Assembly (NCBI GenBank): GCA_027314665.1
Contig: DAHVAK010000258.1
Location: 1 to 48,533 of the forward strand
From: Spirochaetales bacterium
Lineage (GTDB): Bacteria > Spirochaetota > Spirochaetia > DAHUYW01
Reading direction: 5' to 3'
DNA: 48,533 bases
Positions 1 to 48,533 of this stretch are shown here, piece after piece. Numbering within the stretch: the first letter of the stretch is position 1; every line of letters starts with the position of its first letter. The position numbers were made by a program, and so were the translations under genes. The notes below the pieces were generated by a model. The model was not told the origin of the DNA, did not search any database, and saw only the letters and a list, made by a program, of their open reading frames with translations.

Positions 1-1169
1 AGAAAGCGCTCGAAGAGCAGGCCGTACTTCAAGGGGTCGATGTCGGTGATTCTCAGGGAGTAGGCGACGATCGAGCCGGCTCCCGAGCCGCGCCCCGGGC
101 CGACCGGAATATCGTGCTCCTGCGCCCAGTGGATGAAGTCCCAGACGATCAGGAAGTAGCCGGTGAAGCCCATCTCGATGATGACCGAGAGCTCGTAATC
201 CGCGCGAGCGCGGATCTCCGGCCCTGCGTTCGGGTAGCGCTCCGCGAGGCCGCGGTAGGTGAGGGCGCGAAGGTAGTCGGCGGGAGTTGCAAACTCCGGC
301 GGGATCTCGTAGTCGGGGAGCATCGGCCCGGGGAGATCGATGGTGAGGTTGCAGCGCTCCGCGACTGCGAGGGTGTTGGTGAGCGCCTCCGGGGCCCAGT
401 CGAAGAGCTTCCACATCTGCTCGGGGCTTTTCATGTAGAACTCGGGGCCGCCGAAGCGCAGGCGCTCCTTCTCGTTTCGCTTCTTGTTCGTGCCGATGCA
501 CAGGAGCACGTCCTGGGCGTTTGCGTCCGCCGCGCTCGTGTAGTGGATGTCGTTGGTGGCGAGGAGCGGAATGCCGGTCCGCTTCGAGATCTCGAGGAGC
601 CCGCGATTGACGACGCGCTGCTCCGCGATCCCATGGTCCTGGAGCTCGAGGTAGAAGTTGCCTTCGCCGAAGAGGTCGCGATAGTAGCCCGCGCGCTTCA
701 GGGCTTCCTGCTCCTGCTCGTGGGTGATGAGCTGCGGGATGCTCCCCGCCAGGCAGGCGCTCGACGCGATGAGCCCCTCGTGGTGCGCCTGCAGCAGCTC
801 CTCGTCGATGCGGGGCTTGTAGTAGAAGCCCTCCGTGTAGGCGAGCGAGGTGAGGCGGATGAGGTTCCGGTAGCCCGTCTGATCCTTTGCGAGGAGGATG
901 AAGTGGTTGTAGCGGTTTCCCGTCTCCGTTCCGGTGCGCTCGAAGCGCGACCCCGGGGTCATGTAGAACTCGCACCCGATGATGGGGTTGATCCCCTTGG
1001 CCTTGCACTCCTTGTAAAACTTGAGCGCCCCGAACATGTTCCCATGATCGGTCAGGGCGAGGTGCTTCATTCCGAAGGCAGCCGCCTTCGCGACGAGGCT
1101 CTTGACGGAGGAGGCGCCATCAAGCAGGGAGTAGTCGGAGTGGTTATGGAGGTGGACGAAATCCGGCAT
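1..1169 (-). CDS. dnaE: DNA polymerase III alpha subunit, N-terminal part (runs off the window)
   Basis: Replicative polymerase catalytic subunit; only the first ~389 residues are present because the gene continues past position 1. Reading the minus strand, the protein opens [19 protein letters not shown], the HxH signature of the PHP domain at the N terminus of C-family polymerases. A later stretch, [16 protein letters not shown], is the conserved entry to the polymerase core. The ATG at 1169 is chosen because the PHP motif follows at once, as in other DnaE proteins. No Shine-Dalgarno precedes it. A near-consensus promoter lies only 14 nt upstream, so the leader would be about 7 nt. Downstream organisation is unseen. 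The call is secure. Confidence 0.96.
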
Positions 1170-1183
1170 CGCTTTTACGAGAG

Positions 1184-1212
1184 ACTATAGCCCCTGCCCG
1201 CCTTCCTGTAAA
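1184..1212 (-). promoter_or_regulatory. sigma70-type promoter for dnaE
   Basis: On the minus strand, TTTACA (1212-1207) and TATAGT (1189-1184) are separated by exactly 17 bp, each one mismatch from consensus. The predicted start of transcription is near 1177, leaving a leader of under ten bases before the dnaE ATG. Confidence 0.6.
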
Positions 1213-1370
1213 GCATTCGGGGAGCGGAAGCGCCGCTCGTCGACTTCCGCGGCGGCGGAGATATCGCCGGCGGGGCCCCGGGAAGGCCGTCGCGCCCCGC
1301 CGCCATTTCCGCAACACGGAGGCGCTCGACCGTGATACGCTTTCAGGCAGCGCGTGTCCGGGAGGTCGCT

Positions 1371-1871
1371 ATGGCCGCATTGGTGCATGTCGCCGCGGGC
1401 TTTGCCGCGAAGCCGCTCGGTGAAAGGGTGCCGGTCGGGATCCTGGTGGTTGGCGCGGCGTTCCTCGATCTGCTGGCGATGGTCTTCTCGTATGCCGGGC
1501 TCGAAAGGAACGGGTCGATCCCCTGGTCGCACGGGCTGCTCATGTCGATCGGGTGGTCGGCGGCGATGTTCGTCCTTGCTACGCTCGTCTCCCGCAGCCG
1601 CCGCATCGGCTTGGTCATGGGGCTTCTCGTGCTCAGCCACTGGGTGATCGACTTCATCACCCATCCCATGGGCGCCGTATTCGGCGGACAACCACTTCCC
1701 CCGGATCTACCGCTCCTCTTCGACGGCTCGCCCAAGGTCGGGCTCGGCCTGTACAATTCCTCCATCGGCGCGGCCTATGCGATCGAGTTTGGCGCCATGG
1801 CCGCCGGGCTCGCCATCTACGTCGTCTACACGGTGCGCCGGCGACGAAAAACGGCGCCGGGCGGCGCCTAG
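1371..1871 (+). CDS. small integral membrane protein, possibly DUF457/YdjM-like
   Basis: A 166-residue protein with about four hydrophobic membrane segments (roughly VGILVVGAAFLDLLAMV, MSIGWSAAMFVLATLVS, IGLVMGLLVLSHWVIDF and AIEFGAMAAGLAIYVVYTV) and a basic C-terminal tail. Histidine/aspartate motifs lie at membrane edges: HVAAG near the N terminus, WSHG, and SHWVIDFITH. The pattern resembles inner-membrane putative metal-dependent hydrolases of the DUF457/YdjM type, but the match is by eye and weak. A GTG at 1332 could extend it by 13 residues. The ATG at 1371 is preferred because GGAGG sits five bases upstream (1361-1365). Function unknown. Confidence 0.6.
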   Translation: MAALVHVAAGFAAKPLGERVPVGILVVGAAFLDLLAMVFSYAGLERNGSIPWSHGLLMSIGWSAAMFVLATLVSRSRRIGLVMGLLVLSHWVIDFITHPMGAVFGGQPLPPDLPLLFDGSPKVGLGLYNSSIGAAYAIEFGAMAAGLAIYVVYTVRRRRKTAPGGA

Positions 1872-1979
1872 CCGCCGAGCTCCTCCTCGAGTCGTCGCGA
1901 TGCTTGAGGATTCCACGGCAGAGGGAGTACCCTGTCCAGCGATTTTCCCGTGGGCTCTGGGCAAGGGAGGTCCCGCACG

Positions 1980-3149
1980 ATGGATGAGAGCCTGACCGCT
2001 GGGCAGCGAAGCGCGCTGCTGCAGCTTGCGCTTCGCCTGGTCGACCAGCGCCACGCAAGGATCGCGGTCGCCCCCTACGCGTCCGCCGAAGGCTACTGGT
2101 TCGGAGGCGGCAACATGATCGAGGGGGCTCAAGGCGAGCTCTACCTCGTCGGGCGCTTCAGAAATGCAGGGGACTCGCGCACCGGCCTCGCCGCGGGCGA
2201 GCGGGGACTGGAGCTCGCCGTCTTCGTCTCCCGCGATCGAGGTCGCAGCTTCAGCAAGCTCGTGTCCCTGTCGAGGGGCGACCTCGAGCGGGAGGGAGAG
2301 CGCGTCGTCTCCATCGAGGGATCGAGCCTCCATCTCACCGAGCGGGGCGTTGAGCTCTACGTGTCGACCGAAAAGGGCGAGCCCTATCCCGCCGGATTCG
2401 AGCGTTTCCAGAAGCCGGGAACCGGAGTCTGGTCGATCGACCTCCTCAGGGCGGCGACGGTCGAGGAGCTCGCGGGCGCCGCGAGCGAGCCGCTCCTTCG
2501 CGGCAGCGGCCCCGAGAGCCTTCACGTGAAGGATCCGGTCGTTCGCTCGGCTTCATCCGGAGAGACCGCCCTCGTCTTCTGCCATCACCCCTACAGCTGG
2601 AGCAGCTCGAATGCGGGGGTCGCCCTCCGCTCTGCCGGCTCTGTCTCCTATTCCGCCCCGTGCTACTCCCTCTTTCCGCGCGGGCTCACCTGGGATGTCG
2701 CCGTGAGCCGCATCACGGACTTTCTTGCCGTCCCGCGCACGGGGCTTTTCGCCGCGGGGCCGGAATGCACCCTCGTCTTCTACGATGGGGCGGAGTGCGT
2801 CCGGCAGCACCCCGATAATCCCCTCGGGGTGGCGCGGCCCCGCGGCTACTCGTGCGAGGAGCTCGGAGGGCTTGCCTTCGGGCTCGGATCTGGGTTCGGA
2901 GGAATCGCCGGCGCCTCGCCTGGAGCACTGGCTGCGCTCGAGCGGCTCTCAACCTTCGAGCCCCTTTTTCTCTCACCGTACGGGAGCGGTTCGAGCCGCT
3001 ACGTCCATCTCACCGCCGTCGAGGAGGGGATCTTCGCGACCTGGCAGCAGTCCCAGGCGGACCGCTCCCAGCCCCTCGTGATCAACTTCCTCCCCCGTTT
3101 GACGGTAGGGGCCATTCTCGGCGGAGAAAGGAGGCGATCAAACCCGTGA
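1980..3149 (+). CDS. sialidase-like Asp-box (BNR) protein, putative glycosidase
   Basis: A 389-residue protein with no signal peptide or membrane segment, so probably cytoplasmic. The stretch SRDRGRSFSKL fits the Asp-box pattern SxDxGxxF/W of sialidase-type beta propellers. The preceding GNMIEGAQGELYLVGRF and later EEGIFATWQQSQ look like blades of the same fold. I cannot identify the catalytic Arg/Tyr/Glu set, so activity is uncertain. The ATG at 1980 is chosen over an in-frame GTG at 1950 because GGGAGG lies nine bases upstream. Its last 68 bp overlap the 3' end of the convergent esterase gene. It could act on glycosides or be a non-catalytic propeller. Confidence 0.6.
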   Translation: MDESLTAGQRSALLQLALRLVDQRHARIAVAPYASAEGYWFGGGNMIEGAQGELYLVGRFRNAGDSRTGLAAGERGLELAVFVSRDRGRSFSKLVSLSRGDLEREGERVVSIEGSSLHLTERGVELYVSTEKGEPYPAGFERFQKPGTGVWSIDLLRAATVEELAGAASEPLLRGSGPESLHVKDPVVRSASSGETALVFCHHPYSWSSSNAGVALRSAGSVSYSAPCYSLFPRGLTWDVAVSRITDFLAVPRTGLFAAGPECTLVFYDGAECVRQHPDNPLGVARPRGYSCEELGGLAFGLGSGFGGIAGASPGALAALERLSTFEPLFLSPYGSGSSRYVHLTAVEEGIFATWQQSQADRSQPLVINFLPRLTVGAILGGERRRSNP

Positions 3150-3927
3150 TGATCGCGGCCCCCGTGCAGCTCAGGTGGAGGAGGTCCGTGTGGAGAACGA
3201 AGCGCCGGCGGGCCGCAATTGCGTCGTAGCTCAGGCGCAAGAGCCTTGCGCGAATGAGGTTCCCCACCAGGAGCAGGTCCGAATAGCCGACGCGTCCGTT
3301 TGAACGCCGCCCCGACCGTTCGAGAACCGCCGTCATCTCCTCGAAGAGCGGCAGGTACGCTACGCCGCAGCCGCGCGCAACCTCCTCCGCCGCGCGGCGG
3401 AAGCGGGAGGCTATCCCCATCGCGTGATCCCCGAGCTCTTCGCCGATGGGAGGAATCGACAGGAGCGCGATCCTCGCTGCGCTGCGCTCCTGGAGACGGG
3501 AGGCGATCTTGCGGAGGTTTTCTGCGAAGCTTTCGACCGACGGACTCTCCGCGGACGTGATGTACCGCCGAGCCCGCTTGAGGCTCCTGCGGTCGATCAT
3601 CGCATGGGCATCGTTGGTGCCGATGAGGATTGTGACGCAGTCGGGATTGCAGCGCATGACCTCGTCGAGCCGATCAAGGACGTTGAACGAGAGCTCGCCG
3701 TTGATTCCCGCGTTGACGAAGCGAAAGTCGCTCCCGAGCTCCGCCTGAAGCATCTCGACGTAGTTGCAGCTGACTTGGCCGCGGGTGATGCTGTCTCCGA
3801 TGCAGACCGCCACCTTCCGCCCGCCCGAGATCTCGGGGTCGGCGATGAAGGCGCTCGGTCCGTTTCCCGCTTGCGTGTGAATCAGGGAGTCGATCGCCGT
3901 GCAGCCGACGGTGCGCTCTTTTCTCAT
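3082..3927 (-). CDS. SGNH/GDSL-family hydrolase (putative esterase/deacylase)
   Basis: A 281-residue hydrolase with the SGNH blocks in order: GDSITRG (nucleophile Ser46), NAGINGE (block II Gly), GTND (block III Asn), and HTDLLHLS near the end with the DxxH pair Asp248/His251. These enzymes remove acyl or acetyl esters from sugars and lipids; the substrate here is unknown. No classical signal peptide is obvious. GGAAGGAA lies just before the ATG at 3927. The gene is divergent from an acyltransferase gene 84 bp away, so the two may add and remove acyl groups on one compound (inference). Its 3' end overlaps the convergent sialidase-like gene. Confidence 0.85.
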   Translation of the reverse strand: MRKERTVGCTAIDSLIHTQAGNGPSAFIADPEISGGRKVAVCIGDSITRGQVSCNYVEMLQAELGSDFRFVNAGINGELSFNVLDRLDEVMRCNPDCVTILIGTNDAHAMIDRRSLKRARRYITSAESPSVESFAENLRKIASRLQERSAARIALLSIPPIGEELGDHAMGIASRFRRAAEEVARGCGVAYLPLFEEMTAVLERSGRRSNGRVGYSDLLLVGNLIRARLLRLSYDAIAARRRFVLHTDLLHLSCTGAAIITGLIASFLRREWPLPSNGGGS

Positions 3928-4011
3928 TGTTCCTTCCTAATTGTCGGTGATTGTAGCGAGCGGAGGCGTTGTCTGCTATGCTTCCTTTCGGATGGAGGTC
4001 CGTAAGCCACG

Positions 4012-5307
4012 ATGTCCGTCGGTGCCGACCTTGGGCAACAACAGGAGTGGTATCACCTCGATAACGCCGCGACCCTCTTTCCCTCAGTGGCGTCGGCCCG
4101 AATCACCACGCTCTTTCGGATTTCGGCGACCCTGAAGGGGCCGGTCAACGCAAGCGCCCTCCAGGCCGCGCTTGCGAACATCATGCCGCGCTTCCCCTAC
4201 TACCTCGTGCACGTGAAAGCGGGAATCTTCTGGCACTATCTCGTGAGAAAGGAGGAAACTCCCCGCGTGGTCGCCGATTCGCGATGGCCGTGCATGAGCA
4301 CCTCGCATGGGATGCGGGGAACCTACCTGTTCCGCGTTCGCGCGTTCGGACGCCGCGTGGCGGTCGAGTTCTCGCACATCATCACGGACGGCACCGGGGC
4401 GCTGACCTTTCTTCGAGCGCTTCTCTTTGAGTACTTCTCGCTCCTGCGCTGTGGGCCCTGCGATCCGGGGGACATCTTCCGCAAGGACAGCGCGCCCGAT
4501 TCCGACGAGTTCGAGGATGCCTATCGTCGCTACTTCACCAAGAGCATCCCGGGTCCGGAGCCGCACCGCCGAGCCTTCCGTCTGCCCTATCGCCTGCTGC
4601 CGGGTGGGGTCTACCGGATCCTCACGGGAATCGTGCCCGTCGATGAGCTCGCGGGCAAAGCCAAGGAGCACGGGGTAACCATCACCGTTTTCCTTGCGGC
4701 GGTTCTCGCGAAGGCGCTTCATGATCTCTATCTGGAGCTGCCGCCGGCAGCGCGGCGCCGAGCGGGCAAGTTCATCCGCCTCGAGGTTCCGGTCAATTTG
4801 CGCAGGATCTACGCGACGAAGACCATGCGCAACTTCTCGCTCTTCGTGATGCCCGGAATCGACATGCGCCTCGGTCGCTACAGCCTCGAGGAGACCATCA
4901 CCCTGTTTCATCACTTCATGAAGGTTGCCGTCGACGGGCGATTCATCAACCAGCAGATCGCGCGCAACATCCGCGGAGAGCGGAACCCCTTTGTGCGGGC
5001 GGTCCCGCTGCTCATCAAGAATCTGGTATTCCCGTTTCTCTACTTCTCCAAGGGAGAGGCCCTGGTGAGCTCGGTCCTGACGAATCTCGGGGTGGTCGCG
5101 ATGCCGGAGGGTCTATCGCAGCTGATTGAACGCTTCGACTTCATCCCGGCCCCGAGCAAATGGAACAAAACCGGCTGCGCCATCGTCTCCTACGGGCAGA
5201 GCGCCTACATCAGCTTCGGGCGGATGATCCGGGAAACCGAGGTGGAGCGACGATTCTTCACCACCCTTGTAAAACTCGGGATTCACGTTAGAATGGAAAG
5301 CAACTAG
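4012..5307 (+). CDS. condensation-fold acyltransferase (alcohol acetyltransferase-like, COG4908 type)
   Basis: A 431-residue protein of the chloramphenicol-acetyltransferase/NRPS-condensation fold. It carries the catalytic HxxxDG motif as SHIITDGTGAL (His122, Asp126, Gly127). The opening YHLDNAATLFPSV is, as I recall, typical of stand-alone alcohol-acetyltransferase-like members. It would move an acyl group from a thioester to an alcohol or amine; the acceptor is unknown. There is no signal peptide. The ATG at 4012 has GGAGG 13 nt upstream. It forms a pair with the zinc-ribbon membrane protein 34 bp downstream and is divergent from the SGNH esterase. Confidence 0.75.
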   Translation: MSVGADLGQQQEWYHLDNAATLFPSVASARITTLFRISATLKGPVNASALQAALANIMPRFPYYLVHVKAGIFWHYLVRKEETPRVVADSRWPCMSTSHGMRGTYLFRVRAFGRRVAVEFSHIITDGTGALTFLRALLFEYFSLLRCGPCDPGDIFRKDSAPDSDEFEDAYRRYFTKSIPGPEPHRRAFRLPYRLLPGGVYRILTGIVPVDELAGKAKEHGVTITVFLAAVLAKALHDLYLELPPAARRRAGKFIRLEVPVNLRRIYATKTMRNFSLFVMPGIDMRLGRYSLEETITLFHHFMKVAVDGRFINQQIARNIRGERNPFVRAVPLLIKNLVFPFLYFSKGEALVSSVLTNLGVVAMPEGLSQLIERFDFIPAPSKWNKTGCAIVSYGQSAYISFGRMIRETEVERRFFTTLVKLGIHVRMESN

Positions 5308-5341
5308 CCGCCGAGCTGCGGGTTCGGCGCAAGGTCGGTAG

Positions 5342-6052
5342 ATGCCGTACTGTTCACGTTGTGGCGTAGAGGTCGACGGCGGGGTTGAGAGTTGTCCGCT
5401 GTGCGACACCCCGATTCAGCGGATTGCGGACGCGGAGCCGGCGGAGAAGCGGTATCCGGATTTTGAATCGGACGACAAGCCGCGCATGAACGCACGCATG
5501 CGCCGAAAGCTCGTCTGGGAGGTCATCTCCATCCTGGGCGCCATTGCGATCGCCGTCGTCATGGGCAGCGACCTGCACGTCCACGCGAGCGTCGGCTGGT
5601 CGATCTATCCGACCGCCGCGGTAATCCTGGCCTGGATCGTGAGCACCCTGGTGCTCTATGCCCGTAGATGGCCATGGTTGATCGCCGCCGGGACGCTCTT
5701 TGCCTCGGCCGGCTTCCTAGCCGCCGTCGACGCGGCGAGCGGGGGGCTCGAGTGGTTCTTCGGCTTGAGCGTTCCTCTCCTCATCCTGCTCGTCGTCATC
5801 GCCGCCCTGCTGGTGCTCGTCATTTCCCGGGTGCGCTTCGGAGGCCTCAACCTCGTCGCCTTTGTGAGTCTCGCCGTTGCGCTCTTTTGCACCGGCACCG
5901 ATGCGGTGATCGAGCGCTATCTCACGGGCAGGGTGGGCTTGAGCTGGTCGATCGTCGTTCTCCAGGCCCTCGTGCCCTTTGCCGGCGTCATGCTCTTTCT
6001 GCACTATCGGCTGCGAAATCGCTTCGACCTCAAGCGCCTCTTTCACCTCTAG
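5342..6052 (+). CDS. zinc-ribbon multi-pass membrane protein (DUF6320-like)
   Basis: A 236-residue protein. The N terminus MPYCSRCG...SCPLCD is a four-cysteine zinc ribbon (Cys4, Cys7, Cys18, Cys21). A charged linker and about six hydrophobic segments from residue ~58 to ~225 follow. I recall this architecture as DUF6320, often encoded beside the acyltransferase family found directly upstream. The role is unknown; it may anchor or supply the acyltransferase at the membrane (inference). The Shine-Dalgarno is weak. The two genes are probably co-transcribed, and the 3' end faces the convergent molybdenum-hydroxylase operon with only 18 bp between them. Confidence 0.7.
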   Translation: MPYCSRCGVEVDGGVESCPLCDTPIQRIADAEPAEKRYPDFESDDKPRMNARMRRKLVWEVISILGAIAIAVVMGSDLHVHASVGWSIYPTAAVILAWIVSTLVLYARRWPWLIAAGTLFASAGFLAAVDAASGGLEWFFGLSVPLLILLVVIAALLVLVISRVRFGGLNLVAFVSLAVALFCTGTDAVIERYLTGRVGLSWSIVVLQALVPFAGVMLFLHYRLRNRFDLKRLFHL

Positions 6053-6070
6053 CCGCAGCGCACCGCCGGT

Positions 6071-6931
6071 TCACTCCTCGAGCAGCCGCTCGAGAAACCA
6101 ACCGAGGATGCTGGGGATGCGATCCCGCTGGAAGGCGGAGAGCCCGTCGCCGTGGCTGGAGAGGTTCGCCTCCAGAAGCTCCGCGACCGGGACCGTCTCG
6201 CGGCGGGCGAGCGGAAGATGGCGTCCGATGAGCTCGTTCTCCAACTCTCGGCTGCGCACGACTACCGTCCCTGCGGTCCCGAAGGCGAAGCGCACGTCGT
6301 TGATTACGTTCTTCTCCATCCGCGCGAGCCCGCAGAAGGAGAGGTAGTCGTTCGGGGATTCGAGCTCCTGATCGATCCTTCGGTAGACCTCCCGATCCCA
6401 GGTGGAGAAGGGGATGCGGATTCTCGTGAGGACCTCCCCGCGCTGCATGTCGAGATGGCTCCCTGGGCCGGCGAAGCGGCTCAAGGGGATCCAGCGCGCG
6501 GAGCCGAGTCGGCGCAGCTCGAGCTGGATCTCCAGCAGGAGATAGACGGGGTAGATGGTGTGCTGTCGATCGCGGATGCAGATATTGCCTCCGAGCGTGG
6601 CAAGGTTGCGCACGGCGGGGGGCAGCATGGAGACCAAGGCTTCGTGCAGCGAGCGAGGCAGGATGTTCGCGCCGATGTCGAGGATGCGGCTCACGGTCAC
6701 TGCGGACCCGATGTCGATATGGCGCTCGGTGCGGTGGATGCGGTTGAGGTCATCGACCTTGGAGATGTTGATGACGTTCGCGGCGATTCGCGCGGAGAGG
6801 TCCCCCTGCCCGCGAAGGATGTGGGTTCCCCCGTTGAACAGCAGGGCCTGGGGAAGCTTGTCGTAGAGGGCGAGAAGCTCGCTCAAGGAGGAGGGGGTGT
6901 AGATATTCGGAGAGCCGCTCGATTCGATCAT
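6071..6931 (-). CDS. molybdenum-hydroxylase-type FAD-binding subunit (XdhB/CoxM-like)
   Basis: A 286-residue protein of the FAD-binding domain family found in xanthine dehydrogenase and CO dehydrogenase. FNGGTHILRG near residue 33 and NLATLGGNI near 110 are the two conserved flavin-binding loops. VINISKVDDLNRI and IDIGSAVTVSRIL between them are family-typical. Length matches the family. It would pass electrons from the Fe-S protein to an acceptor. GGGGAGG precedes the ATG at 6931. It is the last gene of the six-gene minus-strand operon, 28 bp after the Fe-S gene. The flavin motifs look intact although the large subunit is degenerate. Confidence 0.85.
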   Translation of the reverse strand: MIESSGSPNIYTPSSLSELLALYDKLPQALLFNGGTHILRGQGDLSARIAANVINISKVDDLNRIHRTERHIDIGSAVTVSRILDIGANILPRSLHEALVSMLPPAVRNLATLGGNICIRDRQHTIYPVYLLLEIQLELRRLGSARWIPLSRFAGPGSHLDMQRGEVLTRIRIPFSTWDREVYRRIDQELESPNDYLSFCGLARMEKNVINDVRFAFGTAGTVVVRSRELENELIGRHLPLARRETVPVAELLEANLSSHGDGLSAFQRDRIPSILGWFLERLLEE

Positions 6932-6959
6932 GGAGCGCTGCCTCCCCTGACGCTGCCGC

Positions 6960-7448
6960 TCATGGCCGAGCCCTCGCGCGGGGCTTTCGCGTTCTGCTGT
7001 AGGCCACGAGGTTCACGGCGCGCAGGAGCGAGCCAACGTCCGTACACTGGCATCGCACTCCCGAGAGTCCTGCCAAGATCTCGCGCTCCGTAGGCGAGGG
7101 GTTGCGCTCGAGCAGGGCGTGGATCGCGAGCAGCCGTCCGGCGTGGCAGTGGCCGCAGGGGGTGTACTCGGCTTCCTCGAAGGCGCGGACGATCTCGGCG
7201 TACTCCTTCGTGCGCGCGAAACCCTCGATCGTCACGATCGTGGCTCCTCGCAGGGCGAAGGCCGGCACCAGGCAGGAGGGGACCACCTGCCCTTCGAGGA
7301 GCACCGAGCAGCTGCCGCACTCGCCCCGATAGCAGCCCGCCTTCGTCCCCGCGAGGCCGAGCTCGTCGCGAAGGATCCGAACCAGCCGCTCGTCCGGCTC
7401 GACGTTGACGGTGACGCTCTTGCCGTTGAGCGTGAAGGTGAGATTCAC
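6960..7448 (-). CDS. molybdenum-hydroxylase-type [2Fe-2S] subunit (XdhC/CoxS-like)
   Basis: A 162-residue ferredoxin-like subunit with all eight expected cysteines: CYRGECGSC plus PSCL for the plant-type cluster, then CGHC and CQC for the second cluster. The usual CGFCTPG and CRCTGY sequences are altered to CGHCHAG and CQCTDV, so it is divergent but metal-binding-competent by inspection. The start is GTG at 7448: GGAGGA lies just upstream and its GTGA overlaps the stop of the preceding large-subunit gene, which suggests translational coupling. An upstream extension in the same frame is an artefact. It would relay electrons between the large subunit and the FAD subunit. Confidence 0.88.
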   Translation of the reverse strand: MNLTFTLNGKSVTVNVEPDERLVRILRDELGLAGTKAGCYRGECGSCSVLLEGQVVPSCLVPAFALRGATIVTIEGFARTKEYAEIVRAFEEAEYTPCGHCHAGRLLAIHALLERNPSPTEREILAGLSGVRCQCTDVGSLLRAVNLVAYSRTRKPRARARP

Positions 7449-9478
7449 GACTCCTCCGTGTAGCGGTGGATGAGCTCCGGGGTGATCGGCAGGGCGTCGA
7501 AGTAGCGGCCCGTCGCCTGCGCCACCGCCGAGACGTAGGCCGACGGGACGACGCAGGCGGCGAGCTCCTCGACACCTCCGACCCAACCCTTCTGGGCCGC
7601 GGACAGCAGCTCGATGGCGATCGGCGGGAGCTCGTGGAGCGAGCGGCGAGAGCCGTGACAGAAGGAACACCACCACAGGGCGTGGACGATCCCGTTCTCG
7701 ATCACTCGCCGCGCGGCGCTCTCCAACAGCACCCTTCCGCTCGAAACGGTCATCCAGATCCCGCGCACCGAGGTCTCGAAGGTCACCGGGTCCACCTCAG
7801 CCTCGACCGCGGCTGCCGCCCACGACAGGCGGTCGAAGGGAAGGCCGGCGTGCTCCTCGGGATTCCAGCGGTTCGCACGCGGAAGGGTGGCGCTCTTCTT
7901 GACCTCGATGGGAAGCGCCGCACGGAAGCGCCTTCGCACGATCGTCTCGCAGGCACGCTCCACGAGCTCCCCGATGATCGTGATGTTTCGCGAGAGGGCG
8001 GACGGGCCGGAGTTGGGAACGAGGAAGGTGTCGGGGGCGTTCACGAAGATGCGTTTTGGCTCGATGCCGAGAATCCGAGCCGCGTTCTCGCTCCACGCCG
8101 AGCGCGCCTCGCCGCTTGCGGAGACTCCGGAGGTCAGGATGTAGAGGCTCCCGCTCGCCTCCAGGCGTACGACCACGGTGGCGGGCTCCTGCTCGTCGCT
8201 TCGGGTGATGAAGCCGGCCCCCTGATAGGCCGCGGCGAGCCCGATCCCCCGAAGGGGGCTCCTGCCCTCCCGAATGCTTTCGCGTCGCTTCTTCAGCATC
8301 TCGTAGGCCGCATACTTCCGGGTGAAATCGGAGAGCTCCACGGTGCGCTCGAGGAGGCCGCTCGGAGGATAGTTCGCAGGCAGGGCTCCCCCGGACAGAA
8401 GCCCGTTGCGCCGAATGAGGTTGCGCTCCTTCCAGGTGAAGGGGTCCGTCTGGGTGAGCTCGGCGATCCGCGAGGCGTGGGTTTCCGCGGCAAAGAAGCC
8501 CTGCGCGAGCCCGAGGCCCTGAAAGGCATCCATCGGGGGAACGCTCGTCATGACGAGTCGACCCCGCAGGCGGTAGGCGGTGCTCTGATAGGGGCCGGTC
8601 GCCGCGAGGAGGGCGCGCTCGAGGAGCTCCTCGCCCATCATGGGAGCCGCTCCGCAGTCGACGGAAAGATCGATATCGTGCGCGGTGGGATTCCCATCCC
8701 GGTCGAGGGCGGAGCGGATCGCTATCCGCGAGGGGGCTCGGCGTGGCTGGAGGGCCGCAGCCTCGGCGTAGGAGAGCAGCAGGCGCACGGGCCGGCGGCT
8801 CTTCCAGGCGAGCAGGGCGCACTGGGCGGCAATCATCGAAGGGAACCAGATCCGGGAATCCTTTGGGGGGCTCATCCGCGTCACCCGGACTCCCACCTGC
8901 TTGCGCGGAAGCCCGAGAACGGAGGCGACGACATTCCGCACGTGATAGGGCCATTGAGTCGGACAGTAGACCACCAGACGCTCGTCCTCGAAGGTTGCGA
9001 GAGCCCCCGGAGGGTCGCTTGCGGGGTACTCCTGGGGGCAGGTCGTGTACTCGCCTTCGACGATCTGGAAGGCGTCGTCGAAGGCGCGCTCGGGTGCGCC
9101 GAAGACGACCTCCCGCCGCTCCGCTATCTGGGATTCCGCCGGATGGACGAAGGTGAGAGGGCTGTCCGTCCGGTAGCGCACTTCGATCTGTCGGACCACC
9201 TCGGCAAGGCGCCGCTCATCGGGTCCGCAGAGGAGCATGACCGGCTCTCCTCGATAGGCGACCGCGCGTTCGGCAAAGAGGGGCAGCTTCTGGGCAAAGA
9301 GGCTCACCGCCCCCTCGCCGCTCACCTCCTCGGGAAAGAAGAGACGGATCTCTTTGGGAATCTTCGGATAGCTGATTGAGAGGATTTCGCCGCGGTCGAT
9401 CGCCGCGCGGACGACGACTCCGTGGAGCATCCCCTCCACGGTCAGATCGCCTACGAAGCTATCCCCGGGGAGCGCCAT
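7445..9478 (-). CDS. molybdopterin-binding subunit homologue with degenerate cofactor motifs (XdhA/CoxL-like)
   Basis: A 677-residue protein, shorter than the usual 750-800. Overall it follows the family: DLTVEGMLHGVVVRA at the start, YRGEPVMLLCG, DAFQGLGLAQGFFAAE in place of the AFRGFGxPQ block, SGPSALSRN, and a C-terminal ALPITPELI. The molybdopterin-binding GGGFGGKE loop is replaced by MSPPKDSRIWFPS, the GQG loop by ASGEARS, and the substrate arginine of FRGFG by Gln. It may bind a different cofactor or substrate, or be non-catalytic. It overlaps the aminotransferase gene by 20 bp at its start and the Fe-S gene by 4 bp at its end. Family certain; activity doubtful. Confidence 0.8.
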   Translation of the reverse strand: MALPGDSFVGDLTVEGMLHGVVVRAAIDRGEILSISYPKIPKEIRLFFPEEVSGEGAVSLFAQKLPLFAERAVAYRGEPVMLLCGPDERRLAEVVRQIEVRYRTDSPLTFVHPAESQIAERREVVFGAPERAFDDAFQIVEGEYTTCPQEYPASDPPGALATFEDERLVVYCPTQWPYHVRNVVASVLGLPRKQVGVRVTRMSPPKDSRIWFPSMIAAQCALLAWKSRRPVRLLLSYAEAAALQPRRAPSRIAIRSALDRDGNPTAHDIDLSVDCGAAPMMGEELLERALLAATGPYQSTAYRLRGRLVMTSVPPMDAFQGLGLAQGFFAAETHASRIAELTQTDPFTWKERNLIRRNGLLSGGALPANYPPSGLLERTVELSDFTRKYAAYEMLKKRRESIREGRSPLRGIGLAAAYQGAGFITRSDEQEPATVVVRLEASGSLYILTSGVSASGEARSAWSENAARILGIEPKRIFVNAPDTFLVPNSGPSALSRNITIIGELVERACETIVRRRFRAALPIEVKKSATLPRANRWNPEEHAGLPFDRLSWAAAAVEAEVDPVTFETSVRGIWMTVSSGRVLLESAARRVIENGIVHALWWCSFCHGSRRSLHELPPIAIELLSAAQKGWVGGVEELAACVVPSAYVSAVAQATGRYFDALPITPELIHRYTEES

Positions 9479-10724
9479 CCGACCCGCCTCGGTAGTGCCG
9501 TTCGCCGATCGATTTCACGGTGTTGATGATCCGCTCGACCTGATCGTCGGTAAGCCCCGGGTAGATCGGAATGCTGACCACGTTCTGGAACGCCCGCAGA
9601 GCGTTCGGGTAATCCTGTGGCTTGAATCCGTAGAGGTTGCGGTAGTATGGCATGAGGTGCAGGGGAATGAAATGAACGCTCGCACCGATCCCTTGCTCCA
9701 TGAGGCTCCTGATGAACTCGTCGCGATCGATGGTCAGTCTACCGGGAATGAGCCGCAGAGTAAAGAGATGCCAGGCGTGCTCATCGGAGGAAAGGGGCAG
9801 GGTGAGCCAATCGGCCTCGGCGAAGGCCGAGAGGTAGCGCTCGGCAATCGCCCGGCGCCGCTCGAGCAGGCCGCGCGCCTTCGCGAGCTGAGCCCGACCG
9901 ACGGCGGAGGCAAGATCGGTGAGGTTGTACTTGTAGCCGGCCTCAACCACCTGATACTCCCACCCCGGGCGCTTGGAGGTATAGCGATCCCAGACCTGGC
10001 GGTCTATGCCGTGCAGGCGCATGAGCGATACCCGCCGCGCTATCCTCTCATCCTCAGTCACGACCATTCCTCCCTCGCCGGTGGTGATGGTCTTGGTCGC
10101 GTAGAAGGAGTAGACCCCGGCGCTGCCGAGGGTTCCCGCGAAGTGAAGAGCGCCGTCGGCGCCCCTCGCTCGCACCGGGAAGGCGTGGGCCGCATCCTCG
10201 ACGATCGGCACCCCGTGGCGCCGGGCGGCTTCGAGGAGGGCGGCCATTGCGCAGGGAAGCCCGGCGAAGTGCACCGGGATGAGCGCGGCGATGCGGGCTT
10301 TGGCCGGGAATCGTGCGCGCCTTCGGAGGCGAAGCGCCTCCTCGACTCGCTCGGGATCGATGTTCAGGCTGGCCGGGTCGATATCCACGAAGAGGGGATG
10401 GGCTCCGAGATAGCGGGCGACCTCGGCGGTGGCGGTGAAGGTGTAGGGGGAGGTGATGACGAGATCTCCCGGACGTACCCCGACCGCCTCGAGGGAAAGG
10501 TGCAGCCCTGCGGTCGCCGAGCTTACGGCGAGGGCGTGGCGGGCACCGACGACCGCGGCAAACTCGCGCTCGAAGCTCTCCGTCACTCTTCCGGTCGTGA
10601 GCCATCCCGATCGCAAGACCTCGATGACCGCGGCCTCCTCCTCCGGTCCGATCGAAGGAAGGGCGAATGGGATTTCAGTACTCGGGCTCTTCGTCGACAT
10701 GGTTGACCGAAGGGAAGTGGGCAT
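9459..10724 (-). CDS. DegT/DnrJ/EryC1/StrS-family PLP aminotransferase
   Basis: A 421-residue sugar aminotransferase of the type that converts UDP-4-keto-6-deoxy sugars to 4-amino sugars. ALPSIGPEEEAAV and GWLTTG mark the N terminus, VEDAAHAF the PLP-ring aspartate region, and YSFYATKTITTGEGG carries the Schiff-base lysine (about Lys211). The C-terminal FIPLHLMPYYR is family-typical. The ATG at 10724 is preferred because GGAGG lies seven bases upstream. ATG 10700 gives a shorter form with no Shine-Dalgarno. The start overlaps the 4,6-dehydratase gene by 50 bp. Together the two enzymes would make a UDP-4-amino-4,6-dideoxy-N-acetylhexosamine (inference from the family pair). Confidence 0.9.
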   Translation of the reverse strand: MPTSLRSTMSTKSPSTEIPFALPSIGPEEEAAVIEVLRSGWLTTGRVTESFEREFAAVVGARHALAVSSATAGLHLSLEAVGVRPGDLVITSPYTFTATAEVARYLGAHPLFVDIDPASLNIDPERVEEALRLRRRARFPAKARIAALIPVHFAGLPCAMAALLEAARRHGVPIVEDAAHAFPVRARGADGALHFAGTLGSAGVYSFYATKTITTGEGGMVVTEDERIARRVSLMRLHGIDRQVWDRYTSKRPGWEYQVVEAGYKYNLTDLASAVGRAQLAKARGLLERRRAIAERYLSAFAEADWLTLPLSSDEHAWHLFTLRLIPGRLTIDRDEFIRSLMEQGIGASVHFIPLHLMPYYRNLYGFKPQDYPNALRAFQNVVSIPIYPGLTDDQVERIINTVKSIGERHYRGGSDGAPRG

Positions 10725-12153
10725 GGAGGATCCTCCGCAGCTCTCGGCGGTTTCGGAAGGACTGCGGGCGCTCGGGGTCGAAGAAGCACACGGCGTGCAG
10801 GGACGAGAGGAGCCCGTCAAAGGAGCCGTTGAACCGCTCCTGCCGAGGCAGGCGGTTGATGCGCGGGAAGCCGGTGGGCACCGGTCTCTCGTCGGAGTCC
10901 CAGAGGGTCTCATGGAGCTTCTCGCCGGGTCGCAATCCGACGTAGCGCACCGGTATCTCGCTTTCCGGGGCGAAGCCGAAGAAGCGGATCATCGTCTCAG
11001 CGAGCTCGCGGATGAGGATCGGCTCGCCCATGTCGAGGATGTAGAGGTCGCCTCCCTTGCCGACTCCTCCCGCCTTCAGGACGAGGGAGGAGGCCTCCGG
11101 GATGGTCATGAAGAAGCGGGAAACCTCGGGGTGCGTGATGGTGACCGGTCCCCCTTTGAGGATCTGCTTCTTGAATAGGGGCACGATGCTTCCTCGCGAG
11201 CCAAGCACGTTTCCGAAGCGCACAACCATGTAGTCGCCCCGTGGGGGACGCTTTCGCAGGACGATCTCCTCCGCGAGCATCTTCGAGGCCCCGTAGACCG
11301 AGCTCGGGCGCACTGCCTTGTCCGTGGAGATGAAGACGAAGCGCGGGGTTCCGACCTCGATTGCGGCGTCGACGAGGTTTCGGGTGCCGAAGACGTTGTT
11401 CTTGATGGCTTCCACGGGATTGTGCTCGCACATCGGGACGTGCTTGTGGGCGGCGCAGTGGAAGACCACGTCGGCGCGAAGGCGGCGCATGATGAAGCGG
11501 ACGTAGTCGCGATCCTGGAGATCGCCGAGGACGGGTACAACCGTAGCCTGCTCGCCGACCCCCTCCTCTTGGAGGAGCTTCAGCTCCTTGTCGATCTCGT
11601 AGATGCTGTTCTCGTCGTGATCGAAGAGGTAGAGACGGGCTGCTCCGCCGTGCAGGAGCTGCCGCGCGAGCTCGCTTCCGATGCTCCCGCCGGCTCCCGT
11701 TATCAGGACGCGCTTGCCCCGCAGGTAGTCCAAGCTCTCCCTGAGGTTGATCGCGACGGGGCTGCGGGCGAGCAGGTCGTCGGCGTCGAGCTCCCTCGCC
11801 TGGATGAGGTGGGCGTCGCCTTCGACGATCTGGCTCACGTCGGGGAGGATGCGGATGCGCGCGAAATCGGCGCGGGAGAGGGCGCAGTAGATCTGCTTGA
11901 GCCTCTCGCGGGAGGTGGAGGGAAGGGCGATGAGCGCCTCGGCGGCCGGGCGGGCCGCGAGGAGAGCCTCGACCCGTTCGATCGGCCCCACGACGGGTAT
12001 CCCATCGATCTGGGTTCCCATCTTGGTCGGATCGTCGTCGAGAAAGGCGACAACGCGACCGAGAATCCCCTTCTTGTTGATTTCCTGCGCAATGGCCCGC
12101 CCCGCGAATCCCGCGCCGACAATGTAGATTCCGTCACGCTTTGCCTTCTTCAT
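10675..12153 (-). CDS. nucleotide-sugar 4,6-dehydratase, soluble CapD/WbpM/FlaA1-like
   Basis: A 492-residue extended SDR enzyme that probably makes UDP-4-keto-6-deoxy-HexNAc. An N-terminal Rossmann domain (IYIVGAGFAGRAI) is followed by the catalytic one (VLITGAGGSIGSELAR, ~residue 146), then FISTDKAVRPSSVYGASK with the Tyr/Lys pair (~286/290) and LRPGEKLHE. Unlike classical WbpM or CapD, there is no multi-pass membrane region at the start, so the enzyme looks soluble. WbpM-type enzymes usually have Met at the Tyr position; here Tyr is present. The ATG at 12153 follows GGAG; an upstream in-frame extension is rejected. It overlaps the NusG-like gene by 20 bp. Confidence 0.9.
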   Translation of the reverse strand: MKKAKRDGIYIVGAGFAGRAIAQEINKKGILGRVVAFLDDDPTKMGTQIDGIPVVGPIERVEALLAARPAAEALIALPSTSRERLKQIYCALSRADFARIRILPDVSQIVEGDAHLIQARELDADDLLARSPVAINLRESLDYLRGKRVLITGAGGSIGSELARQLLHGGAARLYLFDHDENSIYEIDKELKLLQEEGVGEQATVVPVLGDLQDRDYVRFIMRRLRADVVFHCAAHKHVPMCEHNPVEAIKNNVFGTRNLVDAAIEVGTPRFVFISTDKAVRPSSVYGASKMLAEEIVLRKRPPRGDYMVVRFGNVLGSRGSIVPLFKKQILKGGPVTITHPEVSRFFMTIPEASSLVLKAGGVGKGGDLYILDMGEPILIRELAETMIRFFGFAPESEIPVRYVGLRPGEKLHETLWDSDERPVPTGFPRINRLPRQERFNGSFDGLLSSLHAVCFFDPERPQSFRNRRELRRILHAHFPSVNHVDEEPEY

Positions 12154-12736
12154 TCTTCTCCGCCGCCGAGAGGAGGTCGAATCCGAAATCGATGAGAAAC
12201 GAGTTCTCATAGAGGGAAAGGCGGACCTTGGCCCTCCCTTTTCTCTTATCGACCTTCACGATTCGTCCTTCAAGCCCTTTCAAGGGGCCGCTCGCGACGC
12301 GGACTCGCCGATTTGCATCGAGGTAGACCTTCGACCTGTCGACGATCTCTCCGAAGGAGATGAAGTGCAGGAGGAGCTCGCGGTCCTCCCCGGCCAGGGG
12401 CTGGATGTTGTGGTTGTCCTTGAGGAACTTGATGAAGCCGGAGAAGCGCTTCAGGAGACCGAAAGCCCCGGGCGAAACGCTCTCTGCCTCGTAGAAGAGG
12501 TAGCCCGGGAAGATCGGAGCCAGGACCTGCTTTCGGACCCCGCGCTTGATGATCGTCAGCCGCCGGCGCGGCCAGAGCAGGCGGCCCGTCTCCGCCTCCT
12601 GCGGTGGGCCGTGGAGTCCCCGTTCCGGCGCGAAGATCTGCGCCGAGGGCTCGCTTGCCACCTGAAAGGCCCGCTGGGTAAGCTTCAGATAGCGCTCTTC
12701 ATCTCCCGTCATCACTTGGATGACATAGTAGTTCAT
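12134..12736 (-). CDS. NusG paralogue (LoaP/UpxY/RfaH-type operon antiterminator)
   Basis: A 200-residue protein with an N-terminal NGN domain (MNYYVIQVMTGDEERYL at the start, APIFPGYLFYE in the middle) and a C-terminal KOW domain (RVRVASGPLKGLEGRI). It is not the housekeeping NusG: that gene normally sits by secE/rplK, while this one heads a polysaccharide-type operon. Such specialised paralogues (RfaH, UpxY, LoaP) bind RNA polymerase near the start of their own long operons and prevent early termination. A hairpin in the leader just before the ATG may be its RNA target or a translation control (inference). The end overlaps the next gene by 20 bp. Confidence 0.88.
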   Translation of the reverse strand: MNYYVIQVMTGDEERYLKLTQRAFQVASEPSAQIFAPERGLHGPPQEAETGRLLWPRRRLTIIKRGVRKQVLAPIFPGYLFYEAESVSPGAFGLLKRFSGFIKFLKDNHNIQPLAGEDRELLLHFISFGEIVDRSKVYLDANRRVRVASGPLKGLEGRIVKVDKRKGRAKVRLSLYENSFLIDFGFDLLSAAEKNEEGKA

Positions 12737-12747
12737 GTGTAGCGCAA

Positions 12748-12766
12748 CCTACCACGGAATGGGAGG
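12748..12766 (-). promoter_or_regulatory. leader hairpin in front of the NusG-like gene
   Basis: On the minus strand the leader reads CCTCCCA-TTCCG-TGGTAGG: seven pairs with one mismatch and a five-base loop, ending 11 nt before the ATG at 12736. LoaP-type antiterminators recognise RNA hairpins in operon leaders. The AGG inside the 3' arm is also the only Shine-Dalgarno-like element, so folding could limit translation. Role inferred. Confidence 0.35.
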
Positions 12767-12885
12767 CAGTTCAACCTGTTTCGGATCGGGATAACCCCTC
12801 ATGGATGCGCGCGAGTCGGCCGATAATGGGAGAAGAGGTATGGCCCGCGCAGCGGGTCGATCGTTCGAGTACGAAGGGTGGTCAC

Positions 12886-13416
12886 ATGAAGAGAGTATTC
12901 GTTGCCGCGATCGCAGGGGGTGTCCTCCTCCTTCTTCCCCAACTCGCGCATGCCGAAACCGTTATGCTCTACACTCAGATGCAGCTGCGCGGCGATTCGC
13001 AGGAAAAAAACGTGGATCGGTTCGTCGCCATCGAGGATGGAGTGATGACCCTTTTCTTCGACTCCGGGAACATCATCTTCGATACCGGGCTCCCGCAGAA
13101 GACCGCCGTTTCCGACACCCTTGCGCCGCGGCCCGAGTCCTGGGCAGTCAGCGCAGCGACGGAGGGCGGCGCTCACTTTCTCCTTGAGATCAAGCTCACC
13201 TTTCCGACGGATCCCTATCCGGCCGCCGTGCCCAGCATGATCCACTACAAGTTCACCGAGCTCGCGACCGGAGAGACGATCTCCGAAGGGGACGTAACCC
13301 CTTCGATTACCCCCCACGACCTGGCGACGAAGAAGCCCTACGACCTTTGCTTTGCGCTCGGCGAGGAGATCGCTCGTGACGTGATGAAGGGATGGCAGAA
13401 CCCCTCCACGTTGTAG
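12886..13416 (+). CDS. exported protein of unknown function
   Basis: A 176-residue protein with a clear Sec signal peptide (MKRVFVAAIAGGVLLLLPQLAHA, cut after AHA, before ETVML). The mature part is about 150 residues and mostly beta-like, with PRPESWAVSAATEGG and a C-terminal ALGEEIARDVMKGW helix. I recognise no family. The ATG at 12886 is chosen over a GTG at 12805 because it starts the signal peptide and AAGGGTGG precedes it. It is divergent from the NusG-led operon and lies 36 bp before the SPOR-domain gene, with which it is probably co-transcribed. Periplasmic or outer-membrane location is likely. Confidence 0.75.
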   Translation: MKRVFVAAIAGGVLLLLPQLAHAETVMLYTQMQLRGDSQEKNVDRFVAIEDGVMTLFFDSGNIIFDTGLPQKTAVSDTLAPRPESWAVSAATEGGAHFLLEIKLTFPTDPYPAAVPSMIHYKFTELATGETISEGDVTPSITPHDLATKKPYDLCFALGEEIARDVMKGWQNPSTL

Positions 13417-13452
13417 GGGTGCCGCATCGGATCCTCCGCAGGAGCGTGTCGA

Positions 13453-14895
13453 ATGAAGCGGATCTTGGTTCTCTTCCTTACCCTTGCGAGCGCGGGCGCT
13501 CTCTTTGCGCAGCAGGTGTGGGAGGGTAGCTCGGCGGTCAGCGTCTACGGCGTCTTCCCCGCAAGCGGGTACTACGGGGCATCCGACTCCTTTCCGCAGA
13601 ACACCCTCGTGAGCGTGGAGGATCTCGACACCGGCAAGCAGGCGACGGTACTGATCATCGACCGCAGCGGCGGAAGCGGGCTGCTCCTCCTCGTGTCCAA
13701 GCAGGCGGGGGATGCCCTCGGGATTGTCCCCGGCACGACGGCCCATGTGCGCGTGACCCTTGCGAAACAGCCCCTCGCCTCGGGCGGTCCCGGCGACCTT
13801 CCCTACAGCCCTGATTCGGATGTCTACCCGGCCGCCGGGGTCGGCGATCCGACGAGCCTGGCCTTCCTGAATCAGTACCTGGCAAAGAAGGGAGCGGCGC
13901 CGGCCCCTGCGGCGCCTCAGGCCGAAGCGGCCCCGTCTGCCGCCGCCGCGGCCGCCCCCGGCGGCGGACCCCTTCCTGCGCCGCAGGTGGCCGAGCTTGC
14001 TCCCGGGGCCGCCGCTCCCCGCTCCGCGCAGGCGCCCGTTGCCGCTCCGGCCGCCCCGACGCCTCCCGCGCAGCCGAGCGAGAGCCCCAGAGTCGTCGCC
14101 CTCCAGCCCGAAGCGACCCCCCCGGTGAGCAACCGGCCTCCGGCCATCGCGCAGCTCCCCGAGCCGAAGCTGGCCCTCGCGACCCCGCAGGTGGCGGGGC
14201 TCTCCGGGAGCCAACCCCCTGCCGAGGCCGCGCCGCAGCTCGTGCCGGTGGCGCCCTCGGCACCGGCGGGCGCCGGGCCGGCCCTTGCCCAGGCGGGCCC
14301 GGTAGCCTCGGAGCTTCCCACCCTCGTTCCCCCCGCAGGCGGTTCGCTCGCCTCTCCCTCGGCCTCTCCCTCGCTGCCGTCGGGGATCAACCCGCGGGTT
14401 CTGGCCCTTGCAGAGCCGGCCCCACCGGTCGCGGGACCGGAGTTCGCCCTTCGCGGCGAGCTTCCCCTCCCGAGTCTTGCCGCGCCGGGCGCAGCGGCCC
14501 TCGCGGCGGCTCCCCAGGCCGAGGCGCAGGCTCCCGCCCAGGCGCCCGCGCCGGCAGAAGGGGCCGCCCCCGCCGCAGGCGCGCGCCCGCAGGCCGCTGC
14601 GGCCCCGACGAGCGGCCCAGCCCCCGCCGCAGGCGGGGCGATCCGGGCCGAGAGCTCGCTTGTCTCCGACAAATACTACGTCCAGCTCGGGGTCTTCCTG
14701 GAGTCGGGAAGCGCCCTGAACATGGCAAGCTCCCTCTCGCCGCTCTACCCGGTCTCGGTGTATGCTGCCCGAAAGGGCACGCGCGAGCTGTATAAGGTGC
14801 TGGTCGGTCCGCTCAACTCCGACGAGGGCGGCTCGGTCCTCTACCATTTCATCGATCGGGGGTATCGCGACGCCTTCCTGCGGAAGGTCGACTAG
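13453..14895 (+). CDS. exported SPOR-domain protein with RlpA-like N-terminal domain
   Basis: A 480-residue envelope protein. A signal peptide (MKRILVLFLTLASAGALFA) is followed by a ~110-residue domain that resembles the double-psi beta barrel of RlpA-type proteins (ASGYYGASDSFPQNTLV, DLDTGKQATVLIIDR). A roughly 250-residue Ala/Pro-rich linker comes next, then a C-terminal SPOR domain (YYVQLGVFLESGSALNMA ... LYKVLVGPL). SPOR domains bind denuded peptidoglycan at division sites, and RlpA-like proteins can be lytic transglycosylases. I cannot confirm the catalytic Asp/His, so it may be structural. The linker DNA has internal repeats, for example GCCCCCGCCGCAGGCG twice near 14566 and 14623. Confidence 0.82.
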   Translation: MKRILVLFLTLASAGALFAQQVWEGSSAVSVYGVFPASGYYGASDSFPQNTLVSVEDLDTGKQATVLIIDRSGGSGLLLLVSKQAGDALGIVPGTTAHVRVTLAKQPLASGGPGDLPYSPDSDVYPAAGVGDPTSLAFLNQYLAKKGAAPAPAAPQAEAAPSAAAAAAPGGGPLPAPQVAELAPGAAAPRSAQAPVAAPAAPTPPAQPSESPRVVALQPEATPPVSNRPPAIAQLPEPKLALATPQVAGLSGSQPPAEAAPQLVPVAPSAPAGAGPALAQAGPVASELPTLVPPAGGSLASPSASPSLPSGINPRVLALAEPAPPVAGPEFALRGELPLPSLAAPGAAALAAAPQAEAQAPAQAPAPAEGAAPAAGARPQAAAAPTSGPAPAAGGAIRAESSLVSDKYYVQLGVFLESGSALNMASSLSPLYPVSVYAARKGTRELYKVLVGPLNSDEGGSVLYHFIDRGYRDAFLRKVD

Positions 14896-14932
14896 CCCCT
14901 GACGAAGCGCGGAGAGCCGGGAGGGGGGGGGG

Positions 14933-17017
14933 GTGAATCGACGAGAGGCGGCGCAGGAGATCGATCGCCTTTCGGATCTCCTCAGGCGCTACGAGCATGA
15001 ATACCACGTCCTCAACGCCCCGACGGTCTCGGACCGGGAGTACGACGGGCTCTTCGATCGGCTCCTCGCCCTCGAGCGGGAGCACCCAGCGCTTGCGAAG
15101 CCGGACTCCCCCACCAAGCGGGTGGGGTCCGATCTCTCCTCCGAGCTTCCCGAGGTCGAGCACACCATCCCGGTCTTGAGCCTCGACAAGGCCTATTCCT
15201 TCGACGAAGTCCTGAGCTGGGCGCGCAAGACGAGCGCGAGCGTGGAGCGGGAGCTCGCCTTCATCGTCGAGGACAAGATCGACGGGGCCTCCATCGTGCT
15301 GTACTACGAGGAGGGGCTCCTCGCGCGCGGGGTGACGCGGGGCAACGGGGTGCGCGGCAACGACGTCACCGAGAACGTGCGCACGATCCGTTCGATCCCC
15401 CTGCGGCTGGCGCGCCCGGTAACCGTCGCGGTGCGCGGCGAGATCTACCTTCCCCTCGACCGCTTTCAGGAGATCAACGCGAGCCTCGAGCTTCCCTACG
15501 CGAACCCGCGCAACCTCGCTGCCGGCAGCCTGCGGCGGGTGAAGAGCGCCGATGTGGCCAAGATTCCCCTCAACATCTTCGCCTACGAGGGCTTCTTCGG
15601 CGGCTCGACCGATCGCCCGCCTCGCTCGCACGTCGAGGTGCTGACCGAGCTTGAGCGCCTCGGGCTTCGCGTGAGCAAGCAGCTTGGGCTCTTCGCGAGC
15701 GGAGCGCAAGCCGAGCGGCTCGCGGAGCTTGCGCGCTCGGAGCATCCCACCTGGACGGTGGGCGGGCTCGATGCGATGGCGGACTACCTGAAGCGGCGGA
15801 GCGAAGAGCGGCGCAGCCTCTCCTACGAAATCGATGGGCTGGTGGTGAAGGTGGACGAGCTCGCCGCGCGCGAGCTTCTCGGCTACACCGGCCACCATCC
15901 CCGCTGGGCGATCGCCTACAAGTTCGAGGCCCCCGAGGGGATCACCGTCGTGCAGGGGATCGACGTCCAGGTCGGGCGCACGGGCAGGATTACCCCGGTC
16001 GCCCGCGTGAAGCCGGTCTCGATCGGGGGCTCCACCATCTCGAACGTCACCCTTCACAACCAGGACTACGTGGCCATGCTCGAGCTAGCAGTCGGGGACA
16101 CGGTCGCGGTCTCGCGCCGCGGCGACGTCATTCCGGCCGTCGAGCGGGTCATCGAAAAGAGCGAGGAGAACAGCACCTGGCGGATGCCGGAGGTCTGCCC
16201 CGACTGCGGGACGCACCTCGTCCTTCTCGGGGCCCATCACTTCTGCCCCAACCGAGGCTGCCCCTCGCAGGTGCGCGGGAGGCTGCTCTTCTTCACCGCG
16301 CGCGGACAGATGGACGTCGACAATCTCGGCCCCGAGACCATCGACGTGCTCATCGCGCAGGGGATGCTCCGCGAACCGTCCGACATCTACTTCTGCGACT
16401 ACGACAAGCTCGCTGAGCTGCCGGGGTTCGGCGAGAAGAAGATCGCCCTCATCAAGTCGGGGGTCGCAAAGAGCAAGGCCCAGCCCTTCCGGATCGTGCT
16501 CCAGTCGCTCGGGGTCCCCGAGCTGGGCCAGAAGGTGGCGGAGCTCCTCGGGGAGGCGGGCTACCGCTCGATCGACGAGCTGCTTGCCCTCGTCGAGCGC
16601 GGCGAGCTTGCCGCGCTCACGGCCATCCCCGGCATCGGCGAGAAGACCGCCTCCACCATCCTCGCCGAGCTCTCACGCCCGGAGGTGCGCCGTCAGATCG
16701 AACGGCTGCGGGAGGCGGGGCTGAACCTCGCCGAGGAGGCGGGCGAGGCCCTTCCGCAGGCAGCGCAGATCTTCGCCGGCCAGTCCTGGTGCGTGAGCGG
16801 GACCTTCGAGCGATGGAAGCCGCGGGAGCGGGCGATGGAGGAGGTCAAGCGCCGGGGGGGAAGCGTGGTCGGCTCGGTGAGCGGCAAGACGACCCACCTC
16901 CTTGCCGGTCCGGGCGCGGGGAGCAAGCTCGAGAAGGCGCGAGCCCTCGGCGTGACGATCGTCTCGGAGGAGGAGTTCAACGCCCTTCTCGACCGCTCCA
17001 CGAAGAGCGAGGGGTAG
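14933..17017 (+). CDS. ligA: NAD-dependent DNA ligase
   Basis: A 694-residue, full-length LigA that seals nicks using NAD+. Domains in order: Ia (YEHEYHVLNAPTVSDREYD), adenylation domain with the KxDG motif in VEDKIDGAS (Lys115), RGNGVRGNDVTENVRTI, OB fold (VQVGRTGRITPVARVKPV), four-cysteine zinc finger (CPDC ... CPNRGC), helix-hairpin-helix region (ITAIPGIGEKTAS-like, seen as AIPGIGEKTAS), and a C-terminal BRCT domain (WCVSGTFERW, RGGSVVGSVSGKTTHLLAG). It starts at GTG 14933, the last base of an 11-G run that replaces a normal Shine-Dalgarno. It ends one base before the methyltransferase gene. Confidence 0.98.
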   Translation: MNRREAAQEIDRLSDLLRRYEHEYHVLNAPTVSDREYDGLFDRLLALEREHPALAKPDSPTKRVGSDLSSELPEVEHTIPVLSLDKAYSFDEVLSWARKTSASVERELAFIVEDKIDGASIVLYYEEGLLARGVTRGNGVRGNDVTENVRTIRSIPLRLARPVTVAVRGEIYLPLDRFQEINASLELPYANPRNLAAGSLRRVKSADVAKIPLNIFAYEGFFGGSTDRPPRSHVEVLTELERLGLRVSKQLGLFASGAQAERLAELARSEHPTWTVGGLDAMADYLKRRSEERRSLSYEIDGLVVKVDELAARELLGYTGHHPRWAIAYKFEAPEGITVVQGIDVQVGRTGRITPVARVKPVSIGGSTISNVTLHNQDYVAMLELAVGDTVAVSRRGDVIPAVERVIEKSEENSTWRMPEVCPDCGTHLVLLGAHHFCPNRGCPSQVRGRLLFFTARGQMDVDNLGPETIDVLIAQGMLREPSDIYFCDYDKLAELPGFGEKKIALIKSGVAKSKAQPFRIVLQSLGVPELGQKVAELLGEAGYRSIDELLALVERGELAALTAIPGIGEKTASTILAELSRPEVRRQIERLREAGLNLAEEAGEALPQAAQIFAGQSWCVSGTFERWKPRERAMEEVKRRGGSVVGSVSGKTTHLLAGPGAGSKLEKARALGVTIVSEEEFNALLDRSTKSEG

Positions 17018-17018
17018 G

Positions 17019-17843
17019 ATGTACGAGGCGGAGCGAGCGGCAATCGACGAGCTTCAGGCGAAGGGCTTCGGGGTCATCACCCCCGACCAGTACCGCATCG
17101 ACCTGCCGCCCGAGTTCCTCGCCCTGTGGGAAGAGGTGCGGCCCTTCACCATGACCTCCCTCGAGCGCGGCTTCGCTCTCTACCAGGCGGTGCGCTACCT
17201 CTGGGACTCGGGTGTTCCCGGGGACCTCGTGGAATGCGGGGTGTGGAGGGGCGGCTCCTGCATGCTCGCCGCGAAGACCCTCCTCGCTGCCGCGGCAGGC
17301 GGCAGGCTCGAGCAAGCCGCGGGGGCCGCAGCGGGAGGCTCGGTCGGACGCAGGGGAGAGCTCGAGCGGCGCCTATGGCTCTACGACACCTTCTCGGGGC
17401 CGACCGAGCCCAGCGAGGTCGACCGGATCGCTTGGAACGGGAAGGGGGTGCGCGAGCGCTGGGAGGCAGACCGCCGCGGCGAAGCCGCCAATTTCACCTT
17501 GTGGGCGATCGCTCGCGACGAGGTCGCTTCCAACCTCCGCTCCTGCGGCTGGCCTGAGGAGTCGACCGTCCTCGTCGAGGGGGACGTGGTCGAAACCCTC
17601 GAGCGGCAGCGTCCCGAGCGGATCGCCCTCCTACGCCTGGATACCGACTGGTACGAGTCGACCGCGCGGGAGCTTGCCCTGCTCTATCCCCTCCTCGTGT
17701 CGGGAGGGGTCCTCATCATCGACGACTACGGCCACTTCGAGGGAGCGCGCCGCGCGGTCGACGAGTACTTCTCGCCCGCAAGCGGGCGCCACATCCTGCT
17801 CAATCGCATCGACTACACCGGGCGCATCGGCGTCAAGCCCTGA
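17019..17843 (+). CDS. TylF/MycF-family O-methyltransferase
   Basis: A 274-residue S-adenosylmethionine-dependent methyltransferase related to macrocin O-methyltransferase (TylF) and MycF. The family landmarks are VECGVWRGGS (SAM loop, ~residue 70), LYDTFSGPTEPS, LLRLDTDWYEST (metal/substrate aspartates) and GGVLIIDDYGHFEGAR. These enzymes methylate sugar hydroxyls on glycosylated products, so a role in surface-glycan modification is plausible given other sugar genes in the window (inference). The insert around GGRLEQAAGAAAGGSVG is low-complexity and unusual. The ATG at 17019 follows GAGGGG, one base after the ligA stop, so expression is coupled to ligA. Confidence 0.88.
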   Translation: MYEAERAAIDELQAKGFGVITPDQYRIDLPPEFLALWEEVRPFTMTSLERGFALYQAVRYLWDSGVPGDLVECGVWRGGSCMLAAKTLLAAAAGGRLEQAAGAAAGGSVGRRGELERRLWLYDTFSGPTEPSEVDRIAWNGKGVRERWEADRRGEAANFTLWAIARDEVASNLRSCGWPEESTVLVEGDVVETLERQRPERIALLRLDTDWYESTARELALLYPLLVSGGVLIIDDYGHFEGARRAVDEYFSPASGRHILLNRIDYTGRIGVKP

Positions 17844-17858
17844 GCCCCGCAGCCGCAC

Positions 17859-17877
17859 CCTCCGCCGCGGCGGGAGG
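17859..17877. terminator. GC-rich hairpin between convergent genes
   Basis: CCTCCGCC and GGCGGGAGG can pair (one bulged G) in the 53-bp gap between the convergent methyltransferase and PEGA genes. There is no T tract on either side, so intrinsic termination is doubtful; it may only block 3' exonucleases. Confidence 0.25.
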
Positions 17878-17896
17878 CCCGGGTGGTGCGCCCCTG

Positions 17897-19645
17897 TCAG
17901 TGGAGGAGCCCGATCCCCGCTCCGGCCATCAGGTAGTAGCCGAGCGTCGGGCTGAACTCCCCGGCGACCGCCGCGGTGAGGACCAGGTTGCTGTTGGGCG
18001 GAAGCCAATGCAGCTCCCACCCCGCCTCGAGGGGTACGGGGTCGAGCCCGAGCCCCTGCGCGAAGGGCAGGGTGCGCAGCGAGGCGGAGAGCCCGCTCAT
18101 GACCGTGCCGAAGTCGAGCATGAGCCCCGCCCGCGCGTAGCCCCAGGATGAGAAGGCGGCCTGCCCGCCTCCGGCGGAGGTAGAGGGCTCGAGGCTGCCC
18201 TGGTAGCTCACCTGGAAGGGAGAAAGGATCAGCTCCGGATCCAGGAGGAGCGCGAAGGGCCCGATGCGGTACTCAAGCGGCGCGCCGAGCGAGAGGCCCG
18301 TGAAGTTGGTGAGGACATCGGCCGTCGTACCGGTGAGATAGGTCACCTTGGCGGTGGCCGCCGCCCCAAAGCCGCCTTGCGGGGCGGGCTGAAGGAGGCT
18401 GAGCTTCGCCGCTGCTCCGATCGCGTAGGGGGTGACCGCCGGATTGCCGATCTCGGCGGTTCCCTGGGCGTCGATCTCGAGGCCCGAGACCGGGGTGAAG
18501 CGGACACCGAGCTGGAGCGGGACGAGCGCGCCGATGCTTTCGACATGGGCGAGCGCAAGTACCTCCACCTCGAAGCTCCCGAGGGGCAAGACGTCAGGCG
18601 TCGCGGTGAAGAGGAGCCCGGAGGTCCCGGAGAAGAGGCTCCTCGGCGCGATGATCGCCCGGCTCGAGATCGGGATGGTGGTCTCGATGCTGCGGGTGAC
18701 GAGCGCGCCCCGCGCGGGGAGCGCTCCCGGCGCCTCGCTGCTTCCCTCGACCACGATCCGGTAGTTCCCATCGGGAAGGGGCGAGCCGTCGGGAGCGCGC
18801 CCGTTCCACTCCACCCCCTGACTGCGCCGGACGAAGGGCGGAAGCTTCTTCTGCCACACGGTCTGCCCGTCCGGAGAGAGGATCCGCACCTCTCCGGTTC
18901 CGGGCCCGCTCACCTTGAAGCCGATCGCCAGCTCGCCCAGTTGGCCCGGATTCGCTGGATTGAGGATTGGACGCGAGAGGGTGAGGTCGGCCAGCCTGAA
19001 GGCGGCGACCTTGAGCTGGACCGAGAGCGACACCGTGGCGTGGGGTTGGATGTCGATCGGGGTGCTGAAGTCCTCGTAGCCGAAGGCGGAGACGGTTAGG
19101 GTGTGGGGACCGATCGGAAGTTGGGTTATCCCGGGCTGGATGATCTGGGTGTCGACGGTTATCTGCGGTTCGGCCGCGGTCGGGCCGACCGACAGACTGA
19201 GGTAGCCGGTGATCGCCTGGAGCTGGACGGTGATGGTCGCGTAGCTCGCAGGGTCGAGGTTGACCCACTGATCGCTTCGGTAGAAGCCGCTACGCTCGAG
19301 GGTGAGCCGAACGGTCCCCGCGCCGAAGCCTGTGTAGAAGAGGGGGGTATCCCCGATATATTGGTCGTTCACGTAGACGTGGGCGCCTTCCGGCTGAGAG
19401 TCGATCTTCAGACCGGCCTGGCTCTGCCCGGCGGCCTGGGGGGTCTGGGCGGTCGCTGTCGCCTGTCCGACCGGCTGCGCCGGTCCAGGCGGGGGCGTGG
19501 TGGGGACCACCGTCGGCCCGGTCTGCGCGGAGGCGGGTTGGGAGGCTCCCTGTGAGGCGGCGATCGAGCGAAAAAGCGAGCCTTTCGTCGTCGCGCATGA
19601 GACAAGGAGGACGGCAACTCCCGCGAGGAGCGCCGCGCGTTTCAC
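17897..19645 (-). CDS. PEGA-domain lipoprotein with FlgD-like Ig domain and beta-barrel-like C terminus
   Basis: A 582-residue exported lipoprotein: VKRAALLAGVAVLLVSC places a lipobox cysteine (LVSC) at residue 17. A Pro/Ala/Gln-rich linker follows. Then come a PEGA domain (IDSQPEGAHVYVND ... FYTGFGAGTVRLTLE), a second PEGA-like repeat (LPIGPHTLTVSAFGYEDF), and a FlgD-type Ig domain (VEWNGRAPDGSPLPDGNYR). About 230 residues of alternating beta strands ending GAGIGLLH could form an outer-membrane barrel. The start is GTG 19645 with GGAG eight bases upstream. The ATG at 19663 would coincide with the predicted transcription start. A surface or periplasmic scaffold is likely; exact role unknown. 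Confidence 0.75.
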   Translation of the reverse strand: MKRAALLAGVAVLLVSCATTKGSLFRSIAASQGASQPASAQTGPTVVPTTPPPGPAQPVGQATATAQTPQAAGQSQAGLKIDSQPEGAHVYVNDQYIGDTPLFYTGFGAGTVRLTLERSGFYRSDQWVNLDPASYATITVQLQAITGYLSLSVGPTAAEPQITVDTQIIQPGITQLPIGPHTLTVSAFGYEDFSTPIDIQPHATVSLSVQLKVAAFRLADLTLSRPILNPANPGQLGELAIGFKVSGPGTGEVRILSPDGQTVWQKKLPPFVRRSQGVEWNGRAPDGSPLPDGNYRIVVEGSSEAPGALPARGALVTRSIETTIPISSRAIIAPRSLFSGTSGLLFTATPDVLPLGSFEVEVLALAHVESIGALVPLQLGVRFTPVSGLEIDAQGTAEIGNPAVTPYAIGAAAKLSLLQPAPQGGFGAAATAKVTYLTGTTADVLTNFTGLSLGAPLEYRIGPFALLLDPELILSPFQVSYQGSLEPSTSAGGGQAAFSSWGYARAGLMLDFGTVMSGLSASLRTLPFAQGLGLDPVPLEAGWELHWLPPNSNLVLTAAVAGEFSPTLGYYLMAGAGIGLLH

Positions 19646-19670
19646 CCAACGGTCTCCGATCATCGGGCGT

Positions 19671-19698
19671 AGTATAGTGGAAAACGGTAAAAAATCAA
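19671..19698 (-). promoter_or_regulatory. sigma70-type promoter for the PEGA lipoprotein gene
   Basis: On the minus strand, TTGATT (19698-19693) and TATACT (19676-19671) are 16 bp apart. Transcription should start at about 19663, exactly where an ATG lies. This supports initiation at the GTG of 19645, which has its own GGAG. Confidence 0.55.
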
Positions 19699-19715
19699 CG
19701 AGTGCGACCGATAGG

Positions 19716-20264
19716 ATGGATGTGAACCCTCGACGATGCGCCGTGGCGCTCTTCGCGTCTCTCCTTGCGCTCACCCTCCCGGTCTACGCCGCCGGGCCGG
19801 AGCCGGTCCCCGACGGCTTTCGGGAGCTCCACTTGGGGATGAGCCTCGACGCCGCCAAGAAGGCGCTTCAGGCCGATACCTACTTCGACTACAAGGGCGA
19901 TCCCGACGTATCGATGCTCCAGCGCCCCGACGACAACCTCATCGAGTGCGCGGGCTTTTCCTACATCCGACGCGCCTACTTCCAGTTCCATGACAAGCTG
20001 CTCTACACCATCACCCTCGTGCTGAACCCCTCCGAGATCGATTTCTATACGATGTACACCACCCTCGTCGCCAAGTACGGACAGCCCGCCTTCCTCAATC
20101 CGCAGGAGGTGGTCTGGGAGTCGGCGGCCTACCGTCTTTCCCTTGAGCATCCCTTGAGTGTAAAGTACATCGACCGGACGATCTTCGACGCGTTGAAGGC
20201 GGCCGGCAAGATGCAGGAATCGGAGCGCGCGGTCTCGCGCGAGGAATTCCTCAAGCAGTTCTAA
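19716..20264 (+). CDS. exported protein of unknown function
   Basis: A 182-residue protein with a signal peptide (CAVALFASLLALTLPVYA, cut before AGPEP). The mature part contains FRELHLGMSLDAAKKALQAD, a helix-rich motif seen in small exported proteins that track enzyme-like repeats, then FQFHDKLLYTITLVLN and YTTLVAKYGQPAFLNP. That pattern, hydrophobic strands and a K-YG-P turn, resembles small periplasmic proteins of no known function. The ATG at 19716 has only a poor Shine-Dalgarno; GTG 19722 is an alternative. It is divergent from the PEGA gene and 17 bp before the DUF192 lipoprotein gene, likely one transcript. Confidence 0.72.
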   Translation: MDVNPRRCAVALFASLLALTLPVYAAGPEPVPDGFRELHLGMSLDAAKKALQADTYFDYKGDPDVSMLQRPDDNLIECAGFSYIRRAYFQFHDKLLYTITLVLNPSEIDFYTMYTTLVAKYGQPAFLNPQEVVWESAAYRLSLEHPLSVKYIDRTIFDALKAAGKMQESERAVSREEFLKQF

Positions 20265-20281
20265 CAAAGGATCTTGTCGCG

Positions 20282-20731
20282 ATGTTCAAGAAGTCGACCG
20301 TGGCCAGCGCATGCGCGCTCGCAGCTCTCCTGCTTGCCTCCTGCGCGCCGAAGGTCAAGACCTACACCCTCACCCTCGGGGGAAAGCAGCTTACCGTGGA
20401 AATCGCGGACACACCTGCCGAGCGTGCCCGCGGCCTCATGTTTCGAAAGAGCATGCCCGAGGATCACGGGATGCTCTTCATCTTTCCCTACGACGAGCAG
20501 CTCTCCTTCTGGATGAAGAATACCCTCATTCCGCTTTCGATCGCCTACATCTCCGCCGACGGCGAGGTTCGAGAGATCTATCACATGAGCCCCGAATCCC
20601 TCGAAGCGATCCAGTCCGAGCACGCGGTCCGCTATGCCCTCGAGGTGAACCAGGGGCTCTTCGCGAAGTGGGGGGTAAAGCCTCACGACTACGTGACCCT
20701 TCCGCCGCTCCTGCCCAAGGCGAGCGACTGA
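20282..20731 (+). CDS. DUF192-family lipoprotein
   Basis: A 149-residue protein: signal peptide with lipobox LLASC (Cys21), then a DUF192 domain. Family landmarks are VEIADTPAERARGLMFRKS, GMLFIFPYDEQLSFWMKNT and PLSIAYISADGEV. Members are small, mostly secreted, and of unknown function despite wide distribution. Length fits the family. AAAGGA lies about 11 bases before the ATG. It follows the exported 19716 gene by 17 bp. No terminator is visible after it, and the next gene has its own promoter about 225 bp downstream. Confidence 0.88.
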   Translation: MFKKSTVASACALAALLLASCAPKVKTYTLTLGGKQLTVEIADTPAERARGLMFRKSMPEDHGMLFIFPYDEQLSFWMKNTLIPLSIAYISADGEVREIYHMSPESLEAIQSEHAVRYALEVNQGLFAKWGVKPHDYVTLPPLLPKASD

Positions 20732-20839
20732 TGCCGGGCAGACGGTCGGAAGGCGCCCGTACGCGCGGAGGGCTCCCACGGCAGTGAAGGAGATCCCGAT
20801 CGCCCCGCTTTCCTTGGGGCCCTCCCTCTAGCAGGGTGC

Positions 20840-20956
20840 TGACAGACGCAAAGGCAGCTGCCAAAACGACGTCTTCTCGAACCAAATTGGGGCAAGAGGC
20901 TCAACCGAAACCGCCGTTTTGGCAGCGGGTCAATCACATTGCCAGCAACCTGTCAG
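20840..20956. repeat. nested inverted repeats upstream of the MFS exporter gene
   Basis: GCTGCCAAAACGACG (20858-20872) and CGCCGTTTTGGCAGC (20913-20927) are inverted copies matching at 14 of 15 positions, 40 bp apart. An outer pair, CTGACAG (20840-20846) and CTGTCAG (20950-20956), brackets them and abuts the -35 box. The left inner arm also overlaps a perfect palindrome, GGCAGCTGCC (20854-20863). A regulator-binding region is the simplest reading. Confidence 0.6.
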
Positions 20957-20985
20957 TTGCCGCCGCTTCGCGAAATCGCTATATT
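20957..20985 (+). promoter_or_regulatory. sigma70-type promoter for the MFS exporter gene
   Basis: TTGCCG (20957-20962) and TATATT (20980-20985) are separated by 17 bp. The predicted start is near 20992, giving a ~24-nt leader with AAGGA before the ATG at 21016. The inverted repeats directly upstream suggest regulation. Confidence 0.6.
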
Positions 20986-21015
20986 CCTGAGACAAACAAT
21001 AAGGAATCAACAGAG

Positions 21016-22665
21016 ATGCAGCGTGCCCTGTCGAGTTTCCGCGATCGTCTCATCGACCGCGTCCCCCAGCTTATGCCTACCAGCTCGGTCTACCCGTGGT
21101 TGGTGCTCGTTGCGACCAGCATCGGTACCTTCATGGCGGTTCTTGATGGCACGATCGTGAACATTGCCCTCGCGAAGCTGGAGACGGTTTTCGGGGTCTC
21201 TACGGATGAAGTGCAGTGGGTGATCACCGGCTACATGCTGGTCTTCGGGGTGATGCTCGCCGCCTCCGGATGGCTCTCCGATCGCTTCGGTCAGAAGAGG
21301 ATCTTTCTCCTCGCCCTCGCCCTCTTCACCGCCGGCTCCTTTCTGTGCAGCCTGTCGTGGAACATCACCTCCCTCATCTTCTTTCGGATAGTCCAGGGAG
21401 CCGGCGGCGGGCTGATCCAGCCGGTCGGGATGGCCATCATCACCCGCGAGTTCCCGAAGGAAAAGCGCGGGCTTGCCCTCGGGATCTGGGCGATCTCCTC
21501 GTCGGCCTCGATCTCCCTGGGGCCGACCGCCGGGGGGTGGCTCATTGACAACTTCGCCTGGCACACGATCTTCGATGTGAACGGTCCGATCGGGATCGTC
21601 GGGATCGCGGTGTCCTACCTGATCCTCCGGGAACGGCGAGCCGAGGAGAGCCGAGACTTCGATCTCCTGGGGTTTATCAGCATGTCGGTCTTCCTGGTGA
21701 GCCTCCTTCTCGGGCTTTCGGATGGAAACGCGGGCTGGAACGCCGACGGATGGCACTCTCCCTTCATCCTGGGCTGCTTCGTGCTTTCTGGTGTGGCGCT
21801 GGCGGTCTTCCTCGTCGTCGAGCTCACCGCCGAGCATCCCCTCGTCGACCTCTCGCTTTTCAAGAACTACGATTTCACCCTGAGCAACATCGTCCTGTTC
21901 CTGTTCGGCCTGGGGATGTTCGGAAGCATCTTCCTCCAGCCGCTCTACCTGCAGGAGGCGCTCGGCTACACCCCCCTGCAGGCAGGGCTCGTCACCCTGC
22001 CCATGGGGCTCTTGGTGGCGCTCGTCTCCCCGCTTGCAGGGGTTCTCACCGACCGCTTCGGCGGCAAGGTACCGGTCGCCATAGGGCTCCTGCTCATGGC
22101 CGCGAGCCTCTACGAGTATCGCTTCCTCTCGCTTTTCTCCGAACGGTGGCAGATCCTGATCCCGGTCTACGTTCGAGGGCTCGGGATGGGGCTCATCTTC
22201 TCGCCGATCTCGGCGGTCGCCATCTCGGAGATTCCCGGCCATCGGATGGCACAGGCCTCGGGGCTCATCAACGTGCTTCGCCAGATCGGGGGCAGCTTCG
22301 GGGTCGCCATCCTGAGCACCCTCTTCACGCGCCGGATCATCCTCCACACCGATGTCTTCGGGCAGGCGATGAGCTCCTCCTCCCCCGCCTTCAGGGAGAT
22401 AGCCTCCAACCTGGCGAGCTTTGCGATGCGGACCACCGGCGGGACCATGAGCCAGGCCGCGAGCAAGGGACAGTTGCTCATCGCGAGCTACGTGGGAAAG
22501 CAGGCCTTCGTTGCCGCGATCGACGACGTTTTTCTCGTCGCAGCCTTCGTGGTTGGCTTGTCAATCCTGCCGGTGCTCCTTCTGCGCAACCACCGCAAGG
22601 GCGCGAGTGGGGCGCAGCCGGGCGGAAGCGAGGAGAGGGAGCGCGCGGCGGCGCTGATGGATTAG
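21016..22665 (+). CDS. DHA2-type MFS multidrug exporter (EmrB/QacA family)
   Basis: A 549-residue, probably 14-helix proton antiporter. LDGTIVNIAL is the DHA2 signature in helix 1, GWLSDRFGQKR is motif A after helix 2, and GPTAGGWL is the antiporter motif C in helix 5. The long Ser-rich loop SSSSPAFREI precedes the last helices, as in EmrB. It would export drugs or other amphiphiles from the cytoplasm. No EmrA-like adaptor gene is adjacent. The ATG at 21016 is chosen over an upstream in-frame start at 20836 because the promoter lies between them. Confidence 0.92.
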   Translation: MQRALSSFRDRLIDRVPQLMPTSSVYPWLVLVATSIGTFMAVLDGTIVNIALAKLETVFGVSTDEVQWVITGYMLVFGVMLAASGWLSDRFGQKRIFLLALALFTAGSFLCSLSWNITSLIFFRIVQGAGGGLIQPVGMAIITREFPKEKRGLALGIWAISSSASISLGPTAGGWLIDNFAWHTIFDVNGPIGIVGIAVSYLILRERRAEESRDFDLLGFISMSVFLVSLLLGLSDGNAGWNADGWHSPFILGCFVLSGVALAVFLVVELTAEHPLVDLSLFKNYDFTLSNIVLFLFGLGMFGSIFLQPLYLQEALGYTPLQAGLVTLPMGLLVALVSPLAGVLTDRFGGKVPVAIGLLLMAASLYEYRFLSLFSERWQILIPVYVRGLGMGLIFSPISAVAISEIPGHRMAQASGLINVLRQIGGSFGVAILSTLFTRRIILHTDVFGQAMSSSSPAFREIASNLASFAMRTTGGTMSQAASKGQLLIASYVGKQAFVAAIDDVFLVAAFVVGLSILPVLLLRNHRKGASGAQPGGSEERERAAALMD

Positions 22666-22711
22666 CGGCGATCCGGGGGGCGGGCGCGCCGGGAGGAAAG
22701 GAGGCGGGGCG

Positions 22712-22993
22712 TCAGTCGCGCCCCTTGGCGCGCGGCCGGGCGGGCTTTTCGTCGTCGGCGCCTTCGCCGAGCTCCGGGAACAGCTCGAGGTTCGGCTCCT
22801 CATCCGGGCTCTCGGGCTGGTTCACCAGGAGCTCGACCTTGCGCTCGACCTTCGCCAGGTCCTTCTCGAGCCCCTTTGCAAGCTTGATTCCCTCCTCGAA
22901 AAGGGCGACCGCCTCCTCGAGGGGGATGTTGCCCTCGGTGATCTTTGCATTCAGGTCCTCAAGACGCGCGAGGCGCTCCTCAAAACTCTTCAT
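22712..22993 (-). CDS. xseB: exodeoxyribonuclease VII small subunit
   Basis: A 93-residue protein. MKSFEERLARLEDLNAKI and NIPLEEAVALFEEGIKLAK are the canonical paired helices of XseB, which binds the long helical arm of XseA. The C-terminal ~30 residues are an acidic, then basic, disordered tail that is longer than usual. The ATG at 22993 is the second of two tandem copies of the same 16-bp start region; the upstream copy (ATG 23009) overlaps the xseA stop and closes after nine codons. Co-transcribed with xseA. Confidence 0.95.
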   Translation of the reverse strand: MKSFEERLARLEDLNAKITEGNIPLEEAVALFEEGIKLAKGLEKDLAKVERKVELLVNQPESPDEEPNLELFPELGEGADDEKPARPRAKGRD

Positions 22994-23009
22994 GGTCAAA
23001 ACTCTTCAT
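22978..23009 (-). repeat. 16-bp tandem duplication at the xseA/xseB junction
   Basis: On the minus strand ATGAAGAGTTTTGACC is followed at once by ATGAAGAGTTTTGAGG, two near-identical 16-bp units. The first begins inside the xseA stop (ATGA) and the second is the real xseB start. Duplication of an ancestral ATGA-overlap start explains it. Confidence 0.85.
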
Positions 23010-24214
23010 GGCACTGTCTCCTGGACCTCCGCTTCGAGGCGACCCGCGTGAAGCCGCACCCGAATGGATTTGCCCTGCGCGGTCTGCGCCGCAGAGGTAA
23101 TAAGGCTGCCGCTCTCCCGATCGGTGACGACCGCGTAGCCCCTCTTGAGGATCTCGAGAGGCGAGCTCGCCGCAAGCTCGCTCGACAGGAGCTCGATGCG
23201 ATGGCGGCTGTCGGCGAGCCGCTGTGAGAGCGCGCGCAGCAGCCCCTCCTTCGCGTCATCGAGTCCGAGCAGGAAGGGCTGGACGATGATGCGGAAGTTG
23301 CGCTCCAGATTCTCCGGCGTGAAGCCCTTAAGGAGAAGCTGCACCCGTTCGACCCAGCGGCGCATCGCGCGCCCCATCGACAGCTCGAGGGTGCGAACCT
23401 CTTCGAGCAGCTCGTCGCGCTTGGCGCTCACGAGCTCCGCCGCGGCGGAGGGGGTGGGAGCCCGGAGGTCCGCGGCAAGGTCCGCGAGCGAGACGTCGAT
23501 CTCGTGACCGACTGCCGAGATGACCGGGATCCGGGAGGCGGCGATGGCGCGCACCACCAGCTCGTCCGAAAAGGGCAGGAGATCCTCGAGGGAGCCGCCC
23601 CCGCGCGCAACGATGATGACCTCTGCGAGCCGGTACCAGTTGGCCCGCTCGATCTGGCGGGCGATCTTCGCCGCCGCCTCCTCCCCCTGCACGGGGGCCG
23701 GGAGGATCACGATGTTGATTCCGGCATTTCGTCGTCGGGTGACGTTCAGGATGTCCTGAAGCGCCGCGCCGGTCGGCGAGGTGACAACCGCCACGGAGGT
23801 CGGGAAGGGGGGCAGGGTCCGCTTGCGCTGCGCATCGAAGAGCCCTTCGGCTGCGAGCCTCCGCTTTCGCTCCTCGAGCATCGCAAGAAGGTCGCCCTCT
23901 CCCGATTTCTCCATCCGTTCGACGATGATCTGATAGCTCCCCCGTTTTGCATACACCGAGACGTTTCCCGAGGCGACGACCATCTGACCGTCGGCCGGGG
24001 TAAAGGAGAGCGCGGAGAGTCGATTGCGGAACATCACCGCGGAGATGACCGCTTCGTTGTCCTTGAGGGTGAAGTAGTAGTGACCGGTGCTCGATGGGCG
24101 AAAGTTGGATATCTCGCCCTCCACCGTGATGTCGTAGAACTGGGACTCGAGGGCCATGCGGATGAGCTCGGTGATCTCGGATACCTTGAAGCGTCTGCCC
24201 GTCGAATCTGCCAT
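23006..24214 (-). CDS. xseA: exodeoxyribonuclease VII large subunit
   Basis: A 402-residue catalytic subunit that degrades single-stranded DNA to oligonucleotides. The N-terminal OB fold is seen in ITVEGEISNFRPSSTGHYYF. The catalytic core has VAVVTSPTGAALQDIL, IIVARGGGSLEDLLPFSDE and VISAVGHEIDVSLADLAAD, all hallmark XseA blocks. The coiled-coil region before the C terminus carries the XseB-binding arm. The ATG at 24214 gives the family's usual N terminus; the long upstream extension would run through the intergenic promoter region and is rejected. It is divergent from the spiro-SPASM gene, and the ATGA at its end restarts the duplicated xseB region. Confidence 0.97.
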   Translation of the reverse strand: MADSTGRRFKVSEITELIRMALESQFYDITVEGEISNFRPSSTGHYYFTLKDNEAVISAVMFRNRLSALSFTPADGQMVVASGNVSVYAKRGSYQIIVERMEKSGEGDLLAMLEERKRRLAAEGLFDAQRKRTLPPFPTSVAVVTSPTGAALQDILNVTRRRNAGINIVILPAPVQGEEAAAKIARQIERANWYRLAEVIIVARGGGSLEDLLPFSDELVVRAIAASRIPVISAVGHEIDVSLADLAADLRAPTPSAAAELVSAKRDELLEEVRTLELSMGRAMRRWVERVQLLLKGFTPENLERNFRIIVQPFLLGLDDAKEGLLRALSQRLADSRHRIELLSSELAASSPLEILKRGYAVVTDRESGSLITSAAQTAQGKSIRVRLHAGRLEAEVQETVP

Positions 24215-24282
24215 AGGCGGCCCAAGAGTACACTTTTCGCTCCGGCTTGGCAATTGAAGACGGAAAAACGCGCTTGGCAGAC

Positions 24283-24310
24283 TTGAACCCCATTTGGATT
24301 TGTCGATAAT
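24283..24310 (+). promoter_or_regulatory. promoter very close to the spiro-SPASM start codon
   Basis: TTGAAC (24283-24288) and GATAAT (24305-24310) lie 16 bp apart. The ATG at 24317 follows the -10 box after only six bases, so transcription should start at or next to the start codon, giving a leaderless message. Confidence 0.5.
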
Positions 24311-24316
24311 CAGACC

Positions 24317-25843
24317 ATGGGGAATGTCGTCGCGATAAACGCCTGCGGCCTCTCGCGCCATGCCTTCGCACCCCTTCCCGGGGGCGGGCACGCCTTTGCG
24401 CGCGCGCTCTCCTTCGCGGCGAGCCTTCCCGGAGCGGATCGGATCCACCTCCTTGGGGCGGCGAGCCTTCCTGCCGGCGAGCGGCCTGCGAGCGCCCGCT
24501 CCCCTTCAGGGGCGGAGCTTGAGGTGATCGGGGTCGATCGCGCGCAGTGGAGCCTGCGCGAGCTCGTCGCGGCCCTCGTGGAGATTGCCGGTCCCGAGGA
24601 CCTCTTCTACCTCTACGGCGACTGTCCCCTCTACGATCGCTCCCTTGCCGCTCGGATGTACGAGAGTCATCGGCGCTACTACGCCGACTACACCTTCGCG
24701 GATGCCTATCCCGAGGGGCTTGCCCCCGAGATTCTGAAGGGGAGCCTTGCGCGGGAGCTTCCGCGCCTCCTCACGGGGGGTGACGGGGCGATCCAGCGCG
24801 ACAGCCTCTTTGCCCTGATCCAGCGGGACATCAACGCCTTCGACATCGAAACGATCATCTCGCCGGTTGATCTTCGCCTCCTTCGGGTTCAGCTCGCCTG
24901 CGACACCCGGCGCAACTACGAGCTTACCCGGCGGTTCATGGAGGCGGGCGCGACGGAGGAGGCCGCGCTCCTGGAGACCGTGAGAAGGCGAGGCGAGCTG
25001 CTTCGTACCCTGCCGGCCTTCGTGGAGGTGCAGGTCACCGACGGGGTGACGCAGGCGGTCAGCTATTCCCCCTATCCGAAGCTCGTTCCCGACGCCCTCG
25101 AACGCCGCAACGAGATGGACCCCGAGCGCTTCCGGCGCATCGTTGAGCAGCTCGCCGCGTTCAGCGAGGATGCGACCGTGAGCCTCTCGCTGTGGGGCGA
25201 GCCTGCCCTCCATTCGCAGCTTCCGGCTCTCCTCGCCGAGCTCCACCGGCACGCGGGACTCAGCGCCCTCATCGAGACCTCGGGGGTCGGATGGAGGCAA
25301 GGGGTTCTCGAGGAGATTGCGAGATCCTCCGACAACCGCATCACCTGGATCGTCGATCTGGATGCCTCCACCCCCGAGCTCTACCGGGAGCTTCGCGGGC
25401 AGGGATGGGAAGAGGCGCATGCCACCTGCGAGCGTCTCCTTGCGCTCTTCCCCGGCAGGGTCTACGTTCAGGCGGTCAGGATGGCGTCCAACGAATCCGA
25501 CCTTGAGGCCTTCTATCAAAAGTGGAAGGAGCGAGTTCCGAACGTCATCATTCAGAAGTACGACTGGTTCTCGGGCTTCCTGCCGCAGCTGAAGGTAACC
25601 GATCTCTCGCCGATCGTGCGGCTGCCCTGCTGGCACTTGAAGCGGGACCTCGTCGTTCTCCTCGATGGGACCGTGCCGATGTGCCGGGAGGATCTTGCTC
25701 GGGAGCACCCCCTGGGGAATCTCTTCGAGGAAGAGCTCTCCGCCGTGTGGGAGCGCGGTCAGGCGCTCCACGTCAGGCATGTTGCCGAAGACTATCCCGC
25801 GCTCTGCAAGGCCTGCGATGAGTACTATACCTTCAACTTCTAA
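24317..25843 (+). CDS. spiro-SPASM protein (degenerate radical-SAM domain with intact SPASM domain)
   Basis: A 508-residue protein. Residues ~1-215 look like a nucleotidyltransferase (DLFYLYGDCPLYDRSL). A radical-SAM-like barrel starts near 235 (FVEVQVTDGVTQAVSYSPYP, LSLWGEPALHSQLPALL). The C-terminal SPASM domain retains its cysteines (LPCWH, VPMCRED, CKACDEYY). The CxxxCxxC that would hold the catalytic 4Fe-4S cluster reads V-TQA-V-SY-S, so all three cysteines are gone. I recall this as the spirochaete-restricted spiro-SPASM family. It overlaps the GT2-like gene by 26 bp, placing it in the glycan cluster. A radical reaction is unlikely; a sugar-nucleotide or binding role is possible. Confidence 0.85.
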   Translation: MGNVVAINACGLSRHAFAPLPGGGHAFARALSFAASLPGADRIHLLGAASLPAGERPASARSPSGAELEVIGVDRAQWSLRELVAALVEIAGPEDLFYLYGDCPLYDRSLAARMYESHRRYYADYTFADAYPEGLAPEILKGSLARELPRLLTGGDGAIQRDSLFALIQRDINAFDIETIISPVDLRLLRVQLACDTRRNYELTRRFMEAGATEEAALLETVRRRGELLRTLPAFVEVQVTDGVTQAVSYSPYPKLVPDALERRNEMDPERFRRIVEQLAAFSEDATVSLSLWGEPALHSQLPALLAELHRHAGLSALIETSGVGWRQGVLEEIARSSDNRITWIVDLDASTPELYRELRGQGWEEAHATCERLLALFPGRVYVQAVRMASNESDLEAFYQKWKERVPNVIIQKYDWFSGFLPQLKVTDLSPIVRLPCWHLKRDLVVLLDGTVPMCREDLAREHPLGNLFEEELSAVWERGQALHVRHVAEDYPALCKACDEYYTFNF

Positions 25844-26783
25844 GCGGCTCACCGTTCCCTACACGGTCGTCGGCGGGGGGCGCTCGGGGCGCGCCCGTCG
25901 CTTTCCGACTCCCCTCACCGTGCTGCTCCTCAACCGCGGAGGACGGTTCTTCAAGCACGCCTTTTTTGAGGAGCTTGCCCGCCTGGGTGCCGAGGAGATC
26001 ATCTCCATCGAGGGTCCCACCGCCTCCTACGAGATCGAAAACCTCTCCCGGGACTTTCCGAGCATCAAGTTCATGGTCCTTCACGAGGCAACCTCGCGGG
26101 GAGAGCAGATCAACATGGGGGTGGAGGAGGCGAAGGGGGAGCTCGTATTTGTCGTGTGGAACAACATGAAGCTCCCCTCATCCTCGATTGCGGCGCGCAT
26201 CCTCGAGCGGATCCGGGAGAGCGATTGTCTGTGCTCAGTTCCCCTCATGCAGAACGCTCGGTTTGAGACCATGCCAACCATCATGGCTCCCGCCTTCTAC
26301 AACAAGCTCCTCAAGGTTCTGGCCCTCCAGCCCTCCTCGGATGGGATGATGAGCCTCTTTCCCTTCGACTACTGCGGGGTCTACAACAAGGAGCGCTTCA
26401 TCCTCGTGGGAGGCTACGACTCGACCCTCACAAATCCCTACTGGCAGAAGATGGACTTCGGCTTCCGAAGCTACATGTGGGGCGAGAAGATCCTCTGCAG
26501 CACCGCCCTCCACGTGAGCTACGCCGGCGAGCTTCCCTCCGAGGACTCCACCCCGAACGATGACTACCGGCTGTTCTATCTCAAGAACCTCTCCGTACGC
26601 TTCACCGGCGACTCGGGGACTCTTCCGCGCTCGCGTCTGTTTCCCTATTTCTTCCGCGCAGGGGGCTACCTGAACGCCCTGAGGAGCTTCCGGCAGGCGC
26701 GTGCCTGGGTCGAGGTCAATCGCTTTCGCTTCAAACAGGATGCGCGCAGCGTCACCGAGCTGTGGGAGGTGCCCGAGGTATGA
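25818..26783 (+). CDS. GT2-like (GT-A fold) glycosyltransferase-related protein
   Basis: A 321-residue protein reading like a family-2 glycosyltransferase. LTVLLLNRGGRFFKHAFFEEL is strand one plus helix (shown here in part), EEIISIEG follows, and SRGEQINMGVEEAKGELVFVVWNNMKLP occupies the place of the usual nucleotide-binding aspartates. VGGYDSTL, YWQKMDFGFRSYMWG and DDYRLFYLKNL match the acceptor half. The DxD motif is replaced by WNNM, so it may be metal-independent or inactive. The ATG at 25818 lies inside the end of the spiro-SPASM gene, and its stop overlaps the fusion gene by four bases. Glycan assembly is inferred. Confidence 0.7.
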   Translation: MSTIPSTSKRLTVPYTVVGGGRSGRARRFPTPLTVLLLNRGGRFFKHAFFEELARLGAEEIISIEGPTASYEIENLSRDFPSIKFMVLHEATSRGEQINMGVEEAKGELVFVVWNNMKLPSSSIAARILERIRESDCLCSVPLMQNARFETMPTIMAPAFYNKLLKVLALQPSSDGMMSLFPFDYCGVYNKERFILVGGYDSTLTNPYWQKMDFGFRSYMWGEKILCSTALHVSYAGELPSEDSTPNDDYRLFYLKNLSVRFTGDSGTLPRSRLFPYFFRAGGYLNALRSFRQARAWVEVNRFRFKQDARSVTELWEVPEV

Positions 26784-29407
26784 GCCGAAAGCCTGCCCCC
26801 CGAGCGACCGAGGCGAGCGAAGGATCGCCTGACCTCGGCGGTCTCGCCGGGAGCCTCGGGATTTTCCTCCAGGCGCGTCTCGATTCGACCCGCCTTCCCC
26901 GCAAGGTGCTTCTTCCCCTCGCGGACCGCACGGTGATCGAGCACGCGATGATCGCGCTGCGGCGGGTGCGGGCCGACCTCTACCTTCTTCTCACTGACGA
27001 GTCGAGCCTCGCGGAGCTCGAGCCCCATGCGCGCGCCTGCGGCTTTCTCGCCTTTGCAGGCCCCAAGGAGGACGTCCTCGCCCGCTTCGCCCTTGCCGCC
27101 GCCCGCTATCCGGTCGAGCGCATCGTCCGGGCCACCGCCGACAATCCGCTCGTCTCGAGCGAGCTGCTCGAGCTCCTGCTGCCGCTTCACGCGGCGGCGC
27201 AGGCGGACTACAGCGCCTTCGAAGGGGCGCCGATCGGTACCGGGGTCGAAATCGTCGAGCGCTCGGCGCTCCTTGCGGCGGCCGAGCGAGCGCGCGATCG
27301 CTACGAACGAGAGCACGTCTGTCCCTATCTCTACCGGCGGGCGGGGGAGTATCGGATCAATCGCCCGGCGGCGCCGGGACCCTTCCGACTTCCCGACGCC
27401 GCGGTGACCCTGGACACCGAGGCCGACTATCGCTTTCTCGTTGGGCTCTTTGAGGGGCTCTACCGCGGGGTCCCGATCGATACCCGCCGGCTCGTCGCGT
27501 GGCTGTCCGAGAGGAAGGATCCCGCCGGCCCGCGCGAGGGTGGGGAGCCTCCCCGCGCGGAGGGGGAGCTTGCAGGCTCGGCCGATGCGCCGGTCGAGAC
27601 CCGACGAACGGGCGCCTCCGCGCCCCGGCAGCGTAGGGTGCTGCTCGTCCCTTCGATCCGACCCGGCGACGGGATCGGTCACCTCAAGCGCTGCATCGAG
27701 CTTGCTCGCTCCCTTTCGGGCGCCTCGATCCTCATGCCCGAGCAGCGCGAATGGCAGGAGCGGGCGCAGGAGGTCTTCTCGAGCGCCGCAATGCCGCTTC
27801 CCGACGAGAAGCTGTGCTTTGCGATCGAAGCGGGGGGCCCCTGGGACTGCATCGTCCTCGACCGCAGGGCCACGACCCGCGAAGAGTATGCCGCCTTCGA
27901 GGCGCGCGCCCCGGTGGTCGGGATCGACGAGGGCGGAAGCGCGCGAGAGTGGATCCCCTATCTGATCGACACCCTGCCTCTTCCCTCCGAGGTGAGCAAG
28001 GCAAACATCTTCTCGCCGGCCTTTCTCTCGCTTCCCCGACGCAAGCGCCTTCCCGGGGATGCGACCGGGAAGATCCTCATCGCCTTCGGCGGCGAGGATC
28101 CGGAGGGGCTCTCCGCCAAGGTCGCCGCGACCCTGGTCGGTGAGGAGCTCTTCACTCCATCCGAGATCACGGTTGCGCGCGGGCCCCTCTCCCGCCCTTT
28201 CTCGCTGCCTTCCGGCGTCGCGCTCCTCCCGGCTTCCCCCGATCTCAAGGAGGAGCTTCATCGCTTCGACATCGTCTTTACCTCCTTCGGCCTCACCGCC
28301 TACGAGGCAGTCAACGCCGGGGTGGCGGCAATCCTCGTCAATCCGACTCCCTACCATCGACGTTTGGCTCGGATCGCCGGTTTCCCCGAGGCGGGTCTTT
28401 CGGAGCTCGATCTGCGCAGCCTCAAGCGCCTCCTTGCCGACCGGCGGACGCTCCATGAGCAGTGCGCACGGATCGCAGGCGAGGCCCAGCGCTCGATCGC
28501 GGCCCATCTCGAGGGGCTCGATTTCTCCGGCTTCGCCGGATGTCCCGTGTGCGCCTCCTGCACCAATCCGGCCATAGAGCGCATGGAGGACCGAACCTTC
28601 TTTCGCTGCGCCACCTGCAACATGGTGTACGAGGCCGACTTCGCTCGGGATCGCACCAGCTACGGGGCGAGCTATTTCGGGGAGGAGTACCGCAGGCAGT
28701 ACGGCAAGACCTACCTCGAAGATTTCGAGAACATCCGCACGATGGGAGCATTGCGCCTGGAAAAGATACGCGGGGTTCACGGTCCCTTCGAGGGCGAGCG
28801 TCTCATCGATGTCGGGTGCGCCTACGGCCCCTTCCTGGCGGCGGCGCGGGATGCGGGACTCGCCCCGCATGGGGTTGATATCTCCCCGGAGGCCGCGCGC
28901 TACGTCCGCGAGTCACTCAAGCTTCCGTGCGCCTCCGTGAGCTTCGAGGAGCTCGACGTGGCGGAGAGCTTCGGCTTCGCCCGAGCCGATGTGCTCACCA
29001 TGTGGTACGTCATCGAGCACTTCCCCCGCTTGGGCGAGGTCCTCGCGAAGGTCAACAGGCTCCTTCGCGTCGGCGGGGTGTTCGCCTTCTCGACGCCGAA
29101 CCTTTCGGGGGTAAGCGGCTACAGCGATCTCGCTCGCTTCCTGGCCGCGAGCCCTCGGGATCACTTCACGCTTTGGGATCCCAAGATCGCGCGAAGCGTC
29201 CTTCGCCGCTTCGGTTTCCGCGTCGCGGCGGTCAACATCACGGGCCATCACCCCGAGCGCTTTCCCCTGCCCGGTGCGGCAAGTGGGTGGCGCTACCGCT
29301 TTCTTGAGCAGTACAGCCGGGCGGCCGGACTCGGGGACACCTTCGAAATCTACGCGGTGAAGGAGCGAGAGGCCGGCGGGGCAGCCTCCGCGAAGGAGCC
29401 ATCGTGA
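26780..29407 (+). CDS. three-domain fusion: SpsF-like cytidylyltransferase, PseG-like domain, SAM methyltransferase
   Basis: An 875-residue fusion. Residues ~25-250 are SpsF/NeuA-like: QARLDSTRLPRKVLLPL, GPKEDVLARF, VRATADNPLV, TLDTEADYRF. Residues ~290-575 resemble PseG, a UDP-sugar hydrolase with GT-B fold: RPGDGIGHLKRC, CIVLDRR, ILIAFGGEDPEG and TSFGLTAYEAVNAGV. Residues ~585-875 begin with a zinc ribbon (CPVC ... CATC), then a class I methyltransferase (LIDVGCAYGPFLAAA near 677, MWYVIEHFPRLGEVL). Separately these domains activate nonulosonic-type sugars, release UDP and methylate. The ATGA overlaps the previous stop. A linker of ~40 residues rich in Gly/Glu/Arg separates domains one and two. 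The combined order of reactions is unknown. Confidence 0.85.
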   Translation: MSRKPAPRATEASEGSPDLGGLAGSLGIFLQARLDSTRLPRKVLLPLADRTVIEHAMIALRRVRADLYLLLTDESSLAELEPHARACGFLAFAGPKEDVLARFALAAARYPVERIVRATADNPLVSSELLELLLPLHAAAQADYSAFEGAPIGTGVEIVERSALLAAAERARDRYEREHVCPYLYRRAGEYRINRPAAPGPFRLPDAAVTLDTEADYRFLVGLFEGLYRGVPIDTRRLVAWLSERKDPAGPREGGEPPRAEGELAGSADAPVETRRTGASAPRQRRVLLVPSIRPGDGIGHLKRCIELARSLSGASILMPEQREWQERAQEVFSSAAMPLPDEKLCFAIEAGGPWDCIVLDRRATTREEYAAFEARAPVVGIDEGGSAREWIPYLIDTLPLPSEVSKANIFSPAFLSLPRRKRLPGDATGKILIAFGGEDPEGLSAKVAATLVGEELFTPSEITVARGPLSRPFSLPSGVALLPASPDLKEELHRFDIVFTSFGLTAYEAVNAGVAAILVNPTPYHRRLARIAGFPEAGLSELDLRSLKRLLADRRTLHEQCARIAGEAQRSIAAHLEGLDFSGFAGCPVCASCTNPAIERMEDRTFFRCATCNMVYEADFARDRTSYGASYFGEEYRRQYGKTYLEDFENIRTMGALRLEKIRGVHGPFEGERLIDVGCAYGPFLAAARDAGLAPHGVDISPEAARYVRESLKLPCASVSFEELDVAESFGFARADVLTMWYVIEHFPRLGEVLAKVNRLLRVGGVFAFSTPNLSGVSGYSDLARFLAASPRDHFTLWDPKIARSVLRRFGFRVAAVNITGHHPERFPLPGAASGWRYRFLEQYSRAAGLGDTFEIYAVKEREAGGAASAKEPS

Positions 29408-31104
29408 GCGCGCCTGCGGTTCGCTCGAAGGGGAAGGCCCCCCGCTCGATTCTCATCCTCGGCGGGGGGGTGATGCAGCTTCCGGCGATCCGCCTTGCGA
29501 AGGAGAGGGGATGGCGGGTGGAGGTCGCCGACGGCAACCCTCAGGCGATCGGAGCGCAGGAGGCTCACCGCTTCTTGCCCATCGATCTGAAGGACAGGGA
29601 GGCAATCGAGCGCGCGGCTCGGGAGCTCGCCGCAGATGAGGGGCTCGACGGCGTCTTCACCGCCGGGACCGATTTCTCGGCCACGGTGGCATGGGTTGCC
29701 GAGAGGCTCGCTCTTCCGGGCCTTCCCTTCGCGGTGGCCGCACGCGCCACGGACAAGTCGCTCATGCGCGCGGCATTCCGCGCGGCCGGGGTGCCCTCGC
29801 CCGACTTCGTGGCGCTGGGCGAGGGCGAGGATGCGGTCCGCGCCGCCTCCGCGCTGCGCTATCCCCTGGTCGTGAAGCCGGTCGACAACATGGGCGCCCG
29901 CGGCATCCGCCGCATCGACCGCCCCTCTGAGCTTCCGGAGGCGGTCGAGCTTGCCCGATCGCACTCCCGATCGCGAAGGGTCATCCTCGAGGAGTTCGTG
30001 CCGGGGCCCGAGTTCAGCCTCGACGCCATCGTCGATCGCGGGCGAATCACCATAACCGGGATTGCCGACCGGATCATCCGTTTTTCCCCTTACTTCGTGG
30101 AGACCGGCCACACGATCCCGACTTCCGCCGACCGGAGCTCCGTCGAGCGGGTATGCGCGGTCTTCAAAGCCGGGATCCGAGCGCTCGGCATCGAAAACGG
30201 CGCGGCGAAGGGGGACATCAAGCTCTCTCCGGCGGGGCCGGTCGTCGGAGAGATCGCCGCGCGCCTGTCCGGCGGCTACATGTCGGGATGGACCTACCCC
30301 TACGCAAGCGGAAGCCTCGTCACCGGCGCCGCCCTCAACCTCGCGGTGGGGCTCCCGGCGGGCGACCTCTCCCCGCGCTGGGCGATGTTCTGCGCCGAGC
30401 GGGCCTTCATCTCGATCCCGGGGCAGGTCGAGCGGGTGATCGGCACCGAGGAGGCCGAGCGCGCCCCCTTCGTGAAGAAGCTCTTCCTTCGCGTCGGCCC
30501 CGGGGATCGGGTGGTCTTTCCGACGAACAACGTCGAAAAGTGCGGCAACCTGATCTCACAGGCGCCGACGCGAAGGCAGGCCGTCGAGTCCGCCGAGGCG
30601 GCGGCGGCCCGCATCGCGATCCTCCTGAAACCCTCGGCAGCCGAGACCGCCTCCTTTCTCTTCGCCGGCGACGGGGGTTGGCCGCCGCCGGCCTACGATC
30701 TCTCGGGCGCGGCGCAGGCAAGCGATCCCCGCGCGCTCGATGTCGCCACCCGGCTTGCCGCGCTGCCGCTCTATCTGTCGGGAGGAGGGCGTGCGGGGAT
30801 CGGGGTGCTCCCGCTTGCCGGGATCGAAGAGCTCGACGTGCGCGACTGGCAGGGGCGCGGCCCGCGCGAGGCACTCGCCAGAATCTACGAGCTCGGCCCG
30901 CTCGAGCCTGCCGGATCGCGGGTCTCGGGGGAGTACCATCTCCTGCTCGGGCGACTCTTCTGGGACGCCTTCCTGCGGGCAAGTATTCAGGGCGCCGTCT
31001 GGCTCGCGGAGAGCGTGGCGGAGCTGCTCGATGGACCCGACTCGGCGCAGTCGCTCGAAGACCGTATGGCCGCCCGGCTTCGGGAGTGGGGGGTGCGGGA
31101 GTGA
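29404..31104 (+). CDS. ATP-grasp ligase-like protein with long C-terminal extension
   Basis: A 566-residue protein. The N-terminal pre-ATP-grasp Rossmann region reads ILILGGGVMQLPAIRLAKE, then TDKSLMRAAFRAAGVPSP, YPLVVKPVDNMGARGI (ATP lysine) and VILEEFVPGPEFSLDAIV mark the ATP-grasp core (~residues 110-330). KGDIKLSPAGPVVGEIAAR carries the metal ligands. ATP-grasp enzymes join a carboxylate to an amine or thiol. About 200 residues follow the core with no family I recognise (from ~FLFAGDGGWPPPAYD on). GTG 29404 overlaps the preceding TGA as GTGA. It may attach an amino acid or peptide to an amino sugar (inference). Alternatives are PurK- or carbamoyl-phosphate-like enzymes. Confidence 0.8.
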   Translation: MSAPAVRSKGKAPRSILILGGGVMQLPAIRLAKERGWRVEVADGNPQAIGAQEAHRFLPIDLKDREAIERAARELAADEGLDGVFTAGTDFSATVAWVAERLALPGLPFAVAARATDKSLMRAAFRAAGVPSPDFVALGEGEDAVRAASALRYPLVVKPVDNMGARGIRRIDRPSELPEAVELARSHSRSRRVILEEFVPGPEFSLDAIVDRGRITITGIADRIIRFSPYFVETGHTIPTSADRSSVERVCAVFKAGIRALGIENGAAKGDIKLSPAGPVVGEIAARLSGGYMSGWTYPYASGSLVTGAALNLAVGLPAGDLSPRWAMFCAERAFISIPGQVERVIGTEEAERAPFVKKLFLRVGPGDRVVFPTNNVEKCGNLISQAPTRRQAVESAEAAAARIAILLKPSAAETASFLFAGDGGWPPPAYDLSGAAQASDPRALDVATRLAALPLYLSGGGRAGIGVLPLAGIEELDVRDWQGRGPREALARIYELGPLEPAGSRVSGEYHLLLGRLFWDAFLRASIQGAVWLAESVAELLDGPDSAQSLEDRMAARLREWGVRE

Positions 31105-32222
31105 GGGTCGCGCGGAGAAGCCTTTTCATTCTTTTCGGGCTGCTCCTTCTCGCGGCGGGAAGGCTTTTCGCCGACGTGGACTTGAGCGCGCTCCTCGCCG
31201 CCTCCCGGAGCACGCTCGAGTGGGAGCCCGCCCTCGGTCTGGGGGTGATCTCCAACGGTCAGAACCTTATCGTCTTCAAGCCGGGGATGGACTGGGTGCT
31301 CCTCAACTATCGCGAGAAGATTCCGACCGGCGAGATCAGGCGGGGGGCAAACGGCGCGATCCTGTTTGCCGATCCTGCGGCGAAAGGGATCGAGGAAGCC
31401 CTCGCACGCCAGCCCGACCGCTCTCCCTCGCTTTCCGACTCCGGCCAGGCGATCGCCGTCGGACGCTCGGCGCCCTCCTCGCGCAAGCCCTCGACGGGCA
31501 AGCACCTCCTTTCCCGGATCGGCGCGGTCGTCATCGACCCGGGTCACGGGGGGATCGATCCGGGGACCAACCATTGGGAGACCATCGGCGGCAAGAGGGT
31601 CGATGTCGTGGAGAAGAACATCACCCTGAAGGTCGGGCTCGAGCTCTACAAGGATCTCACGAAGGGGCTGCCCGACGTCCGCATCGTTCTGACCCGCACC
31701 AACGACACCTACGTGAGCCTCGAGCAGCGCACCGAGATCGCCAACCGCGTTCCTCTTGCCCCCGACGAGGCCATGATCTTCGTTTCCATCCATGCGAATG
31801 CATCCTTCGACCCCAAGGCGAACGGCTACGAGGTTTGGTACCTTCCGCCGACCTACCAGCGCAGCGTCCTCGATCCCAACACTCTTCCCGAGCGGGCGAA
31901 GGATCTCTACCCGATCCTGAACTCGATGCGGGAGGAGGAGTACACGATCGAGAGCGTGCTGCTTGGCAAGAAGATCCTCGCGGGAATCCATGGCGAGGTG
32001 GGCCAAGCGATGATCGACCGTGGGTTGAAGGAGCAGTCGTGGTTTGTGGTGCGCAACGCCAAGATGCCCGCGGTGCTCATTGAGCTGGGTTTCGTGACCA
32101 ATCCGCAGGAGGCGAGGCTCCTCCTCCGCGACGAGCACTTGAAGAAGATGGCCGCGGGTATCTATAATGGCGTCCGTGATTTCATTTCCTTCTTCGACAG
32201 CACCGGCGGCTTCACGGAGTAG
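31101..32222 (+). CDS. N-acetylmuramoyl-L-alanine amidase (Amidase_3, AmiC type)
   Basis: A 373-residue exported zinc amidase that cuts the bond between muramic acid and the peptide stem of peptidoglycan. The signal peptide is VRVARRSLFILFGLLLLAAGR-like, ending LFA before DVDLS. The catalytic domain (~145-370) has AVVIDPGHGGIDPGT (zinc His), VVEKNITLKV (zinc Glu), FVSIHANAS (zinc His) and VLIELGFVTN (catalytic Glu). An N-terminal AMIN-like or substrate domain of ~110 residues precedes it. GTG 31101 overlaps the previous stop as GTGA. It is probably involved in cell separation or in opening the wall for periplasmic flagella; the second is inference. Confidence 0.93.
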   Translation: MRVARRSLFILFGLLLLAAGRLFADVDLSALLAASRSTLEWEPALGLGVISNGQNLIVFKPGMDWVLLNYREKIPTGEIRRGANGAILFADPAAKGIEEALARQPDRSPSLSDSGQAIAVGRSAPSSRKPSTGKHLLSRIGAVVIDPGHGGIDPGTNHWETIGGKRVDVVEKNITLKVGLELYKDLTKGLPDVRIVLTRTNDTYVSLEQRTEIANRVPLAPDEAMIFVSIHANASFDPKANGYEVWYLPPTYQRSVLDPNTLPERAKDLYPILNSMREEEYTIESVLLGKKILAGIHGEVGQAMIDRGLKEQSWFVVRNAKMPAVLIELGFVTNPQEARLLLRDEHLKKMAAGIYNGVRDFISFFDSTGGFTE

Positions 32223-32225
32223 CGT

Positions 32226-32720
32226 TTGATCTCCGTGAGGAGCCTCGTCGACCGCAATCGAGCGGCTGCCGTGTGGGGGGGCGCGCTTCTCGCCGTCCTA
32301 CTGCTTTCGCTCGTGGTGTTTCTGTTCGTCGGCAGCAGGCAGACCGAGGTGGTTCTCTTCTTCCCGAACTACGCAAATCACCGCCTCTCCGGCGAGGAGC
32401 GCTTCGTGCCCCGGCATGCTGCCTTGAGCCAGGGGATCGAAACGGCGGTCAACGAGCTCATCCTCGGGCCGGAGCAGCTTCGCCATGATCGGGCCCTCGC
32501 CCGGGAAACGAGGGTGCGGGCCCTCTTCGCGAAGGGTCACACCGCCTTCATCGATCTGTCCGCCGGCATCCTTTTCCCCGCCGAGAGCGTTTCGGTGAGC
32601 TTCGAGGAGTCCCTCCAAGCGATTCGACGTACGGTGCTATTCAATTTTCCTTCCATAAAACACGTGGTCATTACGATCGAGGGAGAGGAGCCCCAATCGG
32701 AAGTTTCTGCTAATAATTAA
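32226..32720 (+). CDS. membrane-anchored GerMN-domain protein
   Basis: A 164-residue protein with one N-terminal membrane helix (AAVWGGALLAVLLLSLVVFL) and an extracytoplasmic GerMN domain (VVLFFPNYANHRL ... ETAVNELILGPE ... AFIDLSAGILF ... LQAIRRTVLFNFPSIK). GerMN occurs in spore proteins of Bacilli but also widely in non-sporulating bacteria beside amidases, so it does not imply spores. It probably assists the amidase in envelope remodelling (inference). The start is TTG 32226 with GGAG seven bases upstream; GTG 32235 is an alternative. It is 3 bp after the amidase gene. Its end coincides with the -35 region of the candidate flaA promoter. Confidence 0.85.
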   Translation: MISVRSLVDRNRAAAVWGGALLAVLLLSLVVFLFVGSRQTEVVLFFPNYANHRLSGEERFVPRHAALSQGIETAVNELILGPEQLRHDRALARETRVRALFAKGHTAFIDLSAGILFPAESVSVSFEESLQAIRRTVLFNFPSIKHVVITIEGEEPQSEVSANN

Positions 32721-32738
32721 GCCCTTTTTTGCCGAGAA
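32711..32738 (+). promoter_or_regulatory. candidate sigma28 (FliA-type) promoter for flaA
   Basis: TAAT (32711-32714) and GCCGAGAA (32731-32738) are 16 bp apart, close to the sigma28 consensus TAAA-N15-GCCGATAA. The element overlaps the stop of the GerMN gene. Some spirochaetes read flaA from sigma70 promoters, so the assignment is tentative. Confidence 0.4.
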
Positions 32739-32777
32739 TTCGAATACGATACTTTATTGGACTGGAAGGAGCAGCGG

Positions 32778-33785
32778 ATGAAACGGTTCGTCATTCTTCT
32801 TTCACTAATGCTCTTCGGAGTGAGCCTGTCGGTGTTTGCGGACGTGTCGACACTGATAGACTTCGCGAAGCTGGCCGCCGACACCCCCGATGGACAGAAT
32901 GCAGCGACGCTCATCGACTTTTCGGACAAGGCGGGGGCGAGCTTTACGCCCGCCGAGAAGGCGCAGATGAAGACCTCCCTCACTTTGAAGAACTGGCTCG
33001 TTCAGCTCAACTCCTCGGCGCGGACCATCACCAATGAGACCCTCTCCTATACGGCATCGGCGCAGGTGAGCACCTCCGCTCAGAGGTTTCCGGGCCAGAC
33101 GGTCCTCGGCATCCGCGTTCACTTCCCCGACGATCCCTACAACGCCTATGCGGAGATTCTCCCGCCCTTCGACATTCCGGCCTATGCGCCGAAGACCACC
33201 CTGCAGCCTGACGGCACCCTCAAGACGGACACGGCCGACATCTCCGGCTCGAAGTTTGTGGGCTACGGCATCGTGAAGAATGTCGGGGCGCTCAAATCGC
33301 TCAGCGCGTGGGTCTACGGCTCGAACGATCCGAACGGCTTTGGAGTTATCCTGCAGAACCAGAACCATGAGGATCAGACCATCTTCCTGAAGAGCCTCGA
33401 CTTCGACGGTTGGCAGGAGCTCACCTGGGACAATCCCAACTACATCTCCGATGTGCGCAACCGCACCCTCGAGCGCATGCCGCTCTACCCGCAGTCGACC
33501 CCCTATGTCAAGCTCGTCGGACTCATCATCTACAAGGACGGCCAACAGCCGGGCGGGGACATCATCACCTACGTTCACGACATCTCCATCGTCTACGACA
33601 AGGCGGTCCTCAATCCGATCCGCGACATCAACGACGAGGCGGTGTGGGGAATCCTCCGCGCTCGCGAGGAATCGCGGCGCAACGCCGAGTTCAAGCGCCT
33701 TGGCAACCTTCAGGTCCTCCGCTATCTCGAGGAGCAGAGGATGGCCACCGAGGCGGCAGGGACTCAGCCGCCTGCGGGCAAGTAG
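32778..33785 (+). CDS. flaA: flagellar filament outer-layer (sheath) protein FlaA
   Basis: A 335-residue exported protein of the spirochaete FlaA family, which coats the FlaB core of periplasmic flagella. The signal peptide MKRFVILLSLMLFGVSLSVFA ends in VFA before DVSTLIDFAKL. The mature part has the FlaA features: VLGIRVHFPDDPYNAYAEI, GYGIVKNVGALKSLSAWVYG, FDGWQELTWDNPNYISDVRN and a helical C terminus. The ATG at 32778 has AAGGAG seven bases upstream; an in-frame TTG at 32757 is rejected. It is followed by a strong terminator. Presence of FlaA fixes the phylum. Confidence 0.95.
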   Translation: MKRFVILLSLMLFGVSLSVFADVSTLIDFAKLAADTPDGQNAATLIDFSDKAGASFTPAEKAQMKTSLTLKNWLVQLNSSARTITNETLSYTASAQVSTSAQRFPGQTVLGIRVHFPDDPYNAYAEILPPFDIPAYAPKTTLQPDGTLKTDTADISGSKFVGYGIVKNVGALKSLSAWVYGSNDPNGFGVILQNQNHEDQTIFLKSLDFDGWQELTWDNPNYISDVRNRTLERMPLYPQSTPYVKLVGLIIYKDGQQPGGDIITYVHDISIVYDKAVLNPIRDINDEAVWGILRAREESRRNAEFKRLGNLQVLRYLEEQRMATEAAGTQPPAGK

Positions 33786-33852
33786 CGCTCCTCTTCGCGC
33801 GCGAACGCCCCTGTTACCGGCCCGAGGGGTGATGACCTGCAAGGGCCCGAAG

Positions 33853-33881
33853 AAAGCCCTCCGGCAGCGGAGGGCTTTTTT
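33853..33881 (+). terminator. strong intrinsic terminator after flaA
   Basis: AAAGCCCTCCG, loop GCAG, then CGGAGGGCTTT forms an 11-bp perfect stem whose 3' end runs into six T residues. It should end the flaA transcript before the chemotaxis genes. Confidence 0.9.
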
Positions 33882-33931
33882 GTCGCCACCCCCTCTTGTG
33901 TGCGCGTGCAAAGGACCGCCGCACTTTCTCC

Positions 33932-33959
33932 TTGACTTATTAGACTTTCTGGATAAGAT
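33932..33959 (+). promoter_or_regulatory. promoter for the chemotaxis operon
   Basis: TTGACT (33932-33937) and TAAGAT (33954-33959) are 16 bp apart, just after the flaA terminator and ~12 nt before the cheA ATG. TAAGAT also appears as the -10 of the tRNA promoter at 38864. Confidence 0.55.
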
Positions 33960-33971
33960 GTAGGGTACGGT

Positions 33972-36464
33972 ATGAGCGACTACCTGGATCCGAACAACGA
34001 GGAGCTGCTGAAGGACTTCTTCACCGAAGCCGAGCAGATGGTCGAAATGCTCGAGGCGAACGTCCTCGTCCTGGAGAACGAGCCCGGCAATAGCGACGCC
34101 ATCGACGAGGTTTTTCGGGCGGCGCACACCCTCAAGGGGTCGGCGGCGACGGTCCAGATGACCGAGCTCTCCTCGTTCACGCATCTGATCGAGGACCTCC
34201 TCGACGAGATTCGAAGCGGCGCCATTCAGGCGACCTCAAGGATCATCGACGCCCTTCTCGAATCGATCGACGTGATCAAGGCCATGCTTCAGGCCCGTTC
34301 GGCGGGCGCGCCCTACCAGCAGGACACAACCGCGGTCGAGGATCGCCTGCGCTCCTTTCGAAAGGAGCCCGGAAAGAAACCCGCCAAGGCGGGAGCGAGG
34401 CGGGGCAAGGGGGCGCAGCCGCCGAAAGTCGAGCAGGCTCCGCCCGAGCCGGCCGCAGAAGCGCCGGCCGCATCGGCCCCTGGCGCCCGGCGCCTTACCG
34501 AGTACGAGCTTCTGGAGCTCAAGGAAGCAAGCCCTGCGGGCAGCTCGATCTACCTCGTGCGGGTTGATTTCAACGAAGAGAATCCGATGAACTCGGTCGG
34601 CGGGATTCAGGTCTTCGCCGCGCTCAAGCGCGTCGCGACCGTCCTCAAGACCTTTCCGGACTTCGAGCGGCTCTACGAGGACACCTTCTTCCCCCGAGTG
34701 GATTACTTCGTGGCAACCACTGCGGGCGCGGATCGCTTGAAGGATGCCGCCGTCATCTCGGACGTGACGACCGCCATCGAGGTCGCGGAGGCCGCAAATC
34801 TTCCGACCGAGCTGGCCGCGGGCCCAGGGGAGCCGCGCGAGGGCGCCGCCTCGGTAGAGGCGCTCGTCGGGCGGGCGGAGCCCGATGCCCGGCCGCCGCT
34901 TGCGGAGAGCGCGGAGGTCGAGGTCGCGGCAGAGGTGAGCCCGACGCTCCCCGCCGAAGGGGAGGCCGCAGCGCCCGCGGCGCCGGTCGACGTCGCGGCG
35001 GAAGCGGGAGCGCCCTCCGTCTTCGGTGAAGCGGCCGAGAGGGAAGAGCATGGCCGCGAGAAGAAGGCGGTTCCCAAGGGTTCCATTCTGCGGGTCGACT
35101 CCAAGCGCATTGATGTGCTTCTGAACCTCGTGAGCGAAGCCGTCATCAACAAGGGCGCCTTCAATCAGATATCCAGCCTGTTTGCAGAGGCGCAGAACGA
35201 GATTCAGACGGGGGGGGTGCTCTATCGAGAGCGCCTTCGCGCGCTGTTCGCCGCAATGGGAGAGGGGCTCGAGAGGGTTCGCGCAGGACAACCCGTCAAG
35301 GATGTTCGCCGCGAGCTCCTTGCTGACTTCGACGACCTTGTCGGAGTGCTCGACCCGGTGGAGAACAAGCTGAAGACGGCGGTGAGCAGGTTTCGCAACA
35401 CCGCGCAGAACCTCGGGAGAATCACCAACGAGCTCCACGAGCGGGTCCTGCAGATCCGGATGGTTCCCATCGCGCAGATCTTCTCCCGCTTCCCGCGGCT
35501 TGTGCGCGACCTTTCCCGATCTCTCAACAAGCAGGTCCAGTTGGTCATCGAGGGCGAGGATACCGAGCTCGACAAGTCGGTCATCGAGGATTTGCTTGAT
35601 CCGCTGATCCATTGCGTCCGCAACGCTATCGACCACGGCATCGAGTCGGCGGAAAAGCGAGCGGCCATGGGCAAACCGCCGGAGGGCAGGGTGCTCCTGC
35701 GCGCGAAGAACGAGGGGAACCTCATCGTCATCGAGATCGCCGACGACGGCGCCGGCATCGACCTCGACGCGGTGCACCGACGGGCGGTGGAGAGAGGGCT
35801 GATACACCCGAACAAGACCCTTTCGGAGGTGGAGGCCTTCGGCCTGATTTTCGAGGCAGGCTTCTCCACGGCGAAACGGGTGACCGATATCTCGGGCCGC
35901 GGGGTTGGGCTGGACGTGGTCAAGCGGCAGATCGAAAAGCTCAATGGGCTGGTGAGCGTCTGGTCGCAGCGCGGGGTTGGCACGCGCCTGACTATCCGAC
36001 TTCCCCTCACGCTTGCTATCATCCAGGGGCTGCTCATTCGGGTCGGCCCGGAGATCTATGCCATTCCGATCGCCTCGGTCGTCGAGAGCCATCGAATCAA
36101 GACCGCGCAGATCAAGCTGCTCGACAACTACGAGGTCATGGAGGTGCGCAACGACGTCATCTCGATCATGCGCCTCAATCGGATCTTCAAGGTTCCCACC
36201 GAAGAGCGGAACGAGGTCTCCTTCGTGGTCATTGTCGGCAGCGCCGACAAGAAGATCGGACTCATGGTTGACTCTCTGATCGGCGAAGAGGACGTCGTGA
36301 TAAAGCCGCTGAAGGACCGCTACAGCGCGTCGCCCGGGGTTGCCGGCGCGACGATCCTCGGCGACGGGCGGGTGGCCTTGATCCTCGACGTGAGCAAGCT
36401 CCTCGAGCTCGGGCAGAAGCGGGAGCGCGAGGAGCGGCGCCGCCGGGTTTCGGTGGGTGGATAG
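33972..36464 (+). CDS. cheA: chemotaxis histidine kinase CheA
   Basis: An 830-residue kinase that phosphorylates CheY in response to chemoreceptors. P1/HPt has AAHTLKGSAATVQM (phospho-His52). A P2-like domain covers ~175-275. P3 starts near 371 (ILRVDSKRIDVLLNLVSEA) and is longer than usual by about 50 residues before RVLQIRMVPIAQIFSRFPR. P4 has the N box (LIHCVRNAIDHGIES), G1 (IADDGAGID) and G2 (DISGRGVGLDVVK). P5 (~676-820) is the CheW-like regulatory domain. Linkers between P2 and P3 are Ala/Glu-rich. The enlarged P3 fits the F2-class kinases of spirochaetes as I recall them. First gene of a four-gene operon, 6 bp before the cheW fusion. Confidence 0.97.
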   Translation: MSDYLDPNNEELLKDFFTEAEQMVEMLEANVLVLENEPGNSDAIDEVFRAAHTLKGSAATVQMTELSSFTHLIEDLLDEIRSGAIQATSRIIDALLESIDVIKAMLQARSAGAPYQQDTTAVEDRLRSFRKEPGKKPAKAGARRGKGAQPPKVEQAPPEPAAEAPAASAPGARRLTEYELLELKEASPAGSSIYLVRVDFNEENPMNSVGGIQVFAALKRVATVLKTFPDFERLYEDTFFPRVDYFVATTAGADRLKDAAVISDVTTAIEVAEAANLPTELAAGPGEPREGAASVEALVGRAEPDARPPLAESAEVEVAAEVSPTLPAEGEAAAPAAPVDVAAEAGAPSVFGEAAEREEHGREKKAVPKGSILRVDSKRIDVLLNLVSEAVINKGAFNQISSLFAEAQNEIQTGGVLYRERLRALFAAMGEGLERVRAGQPVKDVRRELLADFDDLVGVLDPVENKLKTAVSRFRNTAQNLGRITNELHERVLQIRMVPIAQIFSRFPRLVRDLSRSLNKQVQLVIEGEDTELDKSVIEDLLDPLIHCVRNAIDHGIESAEKRAAMGKPPEGRVLLRAKNEGNLIVIEIADDGAGIDLDAVHRRAVERGLIHPNKTLSEVEAFGLIFEAGFSTAKRVTDISGRGVGLDVVKRQIEKLNGLVSVWSQRGVGTRLTIRLPLTLAIIQGLLIRVGPEIYAIPIASVVESHRIKTAQIKLLDNYEVMEVRNDVISIMRLNRIFKVPTEERNEVSFVVIVGSADKKIGLMVDSLIGEEDVVIKPLKDRYSASPGVAGATILGDGRVALILDVSKLLELGQKREREERRRRVSVGG

Positions 36465-36470
36465 GGAGAT

Positions 36471-37841
36471 ATGAGCACAGCCGATACCGAGGTGCGAGGG
36501 CAGAGCTCGCATCGGCCCGAAGAGACGCGCGAGAAGATCGACTTCAAGATGATCACCTTCTCCCTTGCCGGCAGGGAGTACGGCATCGACATCATGCGGG
36601 TGAAAGAGATCTCGAAGATCGACCGCTTCACCTACGTACCGAACGGCTCCCCGTTCCTGCGCGGGGTGTACAACCTGCGCGGGGAGATCATCCCGATCAT
36701 CGACTTCCGAATCATGTTCCACCTTCCCCTGAAGCCGATCCAACCTGGAAAACCGGAGGACGTTCTCATCCTGAACGCCGGAGATCAGGTGATGGGGGTT
36801 ATCGTCGATTCGATCGACAAGGTGATCGGGGTCTCCTCCCAGCGCGTCAAGCCGGCGCATCCCCTTTTTCACGACATCAACGTCCAGTACTTGAGCGGGA
36901 TCATCGAGTACGACAACTCCCTCTACATCGTGCTCGACGTGGACCGGATCCTCGGCGTCGGCGAGGAGCCTCCCGCCGCGGCTCCGGCGCCGGATACGGC
37001 CGCCGTCGCCGCGCCCGAAGAGGAGCCTGCGGCTTTCGAGCTGCCGCCCGAAGAGGAAGGCCCCGACAGTCTGGAGCTTGGGTTCATCCGGGACACCCTC
37101 TCGGCCTTTCGAGACTTCGTCGTCTCCGATCTGAATGTCGAGTGGGCGAAAGCCCGACTCGGCGAGTGGCGAGATCTCCGCTCTTCGCAGGGTCTCGGAG
37201 TCCAGCTCACGGAACCGAACGAGGCCGATGATTTCCTCGAGACGTTCTACTCCCCCTACACGGGCGAGCTTTGGGGAGCAGCCTACGCCGACGAAATCGA
37301 GGAGCTTCTCCCCGATCTTCCCGGGGGGACCTTGAGCGCATGGAACCCGGGGTGCGGCAAGGGGTACGAAAGCTACTCCTTCGCGGCGCTGCTGGCGCGA
37401 CGCTACCGCGGCAAGCGAATCAAGGTGTGGGCGAACGACAACGACCTCTTGGGGATCTCCATGGCGCCAACCCTCACCTTCCACGAGGAGGCGATCACCC
37501 CGCCTCTTGCCCCCTTTGTCGCCAAGGCCCGCAGCGGGCTCGGCTTCAAACAGGAGCTGAAGGACACGATTCTCTTCGAATACCATGATATACTTCATCC
37601 CAACCCCTTTCCGGAGGTGGACCTTGTCCTAGCCCGTGACGTTCTTTCCTTCTTCAATCCCGCGCAGCAGCAGATCCTGGTTGATCTCTTCCGCTCGAAG
37701 CTGCGGGTGGGCGGGATGCTTCTGATCGGTTCGAACGAACGGCTGCCGGAGTCAGGGTGGAAAGAGATTCGCAAGGGCGCGGTGAGGGGTTACGAACGAC
37801 TTGCGGACGAGGATCCATCCAATAAGGAGCAGGTTACATGA
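36471..37841 (+). CDS. CheW-CheR-like fusion (spirochaete F2 array scaffold)
   Basis: A 456-residue fusion. Residues ~20-165 are CheW (FKMITFSLAGREYGIDIMRV, LRGVYNLRGEIIPIIDFR, GVIVDSIDKVIGV), which links CheA to chemoreceptors. A Pro/Ala/Glu linker (~165-200) leads to a CheR-like domain: SAWNPGCGKGYESYSFAALL replaces the normal SAM-binding loop, and LVLARDVLSFFNPAQQ replaces CRNVLIYF. The CheR part may therefore be structural. Spirochaete F2-class arrays use such fusion scaffolds (reported in Treponema, from memory). It precedes cheX with a 4-bp ATGA overlap. Confidence 0.9.
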   Translation: MSTADTEVRGQSSHRPEETREKIDFKMITFSLAGREYGIDIMRVKEISKIDRFTYVPNGSPFLRGVYNLRGEIIPIIDFRIMFHLPLKPIQPGKPEDVLILNAGDQVMGVIVDSIDKVIGVSSQRVKPAHPLFHDINVQYLSGIIEYDNSLYIVLDVDRILGVGEEPPAAAPAPDTAAVAAPEEEPAAFELPPEEEGPDSLELGFIRDTLSAFRDFVVSDLNVEWAKARLGEWRDLRSSQGLGVQLTEPNEADDFLETFYSPYTGELWGAAYADEIEELLPDLPGGTLSAWNPGCGKGYESYSFAALLARRYRGKRIKVWANDNDLLGISMAPTLTFHEEAITPPLAPFVAKARSGLGFKQELKDTILFEYHDILHPNPFPEVDLVLARDVLSFFNPAQQQILVDLFRSKLRVGGMLLIGSNERLPESGWKEIRKGAVRGYERLADEDPSNKEQVT

Positions 37842-38302
37842 GAGTTGAGTACATCAATCCCTTTGTAGAAGCGACATTCAGTATCCTGAAGGAGGTCCTG
37901 AACACCAAGGTCGAGCGGGGGGAGCTCTACTTGAAGCCTACCTCGCACCCGGTCCTGGGCGTCGCCGCAATTGTTGGGCTTGCAGGCGATGTGGAGGGCC
38001 GCGTTCTGTTCGACATGGGGCGAGAGACCGCGATCGCGATTGCGTCGATCATGAACGGCGAGCAGCTCAAGGATTTCGACGAGCTCGGAAAGGCGACCAT
38101 TGCGGAGCTTGCGAACATGATCACCGCTCAAGCAGTCACGAAGTTGCACGATTTGGGCTTTCGCTTCGATCTTACTCCTCCGGCGCTCATCACGGGCATC
38201 AACATGGAGGTGTCCAGTCCGAACGTCGAAGCGTTGATTGTGCCGGTGACCCTTCCCCAAGGCAAGCTCGAGATCAACGTCGCGATACGCGAAAGGGCAT
38301 GA
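37838..38302 (+). CDS. cheX: CheY-P phosphatase CheX
   Basis: A 154-residue protein that dephosphorylates CheY-P in spirochaetes and Thermotoga, replacing CheZ. The ExxN catalytic pair is in ATIAELANMITAQAV (Glu90, Asn93). GLAGDVEGRVLFDM and PNVEALIVPVTLPQGKLEI are family-typical strands. Length is normal. It overlaps the preceding fusion gene by ATGA and is followed by cheY after 25 bp, so kinase, scaffold, phosphatase and regulator form one operon. Confidence 0.95.
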   Translation: MRVEYINPFVEATFSILKEVLNTKVERGELYLKPTSHPVLGVAAIVGLAGDVEGRVLFDMGRETAIAIASIMNGEQLKDFDELGKATIAELANMITAQAVTKLHDLGFRFDLTPPALITGINMEVSSPNVEALIVPVTLPQGKLEINVAIRERA

Positions 38303-38327
38303 TCGATAGGCGCAGAGAGGAGAGGTA

Positions 38328-38762
38328 ATGATCGCCAAGGTGGACTACCCAAACATCAACGACCGAAAGCCGGACGGCCTAAAAACCGACGGCACGCCGT
38401 ACAAGGTGCTTGTCGTTGACGATTCCATGTTCGTCGTCAAACAGATCGGTCAGATTCTGACCTCCGAGGGGTTCGAAATCGTGGGGACAGCGGTGGATGG
38501 CTCGGAGGCCCTGGAGAAATACAAAGAGCTGCATCCGAACGTGGATCTCGTGACCATGGACATCACCATGCCGAAGGTCGATGGCGTCACAGCCCTTGAA
38601 CACATTCTCGCCTTTGATAAGGATGCCCGCATCATCATGATCAGCGCCCTCGGCAAGCAGGATCTCGTGAAGAAGGCGCTCATGATCGGAGCGAAGAACT
38701 ACATCGTGAAACCCCTCGACCGCAAGAAGGTGCTCGAGCGGGTCGTTCAGTGTCTGAAGTAG
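38328..38762 (+). CDS. cheY: chemotaxis response regulator CheY
   Basis: A 144-residue single-domain receiver. Acid pocket Asp31/Asp32 (VLVVDDSMF), phospho-acceptor Asp78 (VTMDITMPKVDG), switch Ser106 (IMISALGKQ) and Lys128 (YIVKPLDR) are all present. A ~25-residue N-terminal extension is longer than in enteric CheY. AGAGGAGAGG precedes the ATG. Phosphorylated CheY would act on the flagellar motor switch. It is the last gene of the cheA-cheW-cheX-cheY operon; no clear terminator follows. Confidence 0.96.
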   Translation: MIAKVDYPNINDRKPDGLKTDGTPYKVLVVDDSMFVVKQIGQILTSEGFEIVGTAVDGSEALEKYKELHPNVDLVTMDITMPKVDGVTALEHILAFDKDARIIMISALGKQDLVKKALMIGAKNYIVKPLDRKKVLERVVQCLK

Positions 38763-38841
38763 GAGAGGGGAGGTATTTCGGTTCGCCGGCTCGCGCGCTG
38801 CGCTTCCGTCCCCTTCAGTTGATCCCGCCGGACTTCGCGCC

Positions 38842-38869
38842 TTGACAAAACGTCCATTGCTGGTAAGAT
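38842..38869 (+). promoter_or_regulatory. promoter for the tRNA-Val gene
   Basis: Perfect TTGACA (38842-38847) and TAAGAT (38864-38869), 16 bp apart, 39 bp upstream of the mature tRNA 5' end. Confidence 0.65.
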
Positions 38870-38908
38870 ACTCCCAGGCTCTCCTCTCGAAGAGGCTTCC
38901 GAGCAAGC

Positions 38909-38982
38909 GGGCGGCTAGCTCAGTTGGTTAGAGCGCGTGCTCGACACGCACGAGGTCGTTGGTTCGAATCCAATGTCGCCCA
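38909..38982 (+). tRNA. tRNA-Val (anticodon GAC) with C at position 33
   Basis: Cloverleaf of 74 nt: acceptor GGGCGGC/GTCGCCC, D stem GCTC/GAGC, anticodon stem CGTGC/GCACG enclosing TCGACAC, T arm GTTGG-TTCGAAT-CCAAT, discriminator A73. The loop places GAC at 34-36, fitting valine together with A73. Position 33 reads C where nearly all elongator tRNAs have U. The 3' CCA is not encoded (AAAAAGAAT follows). No T-tract terminator is visible directly after. Confidence 0.88.
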
Positions 38983-39142
38983 AAAAGAATCGAACAGCGC
39001 AAGCGAACGATGAATCACCGACGCCGGAAGGGGCTTCCGATCTCCGCAGCCCCTGACGGGTCGGTGCGTTTGCGTCCCGTTATCCTCTGCTCGCGCCTTC
39101 CCGGGGATGAGATTCCGAGTTCTCGAATGAGGAGGGATCCGA

Positions 39143-40231
39143 ATGAACAGAACCATGAAGGGAGCGCTGCTTCCCGGCGACAGCAGCGTGCGGATGAAGG
39201 ACTTCCCGGTCCCGGAACCTGGTCACGGCGAGGTCCTCATCAAGGTAAAATCGTCGACGATCTGCGGAAGCGATATCCGCGCAATCTACCGTGAGCATCT
39301 CGGAAAGGGCCCCGAAGGGTATCAGAACGTAATTGCGGGACACGAGCCTTCGGGACAGATCATCGCGGCAGGTCCCGGCCTGCGCCGATTCACGATCGGG
39401 GACCGGGTCATCGTCTACCATATCTCGGGTTGCGGGGTGTGCTACGACTGCCGCCGCGGCTACATGATCAGCTGCAGCAGCCCGCTGCGCGCGGCATACG
39501 GATGGCAGCGGGACGGCGGAATGGCCGAGTATCTGCTCGCCGAGGAGAAGGACTTGGTTCCTCTTCCGGCAAACCTCTCCTACACCGACGGGGCTCAGGT
39601 GGCCTGCGGGTTCGGGACGGTCTTTGAGGCCCTCCGCAAGATCGAGGTCTCGGGCGCCGATCGCCTTCTCATCACGGGCCTCGGCCCCGTCGGGCTGGCG
39701 ACTGCGATGCTCGCCCGAGCGCTCGGGGTGCGCACGATCATCGGCACCGACATCTCTCAGGAGCGCTCCGAGCTCGCGCGGAGGCTCGATCTGATCGACA
39801 TCGCGCTGGTGGGATCGGAAGCCACGGTCGAAGCCGTCCTGGAGGCGACCGACGGGTTGGGGGTCGAGAGGAGCGTCGACTGCTCCGGAAGCGACGCGGC
39901 GCGTCAGCTTGCCGTTCGCGCGACCCGGGAATGGGGCAGGATCGCGTTGGTCGGCGAGGGCGGCACCCTCGGCTTCTCCCCGAGCCCCGATCTGATCCAT
40001 GGCCAGAAGACCATCTTCGGCTCGTGGGTAACCAGCATCTGGCGCATGGAGGAGCTCGTGGAGAAGCTCGCGGCTTGGGAGCTCCATCCCGACCGTCTGG
40101 TGACGCATCGCTTCTCGCTCGCGCGCTGCGCCGAGGCCTACGCGCTCATGGCCGAAGGACGATGCGGCAAGGTGGCAGTCTGCTTCGACGAGGAGCTCTC
40201 GGGCGCGGGCGGATCGGAGGTCTTCCGATAA
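39143..40231 (+). CDS. zinc-dependent medium-chain alcohol/polyol dehydrogenase
   Basis: A 362-residue MDR-family dehydrogenase. Catalytic zinc ligands are Cys41 (ICGSD), His67 and Glu68 (AGHEPSG). The structural zinc site is Cys97/100/103/111 (GCGVCYDC ... ISC). The NAD(P) fold has ITGLGPVGLATAMLARALG. It resembles sorbitol/threonine-dehydrogenase-like members, so oxidation of a polyol to a ketose is plausible. GGAGG lies seven bases before the ATG at 39143. It converges with the regulator gene and is near the polyol ABC operon, suggesting the same pathway (inference). Confidence 0.9.
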   Translation: MNRTMKGALLPGDSSVRMKDFPVPEPGHGEVLIKVKSSTICGSDIRAIYREHLGKGPEGYQNVIAGHEPSGQIIAAGPGLRRFTIGDRVIVYHISGCGVCYDCRRGYMISCSSPLRAAYGWQRDGGMAEYLLAEEKDLVPLPANLSYTDGAQVACGFGTVFEALRKIEVSGADRLLITGLGPVGLATAMLARALGVRTIIGTDISQERSELARRLDLIDIALVGSEATVEAVLEATDGLGVERSVDCSGSDAARQLAVRATREWGRIALVGEGGTLGFSPSPDLIHGQKTIFGSWVTSIWRMEELVEKLAAWELHPDRLVTHRFSLARCAEAYALMAEGRCGKVAVCFDEELSGAGGSEVFR

Positions 40232-40249
40232 GGGGCCGGAGCGGGAATC

Positions 40250-41356
40250 TCAACGCGGAAAGCGGCCCTCCCTCGGCACCCGCGACGACTCCCGAGCGCA
40301 GAGCTCGGCGGTCGTGGTGACGGTCTGCGGGGGCAGCCAAGGATGCGCCACCCTCTCGAGCATCGTTCGCACCGCAAGGTCGCCCAGCGCGCGGCAGGGT
40401 TGTCTCATCGTCGTGAGCGGCACGCGGGCGAGGTGAGCGTACTTGACGTCATCGAAGCCCGCAATCCGCACGTCGTTCGGCACCTTCAGGTCGAGGCTCT
40501 CGAAGCTGCGCATGAGTCGGGCGGCGGTCTCGTCGTTCAGGGAGATGATGTTTCGAGCGCCGCTTTCGAAGAGCTGGCGGGCGAAGGAGACCGAGCGCGG
40601 ATCCCCCTCATGCTCGAAGTCCTGCCTGCTTTCGATTCCCGCGCGACGCAGGGCTTCTCGGTATCCGATGAGCCTCAGCGACCAGGTTCCCGCCGAATAG
40701 GGCTGCCCGACGAAGTCCACCCGCACGCAGCCCTGCTCCAGAAAGTGATTCGTCAGGACGAACGAGGCACCGATGTTGTCGATGCCGACGAGGTCGTGGC
40801 TGCTCCGCTGGGGGTAGGGGAGGTAGTCGCTGTCCAGGAGCAGGAGGGGAATGCGGCTGCTCTCGAAGAGGGCGACAATCCGAAGGTTCTTCCTCGGCGC
40901 CTCCGGTTCCCGCTCAAGCGGCTGGAAGAAGACTCCGTCTATTCCGTGGTCGATGAGCCTCTGCGCGGCTGCAAGGAGATGCGCCTCGTGATCGACCGCG
41001 TCGTCCGCCGGAACGCTCCCCCAGGTGAGGGTGAAATCAAACTGCTGGGATCGCTCGGCTATTCGCGCGCAGATCGGCTCGAAGAGCTCGGCCCTGCCCA
41101 GTCCCGGAACGAGCAGGCCCAGGTTCAGATGCGGGGGCTCGTCGCTTTCGGGTGCCTCCGTGACGAAGGTCCCGGCCCCGGCGGTGCGTCGGATTCGTCC
41201 GGCATCCCGGAGGCGGTTCAGGACTCGGCTTATCGTCGGACGCGAAACCCCGTACTGCTGAGAGAACTCGCGCTCGGTGGGAAGCTGCTGTCCCGGCTTC
41301 CACTTGCCCTCGGCAAGCTGCTTCTGCAGATCGCGGTAGATCTCTTCATGCTTCAC
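40250..41356 (-). CDS. GntR-LacI type (AraR-like) sugar-responsive repressor
   Basis: A 368-residue regulator. The N-terminal GntR winged helix (EGKWKPGQQLPTEREFSQQY, then GVSRPTISRVLNRLRDAGRI) is joined to a LacI/periplasmic-binding-type effector domain (LGLLVPGLGRAELFEPICAR, VGIDNIGASFVLTNHFLEQG, IAGFDDVKYAHLARVPLTT). This architecture is that of AraR in Bacillus. Start GTG 41356 has AAGGA seven bases upstream; the longer in-frame extension runs through the promoter. It is divergent from the polyol ABC operon and probably represses it and itself until a sugar or polyol binds. Confidence 0.92.
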   Translation of the reverse strand: MKHEEIYRDLQKQLAEGKWKPGQQLPTEREFSQQYGVSRPTISRVLNRLRDAGRIRRTAGAGTFVTEAPESDEPPHLNLGLLVPGLGRAELFEPICARIAERSQQFDFTLTWGSVPADDAVDHEAHLLAAAQRLIDHGIDGVFFQPLEREPEAPRKNLRIVALFESSRIPLLLLDSDYLPYPQRSSHDLVGIDNIGASFVLTNHFLEQGCVRVDFVGQPYSAGTWSLRLIGYREALRRAGIESRQDFEHEGDPRSVSFARQLFESGARNIISLNDETAARLMRSFESLDLKVPNDVRIAGFDDVKYAHLARVPLTTMRQPCRALGDLAVRTMLERVAHPWLPPQTVTTTAELCARESSRVPREGRFPR

Positions 41357-41410
41357 GGCTCGATCCTTACCGAGAGACGTCGGTGGTCGTCGAACGGCAG
41401 TCCGAGTAAT

Positions 41411-41438
41411 AGTATAACAAATCCAACTCAAATGTAAA
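41411..41438 (-). promoter_or_regulatory. promoter for the GntR-LacI regulator gene
   Basis: On the minus strand TTTACA (41438-41433) and TATACT (41416-41411) are 16 bp apart, each one mismatch from consensus. Its -35 lies inside the inverted repeat at 41429-41455, fitting autorepression. Confidence 0.6.
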
Positions 41439-41455
41439 CAAATTGTACATATTTG
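41429..41455. promoter_or_regulatory. candidate operator of the GntR-LacI regulator
   Basis: CAAATGTA (41429-41436) and TACATATTTG (41446-41455) form an imperfect inverted repeat (one inserted A), with a perfect TGTACA palindrome at 41444-41449. AraR-type operators have an ATTTGTAC core. It lies between the two divergent promoters in the 314-bp intergenic region, which otherwise holds only those promoters and a leader. Confidence 0.45.
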
Positions 41456-41480
41456 GACTGTCAGATGAAAGAGAATTGTG

Positions 41481-41509
41481 TTGACAACCCAAGGGGGCGG
41501 AGGGATAAT
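41481..41509 (+). promoter_or_regulatory. promoter for the polyol ABC operon
   Basis: Perfect TTGACA (41481-41486) and GATAAT (41504-41509) with a 17-bp spacer. The leader to the GTG at 41671 is about 155 nt and ends in AAAGGAGGAGA. Confidence 0.75.
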
Positions 41510-41670
41510 CTCCCCGACATGCGTCCGCAGGGAAGGGGCAGGGGAAGGCTTTCTGCGCGGTGTGTCTCGCATCCGCCTCGATGTCCCAATCGGAGGGTAG
41601 CTGTAGCCGTGAGATGAACCTCATGGTTTCGCCGAAACCGTGGAGATATCGTCAGAAAAGGAGGAGACAC

Positions 41671-43053
41671 GTGAAAGGCATTGCACGAGCTGCAATCTCT
41701 GCAACCTGTATGTCGCTGTTCCTGCTCGTCGGTTCCCTCGCGTTTGGCGGAGGGAAGACCGAGGCCACGACGGAGGGCGGGACCGTCGCAGTCAACATCG
41801 CGCTTCCGAACAATCCAATCTCGCAGGCCTTGGCGAAGATCGCAGCCGAGAAGTATCAAGCTGCCGGAGTCAAGGTCAACATCGCGGTGCTTCCGGAGAA
41901 TGATCTGCGACAGAAGTTGACGACCGAGGCTTCCACCGGGGGCACCACCTACGACATCTTCGTCATTGGACCCTACGAGGCGCAGACCTGGGCGAAGAAC
42001 GGCTGGCTCGAGAACATGGAGCCCTACTTCAACGCGCTGCCGGCCGACAAGCTCGCCTGGTACGATCGCCCGGATCAAATCCAAGGGATGATCCAGTCGC
42101 TCGCGCTTTCGGGCAAGTCCTACGCCATGCCCTTCTACGGCGAAAGCTCCTTCACGATGTACAACAAGGAGCTGTTTGCCGCGAAGGGGCTCACGATGCC
42201 CGAGCATCCGACCTGGGATCAGATCTACGATCTCGCCGTGAAGATCAATGATCCGGCAAACGGGATCGTCGGCATGACGATGCGCGGCGCGCCCGGGTGG
42301 GGCATGAGCGGCGCTCCCTTCGTGACAATCGTTAACGCCTTCGGGGGGCGATTCTACGACATGACGTGGCACGCGACGGTCAACACCCCGGAGCAGCGGG
42401 CTGCCTGGCAGATGTACAAGAAGATCCTCCGTGATGCGGGCCAGAAGGACATCCTCTCCTACACCTACAACGAGTGCATCGGGCTCATGAAGTCGGGAAA
42501 AGCCGGGATCTACTACGACGCGACCTCGATCGCCCCGCCCCTGGAGGCAGCGGATTCTCCGGTGAGGGGCAAGATCGGCTACGCCTTCGCGCCGCATGAG
42601 AAGCTCGAGACCAACACCGCGTGGCTGTGGAACTGGGCCATGGGCATCAACCCGAAGAGCAGCGACGCCAAGAAGAAGGCCGCCTTCGACTTCATCCTCT
42701 GGTCCACCTCGAAAGACTATGTGAAGCTGTCGCTTGCGGTCGACTCAAGCGGCGCCAGCACGCCTCCGGGATCGCGCTCCTCGACCTACCTGCTTCCGGC
42801 CTACGCGAGCGTTCCCTATGCGGCGATGACCCTGAAGACCCTGCAGTCCATGGACTTCACCCATCCGACCCTCCAGCCCGTTCCCTATGTCGGACTGCAG
42901 TACATCGCGATTCCCGAGTTTGCCGACATCGGCACCAAGATGACGCAGCTGCTCGCGGACTACGTCGTCGACAAGATCGGCCTTGACCAGGCGCTCCAGC
43001 AGACCAACGACATTTTCAACAAGGCTGCAAAAGATGGTGGCTATCAGGAATAG
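41671..43053 (+). CDS. ABC sugar/polyol-binding protein (SmoE-like)
   Basis: A 460-residue periplasmic binding protein of the SBP family 1. Its signal peptide ends in SLAFGGGKTEA and has no lipobox cysteine, so it is probably soluble or uncleaved-anchored. Family features are NNPISQALAKIAAEKYQ, GGTTYDIFVIGPYEAQTWAK, YAMPFYGESSFTMYNKELF (as in sorbitol/mannitol binders) and TAWLWNWAMGINPKS. GTG 41671 is chosen for its AAAGGAGGAG; an upstream in-frame start is rejected. First gene of the operon. An adjacent mannitol-dehydrogenase-family gene suggests a polyol ligand such as mannitol, sorbitol or arabitol. Confidence 0.9.
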   Translation: MKGIARAAISATCMSLFLLVGSLAFGGGKTEATTEGGTVAVNIALPNNPISQALAKIAAEKYQAAGVKVNIAVLPENDLRQKLTTEASTGGTTYDIFVIGPYEAQTWAKNGWLENMEPYFNALPADKLAWYDRPDQIQGMIQSLALSGKSYAMPFYGESSFTMYNKELFAAKGLTMPEHPTWDQIYDLAVKINDPANGIVGMTMRGAPGWGMSGAPFVTIVNAFGGRFYDMTWHATVNTPEQRAAWQMYKKILRDAGQKDILSYTYNECIGLMKSGKAGIYYDATSIAPPLEAADSPVRGKIGYAFAPHEKLETNTAWLWNWAMGINPKSSDAKKKAAFDFILWSTSKDYVKLSLAVDSSGASTPPGSRSSTYLLPAYASVPYAAMTLKTLQSMDFTHPTLQPVPYVGLQYIAIPEFADIGTKMTQLLADYVVDKIGLDQALQQTNDIFNKAAKDGGYQE

Positions 43054-43114
43054 CTCGAGGCTCGCGTAGCACGTTGCGACGGCCTGCTCCAACAGCCGCA
43101 GGGATGTTGGGGTG

Positions 43115-43136
43115 GGCCTCTTTCGTTTTTGAGGCC
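43115..43136 (+). promoter_or_regulatory. intercistronic hairpin between binding-protein and permease genes (polyol operon)
   Basis: GGCCTC (43115-43120), a ten-base T-rich loop and GAGGCC (43131-43136) form a hairpin 62 bp after the binding-protein stop. Such hairpins stabilise or partially terminate the upstream message so that binding protein exceeds permease. No T tract follows. Confidence 0.5.
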
Positions 43137-43166
43137 GCGATTTTCCCCGTCGCGGCAAGGGGCGTC

Positions 43167-44054
43167 ATGAAAAAGAGAGGCCATGAATGGAGGTTCCTGC
43201 TTCCCGCCATCATCGTGGTGGCGGTTACGACGCAGGTGCCGTTCATTTTGACGGTTGTCTACTCGACCCTGAGGTGGAATCTCGCGCGCCCAGATCTCCC
43301 GGTCAAGTTCTTCGGCCTCCAGAACTATCTCTATTTTCTGAGCATTCCCAATTTCCGGGAGCTGCCCGAGTTCTACACGACGGTCTGGCAGACGATTCTT
43401 CTCACCGTTGCCTCCTTGGCAGTCTGCACCGTGGTCGGCCTCCTCCTCTCGGTCATGCTCGACAACAAGGTCCCCGGCGTGAACATCGCCCGGACCCTCA
43501 TCCTGGGCCCGTTCTTTGTCATGTCGACCGCGAGCGGGGTGATCTGGAAGACGACCTTCTTCAACACGACCTTCGGCTGGTATGGGGTCATCGCGCGAGC
43601 CCTAGGCTTTACCCCCGTCGATCTGCTGAGCAATTACCCGATTCCGGTCATTATTTTCCTTTTCTCTTGGCAGTGGATTCCGTTTTTCGTTCTCGTGATG
43701 TTGGCGGGGCTGCAGAGCATTCCGGTCGACTTGGTGGACAGCATGCGGATCGACGGCGCCAACTGGCTGCAGTCGACCTTCTTGATCAAGCTACCCATCA
43801 TCGCCAACCATGTGAGGGTCGCGGTGATGCTGGGTCTGATCTTCATCGTGAAGGAGTTCGGCCTGATCCTCGTTACGACGGCGGGAGGGCCCGGGACTCG
43901 CTCCTACACCCTGCCCTACGAGGTGTACATGGAGGTCTTCAACGCCTCGAACGTCGGGAGGGCGGGAGCTCTGGCAACGATGACGGTGGCGATCACGCTT
44001 GTCGCGGTGAACCTGCTCTACCGCTCGATCCGAAAGCGCGGCGCTGCTTCGTGA
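43167..44054 (+). CDS. ABC sugar/polyol permease, first subunit
   Basis: A 295-residue MalF-type membrane subunit with about six helices (LLPAIIVVAVTTQVPFILTV at the start; TVWQTILLTVASLAVCTVVG; PVIIFLFSWQWIPFFVLVML). The EAA-loop region is VDSMRIDGANWLQSTFLIKLP, which docks the ATPase. ATG 43167 is chosen because AAGGGG lies five bases upstream; the longer form has no ribosome site. It precedes the second permease gene by 15 bp. No ATPase gene is in the operon. Confidence 0.93.
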   Translation: MKKRGHEWRFLLPAIIVVAVTTQVPFILTVVYSTLRWNLARPDLPVKFFGLQNYLYFLSIPNFRELPEFYTTVWQTILLTVASLAVCTVVGLLLSVMLDNKVPGVNIARTLILGPFFVMSTASGVIWKTTFFNTTFGWYGVIARALGFTPVDLLSNYPIPVIIFLFSWQWIPFFVLVMLAGLQSIPVDLVDSMRIDGANWLQSTFLIKLPIIANHVRVAVMLGLIFIVKEFGLILVTTAGGPGTRSYTLPYEVYMEVFNASNVGRAGALATMTVAITLVAVNLLYRSIRKRGAAS

Positions 44055-44069
44055 GCGAGGAGGCGAGGC

Positions 44070-44939
44070 ATGGAGAGAATCCCTACGATTCACAAGATGC
44101 GGCGTTCCAGGGCAACGCGAAAGAGGATCAAGCTGATCGCCCTTACCGTCGTGATCTTCGCCGTTGCCATTGCCTACTTTTCGCCCGTGCTCTACATGTT
44201 CCTTTCGGCCTTCAAGACCGAGTTCCAAGCCGTCAGCCCGCGTCTGTTCTTCAACCCGACCTTTGACACGATTCGCAAGGTCTTGAGCGACCCAAGCATG
44301 TACGGCTACCTCCGCAACTCGCTCATTCAGGTCCTTTTCGGGACAAGCTTGTGCCTCGCCCTCGGGATTCCGGCGGCCTTCATACTCGTGTTCGGCAAGT
44401 TCAGGAAGAAGACGACCAACGAATCGATCTATCTGTGGTTCATCACCACCATCCTGCTGCCGCCAGTCGCCGTCATCATTCCGCTCTACCTCTGGTTTCA
44501 GGCCTTCGATCTGATCAAGACGCCGGCCGGGCTCCTGATTGCCTACGTCGGCTTCCATACCCCGATCGTCGTATGGATGCTGCACTCCTTCTTTGCCGAC
44601 GTGCCGGTGGAGATCATCGAGGCTTCCGAGATCGACGGCTGCACCCGCTTTCAGCATATGGTGCGCATCGCCCTTCCTCTCGTGAGAACCGGGATTCTCT
44701 CGGCGGGGCTCTTGGTGGCCGTCTTCATCTGGAACGAGTTCTTGCTTGCCTTCAACCTCACGGGCATCACCACGGCGACCCTTCCCGTCTACATGGCGCG
44801 GTTCAGGGAGCAGCAGGGAATGTTCGTCGCGCAGCTTTCGGCATCGTCGATCATCGCGGTGCTCCCTGCCGTTATCCTGGGCTGGATGACCCAGAAGTCC
44901 CTCGTGAAGGGGCTTACCCTCGGTGCGGTCAAGGGGTAG
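44070..44939 (+). CDS. ABC sugar/polyol permease, second subunit
   Basis: A 289-residue MalG-type permease. An N-terminal basic segment leads to helix one (ALTVVIFAVAIAYFSPVLYM). YLRNSLIQVLFGTSLCLALG follows, and the EAA loop is EASEIDGCTRFQHMVRIALP. The C terminus QKSLVKGLTLGAVKG is the usual end of the family. GGAGG lies close upstream of ATG 44070. Together with the 43167 product it forms the membrane channel for the 41671 binding protein. The operon continues 33 bp on with the mannitol-dehydrogenase-family gene. Confidence 0.95.
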   Translation: MERIPTIHKMRRSRATRKRIKLIALTVVIFAVAIAYFSPVLYMFLSAFKTEFQAVSPRLFFNPTFDTIRKVLSDPSMYGYLRNSLIQVLFGTSLCLALGIPAAFILVFGKFRKKTTNESIYLWFITTILLPPVAVIIPLYLWFQAFDLIKTPAGLLIAYVGFHTPIVVWMLHSFFADVPVEIIEASEIDGCTRFQHMVRIALPLVRTGILSAGLLVAVFIWNEFLLAFNLTGITTATLPVYMARFREQQGMFVAQLSASSIIAVLPAVILGWMTQKSLVKGLTLGAVKG

Positions 44940-44972
44940 CGCTCCCGCGACCGCCCCATCAGGAGTCGATTC

Positions 44973-46451
44973 ATGGATCTGAACGAAAGTGCCCTCGCCG
45001 GGCTGCCGGCGGGGTTCGCCAAACCGTTGTATGATCGGCGCAAGGTGCGACCGGCGATCGTGCACTTCGGCGTCGGCGGCTTTCACCGCGCCCATCAGGC
45101 GGTCTACACCGAGGAGGTGCTCGCTTCCGGCGATCTTCGATGGGGCATCCGCGGAGCGGGCATCACCGCGTCCGATCTTCAGATGAAGGAGGCGCTGGCG
45201 GCTCAAGACTACCTCTACACCGTGGTCGCCCGAGACAACCAGGGCGAAGATCGCCGCGTGGTCGGCTCGATCCTGGATCTCATTGCCGCTACGGAGGATC
45301 CCGCCCCGCTGGTGAAGGCGTTGTCGGAGGAGGCAACGAAGATCATCTCGATGACGATCACCGAGAACGGCTACTGCTATCGACCGGAGAGCGGCGGCCT
45401 CGACTTCGACAATCCGGGGATCCGAAACGACATCGAGCAGAGCGCGCGATATCGCACGATCTACGGGTTTCTCCGCGCGGGATTCGCCCGCGTCCGCCGC
45501 GAAGGGAGAAGGCCTCCGACGCTGCTCTCCTGCGACAATCTTCCGCAGAACGGAGATCGCCTGCGGAGGCTGTTCCTGGAGTTTCTTGAGCGCGTCGATG
45601 CCGATCTCGCGGGATTCGTGAGGAATGAGGTGGCATTCCCCAACTGCATGGTCGACCGCATCACGCCGATCACGACCGCCGAGCAGCGCGAGGGCCTGGC
45701 GGAGAGGCACGGAATCGTCGATCGGCGGCCGGTGTTCTGCGAGCGATTTCGGCAATGGGTCATCGAGGATCGTTTTCCGCTCGGTCGCCCCGACTGGTCG
45801 CTTTCCGGGGCGGCCTTCGTCTCCGATGTCGTGCCGTTCGAACGGATGAAGATCCGACTGCTGAACGGCAGCCACTCCGCGCTCGGATACGTGAGCTATT
45901 TGCTTGGGCACCGGCGCGTGGATCTGGCGATGGAAGATCCCGATGTCCGCTCCTTCGTGCGCGCCTACATGGACGAGGTTGCTCCGACGGTCGGAGTGGT
46001 GCCCGGCGTCGACCTCGAAGGCTACAAACGGTCCCTCGTCGATCGCTTCTCAAATCCCGCTATTGCCGATCAGGTCTTGCGGCTTGCGCAGGATGGATCG
46101 AAGAAGATCCCGAACATGATCCTCGAGCCGCTCGGAGAGTTGCGCGAAGCGCAGCGAAGCGCCCCCTTCGCTTCGTTTGCCTTGGCCGCGTGGATTCGGT
46201 TTCTGGAGGGAACGGACGAAGCCGGAGAGTCGATCCCCATTGACGATCCCCAGGGCCCGGCCCTGCAAGCCGCGGCCGCTCAGACGAGAAGGGGAGGGCT
46301 TGCCCCCTTCTTTGCGGTCGGCTCGCTGTTTCCCGATCGCATCGCCGCGGACTCCGGCCTTATCGAGCAGGTGAGCACAAGCCTTGCGGCGGTTCGCAGC
46401 GAGGGCACGAGGTCGGCCCTTCGGAGGCTTCTCTCCCATTCGCGGCGCTGA
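44973..46451 (+). CDS. mannitol dehydrogenase-family polyol oxidoreductase
   Basis: A 492-residue polyol-specific long-chain dehydrogenase (mannitol 2-dehydrogenase/fructuronate reductase family). The Rossmann start is IVHFGVGGFHRAHQAVY; MVDRITPIT and the catalytic KxxxxNxxH in MKIRLLNGSHSALGY match the family. It uses NAD(P) to interconvert polyols and ketoses (for example mannitol/fructose). Position as last gene of the ABC operon points to a polyol substrate delivered by the transporter. No terminator is evident; the next promoter follows 17 bp after the stop. The specific polyol cannot be read from sequence. Confidence 0.93.
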   Translation: MDLNESALAGLPAGFAKPLYDRRKVRPAIVHFGVGGFHRAHQAVYTEEVLASGDLRWGIRGAGITASDLQMKEALAAQDYLYTVVARDNQGEDRRVVGSILDLIAATEDPAPLVKALSEEATKIISMTITENGYCYRPESGGLDFDNPGIRNDIEQSARYRTIYGFLRAGFARVRREGRRPPTLLSCDNLPQNGDRLRRLFLEFLERVDADLAGFVRNEVAFPNCMVDRITPITTAEQREGLAERHGIVDRRPVFCERFRQWVIEDRFPLGRPDWSLSGAAFVSDVVPFERMKIRLLNGSHSALGYVSYLLGHRRVDLAMEDPDVRSFVRAYMDEVAPTVGVVPGVDLEGYKRSLVDRFSNPAIADQVLRLAQDGSKKIPNMILEPLGELREAQRSAPFASFALAAWIRFLEGTDEAGESIPIDDPQGPALQAAAAQTRRGGLAPFFAVGSLFPDRIAADSGLIEQVSTSLAAVRSEGTRSALRRLLSHSRR

Positions 46452-46467
46452 AAGAGATCGCCGAAGC

Positions 46468-46496
46468 TTGACCGCAGGAATTTCATCCCCTATACT
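46468..46496 (+). promoter_or_regulatory. promoter for the second sugar ABC operon
   Basis: TTGACC (46468-46473) and TATACT (46491-46496), each one mismatch from consensus, with a 17-bp spacer. The predicted start is near 46503, giving a leader of about 200 nt. Confidence 0.75.
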
Positions 46497-46504
46497 TTTT
46501 CGAC

Positions 46505-46575
46505 CGCGCGACTAGCTGTCGGGTCGCGCGACTCTTCCGCCCCGCGGCGAAAGCCGCCGCAGCGGGCTTCCTTTT
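46505..46575 (+). promoter_or_regulatory. structured leader with overlapping hairpins, possible attenuator
   Basis: Hairpin one pairs CGCGCGAC (46505-46512) with GTCGCGCG (46523-46530). Hairpin two is GCGGC-GAAA-GCCGC (46544-46557), a GNRA tetraloop. Hairpin three pairs AAGCCGC (46551-46557) with GCGGGCTT (46562-46569), one bulge, followed by CC and TTTT. Two and three share bases and cannot coexist, the layout of an attenuator. Confidence 0.4.
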
Positions 46576-46705
46576 CGAAACGAGGCAAAAGGAGGTGAAG
46601 GCGAGCGTTTCCGACCGACCGTTTCACGCGTGGAGCGACGACAGGTGAGGGGCGGTTCGCCTTCGCCTGTTTGGGTCTCCATCATCAAAAACGTAGGAGG
46701 ATCCT

Positions 46706-48034
46706 ATGAAGAGGTGGAAGTGGGTGACGATGGTGAGCGCAATGGGGCTGCTCTTCGCGACTGCCCTATTTGCGGGAGGCCAGAAGGAGGGAGCCGCAGG
46801 AGCCTCCGCGACGGGCGGTCCCGTAACGATCCACATCGCGGGAGGCGCCGTGGGCAACGAGCTCCAGGCCCTTGAGGCTGAGTCGGCGGCGTGGGCGAAA
46901 GAAAGCGGCAACAAGGTCGTCGTGGTTACGACCCCAAACTCGACGACCGACCGTCTCGCCCTGTTTCAGCAGCAGCTGGCGGCGGGCTCTTCGAGCATCG
47001 ACGTCTACCAGATCGACGTGGTCTGGCCGAGTATTCTGGGCGACTACTTCATCGACCTTTCGAGATACATTCCGCAGTCGGATATCTCACAGTTCTTTCC
47101 GCGCATCATCAAGAACGACACCTCGGGCGGCAAGCTGATTGCCATCCCCTGGTTCACCGATGCCGGGCTTCTCTTCTATCGGACCGATCTTCTCGCAAAG
47201 TACGGCTTCAGCGGACCGCCGAAAACCTGGGCCGAGCTCGAGCAGATGGCGCAGAGGATCCAGGCGGGTGAGCGCCAGGCGGGCAACAGCGACTTCTGGG
47301 GCTTTGTCTGGCAGGGGAACGCCTATGAGGGGCTCACCTGCGACGCTCTCGAGTGGATCTTCTCCAACGGCGGCGGGACCATCGTGAGCGACACCGGGGC
47401 AATCTCCGTGGACAATCCGCAGGCCGTTGCCGCCGTGAAGATGGCGGCCAGCTGGGTGAACACGATCTCGCCGCCCGGGGTAACCAGCTACATGGAAGAG
47501 GACGCGCGCGGGGTCTGGCAGGCGGGAAACGCCGCATTCATGCGCAACTGGCCCTATGCCTACCAGCTCGGCGAGAGCGCCGACAGTCCCATCAAGGGGA
47601 AGTTCGACATTACAGCGCTGCCGAAGGGCAACGGACCGGACGCCCAGGGCGCCGACACCCTCGGCGGGTGGAATCTCGCCGTCTCGCGCTTCTCCAAGTC
47701 CCCGAAGGATGCGGCCTCGCTCGTGCAGTATCTCACGAGCGAAAAGGTCGAGCTGGAGCGGGCGATGCCCCCCTATAGCTTCCTGCCGACTCGTCCAGCG
47801 GTCTATAGGGATCCGGCGCTTGCCGGCTCATCGAATGCCTTCATTGTGAAGCTGCTTCCGGTGTTCGAGAACGCGATCGCCCGCCCTTCGACCGTCACGA
47901 AGGACAAGTACAACCAGGTCTCGAGCGCATTCTGGACCGCGGTCCACAACGTGCTGACCGGCCAGCAGTCGGCCTCGGACGCCATGAAGGCCCTGCAGGG
48001 TCAGCTCGAGTCCATAAAGGGCTCCGGTTGGTAG
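46706..48034 (+). CDS. ABC sugar-binding protein (ThuE/LpqY trehalose-maltose type)
   Basis: A 442-residue binding protein. Signal sequence KWVTMVSAMGLLFATALFA precedes GGQKEG, again without a lipobox cysteine. Family blocks include IDVYQIDVVWPSILGDYFID, IAIPWFTDAGLLFYRTDLL, FVWQGNAYEGLTCDALEWI and SNGGGTIVSD, which recall the trehalose/maltose binders ThuE and LpqY. GGAGG lies close before ATG 46706. It is the first gene of the second ABC operon and is preceded by a ~200-nt structured leader. Ligand is likely an alpha-glucoside, but this is inference. Confidence 0.9.
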   Translation: MKRWKWVTMVSAMGLLFATALFAGGQKEGAAGASATGGPVTIHIAGGAVGNELQALEAESAAWAKESGNKVVVVTTPNSTTDRLALFQQQLAAGSSSIDVYQIDVVWPSILGDYFIDLSRYIPQSDISQFFPRIIKNDTSGGKLIAIPWFTDAGLLFYRTDLLAKYGFSGPPKTWAELEQMAQRIQAGERQAGNSDFWGFVWQGNAYEGLTCDALEWIFSNGGGTIVSDTGAISVDNPQAVAAVKMAASWVNTISPPGVTSYMEEDARGVWQAGNAAFMRNWPYAYQLGESADSPIKGKFDITALPKGNGPDAQGADTLGGWNLAVSRFSKSPKDAASLVQYLTSEKVELERAMPPYSFLPTRPAVYRDPALAGSSNAFIVKLLPVFENAIARPSTVTKDKYNQVSSAFWTAVHNVLTGQQSASDAMKALQGQLESIKGSGW

Positions 48035-48048
48035 CGCGCCGCAGCAGC

Positions 48049-48079
48049 GAGCTCCCCTCCGATCCGCGGAGGGGAGCTC
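48049..48079 (+). promoter_or_regulatory. perfect 13-bp intercistronic hairpin
   Basis: GAGCTCCCCTCCG (48049-48061) and CGGAGGGGAGCTC (48067-48079) pair perfectly around a five-base loop, 14 bp after the binding-protein stop and 22 bp before the permease. There is no T tract, so message stabilisation or partial termination is likely. Confidence 0.6.
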
Positions 48080-48101
48080 GTCTTGGCAAGGGAGCGCCCC
48101 C

Positions 48102-48533
48102 ATGAAGGGATCTCGGCTTGGGACCCGCCGGGCGCGCACAGCGTGGCTGCTGCTTCTGGCGAGCTTGGTGGTGCTCGCCCTCGTGGCGGGATATCCCCTT
48201 GCAAAAACCGTCGTCTTGAGCTTCACGCACACGAACATCCTGCAGTATCCCCTCAAGTCGACTCCGGTCGGCTGGGAGAACTTTGCGCGCGTCCTACGCG
48301 ATCCGGCTTGGTGGCAGGCCGTTCGCAACACCCTCGTCTTCACGGTCATTTCCGTGGCCATCGAGACGGTGCTCGGCCTGGGGATCGCCATGCTCGTGAA
48401 CGCCAACGTCAAGGGAAAGGGCCTGATGCGCGCGGCAATGCTCACCCCGTGGGCGATCCTCACCGTCGTTTCGGCCCAGATGTGGCGCTGGATGTACAAC
48501 GATGTCTACGGCGTGCTGAATGACCTCCTGAAG
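48102..48533 (+). CDS. ABC sugar permease, first subunit (truncated by the window end)
   Basis: The first 144 residues of a MalF-type permease: a basic N terminus, helix one (AWLLLLASLVVLALVAGYPL), VGWENFARVLRDPAWWQAVRN and TLVFTVISVAIETVLGLGIA, then RAAMLTPWAILTVVSAQMW. GGGAG lies eight bases before ATG 48102. It belongs to the operon of the 46706 binding protein; the rest of the transporter lies outside the window. Confidence 0.93.
   Translation, partial: MKGSRLGTRRARTAWLLLLASLVVLALVAGYPLAKTVVLSFTHTNILQYPLKSTPVGWENFARVLRDPAWWQAVRNTLVFTVISVAIETVLGLGIAMLVNANVKGKGLMRAAMLTPWAILTVVSAQMWRWMYNDVYGVLNDLLK

Follow-up and report, generated by a model that had tools for sequence, protein, structure and literature searches.

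The window, by which we mean the whole 48,533-nucleotide stretch of DNA that was analysed, contains four overlapping open reading frames at 24317-31104 that lead into amidase, GerMN and flaA genes, all found where an earlier note had placed them. Gene A (24317..25843, on the plus strand, as are all genes of the cluster and its downstream neighbours) encodes a spiro-SPASM protein with an SpsF-like nucleotidyltransferase-fold N-domain and a radical-SAM/SPASM C-domain. Gene B (25818..26783), whose start was placed by its conserved MSTIP N-terminus, encodes a GT-A-fold glycosyltransferase-like protein, gene C (26762..29407) a three-domain fusion of CTP_transf_3, PseG-like and Methyltransf_23 type, and gene D (29404..31104) an ATP-grasp amide ligase of the L-amino-acid-ligase type (ATP-grasp_4, LAL_C2). 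The overlaps are operon-like across the cluster: 26 bp between A and B, 22 bp between B and C (4 bp if ATG 26780 is the start of C) and 4 bp between C and D. The syntenic neighbours are gene E, an N-acetylmuramoyl-L-alanine amidase (31101..32222; PF01520, 154 bits), gene F, a GerMN-domain protein (32226..32720; PF10646, 38 bits), and flaA, encoding the flagellar outer-layer (sheath) protein (32757..33785; PF04620, 234 bits). No structured RNA was found in the locus at gathering thresholds. In 80 independent loci retrieved with D as the only query, counting only those with room, an amidase gene follows D in 72/72 and flaA lies downstream in 64/64, while upstream of D we find A in 51 of 58 and B in 60 of 67. 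Because the D-anchored loci repeat these neighbours, the arrangement is not due to chance. D is not adjacent to A-B-C in Treponema pallidum and T. denticola-like genomes.

Gene A matches TIGR04321 over its full length (residues 5-508) with 543 bits, above the curated cutoff of 250. Its SPASM domain (PF13186, 35 bits) retains Cys 438/456/497/500, and all four cysteines are present in 40/40 relatives. Comparison of the radical-SAM motif showed that CxxxCxxC, intact in 36/40 close relatives, reads V..V..S (VTQAVSYS) in the window. The missing Cys ligands rule out radical chemistry by gene A in the source organism. The AlphaFold model (pLDDT 93.6) matches BtrN, DesII and the cytidylyltransferase 6oew. 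BtrN and DesII, radical-SAM enzymes acting on aminocyclitols and amino sugars, are the closest solved folds of the C-domain; the window protein differs from them in lacking the radical-SAM cysteines and in carrying the extra nucleotidyltransferase-fold N-domain. A literature search found no paper on spiro-SPASM, a family named only after where it occurs.

The first domain of gene C (C1, 26762..27541) is a CMP-nonulosonate synthetase of the SpsF/NeuA cytidylyltransferase type, with 89 bits to PF02348 against a cutoff of 22.6 and the signature ARLDSTRLPRK; its phmmer match is 6oew, a Leptospira cytidylyltransferase (E 2e-19). The second (C2, 27617..28561) resembles the SpsG/PseG UDP-sugar hydrolases. 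It scores 20.7 bits against the PseG equivalog TIGR03590, far under the cutoff of 153.55, so the call is weak by sequence and rests on a GxGHxxR motif (GxGHLKR in the window) and the fusion context. C2 beside C1 is conserved across the phylum. A SAM-dependent methyltransferase domain after a Cys-rich segment completes the protein (C3, 28562..29407; PF13489, 66 bits), and C2 and C3 are fused in 64/64 loci that have all three C domains.

The earlier note had stated that PseB, PseC and PseI are not here, but genes of the first two types lie on the minus strand of the same window (9459-12210), about 12 kb upstream of the cluster. One is a PglF/Cap5D/SpsM-type UDP-sugar 4,6-dehydratase (10675..12210; PF02719, 366 bits) whose best NCBIfam family is PseB, at 188 bits versus a cutoff of 407.75. 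The other is a PseC/SpsC-type aminotransferase (9459..10913) whose best family is PseC (TIGR03588), at 353 bits versus 423.5; its true start is probably near 10680, because the family match begins at residue 81. Both are syntenic with T. pallidum genes (L129:6264-7880 and L129:7885-9123, respectively). A NeuB/PseI homolog is encoded on contig C83 of the source genome and is a nonulosonic acid (NulO) synthase by its matches to PF03102 (215 bits) and SAF (35 bits), while falling below both the PseI and NnaB equivalog cutoffs. As NeuB, the dehydratase and the aminotransferase are all below equivalog cutoffs, the stereochemistry of the NulO is not fixed. The source genome also encodes Maf-type transferases elsewhere (three PF01973 matches). 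A stand-alone pathway of four genes is thus ruled out, since early enzymes and transferases are located elsewhere, two of them within the window.

Among 149 genomes of the phylum, spiro-SPASM is present in 144, NeuB in 143, D in 143 and flagellin in all 149. Flagellin is therefore uninformative as a discriminating marker at phylum level, and we used the class level, which has 53 genomes without flagellin. The 258 class genomes comprise 163 with both flagellin and A, none with A but no flagellin, 53 with neither and 42 with flagellin but no A, 32 of these 42 being all of the Borreliaceae. Spiro-SPASM thus occurs in 163/205 flagellated genomes versus 0/53 lacking flagellin. A, NeuB and D are all missing from the four Borreliaceae examined (4/4). 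Maf/MptE-like proteins (PF01973) follow the same pattern, being found in 48/48 flagellated genomes positive for the gene set, 0/7 Borreliaceae and 0/6 flagellin-less genomes. T. pallidum, identified among the compared genomes by matching TroA, retains A-B-C, NeuB, D, the dehydratase and aminotransferase and four Maf-like proteins in a 1.14-Mb genome. As Borreliaceae are a single lineage, their contrast counts once. Flagella losses are phylogenetically clustered too, with sister contrasts in two families.

Glycosylated flagellins have been reported from both T. pallidum and T. denticola. T. denticola FlaB carries a 450.2-Da glycan essential for filaments (Kurniyati 2017, cited in PMC9481697), flagellin of Borrelia burgdorferi is described as not glycosylated (Sterba 2008) and the sheath proteins (FlaA) as unglycosylated (Wyss 1998). 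Borreliaceae, which have lost the genes while remaining flagellated, are also where an unglycosylated flagellin is reported. With this and the absence of spiro-SPASM from the 53 flagellin-less genomes, the proposal passed the refutation tests set in the earlier note. The proposal that flagellins are the target holds for FlaB and not for FlaA, which the report on sheath proteins disfavours. Glycan density has been seen at six FlaB residues in L. biflexa (PMC13144727), and two of these, positions 115 and 167, are conserved as S/T. In Borrelia FlaB the S/T is lost at 115 and mostly lost at 167. We take the T. denticola glycan to be an N7 methoxy-hydroxyacyl nonulosonic acid; this structure computes to 450.185 Da versus the 450.2 Da of the glycan. 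The gene complement, namely a hydrolase, CMP-transferase, methyltransferase and ATP-grasp amide ligase with no clear PseH, fits this assumed structure. The likeness extends to a spirochaete host, FlaB as target and a NulO with N-acyl and O-methyl features, which the genes fit step by step; the glycan mass is that measured in T. denticola. The sugar class therefore matches a NulO glycan already reported, and "undescribed", as the glycan had been called, no longer applies. We did not find a description of its biosynthetic genes in the open-access literature.

Gene content, synteny, distribution and folds, all observed, lead us to propose that the enzymes of the cluster probably carry out the middle and late steps of a dispersed spirochaete CMP-nonulosonic-acid pathway that O-glycosylates FlaB. 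The substrates and the order of steps, like the resemblance of the product to the 450-Da glycan, are inferred. The dehydratase and aminotransferase would convert UDP-GlcNAc to a UDP-4-amino sugar. D would then join a hydroxyacid to its amine at the expense of ATP, in the place taken in H. pylori and C. jejuni by PseH, an acetyl-CoA enzyme. C3 may O-methylate the acyl group, C2 would remove UDP, NeuB would add PEP to give the nine-carbon sugar, and C1 would form the CMP-sugar, from which the Maf-type proteins would transfer the sugar to Ser/Thr of FlaB. Spiro-SPASM would be a universal accessory of the pathway, its radical-SAM chemistry being optional and lost in the window.

We considered whether the NulO instead decorates an envelope polysaccharide or lipoproteins, the flaA linkage being incidental. 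NulO is linked to surface lipoproteins in Leptospira (PMC3438082), many NulO clusters of other bacteria serve LPS or capsule, and FlaA, as noted, is reported unglycosylated. This explanation is nonetheless very unlikely given the lack of A and Maf in flagellin-less genomes and the loss of the gene set in Borrelia together with the glycan-bearing FlaB residues. T. pallidum keeps the gene set and is known to lack LPS, and Maf proteins act on flagellin specifically where studied. The absence of A from all 53 flagellin-less genomes and the Borreliaceae loss strongly support flagellar glycosylation with a pseudaminic-type sugar, as first suggested for this locus. Taken together, the gene set belongs to a pathway, present in nearly all flagellated spirochaetes including the syphilis bacterium, that very probably produces a modified sialic-acid-like sugar and links it to the flagellum.

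Gene B requires a different explanation. A Pfam search of B returned zero hits, and a profile search against PDB sequences found no glycosyltransferase. The best 50 PDB matches of its model (pLDDT 89.7) are all pp-GalNAc-T, and Foldseek places it in the GT27 fold (E 4.5e-13, TMq about 0.53-0.68), the closest solved one. B has the GT-A fold in common with the GT27 polypeptide GalNAc-transferases but is 11-15% identical to them, lacks the lectin domain and carries WN(D/N) in place of DxH; by sequence it is not recognised as a GT27 homolog. Its metal motif is unusual, WND reading WNN in the window (D100 to N). The four-gene reading implies that B is a flagellin glycosyltransferase or NulO-pathway enzyme, which would agree with this fold and with the conserved gene order, where A and C always flank B. 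We find this unlikely: besides the altered metal motif, B directly precedes amidase-GerMN-flaA-cheA in Borrelia, where A, C, D, NeuB and Maf are missing, and outside the class the NulO genes persist while B is missing or weakly similar. Because Borrelia without NulO genes retains B beside flaA, B probably does not belong to the core NulO steps; we read it as a GT27-fold protein that goes with the flaA operon and serves a role of its own.

The solved ligases nearest to D are 3vot and BacD. D carries a class-specific C-terminal extension, whose place is taken outside the class by an FMN alpha-hydroxyacid dehydrogenase domain (FMN_dh, 208-218 bits in L136 and L139), as expected for a hydroxyacid substrate. 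No PseH exceeded the TIGR03585 cutoff in 26 genomes, T. pallidum being without any PseH-like hit, and in this the genomes depart from the classical pseudaminic acid pathway. GNATs with weak, low-scoring similarity to PseH do occur in the source genome and in T. denticola-like genomes, so replacement of PseH by D is not proven. These raise the possibility that one of them supplies the N7 acyl group as an acetyltransferase, while D, which resembles L-amino-acid ligases and is separated from A-B-C in T. pallidum, would join amino acids into some other product, e.g. an osmolyte or cell-wall peptide, and would be inherited along with flagella. We think this rather doubtful, as D, NeuB and A are found in almost exactly the same genomes, D adjoins C in most members of the class and lies close to C2-C3 in genome G010, and it is fused to the dehydrogenase outside the class; the lack of PseH-like hits in T. 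pallidum also argues against it. In its fullest form, our proposal is that one NulO pathway is common to flagellated spirochaetes except Borreliaceae, and that its sugar amine receives a hydroxyacid from an ATP-grasp ligase rather than from an acyl-CoA acetyltransferase. The fused FMN alpha-hydroxyacid dehydrogenase would handle the acid in many phylum members, the hydrolase-fused methyltransferase would methylate the group, and spiro-SPASM would be a dedicated component whose radical-SAM step is an optional, lineage-specific modification. We advance this combination tentatively, at slightly under even chances. If true, joining a hydroxyacid to a nucleotide amino sugar with the use of ATP would be a new enzymatic logic.

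These results give a concrete phylum-wide list of candidate genes for the flagellar sugar, retained in the reduced T. pallidum genome, assign a likely pathway to the spiro-SPASM family and make Borrelia a natural negative control. The types of the B. subtilis sps legionaminic acid pathway (PMC7439481), SpsM-type dehydratase, SpsC, SpsG, SpsE and SpsF, are all present in the spirochaete set. In contrast to sps, the place of the SpsD acetyltransferase is apparently taken by the ATP-grasp ligase, SpsF, SpsG and a methyltransferase are fused, the genes are dispersed, and they are tied to flagella rather than the spore crust. Pse/Leg flagellin glycosylation with Maf in Campylobacter, Aeromonas and Clostridium (PMC13317340) has NulO, Maf and flagellin dependence in common with the spirochaetes, which differ in adding spiro-SPASM and the ATP-grasp ligase, in having no PseH over cutoff and in lacking a flagellar glycosylation island. 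In Clostridium, methyltransferases are found beside pseF, a further likeness to the spirochaete set.

The best explanation of the gene content is a Maf-dependent nonulosonic acid (NulO) glycosylation of flagellin, in a variant with ATP-grasp acylation, found generally in flagellated spirochaetes except Borreliaceae. The ATP-grasp ligase would acylate an amino sugar in NulO synthesis, and Maf-type proteins would transfer the NulO to flagellin. FlaA, considered earlier as a glycan target, is probably not one. The four ORFs lie as first described, overlapping by 26, 22 (or 4) and 4 bp and followed by amidase, GerMN, flaA, and cheA, on contig C46 (the window) of a MAG with 299 contigs and 3.6 Mb (91% complete, 6.4% contamination). 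Gene A (24317-25843, +) is a full-length spiro-SPASM protein (TIGR04321 profile match), gene B (25818-26783, +) matched no Pfam family, gene C (26762-29407, +) fuses an SpsF-type cytidylyltransferase (C1), a PseG/SpsG-like hydrolase (C2), and a methyltransferase (C3), and gene D (29404-31104, +) is an ATP-grasp ligase of the L-amino-acid-ligase type. We sampled 80 other loci, retrieved via D, counting a neighbour only where the contig extended far enough. The amidase lies downstream of D in 72/72 loci and flaA in 64/64; upstream, A is found in 51/58 and B in 60/67. This conserved order shows that the A-B-C-D-amidase-flaA arrangement is selected rather than accidental. C2 and C3 are fused in all 64 loci holding the three C domains, while the triple fusion of the window is rarer (3/64) and also occurs in Treponema, T. 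pallidum included. Three Treponema MAG loci (L182, L187, and L191, each at around position 10-11.6 kb) keep D-amidase-flaA with no adjoining A-B-C. Elsewhere in the window, 17897-19774 (-) encodes an envelope protein with PEGA and FlgD_ig domains.

A closed four-gene pathway, as first envisaged, did not hold, because the dehydratase, aminotransferase, NeuB, and Maf-like proteins are encoded outside the cluster. PseB, PseC, PseF, and PseI had been reported absent; the minus strand 12 kb upstream of the cluster carries a dehydratase of PglF/Cap5D/SpsM type (10675-12210) and an aminotransferase of PseC/SpsC type (9459-10913), and a NeuB/PseI synthase with a SAF domain is on contig C83 of the same genome, as are three Maf/MptE-like proteins on C122, C136, and C281. 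In a same-genus genome a single contig likewise carries the dehydratase and spiro-SPASM, ~13 kb apart, so the window is not chimeric here. T. pallidum (locus L129) has the pair in identical order, followed by matching molybdopterin-dehydrogenase-like genes. These xanthine-dehydrogenase-like genes span 6071-9478 (-) in the window and L129:9051-12592 in T. pallidum. The gene directly upstream of the pair (12134-12736, -) encodes a NusG/KOW-domain paralogue that may serve that operon as an RfaH/LoaP-like antiterminator. Both the window's genome and T. pallidum have a Maf-like gene right after one for a penicillin-binding-protein-like product (L279:7119-10905, L278:6828-10856).

The flagellar role proposed in the earlier note was borne out, as spiro-SPASM and Maf-like proteins track flagellin, Borreliaceae excepted. 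Among 149 genomes of the phylum, flagellin is present in 149, spiro-SPASM in 144, and NeuB and D in 143 each; four genomes, inferred to be Borreliaceae partly from gene content, keep flagellin and lack A, NeuB, and D. Among 258 genomes of the class, 163 have both flagellin and spiro-SPASM, 53 neither, and 42 flagellin alone. The cluster might instead have occurred in aflagellate relatives, but spiro-SPASM was found in none of the 53 flagellin-less genomes. The flagellin-only genomes comprise every Borreliaceae sampled (32) and ten others, mostly incomplete MAGs. Fisher's test of the association gives p ~4e-29, a value that treats the genomes as more independent than they are, since losses group by clade. 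Both states occur within families f54 (g93 versus g125) and f52 (genomes G156 and G207 versus G314), so co-loss was more than a single event. Maf-like proteins were found in 48/48 gene-set-positive genomes, 0/7 Borreliaceae, and 0/6 flagellin-less genomes.

B. burgdorferi flagellin is non-glycosylated and T. pallidum flagellins are glycosylated, according to the titles of Sterba 2008 (cited in PMC6236881) and Wyss 1998 (cited in PMC13144727). T. pallidum, identified by a TroA matching the solved protein, retains A-B-C, one NeuB, D, a single long dehydratase plus aminotransferase, and four Maf-like proteins. Glycan density is described in PMC13144727 on L. biflexa FlaB1 at Ser115, Thr137, Ser148, Thr167, Thr182, and Ser187. 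Ser or Thr occupies positions 115 and 167 in every gene-set-positive flagellin compared (17/17 from the class, 7/7 others), versus 0% and 20%, respectively, of Borrelia flagellins (n=10); positions 137 and 148 did not discriminate between the two groups. A tie between this loss and gene loss is suggestive only, since further Ser/Thr columns also differ in Borrelia.

Borrelia also bears on gene B, whose inclusion in the glycan pathway was probably wrong. The B model (pLDDT 89.7) has the fold of GT27 polypeptide GalNAc-transferases, which make up all of its top 50 solved-structure matches, but B differs in having no sequence family and in its metal motif, WN(D/N). Borrelia (L130:9104-12680) carries B directly before amidase, a GerMN-like gene, flaA, and cheA, despite lacking A, C, D, NeuB, and Maf. 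We read this order as a relic of the ancestral cluster. Kept beside the flaA operon in a NulO-less lineage, B appears, from gene order, to belong functionally with that operon; a core enzymatic role in NulO synthesis is unlikely.

Gene A was modeled at pLDDT 93.6. By model comparison, its N-domain matches SpsF-type cytidylyltransferase 6oew, IspD, and CMP-KDO synthetases, and its C-domain shares the fold of BtrN and DesII, radical-SAM enzymes acting on aminocyclitols and amino sugars. The ARxxSxRLPxK motif present in C1 was not found in the N-domain. The radical-SAM motif is intact in 36/40 close relatives. In the window, its cysteines (codons 244/248/251) are V, V, and S with the flanking motif kept, a form shared among those relatives only with the nearest, from locus L150; this is a recent lineage-specific loss. 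T. pallidum, T. denticola-like, and Brachyspira-like proteins have lost the motif as well, while almost no variation is seen at the SPASM cysteines. A would therefore be required wherever the pathway occurs and its radical chemistry, lost several times, dispensable. The simplest reading is an accessory or scaffold protein with an optional tailoring step.

The T. denticola glycan is reportedly a Pse-configured, mono-N-acetylated nonulosonic acid with a 2-methoxy-4,5,6-trihydroxyhexanoyl group on N7. We computed a residue mass of 450.185 Da for this structure (436.169 Da without the methyl), consistent with the 450.2-Da glycan described for T. denticola FlaBs, where it is essential for filament assembly (PMC9481697). 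Such a glycan would need a hydroxyacid amide ligase and an O-methyltransferase but no PseH, in addition to a dehydratase, aminotransferase, hydrolase, synthase, CMP-transferase, and transferase. PseH scored over cutoff in 0/26 genomes, and T. pallidum had no match at all. The genes found match this list, with D and C3 filling the two unusual steps on putative substrates: D would join the hydroxyacid as an amide ligase and C3 would act as the O-methyltransferase. NeuB, PseB-like, and PseC-like proteins score below equivalog cutoffs, so any stereochemical assignment would be provisional. Homologues of D outside the window's class are ~750 aa long and end in an FMN-dependent alpha-hydroxyacid dehydrogenase domain (PF01070). 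Of three examined, two score 208-218 bits for this domain (L136:8413-10659, L139:7961-10228) and the Brachyspira-like third scores 61 bits (L134:8170-10341). This fusion fits a hydroxyacid as the probable substrate of D. 3-Deoxyhexonates could, speculatively, be hydroxyacyl precursors. In T. pallidum, a KDPG-aldolase-like gene (L111:16509-17141) and NeuB are ~6 kb apart.
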